A stretch of 64,000 nt of DNA from Polytrichum commune (Eukaryota > Streptophyta > Polytrichopsida > Polytrichales > Polytrichaceae): positions 14,012,001 to 14,076,000 of the forward strand of contig OX485803.1 of assembly GCA_950295325.1 (NCBI GenBank), written 5' to 3'. The notes below the pieces were generated by a model. It did no database searches and was not told the origin of the DNA. It saw nothing but the letters and a program-made list of their open reading frames with translations. Positions within the stretch are counted from its first letter, which is position 1; the number at the start of each line of letters is the position of its first letter. A program made the position numbers and the translations under genes. Shown piece after piece: positions 1-64,000 of the stretch.

Positions 1-2805
1 TTGTCTAGTGTGGGGTAATTTATTTGGTATTTTATCACATATAGACCATTAAGGCAGTTTGTGAAGATATGTGGGAGTTCATTTGGGAAGTCTTTATGTA
101 TTATTGTGAGGGTGTGGTGAATGGCCATTAATTCCGCTCTAAATATGTTTTGTAGGCTTGGTAGTCATATTGCAAGTTTTATATTTTGTGATTGTATATA
201 TGATATCCTACTTCATCCCGTAGCCAGATGCCTCCTACATTTTTTGGAAGTTTAAGGGATCAGTCCATGTAAAAACAATATTGGGGGGGGGGGGGAGGAG
301 AGGATTTAAGGGGTATTTCCTTCTTGTAGTTGAGATTTGGTGGGATTGTGTTATGTGGGTGTGTATTTGGGATTGGGTAGGTGAGGCCATTCCATATTCT
401 ACTTTTGTTGACTTTTATATTTTGCAGGGTAGGAGGGGCAATTTGTGTGATTTTGCATGTTATCTTAAGGTTGTTGCACATAGATTCTTTATTGTATCCA
501 TTTGTTATGTAATACTGATGCTATTATTTTGGTGATGTACGCAAAGGATTCTTATAGTGAGTGGTTCTATACTTGGCTCGCTGAATTCTTGTGGTTTTGT
601 TGGTTCCTCGTATTTAGTGGTGCTTACTAGTATGTGAGTAATTACATGTGTGTTTGGGAAAGGGCCTAAATGTGAGGTGAAATTCTGATACCAGTTTGTT
701 TATGGGATGGTAAGTATTGTGGTGGTATGCGGGTCGTGTTAGCTACTAGTCTAACCCAGTGGATGGTTGTTTGGGCTTTGGTTTCATTGTGAAGGTGAGC
801 ATAACCTATTCCTTGCCACCTGTGTGAGAATGTGTTGCCAAAAGACCCAAAGATTTCATCTCTAGGAAATGGTGAGAAGAACTTTATTAGATGAGTTGAG
901 CATGTGACTCAAGAGGAGAAGTATGAGTGTCTAAAATCAAAGGACATTATGATGTAGTCTAGTAGTGCTTTGGGTAGGGCATGGTGTGAGTTTTTGAGTG
1001 GGTCATTTTTTGGGATTTTGTGTTTATATCTTTGATATAGCCAGGTTATTTCAGTTTCAAATGATTGGGTAAGGGATATTAAGTCGTGTGGTTAGTGTAG
1101 CATTCGATTGTATTGGTTCCATAGCCATACAAGTCTATTTTAGGGAATGGTGATAAGGTGTTTGTTCGTTTCGTCATATATGTGGGTGGTGTCATTTTTC
1201 ACTTGGATTTTGTTTGTATTAGTATTAATATATTTTTCAAGGTTGCATTCATGTGTTGAAATTTTTACAAGGGGGATGTTCAGGGGTGGAGATATGTGTC
1301 TTGGATCTTTGTTTTGGGTAAAAAATCATATTTTTGTATGGTGTTTTCATATTTTGTATATATTTTTGGGTATAGTACGTGAGTATTAAACTTGTTTTGT
1401 ATTGTATGACTTTTGGGAGATTATAAGGAAACAATTATGTTTGTGGAGGTTTTTTGTTGTAATTATGCCATTGGGTAGTATTCATTGGCATAGGTATGTG
1501 TGTGTTTTTTTTTTAAATTTTGTATTTATCTTTGGTTTTTTTATGTAGTGGTCTATTATTGAGTATGTAGGGTATCTTGTTGGGTTGTTTTTTATGTGTG
1601 TAGGTGTGGTCAAATGTGTTAGATGTAGCAGGGCAGATGGGCATGTGAGAATTTCTATGTTTAGTGGTTCTATGTTATGTTCCATTATAATGCATTTTTG
1701 TTTTAATGTACATAATGGATGATGGCCTTGGCATGTTTCTTGACAGTTCTCATTGCAGCCTGGGTGGCAGAAGAGTTGCTATGTTGTTTTTAATGTTTGT
1801 TTTATCAAGTGTGTGGGTTTTTTTGTAATAGTTTGAATATTCAATAACTCGGGGGGGACAGTGTGTTAAAAAGTTAAGGATATAGGTGCGAACAACCACT
1901 ATTTTATAGGGGGGTATTACTTTCAATTCTCTTCTTTTTTTCACATGCTATCATTATGTAAATTTCTACTTTGGGATAATAAAAAAATGGCTTGCATTAC
2001 TTATAATTCCAAATTACCTATTATTCCATACCCTATAGTACTTTAAAGATGTACAGTGCCATTTTTGATACCCTATATTACTCTTAAGTCCATTTATAAT
2101 TTTTAGCCCCCATGTTTTTAAAATACCCTATCATTTGTTCGCACGTATATTGCTACTCCAACCAATGACGTACTACCCCCCCCCCCCCCCCGAGTTCAAT
2201 AAGTGACATTATGTGTGTGACATTTGGTAAGGTGAGTTGTTTTACGTCATATATGTTTTCTAAGAGTAATTTGTGTATGTATTTTAGGTTTTGAGTAGAA
2301 TTTTTTTTGGGGGGGGGGGGTGTTGTGGATAGTCTGTGCCATTATCTTTCAAGTGGTGTTGCTTTCAGGGGAAATTTTTCTATCATGCTTCTAAGATGGG
2401 GTCTACATGCAACTTTGATAAGGTATAATGTTCTAGTGATGGGTGATCGATTACAATCGTGGTGTTTGATCCTAGGTATATTTTTTGCACCCCCATATTT
2501 AGCTAGTATATAGTGTGTGAGACCCCTATATATTGTTCCAAATTTTCCTTTGTCAATTAATGCATTTATGTGTTGTTCTCTGATACACCTAAGGTAGGCG
2601 TTTTTTAGTGAGAATGTTGCTATTCCAAACATATCATGGGGTAGTTGGGTGACCATGTTTGGTGTGCAATTAGGGAGTCCACACATTTTCTTTTGAATTG
2701 CTATTATGTTTTATCTAGTTTTGTGGTTCTGGGTAGTGAAAATGGTATTGCATAGAAGTTGTATGCGATTCTTTCTCTGATTATTTTATCTACCATACGA
2801 TTTTT

Positions 2806-3702
2806 TTATTTGATTGTTGCTGGATAGTTTGCTAATTGACTGCATTGGCTGATAACTTGGGTGGTTGTAATGTGTATTTGTATTTTCCATTTGAGGGATG
2901 GGACAAGTTGGATTCTTAGGTTTACATATGATTTGTTTTGGTGTATTACTGAGATGGGTTGGTTTCTATATGCAATATTGGCAGTTTCTATTTTTGTTTT
3001 GAATGTGTCTTGGTTCATTTTGGATTTCTTTGGGCACCTTGTGACTGTACATTTTGATATTCCAAGGTCCATACATGCCCATTCACAATATCTATTTAAT
3101 TTGTTTAGTTGTGATTGTAGTGATGCGACTTTGTTGGTGATTGCTGCTAGATTATTTGCGTATGCTACATAGCTAATTATGGCTTTAGATGTTCCAAAGT
3201 TGTATCCATAATTTCCATTTTGTAACCATCTTAGCAGTGGTTCCAAAAATATGATAAAGAGGTAAAGGCTAAGGGTGTCTTCTTGTATAGTACCTCTTTG
3301 TATTGGTATTTTTTTGTTCGGCCTCTGGTAAATATGTTGTTGGAGTGTAAGTATATGTTACCTATTAGTATAACTGCGTCTTCAAGGTATCCTAAGTCTT
3401 TCATGATAGCTAATAGGCGTGCATGATCGATTGATCCAAATGCATTTTTGAAGTCAATGTAAAGTAAATAAATGTCATAATTGGTGAATTGGGCATCTTC
3501 TAATGTTGCTATCAATGTTTGTATTTGTCTTAATGTGTACCTTTTTGCTCTGAATCCTTCTTGGCTATGTTGTAGTATTTGGTGCTTCTCTCCATATGCT
3601 GAGAGTATGGATGTTAGAGTGCTAGTAAAAAATTTGTATATAATGTTAGCAAGTGCAATAGGTCTATGGTTGGGCAGTAGGGAGGGATGTGTTAGATGGT
3701 AG
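2806..3702 (-). pseudogene. LINE reverse transcriptase, inactivated
   Basis: Two main minus-strand pieces, in different frames. The first (3,231-3,515, with decayed sequence upstream) has the palm motif LLYIDFKNAFGSIDH, matching the Y-x-D-F-x-x-A-F-x-x-x-x-H pattern of LINE reverse transcriptases. The second (2,806-3,246) has AYANNL where the family has AYADDL, so both metal-binding aspartates are asparagine. Frameshifts and stops separate the pieces. Together these show a dead polymerase. A further piece at 2,342-2,686 is probably the region after the polymerase. Confidence 0.75.
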
Positions 3703-4655
3703 TATTGTTATGTGATTTTCCAAGAGGATGGGATTTTTTTTTGTTTATAGCAATGTGTGAAAAATAAGATTAATATATGTTGAAATTTTTGGGAAATGTT
3801 TTTGAGTATGTAGTTGGGAATTTTATTAGGGTTTGGAGTTTTGTTATTTGCTAGGTTTTAAAGCAGAGGTTGTAAGTTTCTAGGTCAAAATATGTATATA
3901 AGGGTGTTTGTGGGTCGCCGTTTTTCCAAGAAGAAGTCCTTCTAAGTTGTGCCATGGGTGTTGTCTAATTGCGCATGTACACTCTAGGGGGTGGTCTTGT
4001 AAGTAATAACATGTGGATACGGTGGGTATATTGTTGAGGGATTGTTGTATGTGTATTTCATTTGCTGTGATTTTTGGGTTCATGAGTATATTATTATTGC
4101 AGTCAGTGATGCAATCTAGTGGTGGAGTCTCAAAGTTTTAAAATATTTTTTTGTTTATTTTCTAGGATTGGTTTCATATAGTTTCTTGTATTTGGCTATG
4201 ACTTTCTTAATGCATTCTCAGGTGTATTTAGTGGTGATTTTTTGGGCTTGTAAGTTTGTTGTTTTGGCTAACATTGCTATTTCTTTAATCCATGTGTTTA
4301 GCAATAAGTTGTCTTTGGGTAGGGGGGGGGGGGGTAAATGCGTATACGACTATGACTCCTTAGTGTAGCAAGTTGTGTTAAATTGGGTACGCGCGCCAAT
4401 TCATTGTATTTTGTATGTTGTATATTGTTTTCCTTATTAGTTGGTAGATTGCTATGTGTTGTTTCCATGTTTTGTGGGTTTTTCTAAGCAGGTAACCTTC
4501 TTGTTGAGTGGTTTTGTTGGTTAGTGTGGATATAGGGGTGGTGCTACATGTCTCTTCTATGATTTTTGAAATCGTTTGGGTAATATTGTCCATTTGTGTA
4601 CATACTTGGTGCCATAATTGGTCATTTGTTAAGTGATCATTAGATAGTAGGGTGG

Positions 4656-4883
4656 TTATTTCATTAAGTTGGGTTGCGTTTTCTTCAAAAAAAACTTGGT
4701 GTTAAAATTTTTGAGGTTTTCTTGTGGAATGGGGTTTGAAATTCTAGTTGTTCGGAGTGGTGAAAGTTGCGGTACTTGGGCTATTAGGGTGTTGGGTGGT
4801 ATTTTTAGAATAATTGGTAAGTGGTCAGAGTTTAGGTTTTGTTCTTGGAGTGTGATTGATGAGTACGTGGTTGCATGTTGTAA
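4656..4883 (-). pseudogene. LINE endonuclease domain, C-terminal end
   Basis: Reads on the minus strand through residues LQHATTYSS and NLNSDHLPII. The SDHLPI box is the standard final motif of the EEP (APE-like) endonuclease of LINEs. The N-terminal catalytic part (QETK and GDF boxes) is found at 14,610-15,305, beyond the insertion. The reading frame runs on past 4,883 only because it enters the inserted element's terminal repeat. Confidence 0.75.
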
Positions 4884-4909
4884 CACTATATTCGTTAATC
4901 GGAGACTTT
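4884..4909 (+). repeat. CACTA-element left terminal inverted repeat
   Basis: Starts CACTATATTCG and contains GGAGACTTT. It pairs with 14,584-14,609 on the other strand with three mismatches in 26 bp. An 18-bp perfect palindrome centred on TTCGAA (4,902-4,919) overlaps its inner edge. Confidence 0.7.
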
Positions 4910-5284
4910 CGAAAGTCTCAAAATAAAATCTGCCCATAGTTTGGGATGCCAATATTGTGGGCATACGGAATATTGGGAACATCAAGAACATAACGATTTA
5001 AAAAGTTGCACGTAAAGAATATTCTTATTTCTAAAAATAGAGAATGTCAATTAAAATGCAAACGTGAGCTCCATGTGGAAAATAACAATCGAATCTAAAA
5101 AAACAAATGGTTTATGTCATTATAGAGTTTGGGGTGCGCATCCGATAAGTAAGGCTCTTATGAATTTGGATGGCACATCCCAAACGTATACCACAATGGA
5201 GTGTGACAAGTCCATGAAGTCTATTAAAAACCAAGTCTACTAAGCGTCCATGTTTTTCGCCATGAACTCCCACCTATGTTATGT

Positions 5285-8200
5285 TTACACATCTTCGTCT
5301 TCCGCTTCATATCCATTATCGGCGTCATTTTCCGCAGCTGCAATACGTGCCAAGTTGTCTTTGGCAAAATCTATATGTTTTTGGGGGATGGTCATTGTTT
5401 CTGTTTTGGAACCTTTGCGCGGCTTCCAAGCACAAAGTATAGTATCCGTGTTTATCCAAACCGGTGTGTACGCTGAGTCCACTGTCCACTTAAAATTCTT
5501 TTTGGTGTCCCAACCTAAATAAGTACGTAGCACGTTCTGGTCTTTAGTACTTGGACGACAATATTCCACCTCAATCTGACGAAAGTTGGGGCTAGTTCGA
5601 ACAAAATTGGGTGAAGACAATGCTTTCACCAACCAAATTGGCTTGGGATGTTCCTCATCCCCTGCTCGTACAAGGACCAAATAATCTTAATGGCAATCAA
5701 CACCTACACGAAACGACGGTGCCGGTCGATTGCGGGCAGGGCCAACGTAATGCTCGTCCATTGCGAACTCTTCACGAACGTCTCCATTGCTAAAAACCAT
5801 GGTGTCGGACTCGACAACCGTCAAATGACTTTGTGGCCAAAATCCTTGTGTTAAAGTTGTACGGGTGTCGCCACCAAGTGTCATTAGGGCCGAGCGAATG
5901 CGATCCCAATACGCAATCAAATGTTCATGAGTATCTCTAACACGTCTAGTGATGTCCTCCTCACACAACTCTTTCCAATATTCAATGAATCCGGATATGC
6001 CTTTGATGATTTCCGGCCCATTCCTCATGGGGTCGGGTTTGCAAGGCTTTGGATCCCCATCCGGGAGCAAACATTTCCCATCATTGTCTTGACGCCATAC
6101 GAGTATACCATCATCCGGTCCCCAATTAGGAGATGTGCACAAAAGCTTGAATTGCATGGCTGGGAGACCATCATCCCTTATATAGAATCAGAATTGTTGT
6201 GCTTTGGTATGCCCCACCAAACGGTCCCCTCCCTTCAACATGTATGACTTGATGAAGGCCTTGAAATCTGGTACTTCCTCAATCATGTGCGGAATTACTG
6301 GCATATGGTCCAAATCCATATACGATTTCATAAGAAGAGGTATGGTTGGAAAATCTTCTTCATGCAACTTCATGCTCCACCGTCCGAATGATGCATCAAT
6401 GTCGTTGTGTGTATGTCCCACCATCAAAAACGACACAAACACCTCCTTGAAGATTCCTTTCGCCATGAGCAATGACCAAAAACAAAATACGTATCGACAT
6501 TTGTTGTCTTTCACGCAATTATCAAGTTGAACGTGAAGAGTTGGAGGCAATGGTTTTGCACAAATAGGTTCTCCCGGTGGTTCTGGCAATGACGACATAC
6601 AAACCTCCTTCCCCGCAAGCACTGCTTCGTAAAGGGGTGTCGTTCCACAACCATCAAAAAGTGCACGTGATGAATGTAACGGCGGCTTCTCCAGATCGCG
6701 CAAGAGTTTTGCAAATGAACCCACTGTGTGGTTAGCATCGCCAGGGTAAAAATCCAACCCATAATGGGCATACTTTACGTCTCCATGGCCGTGGGCAATC
6801 ATCCCTGCGAAAAAAAACAAACGATGTTTGAACAACAACAATAACAACGACAACTCCAAACGGAGGTATGAAATTGGACATTTGGCAAACACACCCAGTA
6901 AAATTTGAGAGAATTTGAATACATATTTGTGATTCAATACAAACCTGTGACAGATACGGGCAACTTGAAGAGACCATCCGTGGCCTTAATTTTGCGTGCA
7001 TAACAAGGGCATGCGGTCTTGGCGTGGTCCATTTTATCATGGATGATTGTTAGAACCTTTGTAGGCCTCATTATGGATAGAGCACGGTTCTTGTAGTAAT
7101 CTTGACGGTGAGCCTCTTGGTTGTTGACATGTTCAATATATTTTGCTTGGTGTCTAGTGTGGGATTCGGTGCCTATGGGGTGGGCGTCTCGAAGACCTTT
7201 GTATTTTTCACACGTCGTACACCTAGCGAACTTGTCCCCAGGTCTCTTCAAAATGTATTCGGCAAACTGTTGGTTTTTAATCACACTCAACTTGGACAAA
7301 AAAATGGGCCCACATCCCGCTATGCGACCCACTTCATTGATGTCCGTTAATATGTTCTTCCATTTTGTACCCGTGGGCAATACCATTTGTACAACTTTCT
7401 CCCCTGACGACAATGTCCTCGTCTTGTGGGGCATTGCATCGGCCAATGGGACTATGATGGTGGAGAATGTCGCGGAGGCTTGGAGTGTAGCCTCCCTAGG
7501 TTTCTTTGTGCCCGAATTGCCATGAAATCGAGAGCGGCGACCGAACAATGAATATTTTGAAACCTATAAAAGTCTGACTTTGACACGGCGTGGATGGTAT
7601 ACCACGCAGTACAACACACTTCCACATTCTCAAGTGTGACCACCTTACGCCCATGGGTGTCAATGTAGACATTTCTGTGGACCTCGAGTTTCTTTGCTGA
7701 TCTCATACGGAAATCCGCAAGCCACATCTCTTGACGTAGGGACTTAATTTTCTCCCGCGGGAAAAATTGGCAACATTTCCTCTCGCAACAGTCTTTGGCG
7801 GACACAAGACGGATAGTTTCGTCTCCCAATATGCGATCCCGTCGACGTTCCTTATCTCCACGAGGCACACGGTTAGAATCATATCTGCGTAGGCCTTTGC
7901 GAGGACGTATTTTGGTCAACAAAGCTAATTGCGTTTGATTATGGCGGCGCTCATGGTCCAACAAGCTTACTCCGTCATGGAGAACCCGACAAAGAGGCCA
8001 TCGACGCAAGGAAAATCTCCATGTCACCGGGACGTCAAGCGGAAGCAAAGAATTCAAGATGCACACACCCACATCATCGGGACCAAGGGGGTTGGCATCA
8101 ACACAATCACGGGGATCAGAGTTTCTACATATGCCATCTGCCACGGGGACACCAACATCGTTGAAAAGAACAACATCAAGGCCCACCCATTGCTCCCTAC

Positions 8201-8465
8201 CGAAACCGGCACATAACGGAATGTCATCATTGTCATCCCCGGAACGTATAGATTGTTCGTGCGCTTCAAATGATTCGTGGGAGGATGCATCCACAAACCC
8301 ACCCATGGCATTTGCCATGCCATGACTACCCGCCGATGGCGAAGATAGTTTACAGTCATCATCGGAAGAGGAAGCTTTTGTGGACAACTCCAATGAACTA
8401 TATCCAACGTGCATCGCCATCCAACCTAAACAAACCACCAATAAAATGACCAACACAACAACCAC
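5285..8465 (-). pseudogene. DUF7869-like transposase-type gene, disrupted
   Basis: Three consecutive coding stretches on the minus strand. 8,465-7,550 has a Cys-rich segment (CCERKCC) and a VSKSDFYRF box. 7,548-6,945 has HGNSGTKKPRE, a CTTCEKYK knuckle and DKMDHAKTACP. 6,804-5,285 has HVQLDNCVKDNK and GHTHNDIDASFGRW. The last two motifs are typical of proteins with a DUF7869 domain, which I infer to be an RNase-H-fold integrase/transposase core. A 140-bp intron at 6,805-6,944 (donor CAG|GTTTGT, acceptor TTCGCAG) joins cleanly. Damage: a frameshift near 7,545, an in-frame TGA at 6,188-6,190 and an in-frame TAA near 5,687. The 5' start is unclear; a likely acceptor (TTTAG) lies near 8,427. The gene reads toward the left end of the element. 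Confidence 0.6.
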
Positions 8466-8563
8466 CGCAATGCATACAAAAGTGGATACGAGATATGCCT
8501 ACATATATGGCTCAAAAATCATAAACAACTCTCGCCACACCGTTGCGGGACCTCACATATGAA

Positions 8564-9387
8564 GACGAACGTGCGTTCGACAACAGCTCGATGACATGCA
8601 AATCCTACACGGGACTCAGACGTCCCTGCACAACGGAACCCCATTCCGATATATATTACCCGTGAAGGGCTTTGGGTCGAGTCGCCAATAAAACATTGGA
8701 AGGGTTGTCCACCACCAAGGGACAACACAAGCACATATATTTACGAACGCGCGGACCAAAATATCAACCCAATATACAGTAAAATCTAAATGGGACATAT
8801 TATAAGAGCATCTAAAATATACTTGCCACTTTATCCACATGCAGTAAGCATCATATGTGATGGGCGAGTGTTTACGAACGATCGTTCGTAAGTTCCAGCC
8901 GAAACTTAGGGGCGGATGCAAACGACCGATCATCTGTATGTCACAGCCGCGACAGTGTTTGGAAAAAATGATTGGACACGTCCGAATAGAGGTATCTATA
9001 GCCACGTTACATGGAAATATGTTATCCAATAACCAGTGGAAAATGACAGTCGAAATCTATCACTAAATCATGATTGCATAGATACGAACGAGCGTTCATA
9101 TCTATCATAAACACGGTGTAGTCCTCTACACATGCTTGCGTCAACAGGCCTGTTGGTGGATGCGTGGACGGTGGACAGGTGGTATTTACGAACGTGCGTT
9201 CGTAAAATTCAACTAACATAATTCTCCGCGGACACAAACGGTAGTGAGAAATACGAACGCTCGTTCGTATTTAACTTGCATATTGTTAACGTGGCCAATG
9301 CACTGAAGTGTATAAATTAAGGAATGTTTTTTGGATTCTTGAAAAATAATCCCAGGTGATATTTACGAACGCACGTTCGTAAATATC
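8564..9387. repeat. Cluster of 18-bp palindromes TACGAACGNNCGTTCGTA
   Basis: Four full-length copies occur at 8,873-8,890, 9,187-9,204, 9,252-9,269 and 9,364-9,381. One copy at 9,083-9,100 has a single mismatch, and partial copies lie near 8,564-8,580 and 8,742-8,753. The central dinucleotide varies (AT, TG, CT, CA, AG) while the arms are fixed. The copy at 9,358-9,387 extends to a 30-bp palindrome. The cluster sits directly upstream of the DUF7869-like gene. Fixed arms around a free centre suggest binding sites for a dimeric protein. Confidence 0.85.
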
Positions 9388-10680
9388 CCATCACCAGATG
9401 TTCCGTTGGAGAAAACGGTTACACGGTGTGGTACTTTTGGGCCACCCCCTTTCGAGGGAGCCTAAAAGTATCACACAAGCCCTTCGGTGAAGGTGGCCTG
9501 CATTTGCAGGCGCCCAAGCCGAACCCGGATGATAGGTGTATAACGTGAGTAGTTAGATTTTTAAGGGAGATTAAATATGCGTCGTAGTACCTCCGGAGGT
9601 TAGGCCTTAGTTTTTTACTAGTGTGGCTTTAAACTCCACTAACCAATTTCATATCTAGTTCTAACCTTAACCTACAACCTATTCTACGCGTAGACGCACC
9701 AGCCTTGAAACCAAGGCAATCCTAATTTGTGAATTGGGATGGTTCTGATACACCCAACCGGGTGTGACTCATACCACCCCAACTCAACGAACGGAATAAC
9801 GACAATTTGATGGACCATTCAATTCTTCCTATTTCTTTATTTATTTCTATTTAGTTTTCTAAGCGGGGGAACTTGGCCTAAGTCCCACCCTTCACACAAA
9901 TTCCTTCTTAATTACTTACTTTTGTTTGCACGTCCTAACTTACTACATTAACATATTAGGCATCACCCCTTACCTCGGGTCTCTTGCCAACAAGGGTTTA
10001 CGATTTATTTTGTATGTTTTGATTGTTAAAGGTGTTTACACTGGATAGACCACGAAATGCAACTCAATGGGACCAGGGTGACGGGCGACCTGTAGGTTCA
10101 ACCTGTTGCGCAATCTTCATAAATTGGGGCCATTACTCCCAATCTATGGGGCCAACAACATAATAGTGGATTCGCGGGTCATTAACCCCACCTTTCCACC
10201 AACAACATTCAGAGTGGTCGTGTCGGTGATTAATCCGACTTACCACACACGAAACTTGCTAATAAATGAAGCTACTACCACAAAACATACCAAGGGCCCC
10301 GAAAACAATGGAATTGGGTACTCCCTTGGCAGTCAAGTAGTCAAGCCACTTGACCTTACGAGATAGGTGAGTGGGTTTAGAAATGCGTACCTTAGCCGTG
10401 CTCCCTCCAATCCTAAATGGAAGGCTTAAGGTTAGTTAATTTACCTCAATTTTCCTCGGTTGATTTGGGCTTGATGTAGGCCGAGCCGCTACCTCCTTCC
10501 TTGCTCCACTTTCCGAGCGTCGACCTTGCCTCCTTCTTTGTAATTAGTTTGGTAGTAAGCGTACCTTAGTTAACAATTAAAATATAAAGTGTTATTCTGC
10601 CCTGTAATTTAATCCTAAGCATAATATTTATACTTAGTGCACCAAATTATCTTTCCAATGATCTAAAAATCACTCTAATC
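9388..10680. other. Non-coding stretch, no gene recognised
   Basis: No convincing coding frame. A stem-loop is formed by TACTTTTGGG and CCTAAAAGTA at about 9,431-9,474, followed by a small hairpin GCCTGCATTTGCAGGC near 9,497. The rest is moderately AT-rich and may be the remains of an LTR-type repeat, but I could not define ends. Confidence 0.4.
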
Positions 10681-11410
10681 AGATAAGAAATGCAAAAGTT
10701 ATGAGGGTTGGAAGTGTGAGGTCGATTCAACCGACCCTTCCAACCCACCTATCTACCTTCTAACTTCAAAAATTCATAGCACATTCCTTACTACTTGGAT
10801 CTAGGCTTTCCTTATACCATTGGAAAGCTATGAACAAGCTCTAACTAGAAAAATTATGACATCAGCAGGTTAAGCTAATAGAAATTCAGCGGACTCCTTG
10901 TAACACAGCAGTCAATCAAGAAGGCTTAAACTATGTATCTCGCCTTCAACAATTCATATCTAATTCAAATCTTAGTCAAATCAAACGTTCTATATGACCC
11001 TGGAGAGATATTAAAAAGATGTATTTGATAAAAATATGTGATTAGAAAGGTAAGCCGAAGTGAACCCAGCAGGTCCTCTGTAATGCAGCAGTCAACCAAA
11101 AGTTCTCAAACTATGTGTCCCATCTTGCACAATTCATATCTAATTCAAATCATGCTCAAATCAAATGTTCTAAGCCATTTTGGAAAGCTACACAAAAGTT
11201 CTACTTGGGAAAAATATAATTTCTTGGAATTAAAATTCCTATTGGGCTCGCAGGTCTGATCCAGCAGCCGCTACCCACAAGACCACCCAGTTTTTCTACT
11301 CCATCTTTGAAAATCCATAACTAATTGTCATCTCAACCAAATCACAAATGGGAAACGGCTATGGATGGCTATATGAAATCTCTCTAAGAGAAAAATGATA
11401 AGTATCTTGT
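10680..11410. repeat. Degenerate tandem repeat, unit about 180 bp
   Basis: The phrase AATTCATATCTAATTCAAATC recurs in varied form at about 10,770, 10,950, 11,130 and 11,310, a spacing of 178-187 bp. CAGCAGTCAA and TGGAAAGCT boxes recur in the same order. The four copies have diverged considerably. No coding potential. Confidence 0.6.
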
Positions 11411-12360
11411 TCTAGCTTTTGAACTAAGCCTTCAGGGCATTGGCAGATGAGGTCTATAATGCCTCTATTCAAAACTCTACCATCCAACCTACCTCTACAA
11501 AAGAAGGAATAATTTTGTTGGTGTGTTAATAAACACACAACCTAACTAGGAGAGAGAGAGTAGAGGAGGTTCTCAAGCCTTTCTTTTAGACCATTGAGAA
11601 TACATGCTAAAGGATTTTTTCCTAACTACATTGAAGCAGGGCTTCGCCCAAAAACTAGAGAAAGAAAGAGAGCTACAAGGTGGAAGGAGGGGTTTTTAAA
11701 CCCTCTCACAAAAGGGTTGGACCCCTCCTCCACCGGATCCATTTTTCAAACCCTTTCCCGAAATTTTGGCTCGGGGGTTTTCCCGGTTGAGGTTGCCACC
11801 CTCTCGCCGAGGTGGCTCCGATGGGGAACCTAGAAATCTTTCTAATTTTTCGCCATCGAGTTGGCAAGGGGGCAAGTGGACAAGTAGCCCCCTTGCTCTC
11901 TTTCTTTTTTGTCTTCAAAAGTCTTCACGCCGATTTTATCTTCTTACGTAAAACACCTCCAATAGTCTTGTGTGCCTCACACTAACTAATAAACTAACAC
12001 TTGCTTAGCTAGCATCTACTAACATTTGCTTAATAGCTAGCATCTACTAATATTTGCTTAGCTAGTTGTTTTTACTAGCTAGCACATTTTTTCTACTTTG
12101 CTATCTTCTAGCACTACTTAGTTTCATTTTGACCTTCCTTCTTCTAGGCTAAATGCTAAATGAACTAATTTTCCCTAAATTCCCTATCAATTCTAACTTT
12201 TAATGCTAACATTCTAACTAAAAGTGATCCCGCAGAGTGGTGGACCACTCAAAGGGTTCACACTTCCTCCTCTTTTCCCATAATGCATCGTCTTTATTTT
12301 GAACACAAAAATTTCATTATTGGATCATAGAATTAAACTAGTCGCGTTGTTCATCACAGG
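11411..12360. other. Non-coding stretch with short GCTAGC repeats
   Basis: No gene recognised. Near 12,003-12,090 a unit of about 27 bp (GCTTAGCTAGCATCTACTAA and variants) is repeated about three times. The last 50 bp are pyrimidine-rich and end TTCATCACAG, a good splice acceptor for the coding segment that follows. Confidence 0.45.
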
Positions 12361-13127
12361 ACCCCCCGGAGATAGGTCGCAACCCCTCGACCAGTGGACC
12401 TCGAACCCAGAACAAGCCTTTCATAGTTTTTGACCTCAACGGGGTCTTGTGTCACACCCAACACATCCCCAGGGTTCCCACGCGTCCCTTCCGTCACCCC
12501 GACGAAAGGGACTATGACGGTGAGCTCGACACCCTCATAAACCGCAAGGCTGTCCGCGCCCGTCCCGGCCTGCGCGACTTCCTTCGCGAGGTGGTCGAGT
12601 TCGCCCACGTCGTTGTGTGGAGCTCCATGGTCATGGACAACACGGAGCCCATCGTCGACTTCTTGTTCCGTGATCTCCCGCGCCCTTGCCTCGTCCTCGG
12701 CCAAGAGGAATGCGACGAGCTGCTCGACGAGAAGGGCCAACCGGTGCCCAAGTTTGGCGGTCGAGGCGGAGGACAACAGTTCCTCAAGGTCCTCCGCTCG
12801 AGACTCTGGCGAGGCGTCCCCTGTCTGCAAGGGACGCCGCACGGGTGGTGGCCGACTCCAGAGAACACCGTCCTCATCGACGACAGCCCCACCAAGAGCG
12901 TCTTGAACCCCCCGGGAAACGTCATCTTCCCGGACACTTGGACCGGCGATAGGCAAGACACATTTTTGGTCGATAGGCTAGCCCCCTACCTTAGAAGGCT
13001 CGTGCTCCACGCCGGTAGCATCCCATTTTTTGTTAGGTCCAACCCCTTCGGCAATGCGGCGCTAAGCCCCCGCGATAATGTATATAAGAGCATCATGAGG
13101 CTCGCCAAACTCAATAAATTGATTTGA
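12361..13127 (+). CDS. NIF/FCP1-like HAD-family phosphatase domain protein
   Basis: The open frame begins after a splice acceptor at 12,360 and ends at a TGA at 13,125-13,127. It encodes the NIF (FCP1/SCP) domain in order: motif I FIVFDLNGVL near the start, RPGLRDFLREV then VVVWSSM (motif II), and ENTVLIDDSPTKS (motif III). FCP1/SCP enzymes remove phosphate from serine in proteins. Here motif I is DLN instead of the catalytic DxD, a variant that I recall also in plant NIF-domain proteins, so activity is uncertain. There is no in-frame ATG upstream within the exon, so a 5' exon is missing or unrecognised. The exon is very GC-rich against AT-rich surroundings and lies inside the CACTA-type element, so it is probably captured host sequence. 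Confidence 0.7.
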
Positions 13128-13239
13128 AATGCCTCCATGTCTTTGCTTGTTATCATGTGGTTCACATATCTAATGCTTGCCCCGTTTTTGGATGTCTTTT
13201 GTTGTTGTGATTGTTGTTGTTCTTGTTCTTGCCCATAGT

Positions 13240-14209
13240 CTGCCCCCATATGCGACGCCCCTGTGGTCGACGGCTCTTCCCGTCCCCTCTCGCTCCCCGC
13301 ATCCCCTTCCTGTGACGTCACGGACTTCCAAATGCCATCCCTCTACCACTTCTCGGCGGTCGACGCGGCCTCGGCCGTGGATTACTCCTGCGACGGCGTC
13401 GTCAACAGCCCGCCCCCAGCACTTGTCCCCCGCGCGTACGCCCCGTCGCCCTCCCCCCTCTCCAAGGAGAAACGGACGCTCGTTCGTTTGGGACACCTCT
13501 CGCCTTCGAGGGACGACGCCGTCGCTCGTCGCGGGCCGAGCCGCCGTCTCCGCATGGAAGGCCCCCGTTGCCACACCTCCCCCGCCGACTCCGTTCCTCC
13601 CCCCGCAACGTCCTCCGCGATCGTGGGCCCTCCACGCCTCGACTCCCCCCCGCCATCCAACATTGCAATAGTTCCATCGGCTCCGGATGCTCCCGTCGAC
13701 GCCCCCTTCGTTCCCACCGTTCCCCGCATGGACGTCCCCAAATCCAAGGTGCCCTCCTCAACCCTAAACCCCTTTCCCGCTTTTGCTTTCCTTGTCTTCC
13801 GTTTGCGTGCCGTTCTCTTTACGAGCGCCCATCCCAAACCGCCCTCATTATTTTCCCCACTCCATTCCTATTCTTATCTTCCTATGACGTTGTTTCGCAG
13901 GTGGCTACCCGCTCGCTTGGTGCCCGGCCCTCCTCCACGTCCTCCTTGGATAGGCACGCCCTCAAGGCCGCATCTTCCGAGTCCGATCGTTGTCTGGCCC
14001 TCCGGAGAAGCGCAAGACGTTCCCTTTCGCAAACGCCCTCGTATTCTACTTATAATACCACCTCGTACAATTCGGGAGCGCGTCCTGAAACATGCAAGAA
14101 CGACACATATTCCTATCCAGGCAACACACAAGGATTCAGTCGTGGGCCTGAGATTTTTAGAGCCATGGAGGCCACCAAAAAAAAGGACTTAGCCGCCAAA
14201 AAAAAATAG
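13240..14209 (+). CDS. GC-rich, proline/serine-rich possible coding region, unknown
   Basis: The GC-rich island continues past the phosphatase stop. A pyrimidine tract ending CCCATAG at about 13,239 could be a splice acceptor. An open frame rich in Pro, Ser, Ala and Arg runs from there, with a possible intron from about 13,754 (AAG|GTGCCC) to about 13,900 (TTTCGCAG). After that splice the frame ends in a Lys-rich tail (ATKKKDLAAKKK) at 14,209. Alternative frames are also open because of the base composition, so the product is unsure. It could be the next exons of the upstream gene or a separate captured fragment. Confidence 0.3.
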
Positions 14210-14583
14210 TGGGTCGGACTAGTGTGACTAGAAGCGTACTAGTGGGACGGACTCCCTAAATGGGCTTAGGTGTAGAACATATTTAAGTGCTTACTTTCTA
14301 TGCTATTCCAAGTTACTCAAGACATTGATGGTATTTCCATTATAATTGTATTTCTATCCCAATTAATTCATTCAACTTCCATTCATTCTTCGCATCTTCC
14401 CTTCCATTCATAACGAGTTGTCATTTCATACGCAACTATTTTCATGTATGCCTCACATTTTTGTTCACTTCCATGCCTTTATGTATAATAATAGTAGCAT
14501 ACCATTATACATATGGGATTTTTAGTCGTCATTACTGGTCCATTTTTGAAATGTGCATCCTTATATAGTCTCATAATCAACAA
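14210..14583. other. Non-coding right subterminal region of CACTA-type element
   Basis: No gene seen. Repeated ACTAGTG and TACTAGTGGGACGG-like words occur near 14,215-14,250. No counterpart was recognised in the left subterminal region. Confidence 0.4.
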
Positions 14584-14609
14584 AAAGTCTCCAAATACCG
14601 AATATAGTG
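14584..14609 (-). repeat. CACTA-element right terminal inverted repeat
   Basis: Read on the minus strand it starts CACTATATTCGG and contains GGAGACTTTT, matching the left end at 23 of 26 positions. Confidence 0.7.
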
Positions 14610-15305
14610 TTTTGTGTGTTTGTATGAAAACCATCTATTAGGCTAGTGTTAGTGTAGTTGAGTCCACCTTGTCTAGAGTATGTTGTGTTGGTGGGGATAT
14701 AGATAAGTGCTAGATTATCGGTGTATGTTCTCCATCTACGATCATCTTCTTGTGGGGGGGGGGGGGGTGGTACCATGTTCATTTGGCCTACTTATTACTG
14801 CAATATCTCTATGAAATCACCACATAGGGTGTGTGTGTGATTTGGGTGTGCAATCATTTGTGTAATTATGGTGTACATTATATCGGGTATTAATTTAATG
14901 TCTTCTTCATGTGATGGCATGTACATATGAAGTAACAACCACGGTTTTAGTGAATTGTTTTTTATGTGGATAATTTGTAGGTATGATGGTATGTTGGAAG
15001 GGGAGGGTATTTTTGTAATATTTCCTTGGAATGTATTTTTTTGTGTATGAGTGTGAGTATACCTCCTCTAGCTGGGGTGTATGGCATTCTTTGTTGGATG
15101 CACCTAGTTAGCGCATGTGTGTTATTAAATACTAGTTTATATTGTGGGAATAGGTTGCGAATGTATTTAGTTGATTTGGTTGATGTCGATTTAGTTTCTT
15201 GTATGGTGATTATGGCCGGTATGTCATGTGAGTGGTGGATAATGTCTTGTATGTTGGGTAGTGTTGTGTTTGATGATGAGGCATTCCATGTTATGACTTG
15301 AGTGT
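14610..15305 (-). pseudogene. LINE EEP-type endonuclease, N-terminal and central part
   Basis: On the minus strand VITWNASS opens the domain. AIITIQETK carries the catalytic glutamate box, RGGILTLIHK follows, LCGDF matches the GDFN box, and TYSRQGGLNY with SLIDGF matches the late S-x-I-D region. These are in the family's usual order. Stops near 14,795 and a poly-G run at 14,755-14,767 interrupt the frame. The missing SDHLPI box is at about 4,800, across the insertion. Confidence 0.75.
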
Positions 15306-16300
15306 GATAGTTAGTATTTTGGATGTGTTGTGGCGGTGGGGGTGGGGGTAATGATGGTGTTGGTGGGGTGTGTGTGTATTTGGTTAGGGGTTCGAATATT
15401 TTTAGTGTTTCATTAAGAAAATTTCCAGGTAGGTAGGGGATTTGATCTCTCAGTGCTTGAAGGTTTGGTGAGTAATGGTTTTGATGTATAAGTTTATATA
15501 TATTTTTGTGTATGCTAGTTGGTGGTTAATTCTATGTTGGTTCTCTTGTAATAATTGAGTGTGTGGGTGTATAATGTTGATATGTCTTTCAAGGGGGTTT
15601 ATTAAGGCGTTTAGTTTAATTAGGAGTATTGAGGGTCAGCCTGGGATTTAAATTTTGGATGACATGTTCGCATGTATTTATGTTTGGGCTTCTGGTTATG
15701 ATTAATGCAAATAGTGTGTTTGGTGTTGGGTATTATCTTTCTTGGCTAATATACAATGAGAGGTTGGGAAATATTCTAAAGGCATTGTTGTGGCTAGGGT
15801 GGTTTGTTTCTAGTAATGGGGAGAAAGTTTGTATAATGTGTTGGTATTTTGGGTGAAGTTTTATTGTACATGGTATGAAATATGTTTTGGATCTACGTCT
15901 ATGTGCCAGTGGGTGTTCTTTTAATACAGTAGGCACAAGCCCTGGATTTGATTCAATATCTCCACATGTTTGTAGGATTACGTGTATAATTTTTTTTTTT
16001 TTTTTATTTGGATGTTTTTGTGTATATGTGCATATTATTCTTAGTTTTGTGGGTTATGGTGGCTCTTGTATCTTCGATTTGGTATTTATGGTTGGTCCTT
16101 GTGTATGGTAGAGTGATTTGTTTTATGGGCATTTTGGGTTGGTGTTTGATTTTTGGGCTATTTTTTTTTAATTTGGGTGTAAAAGAATTGTATTAATGTT
16201 TTTTCTTAGAGGAGTGTGTTGGTTGTAGGTCGTTGGTTTTGGAGTTGGTATTTTCTATATTTTTGGTGGTATTTATAAATACCTTATTTTTCTAATGTCT
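14610..16300 (-). mobile_element. LINE, 5' portion, decayed
   Basis: Same A/C-rich coding strand as 1-4,883. Minus-strand readings from 16,300 downward give Pro-rich ORF1-like sequence, then the endonuclease domain from about 15,305. The order fits the 5' half of the LINE whose 3' half lies left of the CACTA-type insertion. The true 5' end is not defined. A short Lys/Glu-rich open frame at 16,365-16,586 may belong to it or be unrelated. Confidence 0.65.
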
Positions 16301-17636
16301 CTTTTAGTATTAAAATATCATTTTATAAATACATCATAGGTATCCAGGTCATTGTTTATCTCAACTAGTTTGACATGTCCATGTTGTCTTCGTGCAATCC
16401 GCCTTCCGAGTCTTTTGCCACGCTTTCAATGTAATAGGTTGTTGTTAGTAGTTGTTGCTTGAAGATTGTAAGCTGGGCAAGTATGAATATCATGGATTTG
16501 TTGGTGTACACTATCGCTTTGCGGTATGCATTTTTTTCCCTCTCCGCTATTTGTTTGCGTAGTTTGAAGATTTTCCCTTCCATCATTATTTTTACTTTTT
16601 ATCTTGTCAGCCCATTGGAGGGCGTATTTTCAAAGGCCTTCATACTATTTGTAAGTATTGTGTTTATGCCCCAAAACCTTATTCTAGTTAATTTTTCTTG
16701 AGAAGGTATTTTATATCATCTAAGTTCTTGGGGTGTGGGATGAATTCTATATATTTTCAAAGAAACTTGTACATTGCAGCATTTAGACACTGTACATTGC
16801 AACTCTCTATGTGTTTACCGTTCTTAATTTTGGAAAAATATGTTTATCATATTTTTCCATATATATTTTTAGTTCTTGTTTAATTGTTTTTTATTTTTTA
16901 TTTTTAAAGATTTTTTACTATGAGGATAAGAACATTATTTCTTGTTTTATCGTCATCGGTAAGTTTATTTCTTGATGTGAATTATGTATTAATTTTTTTT
17001 ATTATGAAGTGATATTTCATAAGTGTTTATTATTTTTGTTTGTTCCAATGATGTTACTACTATCCACGCAAAGTTCATTTTTTTCTTCTTTAAGACATTA
17101 AAGATCTTATAATCATATGCTTGGTTGAATATTTTGTTTACCATTTAAAAATATATATAAATAAATTATTTATTTATTTATTAATTAGTATATTGCTTGT
17201 GATTTTGACTAAGAGTAGGTTGTTAAATACTAACACATCATAAGATTTGCAATTTTTTTTCCTCTAAAGTTGTTCGTCATTTAGTGTCAAGATGAAAACC
17301 TTCATTAATTGGAGAATGTTTTTTTCCATCAACTAGTGAATTTTTAAGGTGAAGTTTAATTGTACCACTCTACAGGAATGCTACGATGTGAGCGGTGAGC
17401 GGTGAGCGGTGAGCAGATCTCGTGAGCAAAAAATCGAAATTTAAAACTCCATTTAACGAAAGTTAGGACCCCTATGACCGTGGATTTTGCACATATTTCA
17501 AGTTTTATTTTGGAATTATGAGGCCGATATTTATGGAGTGCCTAATTTTTAGGACCAAAAGTTTCTAAAAATTACCAACGAGGCCCTATGGCCGTGGGAA
17601 AATTCAATGTGGTTGAGAAGATGGTGGACCTATGGG
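16300..17636. other. AT-rich non-coding stretch
   Basis: No gene recognised. A short GTGAGCG microsatellite (about four units) lies at 17,388-17,413. The rest is AT-rich with only small open frames. Confidence 0.5.
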
Positions 17637-18160
17637 AAGAGGCCTCGGATCCGAGGCCTCTTAGTTGTGGGTAGCTTATGCTTGAAAATCAAAATGTTAT
17701 GTATATTTGAGTTGGCTACTTGTCTTTGCATTCGGCCATTTCTTGTATGTGTAGTGCATGAGGAGGACCTATAGGAAGAGGCCTCGGATCCGAGGCCTCT
17801 TAGTTGTGGGTAGCTTATGCTTGAAAATCAAAATGTTATGTATATTTGAGTTGGCTACTTGTCTTTGCATTTGGCCATTTCTTGTATGTTCTAGCATGAG
17901 GAGGACCTATAGGAAGAGGCCTCGGAACCGAGGCCTCTTAGTTGTGGGTAGGTTATGCTTGAAAATCAAAATGTTATGTATATTTGAGTTGGCTACTTGT
18001 CTTTGCATTTGGCCATTTCTTGTATGTTCTAGCATGAGGAGGAGGTTTGGAAAGAGGCCTCGGATCCGAGGCCTCTTTTTTGTGGGTAGGATATGCTTGA
18101 GAAATCAAAATGTTATGTGTATTTGGTTTGGCTACTTGTCTTTAGATTGTCTACTAGTTG
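17637..18160. repeat. 138-bp tandem repeat with BamHI-centred palindromes
   Basis: Four copies spaced 138-139 bp apart. Each opens with a 26-bp palindrome of AAGAGGCCTCG-GATC-CGAGGCCTCTT layout at 17,637-17,662, 17,776-17,801, 17,914-17,939 (one central change) and 18,052-18,077. Because 138 is divisible by 3, an open frame of repeated 46-aa blocks runs through the array. I treat that frame as a by-product, not a gene. The array lies just 3' of the methyltransferase-like gene. Confidence 0.85.
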
Positions 18161-18281
18161 ACGACCACAAAAGTGTAGTGTTATTTGAGAACAACGACAA
18201 GATGCATTCAACAAGATAATTGGAATATTGAAAACCACACCACACTTTATAAATCCAAATACCAATCAATCAAACCAAAAA

Positions 18282-21200
18282 TCAATCAACAATGACGTTG
18301 TCACTACTAGATTCCCTACTTCCAAAGATACTCCCCTCATGGCCGCCCTCATCTGAAGAGGAATCTAAGGTATGGCATTCATTATCCACCTCTGCAAGAA
18401 CATCGAAGAAGTCTAAGGCACGGGGGTCATAACGTGGAGACGGGGTACTAGCTTTGCTAGGAGAAGGTTGTGCCGCTAGTACCATCGCCATATCATGGGC
18501 ATAGATTGGCAAAGAGAATCCCTTGGTAGGCATACCAAACACATCCGCTCCAAGGCCAAGTCTGAAAACAAGCATGAAAATTGTAAGAAAAAGGATGGAA
18601 AATGTAAAAGCTAAGTGGACAAGGAAAAGAAGCAACTTAGAAGGTCATCATACTCACTTACTGCGAGGACTTTGGCCTCGATCGCTTCAAGGCCAGCGGC
18701 CTCTTCTGCGTGCCTTGTGAAGCCTGCGTGGAAGCAACAACAATGGATGGAGCCTTCACCGCAGGCTTAACACTCTTAAGTGGCTTAAGGACATGGTTGA
18801 AGGTGTCCTCGTCCTCCTCAAGAGCAACGATATGGCGCCCAAGCTGCCTACATGCATGGATAGAAGTCCCTGTTGCGGAGGAAATGTTAGCAAAGGAAAA
18901 AAAAAAAAAAAACTTAGAAATTGAAAACTTGGATATGATGGCAAGTGAAGTAGGACATACCAACGCCCGCATTAACGTCCACCACAACCTGTCCAATGTC
19001 CGTAGTGGCCATTATCAAGGAGGACATGAAAGAAATATCTTTCTCCCGGGGACCACGCCAAGCTTTGGAGCCGTCCATGAGAGGAGTTACGGTATAATTC
19101 ATAATCGCATCATCCATATCGAGCTCAATGCCAAGAGCCTTGAGCTCATTGGCATCGCGAAGGCGGAATGACAAGTGCCGGGGCCACTTATCAAGGTCGG
19201 ATCCAATTGTTTTGGTGGCACGAACAAGTAAGACAACCTGGAAGAGGTTGGTGGTCTTGTCCACATGTTTAGCTGAATGAAGGCGAAGACGGTTGACTCC
19301 CAGCCACTCCTTAAAGATCGTGAACCCAAAAGCAGCGAAGTGGTCTTGAATGCTCTCCTTGAAGTCACCATTGTCATCTGCATGAAATAGGAGGAGAGCT
19401 CCATCGTCATGCAGGATCTCATCCGCAAAATCGAAGAGCTCACCTAGAAAATCAGTATCCAATGCATTCCAGGAAGGTACACTATAGGAAGGATCGGAGA
19501 CATTGGGTACAGGCAGGTTCTCCGGGATGTCGGCAATGACAAGATCAGCCATGCCCACATCTGACCTCGCAACGCCTAGAGCTCTCCGCGGATAGGAGGG
19601 TGGAAGAGAAAGAATGAAGTTGGAAACCTCCTGAAAATGACGACGTTGATGAAGGATAGAGGCATTCAAGATGCATTCTAAAACAACGGGAGGACGCCTA
19701 GCAGATGAAAGAATGGGCGGAGGAGGTGGCTTGGATAGAGTAGGAACTTCACTAAGAGATGGAGTAGATGCAACTACCGCCTCAGGTGAAGCAGGGGGAG
19801 GGGGATCATCCTCCACAGTCTTGAGCTTCCTCGCGCGCTTCTTGAGTGATGATTCGTCTTGAGTTGCACGCTTCCTCCTCTTGGACTTCTGTGTGTTGGC
19901 CTCATCAACAGTCGCAACAACCTCATCTGCCTCCGGAAGTTGACTGTCAAGGAGAACAACCTCATCGCTTTGAGCAGGAGGCAGGGAAGGCTATCCACTG
20001 GAGAGCCGAATCTTCAACTCCACGTCCTCTTACATTCCAAGTACCAACAACACTCGCGGAGATGCGGGAGGGAGAAGTTGCGCTTTTGAGCCGGGGAAAA
20101 TATGAAGGTAGGTGAAGAGGAATCAGACCATGCATCAAGAAACGGAGGGAGCTTCTTCAAAGCCTTCTTCTTGAAGAGCTCGTGCTTGATGTACCTTGAC
20201 AACGAAGGAGTGAGGTCAATTAGCAACTTAGAAAACAAATGGTTTGAAATAAATGAGGTGAACACAAGATTTTCCAACTAACGTACCTACAGATTAAGCG
20301 CTTGACAATGTTGTCAGCGCCTTTGACATCCTTCCACCACGTCCCCTTTCCGTATATATCTGACCCTGAGAAGTGACCAATGAACGCCTTATCCCAGAGA
20401 CAGATTCGCCACTTCTCCAAGTAATCCGGCAATGAATCAACTTCCACGTCTCCGTCAAGCCCACCCAAGGCATTAAGTATATCGGGTAACTCCTTGACCG
20501 TGGCATCCTCTAGCTGTGGATAAATTCAAGGCCAAGATAAGAATTGGCACAAAAGGAAGAGTTGAAAGGTAAGGATGGATAAGGAGTATAGACGTACCCC
20601 TGCCCAAAACGCAGCTTTATTGAGCCAAGGTTTCAAGGTGTCCTCACTTGCAGGACTTTTGGGAAACTGGATAGCTTCACGATTGAAACTTCCACTGTTC
20701 CACCACTTTAACCAACGGACTTTATACTCTGGCTCCACTGCAGCTGTGGCAATAAGTTGCAATTTCTCCAATGTCATCTCAATCTTTTGAGAATGGTGGG
20801 CGCTATAATGCCTAGTAATCTGAAACACTTGCAATCAAAAAAGAAGGCGAAGTAAATTTGAGAATATATTCTCAGAAAGTGCTGCAAAGAATGCTAGCAG
20901 TAAGCCCTCACTTGAGACTTCTCCCATAAGCACATTCAAATCAAATTTATTTCAACTAAAAACTAACCTCTTAGGCCCCCTTCAAACCTCTCTGGTTAGC
21001 ACCCTAACCAGAAATTTCTCAAAGTACAACCATACAAGCCCTCACAATAGCCCTCAACAATAAGCTAAATCAAATCGATTTCAACAAAATGAATACCTCT
21101 AAGCCCCCCTAAGCCCTCCTCCACAAGCACCTTAGCTAGAAAATGCGAAAAAAAAACCATCCCAACCCTCACGTCAGCCCTCACCTCAGACCAAATTGAA

Positions 21201-22766
21201 GCAAAAAAAAAATAACATGAGAGGTCCCCAAGGTGGCTACCCTGGGGGTGTCGGATCCGACAGAGGCCCAGGGCCCTCCCTTTGGAGCTCTCCCACTAGC
21301 ACCTTAACCAGAAATTCAAAAATTAAAACCATACGAGCCCACGCATCAGCCCTTTCGCAAAGCAAAATTAAATCAAATTTAACAAAAAACAAACCTCTAA
21401 GCCCCCCTTCAAACCTCTCTCATTAGCCCCCTAACCAGAAATTCAAAAATTAAAACCATACAAGCCCTTACCTCAACCCTCATCCATAACCAAAATCAAA
21501 TCAATTTCAACAAATTCGAAGCCTCTAAGCGTCCCTTCAAAACTCTCTCATTAGCCCCCCAACCTGAAATTTCACAAAATACAACCATACAAGCCCTCAC
21601 AATAGCCCTCAACAATAAGGACCTTTCCCATAAGGACATTTGAATTTAATTCAACCAAAACGTACCTCCTCTAGGAACTGTTTTCCAAGGGCGGGATTTG
21701 CGATTGATTGTTGTTTGTTAAATTTGTGCCCAAGTTCTTCAGTCGTCTTCTTAATCACACCGTCCAATACCTCACCCAACCCGTTCCCAGATTGCTCCTT
21801 TGGAGGAACTTCCTCCTTGTAGATTTGGGCTGCCTCATCTACCGCATCGGCTATCTCTTGCTGAACATATATTCAAAATTGTAAGATCATGACTAAAAGT
21901 AATGAATGCGAAGTAGAAGGTTGAAGAATTTGGAGTGACTTACATTGAAAATGAAGGACACCATAAGGTTTTGGGTCAGCGGGTACCAAGGGCTCTTGGG
22001 GCCTCTACTCTTACACGCTTGGAATTGCTCCTCGGTCAATAATGGCTGGTAGTAGCTAAGATCATACGAACCGTATTTTTGAATGCGGTGTAGAGTGTGT
22101 ACGAGGCTAGTTTTAACGTGAGCGGTCTGGTTAGCCCTGTTGCGGTTGAGACAAATGCCATTAGATGCCAATCAAAAAATGAAGGAAAAAACGATTTGAA
22201 AAACTAACATATTTATTTGTTAATGTCGTGTATTGCGTTAAGGACGTCCCCACGCCCACCCGTTGTGTCGAGGATAACACATTCTGGGCAACCATGCTTC
22301 TCATACCAGAGTGCATCGTCCTTGTGATCTGATTCGATACACTCCTTCCACGCAAGCAAGCGGTGGTTACCATCATACACGAAGAACATACATCCACTGA
22401 GGCTCATCAAATCCTTATCCGCGCATAGAAAAGATTCAAACTTATCATTTTCTGCAACCCAAAGCTCTCCCCATTCACGCCTGTCTTTCGCAAAAATGAA
22501 TCGATTATCTCCATACTCATTTGTAGTAGACACGTACAAAGTGGCAGACCCAGCTCGGTATCCAAATTGAAATGCCGCCATGAGCTTTGTAACGTTGCTG
22601 CGGAGGGTTGGACGAACCAATGGCATGTGAATCAACCTGCAGAGGGGGATTCTCATAGAGGATTTTTCTACCGGTTGTATCCTCATGCCCTCAACAACTG
22701 AGAAGCTATCTTTCTTTAAATTGTGGCGAATCCGATACTCCATTGCACGAACACCGACATCTGATT
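18282..22766 (-). pseudogene. ParB-like / DNA-methyltransferase-like fusion gene, 5' truncated
   Basis: Inferred exons on the minus strand: 22,766-22,217; 22,136-21,944; 21,860-21,666; 20,819-20,598; 20,513-20,283; 20,226 to about 20,020; about 19,995-18,961; 18,869-18,662; 18,561-18,282. Most junctions have GT-AG borders and keep frame. The first exon holds a ParB-like box (FFVYDGNHRLLAW). The late exons resemble an N4/N6 DNA methyltransferase: MADLVIADIPENLP stands where DPPY is expected, and after splicing VVVDVNAGVGTSIHACR with a later VALEED stands where the SAM-binding FxGxG region is expected. Both motifs are altered, so catalysis is doubtful. The join between the sixth and seventh exons is unresolved. 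The 5' end is lost: hAT copy 1 begins 31 bp upstream of the first retained exon. The first donor reads AT instead of GT, followed by a stop. Confidence 0.6.
20830..21660. repeat. Intronic repeat block with CCCTCAC units and GTCGGATCCGAC palindrome
   Basis: This intron of the methyltransferase-like gene is filled with degenerate units of about 110-150 bp (AAGCCCTCACAATAGCCCTCAACAATA, AACCAGAAATT and similar). At 21,225-21,300 it has a segment with GGTCCCCAAGGTGGCT, the palindrome GTCGGATCCGAC and GGCCCTCCCTTTGGAGCTCT. The same segment recurs three times at 58,190-58,670. Confidence 0.65.
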
Positions 22767-22797
22767 CTGCAGGTGAAACGCAGAGTGGCATCCCGGA

Positions 22798-22880
22798 CAG
22801 GGTTGTCTATCGCAACGTCATGACGGTATCGTGCCGTCATGTCGTGTCGGGACGGACCCCTCCGTTACGACACAATAGGG
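22798..22880 (+). repeat. hAT copy 1 left terminal region
   Basis: Begins CAGGGTTGTCTATCG and contains CATGACGG, CCGTCATG and GACGGACCCCTCCGT, a set of short inverted GTCGTGACGG-like words. Same arrangement as 27,782-27,866. Confidence 0.8.
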
Positions 22881-23061
22881 TCCACGTAGGGTCAACATAG
22901 GGTGAATGGACTAGGGTGGGTAAAATACTTACCTTCTTGCCAAGGTGGCGTCCTATGTGGCAGAAAACGCCGACGTGGATGTGCATATTTCCCTTGCAAA
23001 GTAAACCATTTTGCCATTGTGTTTATCATTCTGTTAAAATCAAAGTAGAAAAATATGACTA

Positions 23062-23400
23062 AGGAGGGTGTGGGGCGGACGGGGGCGGACGGGGGAGGGG
23101 GGTGGAGCGGACGGAGGGGGAGGGGGGTGGAGCGGACGGGGGAGGGGGTGGAGCGGACGGAGGTGGAGGGGGGTGGAGCGGACGGGGGAGGGGGTGGAGC
23201 GGACGGGGGTGGGGGGGTGGGGCGGACGGAGGGGGTTGGAGCGGACGGTGGGGGGGTGGGGCGGACGGGGGTGGGGGGTGGAGCGGATGGGGGAGGGGGG
23301 GGGGGAGCGGACGGAGGGGGGTCGAGCGGATGGGGGTTGGGAACGGGGGGGAACGCTGGAGCGGACGGGGGAACGCGGAGGGGAGCGGGGGGGAGGGGAA
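23062..23400 (+). repeat. GGACGG minisatellite, terminal array of hAT copy 1
   Basis: G-rich variable units of 20-25 bp such as GGGTGGAGCGGACGGGGGAG. It occupies the same position as 28,055-28,440 in copy 2. Long open frames on either strand here are products of the repeat. Confidence 0.85.
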
Positions 23401-23419
23401 CAACGTGCAATTGCGGCCA

Positions 23420-23560
23420 TATATTTTCTGGCAGTAGAAATAATATTGCATATTCATGTAGAGGACTTCATTACCTATCCATGGATACCAAGAACTCATT
23501 TTTTGAACTTCATATGAATTTTTGAGAGCCAAAAAACCTAGACTATGTCCAAACTTCCAA
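23420..23560 (+). repeat. D repeat, copy 1
   Basis: A segment of about 130 bp starting GCAGTAGAAATA and including CATTCATGTAGAGGACTTCA and TATCCATGGATACCAAGAA. It recurs at 26,918, 34,904 and 47,577, each time beside a GGACGG array. Confidence 0.8.
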
Positions 23561-24284
23561 AAAAAAATGTTTCTGAATTATATAAATATAAATATGAGCA
23601 ATTGTGAAGAGTCCTTGTGAGAGAATACCATTCATAAAATTGCACACCCAATTAAAACTTTATTCAATATCAAGTTTACAAATCACGAGTGAATATGAAT
23701 CAATGTAACTGGATGTGTAGTTTTTATCATCCATATTATGGTTGTATTTCATCCGTTAACGTTTATAGAGTCAGATTTACAAAGAAGGGAGTACCATTTT
23801 GTTAACATTTAACACGTTTAACATTTATAGTGTGCAATATGTGGGGAGTAGAAGAAAGTTAACATTTAGAGATGTTTAGGATCACGTGTACAACCGATAT
23901 AACTATTGCAATATTGTGCTCAACTTTAGTTAACTAGATATAACTATAGTTGACTACATTTTGTGGCATACGAAAATTAGAATAAATATAGGTAACTGCA
24001 TTTTGGCAAGACATATCACAAACAACTATAGTTAACTTGAATTTAGCACATGGATGTGATAACAACGATGTGGCTTCACGAGAGGCGAGAACCTTGGTTA
24101 GCCTCCCATAGACTTCTTCTCGATTATGGAGCAAAAGCCTCATGGAGTATGAACATTGCACTAAGATCCATAAACCTCATACAATATACAAGTTTTGTAT
24201 GAAAAAATGATGGCTTTATTTACATCTCCAACGGTTACAAAATTGGTATGATTCAAAATTGCTGCAAAAAAAAACAAAAAAAAT
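23560..24284. other. 3' flank of kinase cassette (copy 1)
   Basis: Reverse complement of the sequence downstream of the plus-strand kinase (31,124-31,830), including the region holding the AATAAA signal. No separate gene seen. Confidence 0.65.
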
Positions 24285-26201
24285 CTATTTTGCAATGTTA
24301 CGGAAGCACATTGTCGGGTTAACCATGTTGTATGGAGGGGACTTCAACATGTTTACTACGTGTGTGATGGTTGACCTTTCCGCTGGATTGGTCTTCGTCA
24401 ATGAATCCAATGCTAACTCAAACCGCATCTTCAAGCCATTTGGATCACTGTTTAGCTGAAACAAGGGGGAAGTCGAATCCTTGGCATAAATCTTCCTTGC
24501 CAAAGCACCCACTGAGAAGGACTCCGAGAGAAACGTGTGCCTATGTTTCCGAGCCATCCTCACCGGAGAGGTGGATGTTCCACGTTGCCCTCGTACATGG
24601 AATAATTCTGGACCAGCACAGTTGTATTTTGCTTTGTGCTTGTTCACCTCATCCATTGAATCTCTTCCATAGTTGGAGGGTGCGTCTTCATCTCCCCAGG
24701 ATGCCATGCCCCAATCACACACACCAATGTAAACCGTGTTATCACGATCTTGTGGGAAATGCAGCATGACATTGTTGGGATTAAGGTCATTGTGCAACAC
24801 GTCATGCTTGTGCACTACATCCACAATGCACATTAGAGCCCATGCCAAATAAACTCGATGCCTTCGATATACCACCAACCGTTTCCGTGCTTCAAAGTTT
24901 GGCCCAGGCATTTGAAGGATTGTGCGCTCGTGGGTTTCCGGAACGCTGAAGTCATAGACCCTCATGTTCTTCAAGGAGCCTCCATTCCACCACATCGAAT
25001 AGGATTCGTATGTTTTCATATTGAGGTATTGTAGCTTGATTACCCCAGGATGATCTACTGGACACGCCAATGCTTCAACTGAACGCTCCTTTCGGTTCTC
25101 CAGACTATTCGTGGCCTTCATGGTCTTCCCAGCCCACTCTATCCAGCTAGGGATGAATGATGCTCCATGAATTGTGACTCTCCGCACCACTCCGAAGGTC
25201 CCTTGGAAGATTTCCTTATCCAAGGCTTTGATCTCTGCATTCCTAGGCAACCATATGACACCCTGCCGGCCCTGAGTGGCAATGTTGTCTGCCATCTGCC
25301 TGTCAATAAAAATGGGAAGGTTGCGGGCGGATGTTCCTTTTGCTACTATTACGCCTCTTTTCCGATTCTCTAGCTTCATGTACAGCTCGGACTTCCTGCC
25401 ACTACTATTTCCCTCGCCAGGATGCAAAGCATCATATGCCATTGTTGGATTGTAGATTGCTTACCTGGCTTGTTGTTCAATCCAGGTGTCCCAATCGCTC
25501 ATGCCCCTAACTTCTTCAAACTCCGCTCTAGCCGTGGCTTCCGTGAGAATAAGCATCAAATCGTTCCTCACCAAATCCAACCCCTTTGTACCATCATTGA
25601 GGTTTTTTTTTTCCAAATAAACCATGCTGTTATTTCTAAACCACTCCAACAGCACGACCCTACAATGGTTTCGAGCCTCATCGATCCGCGGGTCGCGTTT
25701 GCCTCTATTTTTCTTTTTCCTCGATTGCGAACCTGATACCGTGGGCCCCTCCTCCGTCCTTTCCGAAACTGCTGGGCGTTTCTGTCCCCGTCTTTCACCA
25801 TGCTCCGAACCCTGAGGTACATCACGTGCAGGGCTCTCCGGTCTTGATGTCTGCCGTGTCGGAGATCGTGGTGGCACGGACTCACCACGAGTGGCTGCAT
25901 TTATATCTGTGGAACTGCCTGAGCTTGGTCCCCTTCCTGTTCTCCCTCTATGGCCACTGTTTCCCCGACTCCCACGTGTTCCACGGCTTCCACGTGTTTG
26001 GTTGCCTCCTGAATGACCAACAACAAAGAACTCTTCGCCAAACCGAAAAGGATCTGGACGTGGGGGACGGGCTGCAGTACTTCCACATCTGGCATCGCTT
26101 CCCGTACCCTCTCCAGTATGCGCAGATGGAGTGCTTTGGAGCCAAGCACGGTGCACCCTCGTATCCTCATCTTGGTAAGGAGCAATGTCCTCCCCCTCCA
26201 T
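24285..26201 (-). pseudogene. Protein kinase-like cargo gene, copy 1, with nonsense mutation
   Basis: Near-identical to the plus-strand gene at 29,216-31,123 but in the opposite orientation. It starts at the same MEGEDIAPYQ methionine (26,201). An in-frame TAA at 25,461-25,463 splits it into an N-terminal part and a kinase-domain part; copy 2 has GTGGAA where this copy has AGGTAA. The kinase half keeps the glycine loop (GTFGVVRR), the HNDLNPNNV loop and CDWG. The altered site also resembles a splice donor (CCAG|GTAAGC), so an intron could bypass it only if a matching acceptor exists; none was identified. A TATA box lies upstream on the minus strand at 26,427-26,436. Confidence 0.8.
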
Positions 26202-26426
26202 CGTGAAAAAAACCGCGTGAGTGAGTGAATGTAGAAATGCGTGAGTGAATGTAGAAATCAGCAATTGAATCTGGAAAAAAAATTGCGAGGGTTCCCCCAC
26301 AATTTGCCCTGCCCTCCCAAACCCCCTGAGACCCGCGCGGTGCCGCTGTCCTTGGGACGGCAACAAGGTCTCGGGTCCCTTTGTGGTGGGAGGAGAGGAA
26401 AGTGAGGGGAACTAAAGCCCCACGGC

Positions 26427-26436
26427 TTTATATAGG
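26427..26436 (-). promoter_or_regulatory. TATA box of kinase copy 1
   Basis: CCTATATAAAG on the minus strand, about 230 bp upstream of the start codon and just downstream of the GGACGG array at 26,505-26,885. Confidence 0.65.
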
Positions 26437-26504
26437 CAAAGGGGTGCACAATCATTATGGGATCCCGGTCAGATTTGACATGGGGCACGAAAAGGACGTA
26501 TGGG

Positions 26505-26885
26505 GAACGTGGGAACGCGGGAACACGGGGGCGGGCGGAGGGAATGAGGGGGCGGACGTAGGGGAACTCGGGAGGGAACGCGGGCGGACGGAAGGGAACG
26601 GGAGGGAACATGGGGCGGACGGGAGGGAACGTGGGGCGGATGGGAGGGAACGTGGGGCGGACGGGAGGGGAACGTGGGGCGGACGGGAGGGGAACGCGGT
26701 AGGGAACGAGGGCGGACGGAAGGGAACGGGGAGCGGACGAGAGGGAACGGGAGGGGAACGCTGTAGGGAACGCGGGCGGACGGAAGGGAACGGGAGGAAA
26801 CGTGAACGCACGGAGGGGAACGTGGGGCGGACGGGTGTGGAACGTGAGGCGGACGGGAGGGAACGGGGTTGAAGGGGGGCAGGGG
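26505..26885 (+). repeat. GGACGG minisatellite upstream of kinase copy 1
   Basis: Units such as GGGCGGACGGGAGGGAACGT. It is immediately 5' of the minus-strand kinase promoter. It corresponds to 28,440-28,925 in copy 2, there on the other strand. Confidence 0.85.
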
Positions 26886-26917
26886 AACAACGTGGAATTG
26901 CGGCCATGTATTTTCTG

Positions 26918-27045
26918 GCAGTAGAAATATTATTGCATATTCATGTAGAGGACTTCATTACCTATCCATGGATACCAAGAACTCATTTTTTGGACTTCAT
27001 ATGAATTTTTTAGAGCCAAAAAACGGACACTATGTCTAAACTTTT
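26918..27045 (+). repeat. D repeat, copy 2
   Basis: Same segment as 23,420-23,560 in the same orientation, so the inverted kinase cassette of hAT copy 1 is flanked by direct repeats. Confidence 0.8.
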
Positions 27046-27065
27046 TAAAAAAAATGTAAATGACC

Positions 27066-27572
27066 GAGTTCACACTATGGCCGTCCAAGTCGAGAGGCCG
27101 TGCGATTGAGTGGCCCAACTTTGTTGAGAGTCCAAAGAAATGAACTGAAAATAGCCAATAAAATATAGTAAGGGTAGCCTTAGTTGGGCATAGTGTGAAG
27201 CCTCCAAAGGCCAAGCGCAAAGTCCAAACTCAAAGGAGCATGCCACTTTATTCCTTGCTCAAAATAACCTCTCCAATCTAACGGCCAAGATCTTGTCAAT
27301 GATTGATTATTTTAATGAAAAAAAAGTTTGGCCTTTCGACGGAAGTTTGGGTTGAGCATTTTGCTATACCCAAACTTTGCTCGAGAGGCCGAACTCTTGG
27401 CGCCATAACTTCCTAAAAGTGTTGCCACCTAGGCTCTTTTGGAGGCCACGTCCTTTGGACTTCGGCCTCTAGTGTGAAGGCCGAGAGGACGGACTTTGGG
27501 CATTTCAGCATTTTCATTGGTCCAAATGTTGAACCTCTCAAAGTTTGGCCATATTGTGAACCGGCCCTTAGA
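27066..27572. mobile_element. Possible MITE with imperfect GTTCACACTATGGCC ends
   Basis: Left border GTTCACACTATGGCC (27,068) and right border GGCCATATTGTGAACCGGCC (27,552-27,571) are inverted relative to each other. The interior has repeated GAGGCC and CTCCAAAGGCC words and no gene. A second copy without its left edge is at 31,845-32,415. No clear target duplication was found, so assignment is tentative. Confidence 0.4.
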
Positions 27573-27773
27573 TTTGCAATACATGTCTTATTCTTTTTTT
27601 GGCACAAATTGAAAATTCAAATTGAAAATACAACCAACCCAGCCGAAACAGCGCAGCCTAAGTGGAAATCTATAAATAATTCTCATTTGAGGCCTATCCT
27701 TCCAAGTAGGGACTAAGTTGCTACGGGTCACAATAAGACCTTTGACCCCCCAAATCAAATCAAATTTGTTAAG

Positions 27774-27781
27774 AATGTCAT
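27774..27781 (+). repeat. 8-bp target-site duplication, left
   Basis: AATGTCAT directly before the left end of hAT copy 2, repeated at 43,417-43,424. The same locus without the insertion is seen at 32,612-32,640, where AATGTCAT occurs once (32,619-32,626). Confidence 0.95.
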
Positions 27782-27866
27782 CAGGGTTGTCTATCGCGAC
27801 GTCATGACGGTGTCGTGCCGTCATGTCAGGTCGTGTCGTGACGGACCCCTCCGTCACGACACAATA
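27782..27866 (+). repeat. hAT copy 2 left terminal region with hairpin
   Basis: CAGGGTTGTCTATCGCG, then a stem-loop GTCGTGACGGA-CCCC-TCCGTCACGAC at 27,835-27,860. The GTCGTGACGG word recurs at the right end, suggesting transposase-binding subterminal sites. Confidence 0.8.
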
Positions 27867-28054
27867 GGGTCCACGTAGGGTCAACATAGGGGGAATGGAC
27901 TAGGGTGGGTAAAATACTTACCTTCTTGCCAAGGTGGCGTCCTATGTGGCAGAAAACGCCGACGTGGATGTGCATATTTCCCTTGCCAAGTAAACCATTT
28001 TGCCATTGTGTTTAGGGTTCTGTTAAAATCAAAGTAGAAAAATATGACTAAGGA

Positions 28055-28440
28055 AGGTGTGGGGCGGACGGTGGGGCGGACGGGAGAGGGGGGTGGTGCG
28101 GACGGCGGAGGGGGGTGGTGCAGACGGCGGAGGGGGGTGGTGCGGACGGGGGAGGGGGGTGGAGCGGACGGGGGTGGGGCGGACGGACGGGGGTGGAGCG
28201 GACGGGGGAGGGGGGTGGAGCGGACGGGGGTGGGGCGGACGGACGGGGGTGGAGCGGACGACGGACGGGGGTGGAGCGGACGGGGGAGGGGGTGGAGCGG
28301 ACGGGGGAGGGGGGTGGAGCGGACGGGGGAGGGGGGTGGAGCGGACAGGGGTGGGGCGGAAGGGGGTTGGGAACGGGGGGGAGAACGCTGGAGCGGACGG
28401 GGGAACGCGGGGGCGGACGAAGGGAACGCGGAGGGCTCCG
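28055..28440 (+). repeat. GGACGG minisatellite, terminal array of hAT copy 2
   Basis: G-rich units (GGTGGAGCGGACGGGGGAGG and variants) on the plus strand. It meets the oppositely oriented kinase promoter array at about 28,440, so G-richness switches strand there. Confidence 0.85.
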
Positions 28441-28925
28441 TCCGCCCCAAGTTCCCTCACGTCCGCCCCACGTTCCCCCGCCGTGCGTTCACGTTCCCAC
28501 ACGTTTCCTAACGTCCGCACCCGTTCCCTACCGCGTTCCCTCCCGTCCGCGCCCGTTCCCCCCCAGTCCGCACCCGTTCCCTTCCCGTCCGCCCACGTTC
28601 CCTCCCGTCCGCCCCACGTTCCCTCCCGTCCGCCCCATGTTCCCTCCCGTCCGCGCTACGTTCCCCTCCCGTCCGCCCACGTTCCCCTCCCGTCCGCCCA
28701 CGTTCCCTCCCGTCCGCCCACGTTCCCTCCCGTCCGCCCCATGTTCCCTCCCGTCCGCCCCATGTTCCCTCCTGTCCGCGCTACGTTCCACTCCCGTCCG
28801 CCCCATGTTCCCGTACGTTCCCTCCCGTCCGCGCTCCGTTCCTTTCCGTCCGCCCGTGTTCCCCTACGTCCGCCCCCTCGTTCCCTCCGTCCGCCCCCGC
28901 GTTCCCACGTTCCCCATACGTCCTT
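28440..28925 (-). repeat. GGACGG minisatellite upstream of kinase copy 2
   Basis: On the plus strand this reads as CGTTCCCTCCCGTCCGCCC units of about 21-24 bp. It ends about 55 bp before the kinase TATA box. Open frames through it are repeat products. Confidence 0.85.
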
Positions 28926-28981
28926 TTCGTGCCCCATGTCAAATCCGACCGGGATCCCATAATGATTGTGCTCCCCTTTGC

Positions 28982-28991
28982 CTATATAAAG
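28982..28991 (+). promoter_or_regulatory. TATA box of kinase gene
   Basis: CTATATAAAG, 225-234 bp upstream of the start codon at 29,216, with a conserved leader between. The same box is kept in copy 1. Confidence 0.7.
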
Positions 28992-29215
28992 CCGTGGGGT
29001 TTTAGTTCCCCTCACTTTCCTCTCCTCCCACCACAAAGGGACCCGAGACCTTGTTGCCGTCCCAAGGACAGCGGCACCGCGCGGGTCTCAGGGGGTTTGG
29101 GAGGGCAGGGCAAATTGTGGGGGAACCCTCGCAATTTTTTTTCCAGATTCACGCACTCATTTCTACATTCACTCACTCCTTTTTACATTCACTCACTCAC
29201 GCGGTTTTTTTCACG

Positions 29216-31123
29216 ATGGAGGGGGAGGACATTGCTCCTTACCAAGACGAGGATACGAGGCTGCACCGTGCTTGGCTCCAAAGCACTCCACTTGCGCATA
29301 CTGGAGAGGGTACGGGAAGCGAGGCCGGAAGTGGAAGCACTGCAGCACGTCCCCCACGTCCAGATCCTTTTCGGTTTGACGAAGAGTTCTTTGCAGTTGG
29401 CCATTCAGGAGGCAACCAAACACGTGGAAGCCGTGGGAGTCGGGGAAACAGTGGACATAGAGGGAGAACAGGAAGGGGACCAAGCTCAGGCAGTTCCACA
29501 GATATAAATGCAGCCACTCATGGAGAGTCCGTGCCACCACGATCTCCGACACGGCGGACATCAAGACCGGAGAGCCCTGCACGTGATGTACCTCAGGGTT
29601 CGGAGCATGGTGAAAGACGGGGACAAAAACGCCCAGCAATTTCGGAAGGGACGGAGGAGGGGTCCGGGGTTTCAGGTTCGCAATCAAGGAAAAGGAAAAA
29701 TAGAGGCAAACGCGACCCGCGGATCGATGAGGCTCGAAACCATTGTAGGGTCGTGCTGTTGGAGTGGTTTAGAAATAACAGCATGGTTTATTTGGAAAAA
29801 AAATACCTCAATGATGGTACAAAGGGGTTGGATTTGGTGAGGAATGATTTGATTCTTATTCTCACGGAAGCCACGGCTGGAGCGGAGTTTGAAGATGCTA
29901 GGGGCATGAGCGATTGGGGCACCTGGATTGAACAACAAGCCGTGGAAGCAATCTACAATCCAACAATGGCATATGATGCTGTGCATCCTAGCGAGGGAAG
30001 TAGTAGTGGCAGGAAGTCCGAGCTGTACATGAAGCTAGAGAATTGGAAAAGAGGCGTAATAGCAGCAAAAGGAACATCCGCCCGCAACCTTCCCATTTTT
30101 ATTGACAGGCAGATGGCAGACAACATTGCCACTCAGGGCCGGCAGGGTGTCATATGGTTGCCTAGGAATGCGGAGATCAAAGCCTTGGATAAGGAAATCT
30201 TCCAAGGGACCTTCGGAGTGGTGCGGAGAGTCGCAATTCATGGAGCATCATTCATCCCTAGCTGGATAGAGTGGGCTGGGAAGACCATGAAGGCCACGAA
30301 TAGTTTGGAGAATCGAAAGGAACGTTCAGTTGAAGCATTGGCGTGTCCAGTAGATCATCCTGGGGTAATCAAGCTACAATACCTCAATATGAAAACATAC
30401 GAATCCTATTCGATGTGGTGGAATGGAGGCTCCTTGAAAAACATGAGGATCTATGACTTCAGCGTTCCGGAAACCCACGAGCGCACAATCCTTCACATGC
30501 CTGGGGCAGACTTTGAAGCACGGAAACGGTTGGTTGTATATCGAAGGCATCGAGCTTATTTGGCATGGGCTCTAATGTGCATTGTGGATGTAGTGCACAA
30601 GCATGACGTGTTGCACAATGACCTTAATCCCAACAATGTCATGTTGCATTTCCCACAAGACCGTGAGAACACGGTTTACATTGGTGTGTGTGATTGGGGC
30701 ATGGCATCCTGGGGAGATGAAGACGCACCCTCCAACTATGGAAAAGATTCAGTGGATGAGATGAACAAGCACAAAGCAAAATACAACTGTGCTGGTCCAG
30801 AATTATTCCATGTACGAGGGCAGCGTGGAACATCCACCTCTCCGGTGAGGATGGCTCGGAAACATAGGCACACGTTTCTATCGGAGTCCTTCTCAGTGGG
30901 TGCTTTGGCAAAGAAGATTTATGCCAGGGATGCGACTTCCCCCTTGTTTCAGCTAAACAGTGATCCAAATGGCTTGAATATGCGGTTTGAGTTAGCATTG
31001 GATTCATTGACGAAGACCAATCCAGCGGAAAGGTCAACCATCACACACGTAGTGAACATTTTGAAGTCCCCTCCATACAACATGGTTAACCCGACAATGT
31101 GCTTCCGTGACACTGCAAAATAG
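29216..31123 (+). CDS. Protein kinase-like protein, transposon cargo (635 aa)
   Basis: The first methionine after the TATA box and leader gives MEGEDIAPYQ. Residues 1 to about 215 are hydrophilic, rich in Ser, Arg and Gly, with no domain recognised; a short KRKNRGKR cluster may be a nuclear signal. The kinase domain occupies about 320-630: glycine loop QGTFGVVRR near 330, WAGKTMK supplying a lysine near 354, catalytic loop HNDLNPNNV near 466 (HRD changed to HND, catalytic Asp and Asn kept), and CDWG near 492 in place of DFG. These residues would allow phosphotransfer, but the variants are unusual. AATAAA lies 62 bp after the stop. The frame is uninterrupted while the sister copy has a stop. 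The substrate and role are unknown. It may be captured host sequence serving, or simply riding, the element. Confidence 0.8.
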   Translation: MEGEDIAPYQDEDTRLHRAWLQSTPLAHTGEGTGSEAGSGSTAARPPRPDPFRFDEEFFAVGHSGGNQTRGSRGSRGNSGHRGRTGRGPSSGSSTDINAATHGESVPPRSPTRRTSRPESPARDVPQGSEHGERRGQKRPAISEGTEEGSGVSGSQSRKRKNRGKRDPRIDEARNHCRVVLLEWFRNNSMVYLEKKYLNDGTKGLDLVRNDLILILTEATAGAEFEDARGMSDWGTWIEQQAVEAIYNPTMAYDAVHPSEGSSSGRKSELYMKLENWKRGVIAAKGTSARNLPIFIDRQMADNIATQGRQGVIWLPRNAEIKALDKEIFQGTFGVVRRVAIHGASFIPSWIEWAGKTMKATNSLENRKERSVEALACPVDHPGVIKLQYLNMKTYESYSMWWNGGSLKNMRIYDFSVPETHERTILHMPGADFEARKRLVVYRRHRAYLAWALMCIVDVVHKHDVLHNDLNPNNVMLHFPQDRENTVYIGVCDWGMASWGDEDAPSNYGKDSVDEMNKHKAKYNCAGPELFHVRGQRGTSTSPVRMARKHRHTFLSESFSVGALAKKIYARDATSPLFQLNSDPNGLNMRFELALDSLTKTNPAERSTITHVVNILKSPPYNMVNPTMCFRDTAK

Positions 31124-31185
31124 TTTTTTTTTTTTTTTTTGCAACAATTTTGAATCATACCAATTTTGTAACCGTTGGAGATGTA

Positions 31186-31191
31186 AATAAA
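31186..31191 (+). terminator. Polyadenylation signal of kinase gene
   Basis: AATAAA 62 bp after the kinase stop codon, in a flank conserved in both copies. Confidence 0.55.
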
Positions 31192-31830
31192 GCCATCATT
31201 TTTTCATACAAAACTTGTATATTGTATGAGGTTTATGGATCTTAGTGCAATGTTCATACTACTCCATGAGGCCTTTGCTCCATAATCGAGAAGAAATCTA
31301 TGGGAGGCTAACCAAGGTTCTCGCCTCTCGTGAGGCCACATCCTTCTTTCACATCGTTGTTATCACATCCATGTGCTAAGTTCAAGTTAACTATAGTTGT
31401 TTGTGATATGTCTTGAAAAAATGCAGTTACCTATATTTATTCTAATTTTGGTATGCCACAAAATGTAGTAAACTATAGTTATATCGGTTGTACACGTGAT
31501 CCAAAACATCTCTAAATGTTATCTTTCTTCTACTCCCCACATATTGCACACTATAAATGTTAAACATGTTAACAGTTAACAAAATGGTACTCCCTTCTTT
31601 GTAAATCTGACTCTATAAACGTTAACGGATGAAATACAACCATAATATGGATGATAAAAACTACACATCCAGTTACATTGATTCATATTCACTCGTGATT
31701 TGTAAACTTGATATTGAATAAAGTTTTGATTGGGTGTGCAATTTTATGAATGGTATTCTCTCACAAGGAATCTTCACAATTGCTTATATTTATATTTATA
31801 TAATTCACAATCATTTTTTTTTGGAAGTTT
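31192..31830. other. Kinase 3' flank
   Basis: AT-rich, no gene. Matches the inverted flank at 23,560-24,220. It ends in a short inverted remnant of the D repeat (GGAAGTTTGGACATA). Confidence 0.6.
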
Positions 31831-33468
31831 GGACATAATCTTGGCCGTCCAAGTGAAGAGGCCGTGCGATTAAGTGGCCCAACTTTGTTGATAGTCCAAA
31901 GAAATGAACTGAAAATAGCCAAGAAAATATAGTAAGGGTAGCCTTAGTTGGGCATAGTGTGAAGCCTCCAAAGGCCAAGCGCAAAGTCCAAACCTTTGGC
32001 CATGAACTCCCACGGCCTCTCGGCTTGGATGGCCAAAGTGTGAAGCCTCCAAAGGCCAATCCCAAAGTCCAAACTCAAAGGAGCATGCCACTTTATTCCT
32101 TGCTCAAAATAACCTCTCCAATCTAACGGCCAAGATCTTGTCAATGATTAATTATTTTAATGAAAAAAAAGTTCGGCCTCTCGACGGAAGTTTGCGTTGA
32201 GCATTTTGCTATACCCAATCTTTGCTCGAGAGGCCGAACTCTTGGCGCCATAACTTCCTAAAAGTGTTGCCACCTAGGCTCTTTTGGAGGCCACGTCCTT
32301 TGAACTTCGGCCTCTAGTGTGAAGGCCGAGAGGACGGACTTTGGGCATTTCAGCATTTTCATTGGTCCAAATGTTGAACCTCTTAAAGTTTGGCCATATT
32401 GTGAACCGGCCCTTATATTTGCAATACATGTCTTATTCTTTTTGTGGCACAAATTGAAAATTCAAATTGAAAATACAACCAACCCAGCCGAAACAGCGCA
32501 GCCTAAGTTGAAATCTATAAATAATGCTCATTTGAGGCCTATCCTTCCAAGTAGGGACTAAGTTGCTACGGGTCACAATAAGACCTTTGACCCCCCAAAT
32601 CAAATCAAATTTGTTAAGAATGTCATGGTAGGCCACGTCCGGGGTTTTTTCCAAGTCCCTAAGCATCTGTTTCCATTCAATCCTCCCATACTCTGATTTG
32701 TAATACATGTCATAAAAGCTAATGCAATTATTGTTTTGAAGTCTACCATCAAATGATATGTAAGATCGTATGTTCACTTGTGGTTGGTTCTTTTTATGTA
32801 CCAGTTTAAGCCAATACTAAAATAAAATAAACCTTATTCTATAAAATCTAATGACACTACCATACAAGTTAGTAGAGATGTTGTATATTTTTTAAAATTA
32901 TTCTATATATTTACATAACTACAACTTATAATTTTGTGAAGAATAATACATAATACAATAAAGTTCAAATCAATACCTCTTTTGTGCACTCACATATACT
33001 CATACGGATTTAGTATAGTGCACCCCCCCACCCAAATGATCACTAATGCGGGCCACATTAAATTTAAGCCCACACCAAATCCCTAGTTTAATATCAATGT
33101 GGACCATATTAATTTGCTTTTCTAGAATGTTCTAATTTGTGTAAGGTGTTGGTAAGATATCTTTATGAAGCCTATAGGAACTCGGGGGATGCACTCTACA
33201 TTATGTTTGAGAATCACGTGCGTTCATGACCCCTTCTAAAAACCCCAATGTATACCATAAGTTATATGTCTAAGTAGAGATTGTGCCAACTTGAAGTAGT
33301 CCTCGCGATTTGCGAACGTTTAACTTTCGTTGTAGGCATCGTAAAAAAAAGCGGGTGGGTTTGTTGGAAAGCTGGGAACCTAAACCCTCAAACCATGTAT
33401 GGAAACACTTCTACATGAGTGAGAGAACAAAACAACGGCACATATGTGGTAGCAATTTGGAATGACGT
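31831..33468. repeat. X segment: uninterrupted copy of the hAT copy 2 insertion site
   Basis: No gene. The sequence matches 27,066-27,781 joined to 43,425-44,272 and crosses the insertion point at 32,619-32,626 with a single AATGTCAT. It therefore shows what the target looked like before insertion. The left part holds the MITE-like sequence (to about 32,415); the remainder is AT-rich. Confidence 0.85.
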
Positions 33469-33497
33469 AGGGTTTAGGGTTTAGGGTTTAGGGTTTA
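33469..33497 (+). repeat. Interstitial telomere-like tract
   Basis: About four TAGGGTT units, the plant-type telomere repeat, ending in GGGTTTATGAACC where the next tandem repeat begins. A decayed equivalent is at 45,967-45,990. Confidence 0.85.
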
Positions 33498-33805
33498 TGA
33501 ACCACAAAGGTTGAAGCACAAATATGTGAATTGTCGAATGAAAGGGCAAGGGGATGCGTGTGGGTTGTGAAACCATACGAACCACTAAGGTTGAAGCTCA
33601 AATATGTGAATTGTTGAATGAAGATGGCATTCGGATGCGTAATATGCGTTGTGAAACCATATGGACCACAAAGGTTGAAGCACAAATATGTACTTTGTTG
33701 AATTAATATGACATTCGAATGCGTGTGGATTGTAAAACTATACGAACCTCTAAGGTTGAAGCTCAAATATGTGAATTGTTGAATGAAAGGACAACCCATC
33801 AAATA
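33498..33805. repeat. Tandem repeat, unit about 83 bp, upstream of 186-aa gene
   Basis: Four units containing GGTTGAAGCACAAATATGTG and CGTTGTGAAACCATA. Repeated at 45,990-46,290 before the second copy of the same gene. Confidence 0.75.
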
Positions 33806-33994
33806 TAGAAGCTTCAAAGAGGTTTCCAATGCGGGTGTCGGGGGACTTTTTCAAAAAGTGCAACTAACTTTTTGACTTCACCAACTTTCTTTTTATTCCT
33901 ATTGTGTTGTCTTTATCCTACCAACGAGAATTAGATCCTCTACATCTTGGATTACATCAAATATTGTATATTTCATAAAGTCCTTTGAGCTCAA

Positions 33995-34002
33995 TATATA
34001 AG
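33995..34002 (+). promoter_or_regulatory. TATA box of 186-aa gene
   Basis: TATATAAG 42 bp before the ATG at 34,044. Also present in copy 1 at about 46,499. Confidence 0.6.
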
Positions 34003-34043
34003 TAGAGCATTTAGACTCATACATATAACGAGGGTAAAGTATC

Positions 34044-34604
34044 ATGGATAGGATGGGAGAGAAGAGAGACATGTTTGAGGGTCTAGGATGTGATGAGGAG
34101 ATAGAAAATTTAGGTGAACCCGATATTCCATTCAATCCATCAACCGAGCGTGAGAAAGATGAGAGATGTGCTAGGGATCGATTTCGTGATGAGTATGTCA
34201 TGACTCCCTTCTCACAATCTACACAAGCTTGGAGGATGAGGGCGGAGGAGGACCAACGACGATATGCGGACAACTTTGAGATCGATGCGGTGGAGAATGA
34301 CAACACACAATGCGTGGGTGGAGATCTAAATGATCTGATTGATTTGTGTGCGGATATTTTGGAGAAGCCCGGGGATGTGGATGTGGAGGAGACTTCAATC
34401 GACATTGAAGATGTCAAGGTAGCGGAAGAATCTTCAAGGATTTTGCCTTTTCGTAAGAAGAGGAGAGGATTATCGCCTCATCGGCTACCATTGAAGGAAC
34501 GGATGAAAGACCGAACGATTAGCTATGTTGATTTACTTCGACCGAATCCTCTCCAAAAAATGGACCCTCGACGGAAGCCACAACCATCTACGAGGTTGCC
34601 ATGA
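34044..34604 (+). CDS. Unknown 186-aa charged protein, transposon cargo
   Basis: A single uninterrupted frame starting MDRMGEKRDMF. The first two thirds are acidic with many Asp/Glu and a run of charged residues. The C-terminal third is basic (RKKRRGLSPHR, RRKPQPSTR), which could bind nucleic acid or act as a nuclear signal. No family recognised. It lies between an 83-bp tandem repeat with TATA box and the next GGACGG array. AATAAAG follows at about 34,700. The second copy (46,547-47,101) is broken but keeps the basic C-terminal block almost unchanged, hinting at past constraint there. Confidence 0.6.
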   Translation: MDRMGEKRDMFEGLGCDEEIENLGEPDIPFNPSTEREKDERCARDRFRDEYVMTPFSQSTQAWRMRAEEDQRRYADNFEIDAVENDNTQCVGGDLNDLIDLCADILEKPGDVDVEETSIDIEDVKVAEESSRILPFRKKRRGLSPHRLPLKERMKDRTISYVDLLRPNPLQKMDPRRKPQPSTRLP

Positions 34605-34903
34605 CGGAAGTCAAGTTGACGGAATGAAGTGGAATATTAAATCGTGCATGGTTTGTTCATGTATGTGATTTATAAAGGGCATTTGTACCGTCGTCGCAAT
34701 AATAAAGTCATTACTTGTACATCGTTGTCTCCATAGGGGTGATAATTTGTTGGTCATCATACTACATTGGTTTCTTTGTTGCTTGAGGGATCCTTCATTA
34801 GTTTTGTGTGGATAAGTACACCGGTAATGATATTTAGTGTCACATATATTATTTGCAAAGGGCCTAAGTTAGATGGGGTTCGGATGGAGGGACGCGGGAA
34901 TGT

Positions 34904-35045
34904 GCAGTAGAAATATTATTGCATATTCATGTAGAGGACTTCATTACCTATCCATGGATACCAAGAAATCATTTTTTGGACTTCATATGAATTTTTGAGA
35001 GCCAAAAAACCGAGACTATGTCCAAACTTCCAAAAAAAGTTAAAA
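34904..35045 (+). repeat. D repeat, copy 3
   Basis: Same segment as 23,420-23,560, placed just before the array at 35,058-35,812. Confidence 0.8.
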
Positions 35046-35057
35046 AGTGCAGATTCA

Positions 35058-35812
35058 AAGGAACTCGGGAGCGGACGTATGGGAACGCTAGAGCGGACGC
35101 AGGGGAACTCTAAAGCGGACGTAGGGGAACATGGGGCGGACTTATAGGAACGTTGGAGCGGACGTAAGGGAACATGGAGCGGACGTAAGGGAACATGGAG
35201 CGGACGGGGGGGGGGCGGGTTGGAGCGGACGGGGGGAACGCGGGAGCGGACTGAGGGGAGCGGACGTAGGGAACGAGGGGGCGGACGTAGGGAACGAGGG
35301 GGCGGACGTAGGGAACGAGGGAGCGGACTGAGGGGAGCAGACGTAGGGAACGAGGGGGGGGACGTAGGGAACGAGGGGGCGGACGTTTGGGAACGGGTGC
35401 GGACTGGGGGGAACGCGGGGGGCGGACGTAGGGGACGTTTGGGAACGGATGCGGACGTTTGGGAACGGGGGCGGACTGGGGGGAACGTGGGGGGCGGACG
35501 TAGGGGAACGGGTGCGGACTGGGGGGGAACGGGCGCGGACGGGAGGGAACGGGTGCGGACTGGGGGGAACGCGGGCGCGGACGTTTGGGAACGGATGCGG
35601 ACGTTTGGGAACGGGTGCGGACTTGGGGGGAACGGGTGCGGACTGGGAGGGGAACGGGCGCGGACTGGGAGGGAACGGGTGCGGACTGGAGGGGAACGCG
35701 GGGGGCGGACGTAGGGGAACGAGTGCGGACGGGGACGGGAACGGGTGCTGACTGGGAGGGGAACGGGCGCGGACGGGTGCGAACAGGGTGGGAACGGGGA
35801 GCGGATGGAGGG
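35058..35812 (+). repeat. GGACGG minisatellite upstream of coiled-coil gene
   Basis: About 750 bp of units such as GGGTGCGGACTGGGGGGAAC and GGGCGGACGTAGGGGAACG. It runs directly into a TATA box at 35,813-35,821. Confidence 0.85.
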
Positions 35813-35821
35813 GTATATAAG
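35813..35821 (+). promoter_or_regulatory. TATA box of coiled-coil gene
   Basis: GTATATAAG immediately after the GGACGG array, followed by about 450 bp of leader before the first ATG at 36,275. The leader may hold an intron; no splice pair is certain. Confidence 0.65.
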
Positions 35822-36274
35822 TGGAGGGGACCACTTACATACCCCACTCCACTTCTTGTGGGCGCCCGGACGACCCTCCTCTACTACAGAGTGCGGGGTT
35901 TAGCGGGGTGCTCGGAGGAGTTAAGGATCATTTTATACTTTTTTTACTGACCTGTTTGTGGGTGTGATCCACGTGGACCCGTTCCCTTGTGACGTGGCAT
36001 ATTGCCTTTTTGGCATATTCCTTGTGACGCGCCCAGTCAACTGGCCTCTGCGTGAGCGCTGGTAGCGGGGTGCTCGAAGGGTATGCTGAATTTTTGTAGT
36101 TTAATTTTTAACGACATTTTTGAACTAATTCCACAGCAACACTATTTTGAAGTGTATGCTTGGATGTTTTGTAGCACTATTATGAAGTGCAATTAGTAAT
36201 TTAAAAATTAGAGTTCTAGATTAGAATTAGAAACTACAATTTGGGTGGATCCGGCAAGTGAAGGATTTCCAGAC

Positions 36275-37939
36275 ATGGCAAGTGGAGGATCTAGAGACAT
36301 GGCAAGTGCAAGTGGAGGATCTGGAGACATGGCAAGTGGGGGATCAGGTTGTCACAGATCACATGTACGCAAGGCCGCTGGGTTGGAGTGGGATGTTTAT
36401 GATGACAACACTCAAAAAGCCAGGGCAGATTGGGAGAATGTACCACAACCGTGGTCAGTGAAGACTGCAATGCAGTACGTGGGTTTCCCTCACTTTGATC
36501 GGTTGTGGCCAAGACCTTGTCACGAGCGACACTGCAAGGCCATCAGTGCGAGTTATATGCAGCTTGATGACGTGGAGGCAAAATGGAGATTCCTAACGAT
36601 ACTTAGAAGTATCTCCAATTTGGATAGATGGCCCAAGAGTGCAATTCCAAAGTCGGTGGCGTGTATGATGTATGCGGAGCACGTGTTGCGAGTTAGGGTG
36701 GATTGGTCAAGTTTGGCTACCCTGCATGGTCAAAAATTTGGGGGTATCGGAATTGCATTCACTAAATGTACAGTTCCAGATATTCCATACACTCCCGTTC
36801 CGGAGTGGTTCAGGAGGAATCCTCGACTAGTGGACGAGCCTGGGGCCCCAATTCCAGAGGGTCGGGAACCAAAAAAACCACGTAATCGTAAACGACCAGC
36901 CAATGACGTGCAGATGGCCATCGAGGAGGCGTTTGAGCATATGGATGAGGGCATGGAGGCAAATGTCGAGGTCAACAACCTGATCAACGACGTGGTCCTA
37001 GACGAGGTAAACCTTGGTGAACATGGAGTGGACCCGACGGAGAGCAGAATGGAGGAATTGCGTAAGCAACATGCGTTGGAAATTCGTGAGTATAAAACGA
37101 TGATTTTCGAGTTGGAAAATCGAGTTGCAACACTTACGATGGGGGAGGCTAGCAGTTCAAGTAGTACACCAATTAACCTTCAGTCTTTGGAAGCAGAGAG
37201 GGACGCAGCTTTACAGGAGGCCAAGATTGCAAAATCACAAGCTCTGGAGGTATGTATGAGGAATGAAGTAATGCGAGGAAAGATAGAGGCTTTGCAAAAA
37301 GAGGTGGTGGACATGCAACAACAACTTCAAGTGGTCAATGAAGTGGTTGTTGATCACGAAGCCAAGATTGGCGGACTGGAGGAGCAGAATGCAAGGTTGA
37401 AGAAATTTCTGTTGGATGCGATTGTGGAGCGCAAAAATATGAGGACAAGCACATTGCTTGCTATGGCCAAGGCTCATCAATTTGAAGCTGAATTTGAGAG
37501 CATCCAGAAAGAATGGAACCGCAATCAGAAAATGCGGAATATGATGCTCACGTCATGGCCAGAAGATGAGCAGATGTACCCTAGTAGGTGGGATAGGGAT
37601 AATGAGTGGACATTGCCAAGCGGGAGCATCGATTGGCGTCAAGTGACCGACCCAGATCACCATTGGGATGTGACCCAAGTGCATGAATATCCATTCCGCA
37701 TGAGGGGTGAATTGTTATGGCCAAAATCCACATACAATGGTCTTCGACGGAACCGCATGTGCGATTTGCCAATGTCCATTTGGCCCAGAGGAATGCTATC
37801 AAGTTGGATCATGTCGGGCCCAATTCCATCCACAATGTCTAATAGGGAATATGATCAAGAAACGCCAATGTCCTCATTGCAGATCACCCTTCCACCCTCG
37901 TTTGTACCTCCAATTTGGCCTTCGGGATTACATGCCTAA
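36275..37939 (+). CDS. Coiled-coil cargo protein, N-terminal open frame
   Basis: The open frame starts before the first ATG (36,275), so an upstream exon is possible. The protein has short MASGGSGD repeats at the start, then a Trp-rich region (residues about 30-210), a basic KKPRNRKR block, and a long heptad-rich coiled coil (about 265-420), including QQQLQVVNE and LEEQNARLKKFL. From about 37,707 to 37,939 the same DNA is also open in a +1 frame that encodes a RING-like finger, so the last ~75 residues of this frame are probably out of frame with the original protein. The second copy (48,332-49,372) shows the same arrangement. Confidence 0.6.
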   Translation: MASGGSRDMASASGGSGDMASGGSGCHRSHVRKAAGLEWDVYDDNTQKARADWENVPQPWSVKTAMQYVGFPHFDRLWPRPCHERHCKAISASYMQLDDVEAKWRFLTILRSISNLDRWPKSAIPKSVACMMYAEHVLRVRVDWSSLATLHGQKFGGIGIAFTKCTVPDIPYTPVPEWFRRNPRLVDEPGAPIPEGREPKKPRNRKRPANDVQMAIEEAFEHMDEGMEANVEVNNLINDVVLDEVNLGEHGVDPTESRMEELRKQHALEIREYKTMIFELENRVATLTMGEASSSSSTPINLQSLEAERDAALQEAKIAKSQALEVCMRNEVMRGKIEALQKEVVDMQQQLQVVNEVVVDHEAKIGGLEEQNARLKKFLLDAIVERKNMRTSTLLAMAKAHQFEAEFESIQKEWNRNQKMRNMMLTSWPEDEQMYPSRWDRDNEWTLPSGSIDWRQVTDPDHHWDVTQVHEYPFRMRGELLWPKSTYNGLRRNRMCDLPMSIWPRGMLSSWIMSGPIPSTMSNREYDQETPMSSLQITLPPSFVPPIWPSGLHA

Positions 37940-38570
37940 CGACTGGGTATTAAAGCCATGGGACTTTCCCTTCGATCTTCAAGAGTTTGATGGAGAGAAT
38001 GTTGAGTGGAGTTGGTTATACAATTGTGCCAAGGTTGAGCTACGGCACGAGAACAGAGATGGCGACTGGACACGGAATGCACGTCAAATTTTGTATGTTG
38101 CAGACGAGTTGTATCCCAACAAGCCTCCCGATCATGGCTTGAAAAGATTTTTGTACCAAACTCTTGAATGACATTGGGATTCAACCAGCAGACAATTAAA
38201 GAGAGGCATTCATCCTCCTTGGTACAATGCAGCAGGTCTCGAATCAGTATCGGAGCATGATTTGGAAGAAGATGCAGATGACATGCTTACGGAACGGGAT
38301 CCGAGATATGAATTGCAGTTAGAGAAGGGGTACCACAAGAACAGGCTGCAGTTGGCTGCAATTGATGCACTCTTGCATAGAGTTGCGGATGATGCGGTAT
38401 TGAGATGGCTAAATGGTGGGTCTAGACCACGTAATGCCGTTCCATTGTCTCCTGGTAGTCGTCCATACCTCACCCGTGGAACAACGCGAAGCATGGAAGC
38501 GGGGGAATCATCACGAGCACGACGAGGATCTACTTCAGCTAGAATAGACCTCGATTCAGATTCGGATTAG
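37707..38570 (+). pseudogene. RING-like C-terminal part of coiled-coil cargo gene
   Basis: In the +1 frame relative to the coiled-coil frame, CAICQCPFGPEECY, then SCRAQFHPQC, then CPHC give a RING-like spacing in which the usual first His of C-x-H-x-F-H is Ala. It continues with FPFDLQEFDG and YPNKPPDHGL to a TGA at 38,169-38,171; copy 1 has TGG (Trp) at that codon, so this is a nonsense mutation. After it the frame stays open to 38,570, ending in an Asp/Ser tail (DLDSDSD). RING fingers usually act in ubiquitin ligases. Function here is inferred only from the cysteine pattern. Confidence 0.55.
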
Positions 38571-39269
38571 GCATTTTTGTACCATGTTTAGGAAGTTGTA
38601 TAGGAACGGATGAAGACTTTGGACACAATGAACATATTTCATGTTCAAAGTATATGTAATATAAAGAGGATTTACCGACAAGTTGTCATTTCTAAGATCG
38701 TGTAAAAGATAACATATGGATGCCACATGTTTTAATGTTATTTGAAACATTTAAAAACTTACTTGAATATTAGTAATTCATATGATAGTCTAACCAAAAG
38801 TACTATTGACTACATAGTCAATATTGAATACCACATAAAGATATAATTATATAAAACGGATAGAAAGGTCCTCAAAAAGAGGATGTCACCAACGAAGCAT
38901 GTACAATCGAGCAATAGGGGATTGCAATATTTATAAAAGCATATTCTTTAAGAAGCTCAATAAATAAACATAAAATTCCATTCACAGTAAGAATTATACA
39001 AAATAGTAATTAATAAAGGCATAACATGTTATTGGAGATTAATTGCAATGCCAAATTGACAACCATATTGTATTTTCAAAATTTTAAAAACCATGCAATA
39101 AATAATTTTATTACTATAATAAAATGTTACAACTTCGAAGGTAACGTTCGCTTTGTGGTCTAAATGTCTTACCGAAGGCCCTAAGGTTGTAACTTGTATC
39201 AATTTTGACGTAAGTAATAAATTATGGAAGTACGTGGGAGCACCAAAATACCGCATTTGTGCAAAACCA
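38571..39269. other. Intergenic region between convergent cargo genes
   Basis: AT-rich, no gene. Holds the shared 3' flank of the coiled-coil gene (plus) and transposase (minus). The same sequence lies at 50,985-51,679. Confidence 0.65.
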
Positions 39270-42200
39270 TTACGTTCGAATCCGTACTATGGGATCATTT
39301 GCTTCGACACATCTTGGGTCCTCTTCAGAATCGTCTGTGCTGCAATCATCATCCGTTTGGGGAGTCGCGCTCCGAAGATGCAACTTTCGGTCACGTTGTG
39401 AGAAAATTATCTTCTTAGTCGGCCGGGAGCCCTCTGCATCATGTATGCCATTTTCATCTAGATGTGGTCTACCCTCATCTTCATTGTAGTCTTCAACAAT
39501 AAACGGAAGCGATCTTCCCTGATACCTCTTCCTAGTACGTTTGACACCTCTCGTAGTTCTCTGACGCCCTCCACCCGTACCACGACTTGAGTGCACTTCA
39601 TCTCTACCTCCATCTATAAAAGCATCCCCCGTTGTACTTCCGCCTCCAACTCCAAGGCCACATGTTCCATTGGATTGACTGTGTGGAAGTGAAACTGATG
39701 CGGATGGAATTGCAATTGGTATGTTCTCAACAACATGTCGACGAACAGAATGACGACGTGGCGCCTCTGTAGTAACATTTCTTGAAACATTGTGTATAGC
39801 AACCAAAGTAGCACCCACCGCAGTTGCACGTGAAACACCCAATCTAGAAGTATTGGCAATACTTCGAGTGAGAGGACGACGTTGACCTTGTGCATGCACT
39901 TGCACCGTAGAGGTTGATGCAGTTCTTTGAAGAGCACGGAATCGAGTTGTAGGTATTTCAGGAACATTGGGTGTTTGATCTTCTATACGATGGTTGGATA
40001 TGAGGGAGGCGTCCATGGATTCAGAATGTACTCGGCCTGGAAATGGATCCTGTTGAACGTGCGTTGGCTCATTTGCGGGTAGTACATTGTCACCTTCACC
40101 AAAAGAAAGAGAATCGCTCCGAGGTTGCAAGGAATCTACTTCAATTCCTACATTCTCACTTACCCCCATAGCAACATTATGGGCAGGGCGAAACCCTTGT
40201 CCAATGTGGAGAGTTTCAAAAGGCGGTCCTCCAATAGACCCCTCATGATCGTCATGCATTCCATCGTTATGTTGGGGGACATCCGCTTCATCAAAATCAA
40301 ACACCCCAAGGTTTCCATAACTACCATTGCCATCCTCATCTTCTGAATCATGATTCTCGGAATCGAGGTCATCCAAATCAAAGTCGATGTCATCAACATT
40401 GTTGTCAACATCATTTCCGGCACTATCATTTGGATCCACGTCATCTTCGTTGTCATCTTCTTCGTCAAGGTCATCGTCAGAATGGACCTCATTCAATTCG
40501 TACCATTGCGCAGGTCTTGGGCCCCTCCGATGTCGAATGAGCCTACTATTGGTATATATGTAGACGAGGTCCTCGGCACGACTATGCTTCAAGCGATTGC
40601 GACTCTTGTTGTGAACATATGAGTACATGCTCCAATTGCGTTCACATGCGGATGCGGAATATACTTGTGCAAGGATACGTCTTGCTATTGTTTGGAGGGC
40701 TTTAGCTCCACCTCCCATTGCATCCCACCATTCATGGAGAGGTGCGGCATGCACGCTCGGGTCAGTAGAATCAGCAAAAGGCCCTCGATTTTCAAGGAAA
40801 TCTTGGTACTGGTGGAGGATTTGGACATAAGTGTCCTCATCTTGAGCAAGCCTGCGAAGAACTCGATTTAGGATTGTCCTCGAATTTTCATCCTCATGGA
40901 GTGGGGCCCAACCACGTAGAAGCGGATTTAACATCGCTCCAGCCCAATGTAGATCATTCAACATCAACCTCCATCTATTTTGAAACGTTAGCATAGCATT
41001 TGCAGCAAGCTCAGGGCTTAAGCGAAATGGAGGTTTACTGAATCCACGAATATGGGTTTGTAAATCATGCATGACCCTCCAAGCCATTCCCATTGCAGGC
41101 GCCTTGCCATCAAATACACGAAGAGCTTTAACAACCGGGATCACCATATACAAGAAATTTTCGCACGTGTTCCAGAATCCATCAGAACGTATAAAGCTTC
41201 GTACAGCAGAGCCCTTCATGTAAGAGGTGCGAGATCTCCTCCTCATATCACGCATTAGAGTAGGCCAATCCTCATCAACCACCATTCTTTCCAAAGCATT
41301 GCGTACTTGAAGAAGACGATCTATCATGATGAAGTTCGTTGCAAAACGGGTCTCTACAGGTAGGCGGAGTGAGAGATTTGGTGACAACCTCCGGAATATA
41401 GCTTGAGAAGCATGATGGTTTTTGATAAAAACACAAATATGGCGCGCCTTTTTTACCAACTTTTTCACCCATTCCTCCTTCCCCCAATCTTCTAAAAGGA
41501 GATCTAGGCAATGCGCAGCACATCCTTGAAAATATAGATCGGGATTTGCTTGAATCAAGTCGCGAGCAGCGGAGGCCATAACTGGGGCATTGTCGGTGCA
41601 AATCTGGACCACATTATGTCGACCAACCTTTTCCACAAATGGTTGAATTTGAGCAGCAACGTATACATGATCCTTGTGATTTCCTGTGGTATCAATGGTA
41701 CCCAAGAAAACATCTCCCTTTGTGCCGCATTGGAGAACGTTTAGGAGAGGTCGGTTTTGCACGTTGTCCCATCCATCACAACATATTGTAACACCGTATT
41801 TTTCAACGGAATTCCCCATCTTCTCCTTCACTTGCCTATCTAGGTCAACCTTTTTATCAGTTAACAACTTCGTACGGATGGCATTGTACGATGGTGGTGT
41901 GTAGGCTGGCATTCGATGACGGGCAGTTTCACGCACAGCATGAACAAATGCAGGATGTCTCACAATGTTGAAAGGAATGTTAGCTTCATAAAAAGCCGTT
42001 GCCCATGCTCTATCAAGGAGTTGTTTTGTTGACACATTGAACCCCTCCGTTATGTTGAGTTGACGTAGTTCACGAGGAGGTGTGCCATATATCACAACAT
42101 CAGAATGTTGAGTGGATTGGGACATAAGCAAAGGCTCTGTTTCACTAATTACGGAGTCCGCTATAATAGGCTCCAGAGGTACAATATCTGGCACCGGAGA

Positions 42201-42467
42201 GTCCTCATTTACAATGCCTACATGTAAGGGCACAATGCCTCCGCAATGTTCAAACAAGACCCTAATATGCGGGGGTACCATCCTACATGTGGAAACATCA
42301 CAAGCACCCCCTACAGGAGGTCTATAACCAAGGTGGGCCAACATTCTATTTCCTCGGTAAGATATGACGAACGGGCAAAACCTACATTTAACCTGCCTTT
42401 GTGATTTACCGGGAACCATCCCCTTATCCTCGTACCAATGATCCCATGCATCATTTCGGCGTTGCAT
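39270..42467 (-). CDS. hAT-superfamily transposase (1,065 aa)
   Basis: The frame runs from a splice acceptor at 42,481/42,482 (TTTGCAG); the first methionine is MQRRNDAWDHW at 42,467. An N-terminal BED-type zinc finger (CRFCPF with a later His) is followed by a DUF659-like region. The RNase H-like core has Asp in CCDGWDNV (about 230), Asp in CTDNAPVM (about 293), the CAAHCLDLL C-x2-H box, and Glu in ACERNWS (about 609), within the hAT dimerisation region YVHNKSRNRL. This is the expected D-D-E set. A C-terminal extension of about 400 residues, acidic then Ser/Arg-rich, is unusual for the family. No stop or frameshift was seen. The TATA box and GGACGG array lie upstream at 42,699 and 42,716-43,182. 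It would cut at CAGGGTTG ends and make 8-bp duplications. Confidence 0.88.
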   Translation of the reverse strand: MQRRNDAWDHWYEDKGMVPGKSQRQVKCRFCPFVISYRGNRMLAHLGYRPPVGGACDVSTCRMVPPHIRVLFEHCGGIVPLHVGIVNEDSPVPDIVPLEPIIADSVISETEPLLMSQSTQHSDVVIYGTPPRELRQLNITEGFNVSTKQLLDRAWATAFYEANIPFNIVRHPAFVHAVRETARHRMPAYTPPSYNAIRTKLLTDKKVDLDRQVKEKMGNSVEKYGVTICCDGWDNVQNRPLLNVLQCGTKGDVFLGTIDTTGNHKDHVYVAAQIQPFVEKVGRHNVVQICTDNAPVMASAARDLIQANPDLYFQGCAAHCLDLLLEDWGKEEWVKKLVKKARHICVFIKNHHASQAIFRRLSPNLSLRLPVETRFATNFIMIDRLLQVRNALERMVVDEDWPTLMRDMRRRSRTSYMKGSAVRSFIRSDGFWNTCENFLYMVIPVVKALRVFDGKAPAMGMAWRVMHDLQTHIRGFSKPPFRLSPELAANAMLTFQNRWRLMLNDLHWAGAMLNPLLRGWAPLHEDENSRTILNRVLRRLAQDEDTYVQILHQYQDFLENRGPFADSTDPSVHAAPLHEWWDAMGGGAKALQTIARRILAQVYSASACERNWSMYSYVHNKSRNRLKHSRAEDLVYIYTNSRLIRHRRGPRPAQWYELNEVHSDDDLDEEDDNEDDVDPNDSAGNDVDNNVDDIDFDLDDLDSENHDSEDEDGNGSYGNLGVFDFDEADVPQHNDGMHDDHEGSIGGPPFETLHIGQGFRPAHNVAMGVSENVGIEVDSLQPRSDSLSFGEGDNVLPANEPTHVQQDPFPGRVHSESMDASLISNHRIEDQTPNVPEIPTTRFRALQRTASTSTVQVHAQGQRRPLTRSIANTSRLGVSRATAVGATLVAIHNVSRNVTTEAPRRHSVRRHVVENIPIAIPSASVSLPHSQSNGTCGLGVGGGSTTGDAFIDGGRDEVHSSRGTGGGRQRTTRGVKRTRKRYQGRSLPFIVEDYNEDEGRPHLDENGIHDAEGSRPTKKIIFSQRDRKLHLRSATPQTDDDCSTDDSEEDPRCVEANDPIVRIRT

Positions 42468-42698
42468 GACTTCAACAAAACCTGCAAATAAAAACAAGTT
42501 AGAGCAAGTAACTTTGATCGCATACTAGGTCCTGTTCAAGAGTGCCACAAGGGCAACCCTAATTCACAGTCACTAGATTGGACAAAGTATCCTCTGCATT
42601 CGGGTCTCACGCATTCAATCCTCACTCCTCAAAGGAGATTCAAAAGACTTGAGACACACTATGTCAGTGGAGGCAAAAATGGCACCTTGAACCCTCAA

Positions 42699-42706
42699 TT
42701 TATAGT
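42699..42706 (-). promoter_or_regulatory. TATA box of hAT transposase gene
   Basis: CTATAAAT on the minus strand, next to the G-rich array and about 220 bp before the transposase exon. The intervening leader ends in a splice acceptor, so a 5' exon with an intron is likely. Confidence 0.6.
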
Positions 42707-42715
42707 ATTCGAATC

Positions 42716-43182
42716 GGACTGGGGAGCGGACGGAAGGGGGGGGGACCTGACGAGGAGCGGACGGAGGGGGGGGGGGGGACCGGACGAGGGAGCGGACGGA
42801 CGGGGGGGAGCGGACGGGGGAGCGGAAGGGGGAGCGGACGGACGGGGGGGCGGACGGGGAAGCGGACGGAGGGGGGGGGGGAGCGGACAAGGGAGCGGAC
42901 GGGGGAGCGGACGGACGGGGGGGCGGACGGAGGGGGGGGGAGCGGACGGGGAAGCGGACAGAGAGGGGGAGCGGACGGGGGGGCGGACGGGAGAGCGGAC
43001 GGAGGGGGGGGGGAGCGGACGGACGGGGGGGGGGGGCGGACGGGAGAGGGGGGAGCGGACGGGGTTGGGAACGGGAGCGGACGGGGGGGAACGGTGGCGA
43101 ACGGGGATTGTGAACGGGAGCGGACGGGGGGGAACGGGGGCGAACGGGGGTTGGGAACGGAGGCGGACGGGGGGGCGGACGG
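42716..43182 (+). repeat. GGACGG minisatellite upstream of transposase
   Basis: Units such as GGGAGCGGACGGACGGGGGG. It separates the transposase promoter from the right terminus of hAT copy 2. Confidence 0.85.
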
Positions 43183-43319
43183 GCTCTAGTAAATTTTTCC
43201 CCACTTTACCTTTACTTTGCTGCCATGTCATCACACGTGGACATTGTAAATCCTACGTGTCAGAAATGGGTTAATGTAATTACACAAAAAAATCGGTAAA
43301 ATTCAAGTCCGTCAGGATA

Positions 43320-43416
43320 AAGACAGCATCCGGCATAATGTCGTGACGGATACGTGTCGTGACGGCACGACATTATGTCGGGATTACCCTCCGTCACGAC
43401 ACAATAGACAACCCTG
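43320..43416 (-). repeat. hAT copy 2 right terminal region with hairpin
   Basis: Read inward it starts CAGGGTTGTCTATTGTG. Arms CATAATGTCGTG (43,334-43,345) and CACGACATTATG (43,366-43,377) form a stem-loop, and several GTCGTGACGG words are present, as at the left end. Confidence 0.85.
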
Positions 43417-43424
43417 AATGTCAT
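43417..43424 (+). repeat. 8-bp target-site duplication, right
   Basis: AATGTCAT directly after the right end of hAT copy 2, identical to 27,774-27,781. Confidence 0.95.
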
Positions 43425-44272
43425 GGTAGGCCACGTCCGACCCTTTTTCCAAGTCCCTAAGCATATGTTTCCATTCAATCCTCCCATAATCTGATTTGTA
43501 ATACATGTCATAAAAGCTAATGCAATTATTGTTTTGAAGTCTACCATCAAATGATATGTAAGATCGTTTGTTCACTTGTGGTTGGTTCTTTTTATGTACC
43601 AGTTTAAGCCAATACTAAAATAAAATAAACCTTATTCTATAAAATCTAGTGACACTACCATACAAGTTAGTAGAGATGTTGTATATATTTTTTAAATTAT
43701 TCTATATATTTACATAACTACAACTTATAATTTTGTGAAGAATAATACATAATACAACAAAGTTCAAATCAATACATCTTTTGTGCACTCACATATACTC
43801 ATACGGATTTAGTATAGTGCACCCCTCCCCCAAATGATCATTAATGTGGGCCACATTAAATTTAAGCCCACACCAATTCCCTAGTTTAATATCAATGTGG
43901 ACCAGATTAATTTGCTTTTCTAGAATGTTCTAATTTGTGTAAGGTGTTGGTAAGATATCTTTATGAAGCCTATGGGAACTCGGGGGATGCACTCTACATT
44001 ATGTTTGAGAATCACGTGCGTTCATGACCCCTTCTAAAAACCCCAATGTATACCATAAGTTATATGTCTAAGTAGAGATTGTGCCAACTTAAAGTAGTCC
44101 TCGCGATTTGCGAACGTTTAACTTTCGCTGTAGGCATCGTAAAAAAAAAGCGGGTGGGTTTGTTGGAAAGCTGGGAACCTAAACCCTCAAAGGCTCAAAC
44201 CATGTATGGAAACACTTCTACATGAGTGTGAGAACAAAACAATGGCACATATGTGGTAGCAATTTGGAATGA
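43425..44272. other. X segment, right half (part of hAT copy 1)
   Basis: No gene. Continues the sequence broken at 27,781 and matches 32,627-33,468 closely. Confidence 0.75.
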
Positions 44273-44277
44273 CGTAG

Positions 44278-45964
44278 TGTGAGGCCAAATCCACCACCCT
44301 TAAGCGTCCTAGTCCAGGTGATGACTTTGAGAATCACATTTATCTATTACAACATTGAACCATGTGCAAGGTAATTTTCATGTCCAAATGAACATGTATT
44401 GTCTCACTCATTGTACTTTATTAATGTTGGCCTCTTGGCTTGTGCTAGAGTTGGCTTTCTCAAGAGTCCAACCCGCGGCCGTGGCCACACATGCCTTTAA
44501 AGACATCCCCCTCGCAACCTTTGGCTTAACCTCCTTTGTCTCGTCATCGCGGGGGTCATCCACCTTCTCCATTAATAATGCAAGTGATTTATTTGCCCGA
44601 TAAGATGCGAGTGTTCAAAAACACTATTCTTACTAGTCCACCCCAATTACATTTACTAGCAAGCCACACCTCACACTACCTAGCCTAATAAGTCTAAAAC
44701 TTACATATGCACTAGAATAATCTAAAATGCATAACTTGCCCTATGCTTAGTTTTAGTGATAATGTTCGATTTGGGCTAAGCTTTAGGCCCCTAAACCCAT
44801 TCCTCGGTAACCTAGCTTAAACCAACCATCCAGGTTCCTTTAAAGTTGACCTTCGCTTTCACCACTTCAATGAGCTGGTCTCGGCCCTTTCGGCTACTGA
44901 GATAACGAGCCTTGGCAGGCCCCTGGACTAGCAGTCCCGGCAGCAGTTAAGCCTGGGAGGCCCTTGGACTAGCAGTCCCGGCAACAGTTGAGCCTTGGGA
45001 GGCCCCTGGACTAGCAGTCCCAGCAGCAGTTGAGCCTTGGGAGGCCCCTGGACTAGCAGTCCCAGCAGCAGTTGAGCCTTGGGAGGCCCCTGGACTAGCA
45101 GTCCCGGCAGCAGTTGAGCCTGGGAGGCCCTGGACTAAGCAGTCCCGGCAGCAGTTGAGCCTTGGGAGGCCCCTGGACCAGCAGTCCCGGCAACAGTTGA
45201 TGAAATCAACACCAAATTAATTTCAACTCTAGTGCTTAATCAATTGCTCATCTAAGCCTCTTAACTAATGAATGCACACCTCCCACTAAATTAATCCAAT
45301 CTAACCACTACTCATGAGCTTAGTCCAATGACTCTAAGCTTCCCCTACTCATAAGAGGGATTAACTTCCTAACTTCACTATAACTAACTAATCCACACAT
45401 AAGCCTCAAACTCTAAGAGCTCGCTCCCCTTGAGAGGATTTGAGAGGGAGAGCTTAACTACTTAACTTCACTAAAACTAATGACCCACACACGTGGCTCA
45501 AGCTCTTAAGAGCTTGCTCCCTTGAGAGCGCTTGATGGAGAGAGAGGCAAATGAGAGAAAGAACACCTTAAGTAGCAAAGAGGGAGAGAGGGAGAGAGAG
45601 GTGAGGATAGGGTGAGAGGATTAGCACCTCCAATCACAATCCTTTAACCCTCTCCTCCAAAGTAGGGACTAATCCCATCCACCAAGCTTCCTTCTTCCTA
45701 AACTACCAAGGTGGATCCAAAAGTGGGCATTTAACCCGCGGAGCTCACCTTGCTTCACCTTACCCACTACTCACATAATCAAGGTATCCTCTTATTGAAA
45801 TCAAACCTTGAAATAACTACACCACACATTCTAATGCCTAAACTTAAATCCACACCACACTTCACTCTTTTTATGTTTTGTGAATAATCATAACACATCA
45901 AAATCAAACTAAAATTGGTTTCGAAGAGTTAATCACCACATGTGGGCACCATTTTGGGCTCACA
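44278..45964 (+). mobile_element. Solo LTR, family 1 (1,687 bp)
   Basis: Starts TGTGAGGCC and ends GGGCTCACA, flanked by the 5-bp duplication CGTAG (44,273-44,277 and 45,965-45,969). The uninterrupted locus in hAT copy 2 has CGTAG once at about 33,466. No coding sequence, so it reads as a solo LTR. Near 44,915-45,200 it holds seven tandem units of about 42 bp (GGACTAGCAGTCCCGGCAGC and variants). Confidence 0.85.
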
Positions 45965-45965
45965 C

Positions 45966-46290
45966 GTAGGGTTTAGGGTTTAGGATTTATGAACCACAAA
46001 GGTTGAAGCACAAATATGTGAATTGTTGAATGAAAGGGCAAGGGGATGCGTGTGGGTTGTGAAACCATACGAACCACTAAGGTTGAAGCTCAAATATGTG
46101 AATTGTTGAATGAAGATGGCATTCGGATATCTGATATGCGTTGTGAAACCATATGAACCACAAAGGTTGAAGCACAAATATGTACTTTGTTGAATTAAAA
46201 TGACATTCGAATGCGTGTGGGTTATAAAACCATACGAACCACTAAGGTTGAAGCACAAATATGTGATTTGTTGAATGAAAGGACAACCCA
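45966..46290. repeat. Telomere-like tract and 83-bp tandem repeat (copy 1)
   Basis: Counterpart of 33,469-33,805; the telomere-like run is shorter and one unit is altered (GGATTTATG). Confidence 0.75.
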
Positions 46291-46546
46291 TCAAATATAG
46301 AAGCTTCAAAGAGGTATCAAAGAGGTTTCTAATGCGGGTGTCGGGGGACTTTTTCAAAAAGTGCAACTAACTTTTTGACTTCACCAACTTTCTTTTTATT
46401 CTTATTGTGTTGTCTTTATCTTACCAACGAGAATTGGATCCTCTACATCTTGGATTACATAAAATATTGTAAATTTTATAAAGTCCTTTGAGCTCAGTAT
46501 ATAAGTAGAGCATTTAGACTCATACATATAACGAGGGTAGAGTATC

Positions 46547-47101
46547 ATGGATAGGATGGGAGAAAAGAGAGACATGTTTGAGGGTCTAGGCTATGATGAG
46601 GAGATAGCAAATTTAGGTGAACCCGATATTCCATTCAATCCATCACCCGAGCGTAAGAGATATGAGAGAAGTGGTAGAGATCGATTTCGTGATGATTATG
46701 TCATGACCCTCTTCTCACAATATACACAAACATAGAAGTTGAGGGCGGACGAGGACCAACGACGATATGCGGCAAAATTCGAGATCAATGCAGTGAAGAA
46801 GGACCCAACAAAAAGCTAGGGTGGAGATCCAAATGATGTGGTTGATTTGAGCGTGGATATTTGGTTGAAGCCCGGGAATGTGGATGACAATTCAATCGAT
46901 ATTGAAGATGTCAAGGTAGCGGGAGAATCTTCAAGGACTTTGTCTTTTCGTAAGAAGAGGAGAGGATTATCGCCTCATCGGCTACCATTGAAGGAACGGA
47001 TGAAAGACCGAACGATTAGCTATGTTGATTTACTTCGACCGAATCCTCTCCAAAAAATGGACCCTCGACGGAAGCCACAAGCATCTACGAGGTTGTCATG
47101 A
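46547..47101 (+). pseudogene. Unknown cargo protein, copy 1, broken
   Basis: Same start MDRMGEKRDMF as the intact gene at 34,044, but a stop codon at 46,733-46,735 (after a TQT sequence), further stops and small deletions break the middle. The basic C-terminal block (RKKRRGLSPHR) is preserved from about 46,950. Confidence 0.75.
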
Positions 47102-47576
47102 CGGAAGTCAAGTTGACGGAATGAAGTGGAATATTAAATCGTGCATGGTTTGTTCATGTATATGATTTATAAAGGGCATTTGTACCGTCGTCGCAATAAT
47201 AAAGTTATTACTTGTACAATATGTTGTACCACTTCTATGATATTTTTTAAAAAAAATTTTCAACCAACCGCTTATTATTGCATACTTCTATGCATGTTCA
47301 TCGTTGTCTTACAAATTTTGAAATTTTAATATTATATATAGAGTAGCAAATATGTGTATTTTAGTGTATTTGTCCTTACGACAAATTGTTGTATAGATAA
47401 AAAATCTCCATAGGGGTGATAATTTGTTGGTCATCATACTACATTGGTTACTTTGTTGCTTGAGGGATCCTTCATTAGTTTTGTGTGGATAAGTACACCG
47501 GTTATGATATTTAGTGTCACATATATTATTTGCGAAAGACCTAAGTTAGATGGGGTGCGGATGGGGGGACGCGGGA

Positions 47577-47725
47577 ATGTGCAGTAGAAATATTATTGCA
47601 TATTCATGTAGAGGACTTCATTACCTATCCATGGATACCAAGAACTCATTTTTTGGACTTCATATGAATTTTTGAGAGCCAAAAAACCGAGACTATGTCC
47701 AAACTTCCAAAAAAAGTTAAAAAGT
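47577..47725 (+). repeat. D repeat, copy 4
   Basis: Same segment as 34,904-35,045, again directly before a GGACGG array. Confidence 0.8.
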
Positions 47726-47739
47726 GCAGATTCAAGAGA

Positions 47740-48312
47740 AACGCGGGAGCGGACGGATGGGAACTCTAAAGCGGACGTAGGGGAACATGGAGCGGACTTA
47801 TGGGAACGTTGGAGCGGACGTAAGGGAACATAGGGCGGACGGAGGGGAACGTTGGAGCGGACGGAGGGGAGCGGACGGGGGGAACGCGGGAGCGGACGGA
47901 GGGGAACGAGGGGGCGGACGTAGGGAACGAGGGGGCGGACGTAAGGGAACGGGGGCGGGAACGGGTGCGGACGGGGGCGGGAACGGGTGCGGACGGGGTC
48001 GGGAACGGGTGCGGACGGGGTCGGGAACGGGTGCGGACTGGGGGGGAACGAGAGGGAACGGTAGGGAATGGGTGCGGACTGGGGGGGAACGCGGGGGGCG
48101 GACGTAAGGGAACGGGTGCGGAATGGGGGGGAACGGGCGCGGATGGGAGGGAATGGGTGCGGACTGGGGGGAACGCGGGAGGCGGACGTAAGGGAACGGG
48201 TGCGGACTGGGAGGGGAACGGGAGCGGACGGGAGGAAACGGGTGCAGACTGGGGGGGAACGGGTTCGGGCTGGGGGGGGAACGAGTGCGAACAGGGTGGG
48301 AACGGGGAGCGG
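47740..48312 (+). repeat. GGACGG minisatellite beside coiled-coil gene copy 1
   Basis: Same class of units as 35,058-35,812. Here the array abuts coding sequence: TATA box, leader and the first ~210 codons present in copy 2 are missing, an internal deletion of about 1.1 kb. Confidence 0.8.
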
Positions 48313-48331
48313 ATAGAGATCAGCCAATGAC

Positions 48332-50985
48332 GTGGAGATGGCCATCGAGGAGGCGTTTCAGCATATGGATGAGGGCATGGAGGCAAATGTCGAGGTCAAG
48401 AACCTGATCAACAATGTGGTTAACGAGGTCCTAGACGAGGTAAACCTTGGTGAACTTGGAGCGGACCCGATGGAGAGCAGAATGGAGGAATTGCGTAAGC
48501 AACATGCCGTGGAAATTTGTGAGTATAAAGCAAGGATTTTCGAGTTGGAAAATAAAGTTGCAACACTTACAATGAGGGAGGCTGGCAGTTCAAGTAGTAC
48601 ACCAATTAACCTTCAGTCTTTAGAAGGAGAGAGGGACACAGCTGTACAAGAGGCCAAGATTGCAAAGTCACAAGCTCTGGAAGTATGTATGAGGAATGAA
48701 GTAATGCGAAGAAAGATAGAGGCTTTGCAAAAGGAGGTGGTGGACATGCAACAACAACTTCAAGTGGTCAATGAAGTGGTTGTTGATCACGAAGCCAAGA
48801 TTGGCGGACTGGAGGAGCAGAATGCAAGGTTGAAGAAATTCCTGTTGGATGCGATTGTGGAGCGCAAAAATATGAGGACAAGCACATTGCTTGCTATGGC
48901 GAAGGCTCGTCAATTTGAAGCTGAGTTTGAGAGCATCCAGAAAGAATGGAACCGCAATCAGAAAATGCGGAACATGATGCTCACGTCATGGCCAGAAAAT
49001 GAACATATGTACCCTAGTAGGTGGGATATAACTAATGAGTGGACATTGCCAAACGGGAGCATCGATTGGCGTCAAGTGAGCGACCCAGATCACCATTGGG
49101 ATGTGACCCAAGTGCATGAATATCCATTCCGCATGAGGGGTGAATTGTTATGGCCAAAATCCACATACAATGGTCTTCGACGGAACCGTGTGTGCGATTT
49201 GCCAATGTCCATTTGGCCCGGAGGGATGCTATCAAGTTGGATCATGTGGGGCCTAATTCCATCCACAATGTCTAATAGGGAATATGATCAAGAAACGCCA
49301 ATGTCCTCATTGCAGATCACCCTTCGACCCTCGTTTGTACCTCCAATTTGGCCTTCGGGATTACATGCCTAACGACTGGATATTAAAGCCATGAGACTTT
49401 CCCTTCGATCTTTAAGAGTTTGATGGGGAGAATGTTGAGTGGAGTTGGTTATACAATTGTGCCAAGGTTGAGCTACGGCACGAGAACAGAGATGGCGACT
49501 GGACATGGAATGCACGTCAAATTTTGTATGTTGCAGACGAGTTGTATCCCAACAAGCCCCCCGATCATGGCTTGAAAAGATTTTTGTACCAAATTCTTGA
49601 ATGGCATTGGGATACAACCAGCAGACAATTAAAAAGAGGCATTCATCCTCTTTGGTACAATGCAGCAGGTCTCGAATCAGTATCGGAGCATGATTTGGAA
49701 GAAGATGCAGATGACATGCTTACGGAACGGGATCCGAGATTTGAATTGCAGTTTGTCGCGCACCTCTCCATGAGGAGTGCCCGAAACACCATGGGCACAA
49801 GGGGGACCCCGGAGTGACACCCGGGACTTGTGGCGCCGTTGGTGAGAGGGCCCAAGTGATCCTAGTGTGGGTGAGGGCCCCGGGCGTTGGGAACGCCTCC
49901 CACCCACGAAGACTAGGAGGCACAAGGGTAAGGCCATTGCTATGCGTAGCTCATGGCGTGGTGATTCTAGAATGCTCAAGAACACCTCAATCGGAGGTGT
50001 GAGCTAGGAGTTATGGCCATTTGAGTGGGGCGCTGTCCCGGGACAGCGCCTGGTGCAGCAGTGCCTGGGAGTGACTCCCGGGACTGCCAAGGTTCAAAGA
50101 GGCATAACGTCCTCATAACTTGCCCAAATGGGGCAAGTGAGGAGTCCATCGGCATCTACGTGAAACGTAGATGAAGATAGAGTGGTTGGTTGCTAGCCTC
50201 GGACATCATATAAGGAAGTTATGATGGTCTGAAGCTGCTAGAGGCTTCTTAGCCCAGCGGCTAAGGGAGAATGTCCACTTGGCCCCAACTCTTGGTGGAG
50301 AGACAAGAGGTTGGTTGACGGTGGGGTAGGGGCCCCGTGTAAAGTCCTAGAGGCTTATATGGGTGAGGTGGTGTGGCCTCACCCACCCGAGGCCGAACGG
50401 CACGGCCTCCATGGGCATTGGCCCAATGTGAGGCCATAGTTGCCTAGTATGGTTCGGGTTGTTGTAGCGTTGCTCCGGCAATGCGATGATCAACATGAGA
50501 TTGGACTTCCATGGATGGAAGTCCACATCTAAGAATTGGTTACCGATGAAGGGGTGAGTCCCAAAATCAAAGTAGGAGGGTTGGTTCCCCTCCTATGAAC
50601 TATATGGTCCACGGTAAGAGGAGCTAACCATTAGCATGGCGGAATGCGAAGGGTTAGCGCTCGTAACCTTTGCTAGAATTGAAAATTGGCAAGATTGTCA
50701 AGGGGGGGCTAGCAAGGGTTGCGACACAGTTAGAGGTAGGGTACCACAAGAACAAGCTGCAGTTGGCTGCAATTGATGCACTCTCGCATAGAGTTGCGGA
50801 TGATGCGGTATTGAGATGGCTAAATGGTGGGCCTAGACCACGTAATGCCGTTCCATTGTCTCTTGGTAGTTATCCATACCTCACCCGTGGAACAACGCGA
50901 AGCATGGAAGCGGGGGAATCATCACGAGCACGACGAGGATCTACTTCAGCTAGAATGGACCTCGATTCAGATTCAGATTAGGCAT
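48332..50985 (+). pseudogene. Coiled-coil/RING-like cargo gene, copy 1, multiply broken
   Basis: The coiled-coil frame is open from 48,332 to 49,372 but lacks the N-terminal part. The RING-like +1 frame has stops (a TAA inside SCGA-FHPQC, a TGA after DWILKP and another TAA). Downstream, TGG is retained where copy 2 has TGA. A 973-bp solo LTR (49,754-50,726) interrupts the frame after residues ERDPRFELQ, and the rest resumes at 50,732 to the DLDSDSD end near 50,981. Confidence 0.8.
49754..50726 (+). mobile_element. Solo LTR, family 2 (973 bp), copy 1
   Basis: TGTCGCGCACC start and GTTGCGACA end with the 5-bp duplication CAGTT at 49,749-49,753 and 50,727-50,731. The gene copy at 38,310-38,330 shows the uninterrupted site. 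Internal palindrome GCTGTCCCGGGACAGC near 50,030. No coding potential accepted. Confidence 0.9.
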
Positions 50986-51679
50986 TTTTGTACCATGTTT
51001 AGAAAGTTGTATAGGAACGGAGGAAGACTTTGGACACAATGAACATATTTCATGTTCAAAGAATATGTAATATAAAGAGGATTTTCCGACAAGTTGTCAT
51101 TTCTAAGATCGTATAAAAGATAACATATGGATGCCACATGTTTTAATGTTATTCAAAACTTTTAAAAACTTACTTGAATATTAGTAATTCATATGATAGT
51201 CTAACCAAAAGTACTATTGACTACATAGTCAATATTGAATACCACATAAAAATATAATTATATAAAACGGATAGAAAGGTTCTCAAAAAGAGGATGTCAC
51301 CAACGAAGCATGTACAATCGAGCAATAGGAGATTGCAATATTTATAAAAGCATTTTATTTAAGAAGCTCAATAAATAAATATAAAATTTCATTCACAATA
51401 AGAATAATACAAAATAGTAATTAATAAAGGCATAACATGTTATTGGAGATTAATTGCAATGCCAAATTGACAACCATATTGTATTTAAAATTTTAAAAAA
51501 AACATGCAATAAATAATTTTATTACTATAATAAAATGATACAACTTCGAAGGTAACGTTCGCTTTGTGGTCTAAATGTAAACCGAAGGCCCTAAGATTGT
51601 AACTTGTATCAATTTTGACGTAAGTAATAAATTATGGAAGTACGTGGGAGCACCAAAATACCGCATTTGTGCAAAACCA
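50985..51679. other. Intergenic region between convergent cargo genes (copy 1)
   Basis: AT-rich, no gene; counterpart of 38,571-39,269. Confidence 0.6.
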
Positions 51680-53516
51680 TTACGTTCGAATCCGTACTGT
51701 GGGATCATTTGCTTTGACACATCTTGGGTCCTCTTCAGACTCGTCTGTGCTGCAATCATCATCCGTTTGGGGAGTCGTGTTCCGAAGATGCAATTCTCGG
51801 TCACGTTGTGAGAAAATTATCTTCTTGGTCGGCCGGGAGCTCTCTGCATCCTGTATGCCATTTTCATCTAGATGTGGTCTACCCTCATCTTCATTGTAGT
51901 CTTCAACAATAAACGGAAGCGATCTTCCCTGATACCTCTTCCTAGTACGTTTAACACCTCTCGTAGTTCTCTGACGCCCTCCACCTGTACCACGACTTGA
52001 GTGCACTTCATCTCTACTTCCATCTATAAAAACATCCCCCGTTGTACTTCCGCCTCCAACTCCAAGGCCACATGTTCCATTGGATTGACTGTGTGGAAGT
52101 GAAACTGATGCGGATGGAATTGCAATTGGTATGTTTTCAACAACATGTCGACGTACAGATTGACGATGTGACGCCTCTATAGTAACATTTCTTGAAACAT
52201 TGTGTATAGCAACCAAAGTAGCACCCACCGCAGTTGCACGTGAAACACCCAATCTAGAAGTATTGGCAATACTTCGAGTGAGAGGACGACGTTGACCTTG
52301 TGCATGCACTTGTACCGTAGAGGTGGATGCAGTTCTTTGAAGAGCATGGAATCGAGTTGTAGGTATTTCAGGAACATTGGGCGTTTGATCTTCTATATGA
52401 TGGTTGGATATGAGGGAGGCGTCCATGAATTCAGAATGTACTCGGGCTGGAAGTGGATCCTGTTGAACGTGCGTTGGCTCATTTGCGGGTAGTACATTGT
52501 CACCTTCACCAAAAGAAAGAGAATCGCTCCAAGGTTGCAAGGAATCTACTTTAATTCCTACATTCTCACTTGCCCCCATAGCAACATTATGGTCAGGGCG
52601 AAACCCTTGTCCAATGTGGAGAGTTTCAAAAGGCGGTCCTCCAATAGACCCCTCATGATCGTCATGCATTCCGTCGTTATGTTGGGGGACATCCGCTTCA
52701 CCAAAATCAAACACCCCAAGGTTTCCATCACCACCATTGTCATCCTCATCTTCTGAATCATGATTCTCGGAATCGAGGTCATCCAAATCAAAGTCAATGT
52801 CATCAACATTGTTGTCATCATCATTTCCGGCCCTATCATTTGGATCCACGTCATCTTCGTTGTCATCTTCTTCGTCAAGGTCATCGTCAGAATGGACCTC
52901 ATTCAATTCGTACCATTGCGCAGGTCTTGGGCCCCTCCGATGTCGAATGAGCCTACTATTGGTATATATGTAGACGAGGTCCTCGGCACGACTATGCTTC
53001 AAGCGATTGCGACTCTTGTTGTGAACATATGAGTACATGCTCCAATTGCGTTCACATGCGGATGCGGAACATACTTGTGCAAGGATACGTCTTGCTATTG
53101 TTTGGAGGGCTTTAGCTCCACCTCCCATTGCATCCCACCATTCATGGAGAGGTGCGGCATGCACGCTCGGGTCAGTAGAATCAGCAAAAGGCCCTCGATT
53201 TTCAAGGAAATCTTGGTACTGGTGGAGGATTTGGACATAAGTGTCCTCATCTTGAGCAAGCCTGCGAAGAACTCGATTTAGGATTGTCCTCGAATTTTCA
53301 TCCTCATGGAGTGGGGCCCAACCACGTAGAAGCGGATTTAACATCGCTCCAGCCCAATGTAGATCATTCAACATCAACCTCCATCTATTTTGAAACGTTA
53401 GCATAGCATTTGCAGCAAGCTCAGGGCTTAAGCGAAATGGAGGTTTACTGAATCCACGAATATGGGTTTGTAAATCATGCATGACCCTCCAAGCCATTCC
53501 CATTGCAGGCGCCTTG
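51680..53516 (-). pseudogene. hAT transposase, copy 1, N-terminal part missing
   Basis: Open and close in sequence to the C-terminal ~610 residues of the complete transposase, including ACERNWS and the acidic and Arg/Ser-rich tail. At 53,516 (codons for APAMG, preceded in copy 2 by FDGK) it meets a family 1 LTR, so zinc finger and both core Asp motifs are absent. Confidence 0.85.
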
Positions 53517-55034
53517 TGTGAGGCCAAACCCACCACCCTTAAGCGTCCTAGTCTGGGTGATGGTGTTGAGAATCACATGTATTGTTTTGTGTATTGAAAA
53601 TGCTCACTTCACATCCCAAGTCATTCATGTTATTTTGAATCACTTCATTTATTAATGGTAGCCTCTTGACTTGTAGCCGAATTGGACCTCTCAAGGGTCC
53701 AACCGGCGGCCTTGGCAACACAAGCTCTCAAAGATATTCTCCTTTGGCTTTTGATTATCCCCTCCTTCACTCTTCCGTCACTAGAGTCCTCCATTTTCTC
53801 CCTCGGCCTAACCCCCTTTGTCTCGCCACCGCGGATGTCCTCCACCTTCTTCATTAGTAATCCAAGTGATTTATTTTGACCAATAGGTTCAAGTGTTGAA
53901 AAACACTTTTATCAATGGTTCAAGTACCAAATACATTTAAAAGTCACACATGCCCTACCTAGCCTAATAAATCCAATACTAACCTAAGTCTTAATATATT
54001 CTAAAATAGTCTATTGTGGTTCAAGGTTAATTTGTGGGGAGGCGACTAAGGTTTATATTTATTAACTCGTTAAGTGAAGGCCTAACAAGGCTTAGACCGG
54101 CTTAATCCAAGATTTGGCTCGGTAGCAGTTTGTATGTAGCAACCGGCTTAACCAGCTGACCCTTGTGGCTCGGCAGCAGCTTGTATGTAGCAACCGGCTT
54201 AACCAGCTGACCAGTAGGCTCAGCAGCAGCTTGTATGTAGCAACTGGCTTAACCAGTTGACCCTTGTGGCTCGGCAACAGCTTGTATGTAGCAACTGGCT
54301 TAACCAGCTGGCTCACTTAAATGACACCACCTTAGGTGCTAATCAAGCATCCACTAATCCCTTTCTTCTTTGCACTTTGGCTAAATGAGCTAACTAAACC
54401 ACTAATGAACTAAACTAATCTAACACACAACTACTCTAAGAGCTACTTACTTCACCCACCTTGTCTCAAGCTCTAATAGCTCACACCCTTGAGAGACAAT
54501 GAGGGAGAGAGCTTAACTAATTAAATTCACTAAAACTAATAACCTACACACGTGGCTCAAGCTCTTAAGAACTTGCTCCGTTGAGAGCGCTTGATGAAGA
54601 GAGAAGAAAATGAGAGAGAAACCACCTTAAGTAGTAAAGAGGGAGAGAGGGAGAGAGGGAGAGAGAGAGGTGAGGATAGGGTGAGAGGATTAGCACCTCC
54701 AATCACAATCCCTTAACCTTCACCTCTAAAGTAGGGACTAATCCCCTTCCACCAAGCTTCCTTCTTCCTAAACTAACAAGGTGGATCCAAAAGTGGGCAT
54801 TTAACCCGCGGAGCTCACCTTGCTTCACCTTACCCCCTACTCACAATATCAAGGCATACTCTTATTGAATTCAAACCTTGGAATAACCACACCACACGTT
54901 CTAATGCCTAAACTTAAATCCACACCACACTTCACTCTTTTTAGGTTTTGTGAATAAATATAAGACCTCAAAGTCAAACTAAAATTGGTTCCGAAGAGTT
55001 AATCACCACATGTGGGCACCATTTTGGGCTCACA
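53517..55034 (+). mobile_element. LTR, family 1 (1,518 bp), at a rearrangement junction
   Basis: Starts TGTGAGGCC and ends GGGCTCACA like the copy at 44,278. Flanks are CCTTG and TATCC, so no target duplication. The left flank is hAT transposase, the right flank is methyltransferase-like coding sequence. It contains four tandem units of about 51 bp near 54,116-54,320 (CTTGTATGTAGCAACCGGCT), different from the repeat in the sister LTR. Confidence 0.8.
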
Positions 55035-55935
55035 TATCCCTGCACTAGACCGTCACGGGGTTGATGTGGCACGGGATGACATTCTCCAGAACTTGGTGTC
55101 AAGGGAGGATCAGTTAATGGATGGATCCACCCCTTGGCGTGGTCCTCGCGAAAAATCCCTCGCCCTTATACAGATGCTCATTCAGTCATCTTCTTCACCC
55201 GGGGATATTGTTCTAGACTGCTCTACAGCTACGGGTACGTTGAACATCTCTTCATGTTTAAGTAAATAACCGTTGACCATTTCATGTTAATTAATTTTTA
55301 TGTTGTTTGAGAACTGAACTTCATTGTTTTCTTATATTGCAGGAGTTTCTATTCATGCGTGCCGCAATGTGAACCGTCACATTGCGGCATTAAAGGCTGA
55401 CAAGGCAATTATTGAAGCCTTGATCGCTCCTCTAATTCGATCTGCTTCGGCCATAGAAGTGAAATCAAGAGATGTTGTCATGTTAGAGGATCCAGATAGC
55501 GAAATCATTGTTGTTCAGAAGATCGTGAAGAAGTCAAGGTTTAGTAAGTGAGTATAGCTACTATTTCTACTACTAGTGATATATTTTCTTATTTGCTTTC
55601 ATATGAGGCGGTTTTATGACCATGTTGCCATTTGCATTTGCAGAAGCGGTAATTTGAGATACCCTAGTCACCGCCTTTTTTTTTGTGACCCTAAGTTCTA
55701 TCCAAGCCCTCCAAAGTCATGGCGGCTCCCTTCATACGCAAATGACGTTGCCAATGAATTAGCGGAAGGTTCATATCGTACATTTAGACCTAAGGAGTTG
55801 ATGCTAAGCGGTATAGAGTATGTTGATTTAGAAGCTGTTGAGTCTGAGGATGAAGGTTCTTCAGATGCAGATAGTACAGATTCTAAAGTCTCTGTAGCAT
55901 TATCTAATAATTGTGATTTCGATTATATGTCTTAG
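55035..55935 (+). pseudogene. DNA-methyltransferase-like paralogue, C-terminal exons only
   Basis: Exons 55,035-55,234, 55,343-55,538 and 55,644-55,935. MDGSTPWRGPREK and, after splicing, DIVLDCSTATGVSIHACR with RHIAALKAD match the same places in the 18,282-22,766 gene (MDGSKAWRGPREK, VNAGVGTSIHACR). The SAM-site loop is STATG here. The last exon ends in an acidic tail similar in position to that of the other gene. Everything upstream, including the DPPY-like site, is cut off by the LTR at 55,034. Splice sites used: G|GTACGT, ATTGCAG, AAG|GTTTAG, TTTGCAG. Whether it is expressed from a fused promoter is unknown. Confidence 0.65.
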
Positions 55936-56054
55936 GTAGAATTTTGTGTCTTATTGCTTGTATAATAATATATTTTTGCATTTGATTGTTAATTGTCCGT
56001 TTAGTGCGGTAATCTTCATGGTTTTCCTTAGACAGTGAATTATATTTTGTAATG

Positions 56055-56814
56055 GGGGCCATTCACGATCAGGGTACTACTTTCGGGACACATGACTTCA
56101 GGACTTTGTCGCATTGATCTTGGTTTTTATCATGATTTACTATTATTTGATCAATAAATTTTACATAACTAAGTAGATAGTTCATAAGCTTTATCAAGAA
56201 AGATTTTTATTATTATTTAATAATCACCCTAAACCCTAAACCCTAAACCCTAGGCCACATCAGTGGCATTTTTTTGCTATTTAGGTGTGCATTGGTGGTC
56301 AATTATTTCCTGTTATGTATCTTGGTACCTTGGTAAAAGTGTCATGTGTCCATTCATATAATTTTTTTTGTCCAATTCTAATACTAGACGTTCCTTTTAC
56401 GTGTGGCCGTGATTATATGTATATTTGGACTTGTTTGGTGCCACATGTAAAGTTGGGCAATTGCTATTCAATACATATTTGGTTCTATTGGTACGCACTT
56501 GAACAATGAGTGTGAGGAAAAAATTTGGGATCGTTCCGATTGATTCTTGTTGTCCTTTTCATTCCTTGATCTTAAGGTGAACAATTAAGACAGCACTCCT
56601 GAATGTCCTTTAAGGAATCAAAAGGATATCTTAGATGACCCTATTCCTTCTAAATTAACTTTGTTAGTGTACTCGATATGGAGTATGAAATGTAGGTATG
56701 ATCCAAAATATGCTTCACAATACAAATCTAAGCATACCAAGCATGTGAAGTTATCCAAAAAAATCCGTTTTCCGTTAGACGGCCAAAAGTAGTACCCTAA
56801 CCGTGAATGGCCCC
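56055..56814. mobile_element. Non-coding inverted-repeat element (MITE-like, 760 bp)
   Basis: Ends 56,055-56,086 and the reverse complement of 56,783-56,814 match at 29 of 32 bp (GGGGCCATTCACG, AGGGTACTACTTT). AATG flanks both sides as a possible 4-bp duplication. No gene inside. A telomere-like CCCTAAA tract of about four units lies at 56,226-56,253. Confidence 0.7.
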
Positions 56815-57285
56815 AATGCCTTCTTACACTCTTACCCTAAACCCTCCTTCCACTCTATTATTCAATAAGACATAGAGGTAAACTACCTCATTATCCACCA
56901 TAGCATCATCCATGTAACAAAATTCAAAACAAAACCCAAAAAAGATAAAGAAATGAAATTGTAAAAATATAGATCAAAACATGAAACAAAGACTAAGGAA
57001 AACTAAACCAAAAAATTAAAGATGATAAGTATAGAATATGAATACGTTTTTTAGAATTACAAAAAATACGAAGATAGACTAGAAGTAGAATGGAAGAATA
57101 AAAAAATCAGAAGATAGAATGGAAGAAGAATGGAATAACCCAAAAAATGCTTGTGCATAAAATATGGACATCATCCTATGTTTTTTGTTCAAATCAAACA
57201 TCAAACTCCAAGAAATCCGAGGCCATATCCAAAGTGGCCACTCCCACATGAAATCTGAACCACTTGGCATGCCGAAACTCAACCT
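56815..57285. other. AT-rich non-coding stretch
   Basis: No gene recognised; A-rich, with a few short open frames only. Confidence 0.5.
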
Positions 57286-57600
57286 GAAACCAATGATTTG
57301 ATGTCAAATTTATGGAGTCAGGTTGAATGTAGCTAAGCATGAAACCCAAACATGGCATGCCCACATTCAACCGGAAACCATAAACTTTAATTCACCCTAA
57401 ACATAAAACCCCTAGGCCTTGTCCAAAGTGGCCATGCCGAGACTGAACATGAAATCTAAGCCATTGGGCATGTCGAGACCCAAATTGAAACCAATGATTC
57501 GATTTCAAATTTATGGAGTCAGGTTGAATGTAGCTAAACATGAAACCGCAACATGGCATGCCTACATTCAATCTGAAACCATAAACTTGATCTCACATCA
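57285..57600. repeat. Direct repeat, unit about 200 bp
   Basis: AATTTATGGAGTCAGGTTGA and following sequence occur near 57,310 and 57,510. Two copies plus a partial copy. Confidence 0.6.
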
Positions 57601-57614
57601 AACAACAAACCCCA

Positions 57615-57960
57615 AGGCCAACAGACCTCGGATCTGAGGCCTTCTGCAAAGTAGCCCCTCCACTTGAAATGCCGAGACCCACCCAGAAACCACCAACTTT
57701 AAATACAATCAGAATTTAGGGGCTCAAGCCATGAGGCCTCGGGTCCGAGGCCTTCTCCCAGTGGGACTTCATCCACCTCAAATGACAACTTGTAACCATC
57801 TGAGACCCATTCCCAACCTACAAACCTTATACCCAATCTGAAATGATATCGCAGCCATGAGGCCTCGGATCCGAGGCCTTCTCCAAGTAGGACTTAGTCC
57901 ACCTCAAATGACAACCTGTAACCATCCGAGACCCATTCCCAACCTACAAACCTTATAAGA
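57615..57960. repeat. GAGGCCTCGGATCCGAGGCC palindrome repeats
   Basis: Three variants of the same palindrome seen at 17,637-18,077 (near 57,625, 57,740 and 57,860), each followed by TTCTCC or TTCTGC and a G-rich word, then CACCTCAAATGACAAC in two. Like the other array it lies 3' of a methyltransferase-like gene. Confidence 0.65.
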
Positions 57961-58189
57961 GAAGGTGCAAGCAAATACAGTATAGGTTCCTCAACCATGG
58001 TTATAGGTTCTTTTTGTCAATAAATTTGTCAATAAATTTGTCAATAAATATTTCAAAAGTTAGCTCTACACCGCGGTCATAGGGCATGTTTCACCACACA
58101 AAATTTCAATATTCTAGAAAACTTACCGCTTGCAAAATGGCTTTTCCCTCAGCCCTCATCCATACCAAATTGAAGCAAAAAAAAATATC

Positions 58190-58670
58190 TTGAGAGGTCC
58201 CCAAGGTGGCCACCAATGGGCTGTCGGATCCGACAGAGCCCTGGTCCAGCAGTGCCTGGGAGTGATTCCCGGGACTGCCAAGGTTCAAACAGGCATAATG
58301 TCATCAATACTTGCCTGAATGGGTCAAGTGAGGAGTCCATTGGCATCTACGTGAAGCGTAGATGAAGATGGAGTGGTTGGTTGTTCAAATCAGACATCAT
58401 ACAAGAAAGTTATGATGGTCTGAAGCTGCTGGGTCCCCAAGATGGCTTCCAATGGGCTGTCGGATCCGACAGAGGCCTAGGGTCCTCCCTTTGGAGCTCT
58501 CCCACAAGCACCTAGCTTGAAAAATCAGAATTTAAAACCATACAAACCCTCACCTCAGCCCTCACCTGAGACCAAATTGAAACAAAATAAATAAATTGAG
58601 AGGTCCCCAAGGTGGCTTCCAATGGGCTGTCGGATTCGACAGAGGCCTAGGGCCCTCCCTTTGGAGCTCT
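58190..58670. repeat. GTCGGATCCGAC repeats with embedded LTR fragment
   Basis: Three copies of GGTCCCCAA-GGTGGC...CTGTCGGATCCGACAG (third copy GGATTC), the segment also found in the intron at 21,225-21,300. Between copies one and two, 58,243-58,432 is a fragment of the family 2 LTR interior (GCCTGGGAGTGATTCCCGGG). Confidence 0.7.
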
Positions 58671-60217
58671 TGTGGGAGTCCAAATTTGACGGAAATACGG
58701 ATTCCATTTCCGTATTTTTCCTTGCTTATCGGAAGGTAATAGGGTCTCTTAGGTTAAAATTACTTGTACTAGGAAGTAGGGTATTCTAACTCCGCCTTGT
58801 ACGGTAAAACGACTTAAAATAAGTACTATGACCGGTCCGTCAAATAGGATGGGCGGACCGTGTAATCATGATCCGAACCATTGGTCCGGACCAAGTAACG
58901 GACGCGTCAAGATTACCCAACGGACCGGAAGTGGCGGTTATAACGGGTTTATGACGGTTGGGGGAAGACTGTCGGAAAACTGTTATAACCGTTTTCCGTT
59001 AACCCAAACGGTAACCGGGGAGGGATATTTAGGAGTCCCTTCCTTCTCCTTCCCACTTTTTTCTGATTCACAAACGACGAAATTGCTGAGAGAACGAGTG
59101 GTGAGGATGTTGTCATTTCGAGCCGCCAGCAGTTGGATTGCTGGGACTCAGCACTTTTCAGTCACCGGCAGTTGGCTTGCCGGGACTCTGTAGCAGTTAG
59201 ACGGAAGAGAGGGAATCCGGAAGAGAGAGAGAGTTGCAAGCCGGAAAGTTAGAAGGGAGAGGAAAATGCCGGAAGCACGGGAAGAGGATCAGCGGGAACC
59301 CATCCCGATTCCGCTGAAAGCCCTCACCCCTGCAATTCCGAGGGGGGATAGAGAGCTGCAGGAGCTCGCGGAAGATCTCCGGGTCATGGGTTGTGCGGGA
59401 CTGCTCTCTAAAACCTGGAACCTCAGAGCGGAAGATACCCTCCGTGAGTTTAGGTTCGAGAGAGGCAATCAGTGGCTAGGCACAAAGAGGAGGGATCCGG
59501 AAAATTGGACTCCGGATACCTGGAACAGGGTTTACGGGTTTCCCAGAGGGCTTGCAGAAGGGTGGGCCGGCCGCCGCGACAGCCTGTTCGCTGGAAAGTT
59601 CAGAGGGGACGCGGATCCAAAGGACGGATTCCACCCTGGGAACTGCCGGAATCTTAGGGAGCGGAGAGTGTTAGAGTTTCTCCTGCCCATTCTCAATCCG
59701 GACAAGCCGAAGCGGATTAGCCTCACCATGGCTAACACACTGTTTGGTGCAATGTCCGGAGTCCGGCCGGTGAATTGGGCCTGATCATCCAGGAGATAGT
59801 CGGACGGGCCCTCCCCCACATCGGCCGGAAACCCTCCTTCCTCTCCCCCTTCATTTTGCACCTCTACCAGCACTTCGACTGCATCTTGGCGGAGGAGGAG
59901 GACCTGCTAATGATAGCGGCGGACGAGGTCACCTACAAGCTTCTTCTGGAAGCCGGAGACGTCGAGACAGAGACCTCCAGCGACCCCATTCTTCCGGAAG
60001 CACCTCCCTCGTCACCCGGAAGCCCGCCGCCAACCGTCTCAAGGCCACTCTCTCCCCCTCCCCCTCACCATCATCCGGAAGCCGGACCCAGCCGGGAGAC
60101 CACATGGCAAAATGTGGACCTATCAACTTGGGACTTTCCGGAAAATCCCTTCAAACGGATGCAGGAGGGGATGGAGGACCTGCAAACCCAATACTTCCGG
60201 CTGGAGCACATCGTCCG

Positions 60218-61190
60218 TGTCGCGCACCTCTCCATGAGGAGTGCCCGAAACACCATGGGCACAAGGGGGACCCCGGAGTGACACCCGGGACTTGTGGCGC
60301 CGTTGGTGAGAGGGCCCAAGTGATCCTAGTGTGGGTGAGGGCCCCGGGCGTTGGGAACGCCTCCCACCCACGAAGACTAGGAGGCATGAGGGTGAGGCCA
60401 TGAGCTATGCGTAGCTCATGGCGTGGTGATTCTAGAATGCTCAAGATCACCTCAATCGGAGGTGTGAGGTAGGAGTTATGGCCATTTGAGTGGGGTGCTG
60501 TCCCGGGACAGCGCCCTGGTACAGCAGTGCCTGGGAGTGATTCCCGGGACTGCCAAGGTTCAAACAGGCATAACTTCCTCAAGACTTGCCCGAATGGGGC
60601 AAGCGAGGAGTCCATCGGCATCTACGTGAAGCGTAGATGAGGATGGAGTGGTTGGTTGTTATGATCAGACATCATACAAGGAAGTTATGATGGTCTGAAG
60701 CTGCTGGGGGGGTTCTAGGCCCAGCAGCTAAGGGAAAATGTCCACTTGGCCCCAACTCTTGGTAGAGAGACAAGAGGTTGGTTGGCGGTGGGGTAGGGGC
60801 TCCGTGTAGAGTCCTAGAGGCTTATATGGGTGAGGTGGTGTGGCCTCACCCACCCGAGGCCGAACGGCACGGCCTCCATGGGCATTGGCCCATTGTGAGG
60901 CCATAGTTGCCTAGTATGGTTCGGGTTGTTGTAGTGTTGCTCCGGCAACGCGATGATCAACATAGGATTGGACTTCCATGGATGGAAGTCCACATTGGGG
61001 AAATGGGTTACCGATTAAGGGGTGAGTCCCGAAAGCAAAGTAGGAGGGTTGGTTCCCTCCTATGAACTATTGGTCCGGGGTAAGAGGAGCTATCCATTAG
61101 CATGGCGGAATGCGAAGGGTTAGCGCTCGTAACCTTTGCTAGAAACGAAAATTGGCAAGATTATTAAGGGACCTAGCAAGGGTTGCGACA
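60218..61190 (+). mobile_element. Solo LTR, family 2 (973 bp), copy 2
   Basis: TGTCGCGCACC to GTTGCGACA with GTCCG duplication at 60,213-60,217 and 61,191-61,195. Inserted in sense within the gag-like gene. Confidence 0.9.
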
Positions 61191-61582
61191 GTCCGAGGGG
61201 CGAACCAGGCTCTGGACGACTGCGGGCCCGGAAATATTCTTCGAGAGTTGGCAAAGAGGGCGGACCGGAAGGAGCTGGAGCAGGCCAAGATGGAGAACGC
61301 TCACCTCACCGCGCAGGTAGCGGCCATGACTCAGGAGCTGAGTCAGAAGAGCGAAGAGATCCGGAAGTACCACGCGGAGCAGGCAGTGCTCTTCAGCCGG
61401 ATCCGGGAGTTGGTGGGGCATCCGGCGGAGATTGTCAACAAGGCGCACCTCTACGACCGGATGATGGAGTCCGGAGAGCCCGCTTCCGCCAGGCAGATCC
61501 TTCCCATCCTCGTGAAGTACTCACGGACAACAAAAGACCTCCTGGCGGAAATCCAGAGGGTGGTTCCACCGAGCGGAACACC

Positions 61583-62555
61583 TGTCGCAACCCTTGCTAG
61601 GTCCCTTAACAATCTTGCCAATTTTCGTTTCTAGCAAAGGTTACGAGCGCTAACCCTTCGCATTCCGCCATGCTAATGGATAGCTCCTCTTACCCCGGAC
61701 CAATAGTTCATAGGAGGGAACCAACCCTCCTACTTTGCTTTCGGGACTCACCCCTTAATCGGTAACCCATTTCCCCAATGTGGACTTCCATCCATGGAAG
61801 TCCAATCCTATGTTGATCATCGCGTTGCCGGAGCAACACTACAACAACCCGAAGCATACTAGGCAACTATGGCCTCACAATAGGCCAAAGCCCATGGAGG
61901 CCTTGCCGTTCGGCCTCGGGTGGGTGAGGCCACACCACCTCACCCATATAAGCCTCTAGGACTCTACACGGAGCCCCTACCCCACCGCCAACCAACCTCT
62001 TGTCTCTCTACCAAGAGTTGGGGCCAAGTGGACATTTTCCCTTAGCTGCTGGGCCTAGAACCCCCCCAGCAGCTTCAGACCATCATAACTTCCTTGTATG
62101 ATGTCTGATCATAACAACCAACCACTCCATCCTCATCTACGCTTCACGTAGATGCCGATGGACTCCTCGCTTGCCCCATTCGGGCAAGTCTTGAGGAAGT
62201 TATGCCTGTTTGAACCTTGGCAGTCCCGGGAATCACTCCCAGGCACTGCTGTACCAGGGCGCTGTCCCGGGACAGCACCCCACTCAAATGGCCATAACTC
62301 CTACCTCACACCTCCGATTGAGGTGATCTTGAGCATTCTAGAATCACCACGCCATGAGCTACGCATAGCTCATGGCCTCACCCTCATGCCTCCTAGTCTT
62401 CGTGGGTGGGAGGCGTTCCCAACGCCCGGGGCCCTCACCCACACTAGGATCACTTGGGCCCTCTCACCAACGGCGCCACAAGTCCCGGGTGTCACTCCGG
62501 GGTCCCCCTTGTGCCCATGGTGTTTCGGGCACTCCTCATGGAGAGGTGCACGACA
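61583..62555 (-). mobile_element. Solo LTR, family 2 (973 bp), copy 3, inverted
   Basis: Nearly identical to the copy at 60,218 but reverse-oriented, with ACACC duplication at 61,578-61,582 and 62,556-62,560. The pair forms a long inverted repeat with a 392-bp loop. Confidence 0.9.
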
Positions 62556-62735
62556 ACACCCCGGCGGGTACTCTATCCGGGTCCGCCTGGGTCACCAACC
62601 ATAACCCTCTATGAGGTAGTTGGTGAAGTGGCCCTGGTGCAGAATCCACCGACATCTGCAGGACCCAGCCAGCAGGGAGGCGGCTCGCAGCCGGCTAGTT
62701 CCGGGAGGGGTCCGGAATAGGTCCGTTCTCCCCAG

Positions 62736-63272
62736 GTGAGGAGGAAGAGTACCGGGTCGGTCCGATCCGGGAGAGGCCAGTCCCCGGTTCCGCGAAACTC
62801 GGATCAATCCCAGACTCCGGATAGGGCTAGGACGCCGATCCGGCACCAGACTTCTGATCGGGAGGCAACTCCGAGTAGGGGCAAAGCCCCTATGACCCAC
62901 GCCTCGCCATCGTCTCCTCAGGACTGCCAAATGGTCAGTCCCTTTCCTCCGCCACCCTCAAGGGCGGCCTCCAACAAGGATCCGCGGACGGCTTCGATCT
63001 CGGGCGGACGGGATCCGGAGCAGGGCACCGGAAGCGATCCTTCTCCGATCCGGAACCTCCGGATGGGGGCAGTTTCCGGAACCCCAGGGACCGGGACACC
63101 GCGAACCGAGAGAGCAGCGGATTCGGAGGACGAGGTTGCCCCGTCTCCGAACATGAGGAGGATGCTCACGCGGCTGCAGAAGGCATCGCCAGGAAGGGGC
63201 TCATCCGCCGTCAGCGGGTTGGGCAGTCACTCAAAGGAGGGATCGGCTCCGAAGATGCACCGCTCTTCTTAG
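62736..63272 (+). CDS. Ser/Pro/Arg-rich tail region, possible last exon
   Basis: Open frame of 178 codons starting MRRKSTGSVRS, rich in Ser, Pro, Arg and Gly, without a recognised domain. A splice acceptor-like TTCTCCCCAG lies at 62,726-62,735 just upstream, so it may be the last exon of the gag-like gene. An AATAAA occurs at about 63,556. Confidence 0.35.
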   Translation: MRRKSTGSVRSGRGQSPVPRNSDQSQTPDRARTPIRHQTSDREATPSRGKAPMTHASPSSPQDCQMVSPFPPPPSRAASNKDPRTASISGGRDPEQGTGSDPSPIRNLRMGAVSGTPGTGTPRTERAADSEDEVAPSPNMRRMLTRLQKASPGRGSSAVSGLGSHSKEGSAPKMHRSS

Positions 63273-64000
63273 TTGAGGAGAATAGCTAGTTTAGTTAGGC
63301 AGAATAGAGGTAGGCCGGTAGGGCTTAGGAGTTTTTGAAGATGAATAATAAAATTTTCCCTTGGGAGTGTCAGCGCGAAATCCGGATCTTGATCCGAGAA
63401 ATCCGGGAGACCAGGTGTAGTTAGGGTTTTCCTTAGCGGCGGCCGCTTGGGCCGCCGCCCTCAGTTTAGGGATTTTTGAGCCTCTACTTAAGGCTGAATA
63501 AGGAGCTTGAGAAGGGTTCCTTCTCCATTGTTGTATTGCGATTACTCCTACTCTGAATAAATGCCTTAGTTCCTCACTCCTTGACTTCTCTTGAATGATG
63601 TTTGTGTGAATGATCCGGAGATTGTTAGCGGAGGAGAAAGAGGGCATGAGGGATAGGAGTTCCGGATAGGACATGAGAGAGGAGACCCGGATCAGATCCG
63701 GTTATTGCCTTGTAGATCCTCTCTGAGTGTAGTGGGAGGGAAACCTCACCAATCCAGTGGGTTGGGTAACGTCTAGGTGGGATAGCCGCTGGGAAGATTG
63801 GGTGAGATCCGGAAGGGATCCGGACTTACGCCAATCTAATCTTCTGAAGAGGTCCCACCGCCCTTAGACGGACCTATCCGGATGGTGGTACGGATCGTCC
63901 AGTTAGCTCAGATTGAGTAGAATCCAAGGTAGAGGTAGCCGGACAGATCCGTCGGAAGGAGAAGGGAAGGTCCGGATCAGTAAGGATTCCGGATTGGAGG
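63273..64000. other. Non-coding end of window
   Basis: No gene recognised. Rich in TCCGGA/GATCCGG words like the rest of this element. Possible 3' untranslated region with AATAAA near 63,556. Confidence 0.4.

Follow-up and report, generated by a model that had tools for sequence, protein, structure and literature searches.

A probable giant hAT transposon with a transposase and three accessory genes in the moss Polytrichum commune

The window analysed, a 64,000-nucleotide stretch of the Polytrichum commune genome (contig OX485803.1, positions 14,012,001 to 14,076,000), includes what is probably (we estimate a probability of about 0.6) a giant hAT of autonomous type, about 15.6 kb long, whose four own genes comprise three accessory ones besides a DUF659/hAT transposase. 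The usual picture of a hAT is that of a small element with a single gene; giant multi-gene DNA transposons are a known kind, and what is new here is a giant, multi-gene hAT. The original prediction of a giant hAT of an unusual class is upheld by the length of 15.6 kb, the four genes and the duplications at 15 of the 16 long pairs of ends tested.

Boundaries and genes of the young copy

The young element occupies positions 27782-43416 of the window (15,635 bp), and its limits are the following:
27774..27781, no strand: left target-site duplication AATGTCAT, 8 bp, from the bases flanking the ends
27782..27794, + strand: left terminal inverted repeat CAGGGTTGTCTAT, 13 bp
43404..43416, - strand: right terminal inverted repeat, 13 bp, identical to the left one
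43417..43424, no strand: right target-site duplication AATGTCAT, 8 bp

The matching ends and the perfect 8-bp duplication that had been predicted are thus both present, and the 13-bp ends fall within the range of short terminal inverted repeats of the hAT superfamily (5-27 bp, PMC12506042). In the window, CAGGGTTGTCTAT was found with 0 mismatches at 27782 (+), at 43404-43416 (-) and at 22798 (+, in an older copy); three matches with up to 2 mismatches are not unusual by chance, being reached in 26 of 100 shuffles of the window. AATGTCAT stands once at 32619-32626 within the young copy, a paralogous uninterrupted target with both flanks joined. The element encodes:
29216..31123, + strand: protein kinase gene, 635 aa; Pkinase 2.9e-6, 27.3 bits, short of the Pfam cut-off of 31.7
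34044..34604, + strand: charged protein gene, 186 aa, no known domain
36275..38408, + strand: coiled-coil/RING gene, 713 aa in copy A2, frame broken near 37723-37725 in the young copy
39270..42467, - strand: hAT transposase, 1065 aa from ATG; DUF659 2.9e-35 and Dimer_Tnp_hAT 2.9e-9 (Pfam, both above cut-off)

The transposase frame is open and without interruption, as predicted; its putative D-D-E residues were read by eye in the translation, and the comparison with PDB sequences gave no match at an E-value of 0.01. The kinase, 638 aa long in copies A2, A3, B2 and C, shows by eye the motifs K, E, HxDL..N, DWG and PE, and its region gives weak lanthionine synthetase matches, far below cut-off, in the NCBIfam scan; the Pfam scan of the charged protein was without a match. 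A one-base frame break splits the coiled-coil/RING gene of the young copy into a coiled-coil ORF and a RING ORF, which form a single 713-aa gene in the sister copy A2 (zf-RING_2 2.5e-5, 24.9 bits, below the cut-off of 27.3). The structure models were poor (pLDDT of 29 for the kinase and 49.5 for the coiled-coil part). Consequently, the prediction of added kinase, charged and coiled-coil/RING genes holds with the amendment that the coiled-coil and RING ORFs are one gene, and the term "complete", owing to the frame break, does not extend to the intactness of all four genes.

The older copy and the gene arrangements

The young copy is inserted within an older copy of the same family, of which these parts were recognised:
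22798..27773, + strand: left part, arrangement B, with the kinase inverted at about 24288-26210 (-)
43425..53516, + strand: right part, with three genes or gene remnants
46547-47095, within the right part: charged gene
48318-49753, within the right part: coiled-coil/RING remnant
50727-53516, within the right part: transposase remnant

The right end of the older copy was not found up to 8 kb past the window. Pieces of all four genes are there, in agreement with the predicted recurrence of the gene set. Three arrangements exist: A, kinase(+)-charged(+)-coiled-coil/RING(+)-transposase(-); B, the same with the kinase inverted; and C, coiled-coil/RING(+)-transposase(-)-charged(+)-kinase(-). The same four genes are retained across all of them, and the gene set is invariant among the full copies read.

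The family across the genome

The assembly has seven large contigs (C1-C7) and a contig C8 bearing an accD-like gene and an rbcL that looks bryophyte-like. The left-end 20-mer has 560 matches in the 408-Mb genome and the right-end 26-mer 581, compared with 0 for each pattern read backwards. Ends with 0 mismatches on contig C1 and part of contig C2 were paired (67 of 100 listed left ends and 99 of 100 listed right ends, out of the totals of 560 and 581). The 50 pairings comprised 27 of 0.74-2.73 kb (two with a common right end), 16 of 13.7-18.4 kb, 6 of more than 22 kb and one mis-pairing of 11.6 kb. No pair of 2.8-11 kb, the size of a single-gene version, was present among these 50 perfect-end pairings; the ends are therefore not confined to short single-gene hATs, the outcome that would have spoken against the original prediction, and a real family of single-gene or short hATs was discarded. 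The canonical single-gene hAT, a transposase alone in a few kb, does not describe the 15.6-kb, four-gene element either.

The predicted existence of other long elements with perfect ends and 8-bp duplications was verified: identical 8-bp duplications flank 15 of the 16 pairs spaced 13.7-18.4 kb, and a kinase motif from the list falls within every one of the 15 and a transposase motif from the list within 14, while the single long pair without a duplication has neither among the matches listed. The 15 pairs show 13 different duplications, because three copies in a duplicated cluster have one in common. Perfect duplications were also seen in both short derivatives tested (1,450 bp and 740 bp) out of the 27 short pairings. 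The transposase would cut and paste the element via its ends, and would also move several hundred short derivatives in trans.

Whole-genome motif counts were nearly equal (kinase 108, transposase 103), and the family amounts to about a hundred gene-bearing copies, the measured ones being 13.7-18.4 kb long. A transposase motif lies within 40 kb of 82 of the 100 listed kinase loci, compared with a mean of 2.1 and a maximum of 8 for random positions (1000 trials). The unlinked loci are 18 of 100 listed for the kinase and 19 of 100 listed for the transposase; three of the 18 kinase loci were read, all of them element fragments. A host kinase gene merely located near hATs was discarded on the basis of this linkage and of these fragments. 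Most of the strong DUF659 matches (98 of 102) are at the transposase motif of the giant family. An earlier protein search, in which only the top candidates were scored and whose counts are lower bounds, had placed at least 28 of the 43 transposase matches listed with a kinase; the motif counts supersede it. The assignment of the cargo to the family is thus sustained by the kinase/transposase linkage, with the reservation that a relative of the charged gene (about 50% identical) also exists outside the family. For the three extra genes, "stable accessory genes" is a more fitting term than "cargo".

Selection on the genes and ancestry of the kinase

Between copies A2 and C, dN/dS was 0.49 for the kinase (p 4e-6), 0.48 for the coiled-coil/RING gene (p 2e-8), 0.53 for the transposase (p 5e-6) and 0.78, not significant, for the charged gene (p 0.45); the charged gene compared with its relative in repeat family D gave 0.45 (p 9e-5). 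Values were not significant for the kinase of A2 compared with the decayed copy B1 (0.85, p 0.54) or for the transposase among the A copies (0.71-0.98). Stop-free frames were found in 42 of 69 kinase and 31 of 43 transposase copies among the best scored. These ratios show purifying selection on the kinase and RING genes between subfamilies, of about the strength acting on the transposase (all three at a dN/dS of about 0.5).

A decayed relative at C4:33952000-33969000 encodes a hAT transposase (best E-value 5e-27, about 33% identity) and a kinase (E-value 1e-19, 29% identity) about 2 kb apart; the reversed-sequence control was empty. This relative shows that the kinase-hAT link is old. Identities to the kinase fragment, scored for 150 of 180 candidates, either lie between 76 and 100% or do not exceed 45%, so that no close host parent above 45% was found in this set. 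Two of five weak kinase loci read (L049 and L050) are kinase remnants without a match to the transposase of the family. The viral contigs had no relatives of the kinase or the transposase in a search sensitive to close relatives only.

Accessory-gene relatives beside Mutator-like transposases

Next to the unrelated Mutator-like transposase of repeat family D lie relatives of the charged protein with about 50% identity; a right end, inverted repeats and a duplication were looked for in family D and not found. Element E, also Mutator-like, is a bounded 15-kb element carrying a distant kinase relative and a DNA methylase; its ends match, the duplication is 10/10 in E2 (GTGGGGGAGG) and 9/10 in E1, and it has the 9-10 bp duplication and terminal inverted repeats of Mutator elements. 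D, D, CxxH, E and SWIM-like motifs were read by eye in D and E, the transposase of E being compared with D only, and the Pfam scan of the family D pieces yielded neither MULE nor SWIM; for these reasons we use the label "Mutator-like". The hAT kinase and the kinase of element E are 22% identical, a kinship that is convincing for the kinase domain (E-value of 2e-15) and weak for the region in front (0.004); the latter kinase scores 58.7 bits compared with 19.9 for the best PDB chain (both phmmer). The relatives in D and E suggest that accessory helper genes, serving to deal with the host, may be common to unrelated transposon classes.

Comparison with known transposons

Canonical plant hATs (Ac/Ds, Tam3, DUF659-type) have a C-terminal dimerisation domain, short ends, 8-bp duplications and short non-autonomous derivatives. 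The element described here resembles them in its transposase domains, short ends, 8-bp duplications and short derivatives, and differs in its 15.6 kb instead of a few kb (Ac is 4.6 kb, PMC3260210), its three extra conserved genes and its long G+C-rich arrays. According to excerpts of the papers concerned, an accessory gene recurring across unrelated superfamilies is also found in the fungal TET/JBP-bearing hAT7 and IS3EU, which have 7-bp duplications and a dioxygenase, IS3EU also carrying an alpha-kinase gene (PMC12730594), whereas the giant hAT has a Pkinase-type kinase, a RING, a charged protein, 8-bp duplications and a plant host. MuDR with mudrB and VANDAL with vanB/vanC are likewise multi-gene plant DNA transposons in which the extra gene can be anti-silencing (VANC), but they belong to the Mutator superfamily, and the excerpted text describes no kinase or charged-protein relative (PMC6446971).

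Other cut-and-paste elements of more than 15 kb with several ORFs are the giant EnSpm of red algae (PMC6431247) and the giant KDZ, EnSpm and Sola-1 of Ectocarpus (PMC12477816), from hosts that, like the present one, have a long haploid phase. In Sola1-1 a single protein is both ParB-like and an N4/N6 DNA methyltransferase (PMC12477816); the two ORFs of element E are similar to it. These giants belong to other superfamilies, no giant hAT being described in the excerpts (PMC6431247, PMC12477816), and hATs account for 0.05% in the Ectocarpus table (PMC12477816). The fungal ToxhAT (14 kb) is similar in size and in its hAT name, but it was reclassified as a probably non-autonomous Tc1/mariner element, with a TA duplication and a single copy (PMC12506042). 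No giant kinase-bearing hAT was found among the titles and beginnings of abstracts listed in searches of the open-access PMC literature.

Possible roles of the accessory genes

The accessory proteins may act on the host and not on the element ends (e.g., lifting silencing, favouring repair or timing), a reading to which we give slightly less than even odds, because relatives of the charged protein and the kinase accompany unrelated Mutator-like transposases, where end-specific help would be useless. Their occurrence with another transposase class also weakens the alternative that these proteins are transposition cofactors of the hAT itself, bridging the ends of a 15-kb DNA, phosphorylating the transposase or acting on replication timing; this is unlikely, even if the kinase is linked to the transposase, constraint acts on both and mudrB of MuDR is apparently needed for integration (PMC6446971, excerpt). 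The two gene-less short derivatives with perfect duplications also count against it, although all they demonstrate is that short copies need no more than trans factors. Host-directed roles of the anti-silencing type are therefore favoured as putative functions.

Large DNA viruses commonly have kinase, RING and DNA methylase-type enzymes, and these genes, including the methylase of element E, could be leftovers of descent from a virus-like or viral-hybrid element; this is highly improbable, as no capsid or polymerase was named among the ORFs tested with Pfam and the viral contigs held no close relatives of the kinase or transposase. Chance capture of host genes as functionless passengers is very unlikely: plant DNA transposons often capture genes (PMC13317346, excerpt), but here the genes are full-length, under purifying selection and the same despite reordering, no host parent above 45% identity was seen for the kinase fragment among the candidates scored and the kinase-hAT pair is far older. 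Nor is this a Pack-type element, made of host gene fragments and lacking its own transposase, given the open transposase and the full-length genes under selection. Least probable of all is a host-beneficial cargo moved between genomes as by the fungal Starships, which would fit the large size and the extra genes but not the invariant gene set of the full copies read, nor genes that resemble regulators (kinase, RING), two of them with relatives beside other transposases.

Together with host-directed roles, we tentatively propose, at somewhat below an even chance, that unrelated giant DNA transposons of one genome (the 15.6-kb hAT and 15-kb Mutator-like elements) draw on a common accessory-gene pool, a portable kit for controlling the host, the hAT then being the first giant with several genes and a kinase to be described for its superfamily; the circulating pool would comprise a transposon-borne kinase family, the charged factor, a ParB-like protein and a DNA methylase. 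Large multi-gene machines can evolve among hATs as well, here with a kinase whose constraint is comparable to that of the transposase and whose link with the transposase dates back to a much older ancestor. Since relatives of two accessory genes adjoin an unrelated transposase class, the system gives a direct route to asking how transposon helper genes work: one that serves several kinds of transposase would be expected to act on the host, in the way proposed for VANC and the fungal TET genes. With its open genes and its abundance of short derivatives, the system can be tested in transgenic moss.

Tandem arrays of the young copy

Four tandem arrays, all without strand, are present in the young copy:
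28070..28906: GGGGCGGACGG-type arrays, G+C-rich, orientation switching near 28438
33499..33788: 84-bp tandem repeat, 3.6 units
35060..35812: internal array, G+C-rich
42715..43183: right subterminal array, G+C-rich

The GGGGCGGACGG-type arrays are almost missing from the subfamily C copy and from the 740-bp derivative, and are therefore probably dispensable for movement.

Boundaries and gene content of the element

By its transposase, ends and target duplication, the giant element is classified as a hAT, of a size and gene set unlike those of any hAT known to us. No giant kinase-bearing hAT appeared among the open-access PMC papers listed in literature searches, the word hAT is absent from the main text of a review of giant transposons (PMC6431247), and the 14-kb ToxhAT is now regarded as a probable Tc1/mariner element (PMC12506042). 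The features of the window copy are:

27782-43416: young element, bounded by terminal inverted repeats CAGGGTTGTCTAT (inverted sequence match) and flanked on both sides by the direct repeat AATGTCAT (8-bp duplication)
29216-31123 (+): kinase; Pkinase 2.9e-6, 27.3 bits, below the curated cut-off of 31.7
34044-34604 (+): charged protein, without domain match
39270-42467 (-): hAT transposase, 1065 aa; DUF659 2.9e-35, Dimer_Tnp_hAT 2.9e-9

The ends and perfect 8-bp duplication of the original prediction were recovered. The element is enclosed by an older copy of the same family (start 22798), and an uninterrupted paralogous target was found inside the young copy itself, where both flanks join over one AATGTCAT (32619-32626). 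The predicted transposase, kinase and charged protein stood, whereas the coiled-coil and RING reading frames belong to one gene (ccRING), which is undivided in copy A2 (713 aa) and is split in the window copy by a frame break of one base near 37723-37725. A TAGGGTT telomere-like repeat (4.3 units, 33468-33497) lies in the element at the divergence point of the young and older copies, and GGGGCGGACGG-type arrays flip strand orientation at 28438, in its left part.

Family size and target duplications

The 408-Mb genome (64 contigs; window at C1:14012001-14076000) contains 560 matches to the left-end 20-mer and 581 to the right-end 26-mer (up to 2 mismatches; none for the patterns read backwards), against 108 copies of a 31-base kinase motif and 103 of a 32-base transposase motif (up to 3 mismatches; controls 0). 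These counts suggest roughly 100 gene-bearing copies, the remainder, several hundred, presumably being short derivatives. On contig C1 and the beginning of C2, 67 left and 99 right perfect ends among those listed could be joined in 50 pairings. Of these, 27 span 0.74-2.73 kb, 16 span 13.7-18.4 kb and 6 are longer; one, of 11.6 kb, is a mis-pairing. The expectation that further long elements would share the kinase was borne out: all 16 long pairs were tested, 15 carry perfect 8-bp duplications, and by comparison with the listed motifs all 15 contain the kinase motif and 14 the transposase motif (the exception being C1:72685728). The remaining long pair, C1:72023358-72038170, lacks a perfect duplication and both listed motifs. 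Three long copies of one cluster have the duplication CCAAAAAG in common, so that 13 different duplications are represented; this cluster (C1:21854796-21971964) appears to be segmentally duplicated. Perfect duplications also flank both short derivatives tested (1,450 and 740 bp). The G+C-rich arrays are probably unnecessary for movement, since they are nearly absent from the 740-bp derivative and the subfamily C copy.

Gene order and selection

At 82 of the 100 listed kinase motif loci a transposase motif lies no more than 40 kb away (placed at random, 1000 trials: mean 2.1, maximum 8): 46 in arrangement A (kinase forward, upstream), 27 in B (kinase inverted, upstream), 8 in C (kinase inverted, downstream) and one exception. 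The other 18 are unlinked, and the three read are element fragments. Complete orders were taken from six full copies, including the window copy: kinase(+)-charged(+)-ccRING(+)-transposase(-) in A, the same with the kinase inverted in B, and ccRING(+)-transposase(-)-charged(+)-kinase(-) in C. Several genes are broken in copies B1 and C, yet all four are recognisable. The DUF659 profile matched 132 of 138 scored candidates, 102 of them strongly (at least 81 bits), and 98 of these strong matches lie within 1 kb of the family's listed transposase motif. A 0.97-kb repeat in the window (49754-50726, 60218-61190, 61583-62555) is 94-95% identical to a stretch within copy B2.

Selection was estimated by the Nei-Gojobori method with Fisher tests, mainly by comparing A2 with the subfamily C copy, the values being shifted toward 1 by decayed copies. 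In this comparison dN/dS was 0.49 for the kinase (p 4e-6; 0.39 in the kinase domain alone), 0.48 for ccRING (p 2e-8; 699/713 codons) and 0.53 for the transposase (p 5e-6; 1000/1065 codons); the charged gene showed no significant constraint within the hAT family (0.78, p 0.45), and when compared with the relative found in family D, a Mutator-like repeat family, its value was 0.45 (p 9e-5). For the kinase, A2 against B2 gave 0.51 (p 0.02) and A2 against the decayed B1 a non-significant 0.85 (p 0.54); transposases among A copies, with few changes, were not significant (0.71-0.98). Stop-free copies amounted to 42/69 scored kinases and 31/43 transposases.

Relatives of the accessory genes beside other transposases

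Relatives of the charged protein at about 50% identity form a separate group, and in all three loci read they adjoin a non-hAT transposase or its remains:

L011/L012, L015/L016 and L017/L018 (the last pair, joined, being D3): loci of family D (D, D2, D3), charged relative adjoining a Mutator-like transposase or its remains

The D transposase search gave 2521 first-look candidates, of which 62 were scored; 5 of these 62 listed sites have the start of a listed charged relative no more than 6 kb away. By eye the transposase has D, D, CxxH, E and SWIM-like motifs; a Pfam scan of the D pieces gave no MULE or SWIM domain, and a search for the right end of family D did not find it. Distal C4 (41-59 Mb) holds 15 of the 28 listed charged relatives of 48-53% identity.

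A Mutator-like element, E, was delimited by comparing two copies (ends GAGGGAAGCTATCTTATGAGCG / GGGGAGTGCTATCTTGTGAGCG):

C6:9369964-9385576 (L051+L047+L052): 15,613 bp, duplication 9/10 bases
C7:18927919-18942857 (L053+L048+L054): 14,939 bp, duplication 10/10 bases

Pieces of the E transposase share 35-51% identity with the D transposase. Element E further codes for a kinase (Pkinase at 7.4e-7, below cut-off), for a ParB-like protein, recognised by eye from its motif and unmatched in Pfam, and for an N6_N4 DNA methylase (2.1e-6, above cut-off; C7 copy scanned). The E kinase appears to be distantly related to the hAT kinase: the hAT kinase profile matched it at 1.7e-18 as a whole, with 2e-15 for the kinase domain and 0.004 for the region before it (best among 400 shuffles 0.32), and in phmmer comparisons with the E kinase and with PDB chains the window kinase scored 58.7 bits against the former and only 19.9 against the best of the latter. 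A ParB-like relic occurs in D3 (16120-16626, 36% identity), and immediately upstream of the older hAT copy the window has relics similar to the ParB-like protein of E at 22219-22671 (-) (35%, 3e-21) and to its methylase at 19385-19903 (-) (23%, 5e-9).

The sequences show copies flanked by 8-bp duplications, a gene set that is kept, and selection on the kinase and RING genes. By analogy with hAT biology, the encoded transposase would cut and paste the giant element and would move the short derivatives too. The accessory proteins could be cofactors in moving so large an element, the main alternative. Because relatives of the kinase and the charged protein accompany other transposases, we tentatively favour the reading that the accessory proteins act on the host. 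There are precedents: VANC of the VANDAL Mutator elements has an anti-silencing role (PMC6446971); 11 transposon lineages of fungi, a hAT among them, carry TET/JBP genes, and IS3EU carries an alpha-kinase (both PMC12730594); and Sola1-1, a giant element of Ectocarpus, has a protein combining ParB and DNA methyltransferase (PMC12477816).

Age of the kinase association

A search with a 121-aa kinase fragment (150 of 180 candidates scored) gave identities from 100 to 76%, the next being at most 45%; no close host parent was therefore seen among those scored. One weak match, C4:33962007, has an eroded DUF659 match about 3 kb away. When 25 weak kinases were compared with 30 weak DUF659 matches, no other two lay within 10 kb of each other. 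The locus is:

C4:33952000-33969000 (L045/L046): decayed hAT relative, transposase about 33% and kinase about 29% identity

Its transposase pieces are 27-39% identical to that of the giant hAT (best E 5e-27) and its kinase 29% (E 1e-19); the reversed sequence gave neither match, and neither a charged-protein nor a RING relative turned up at this locus. The joint presence of both genes points to an old association, in which the kinase has probably accompanied the giant hAT from a much more ancient ancestor onward.
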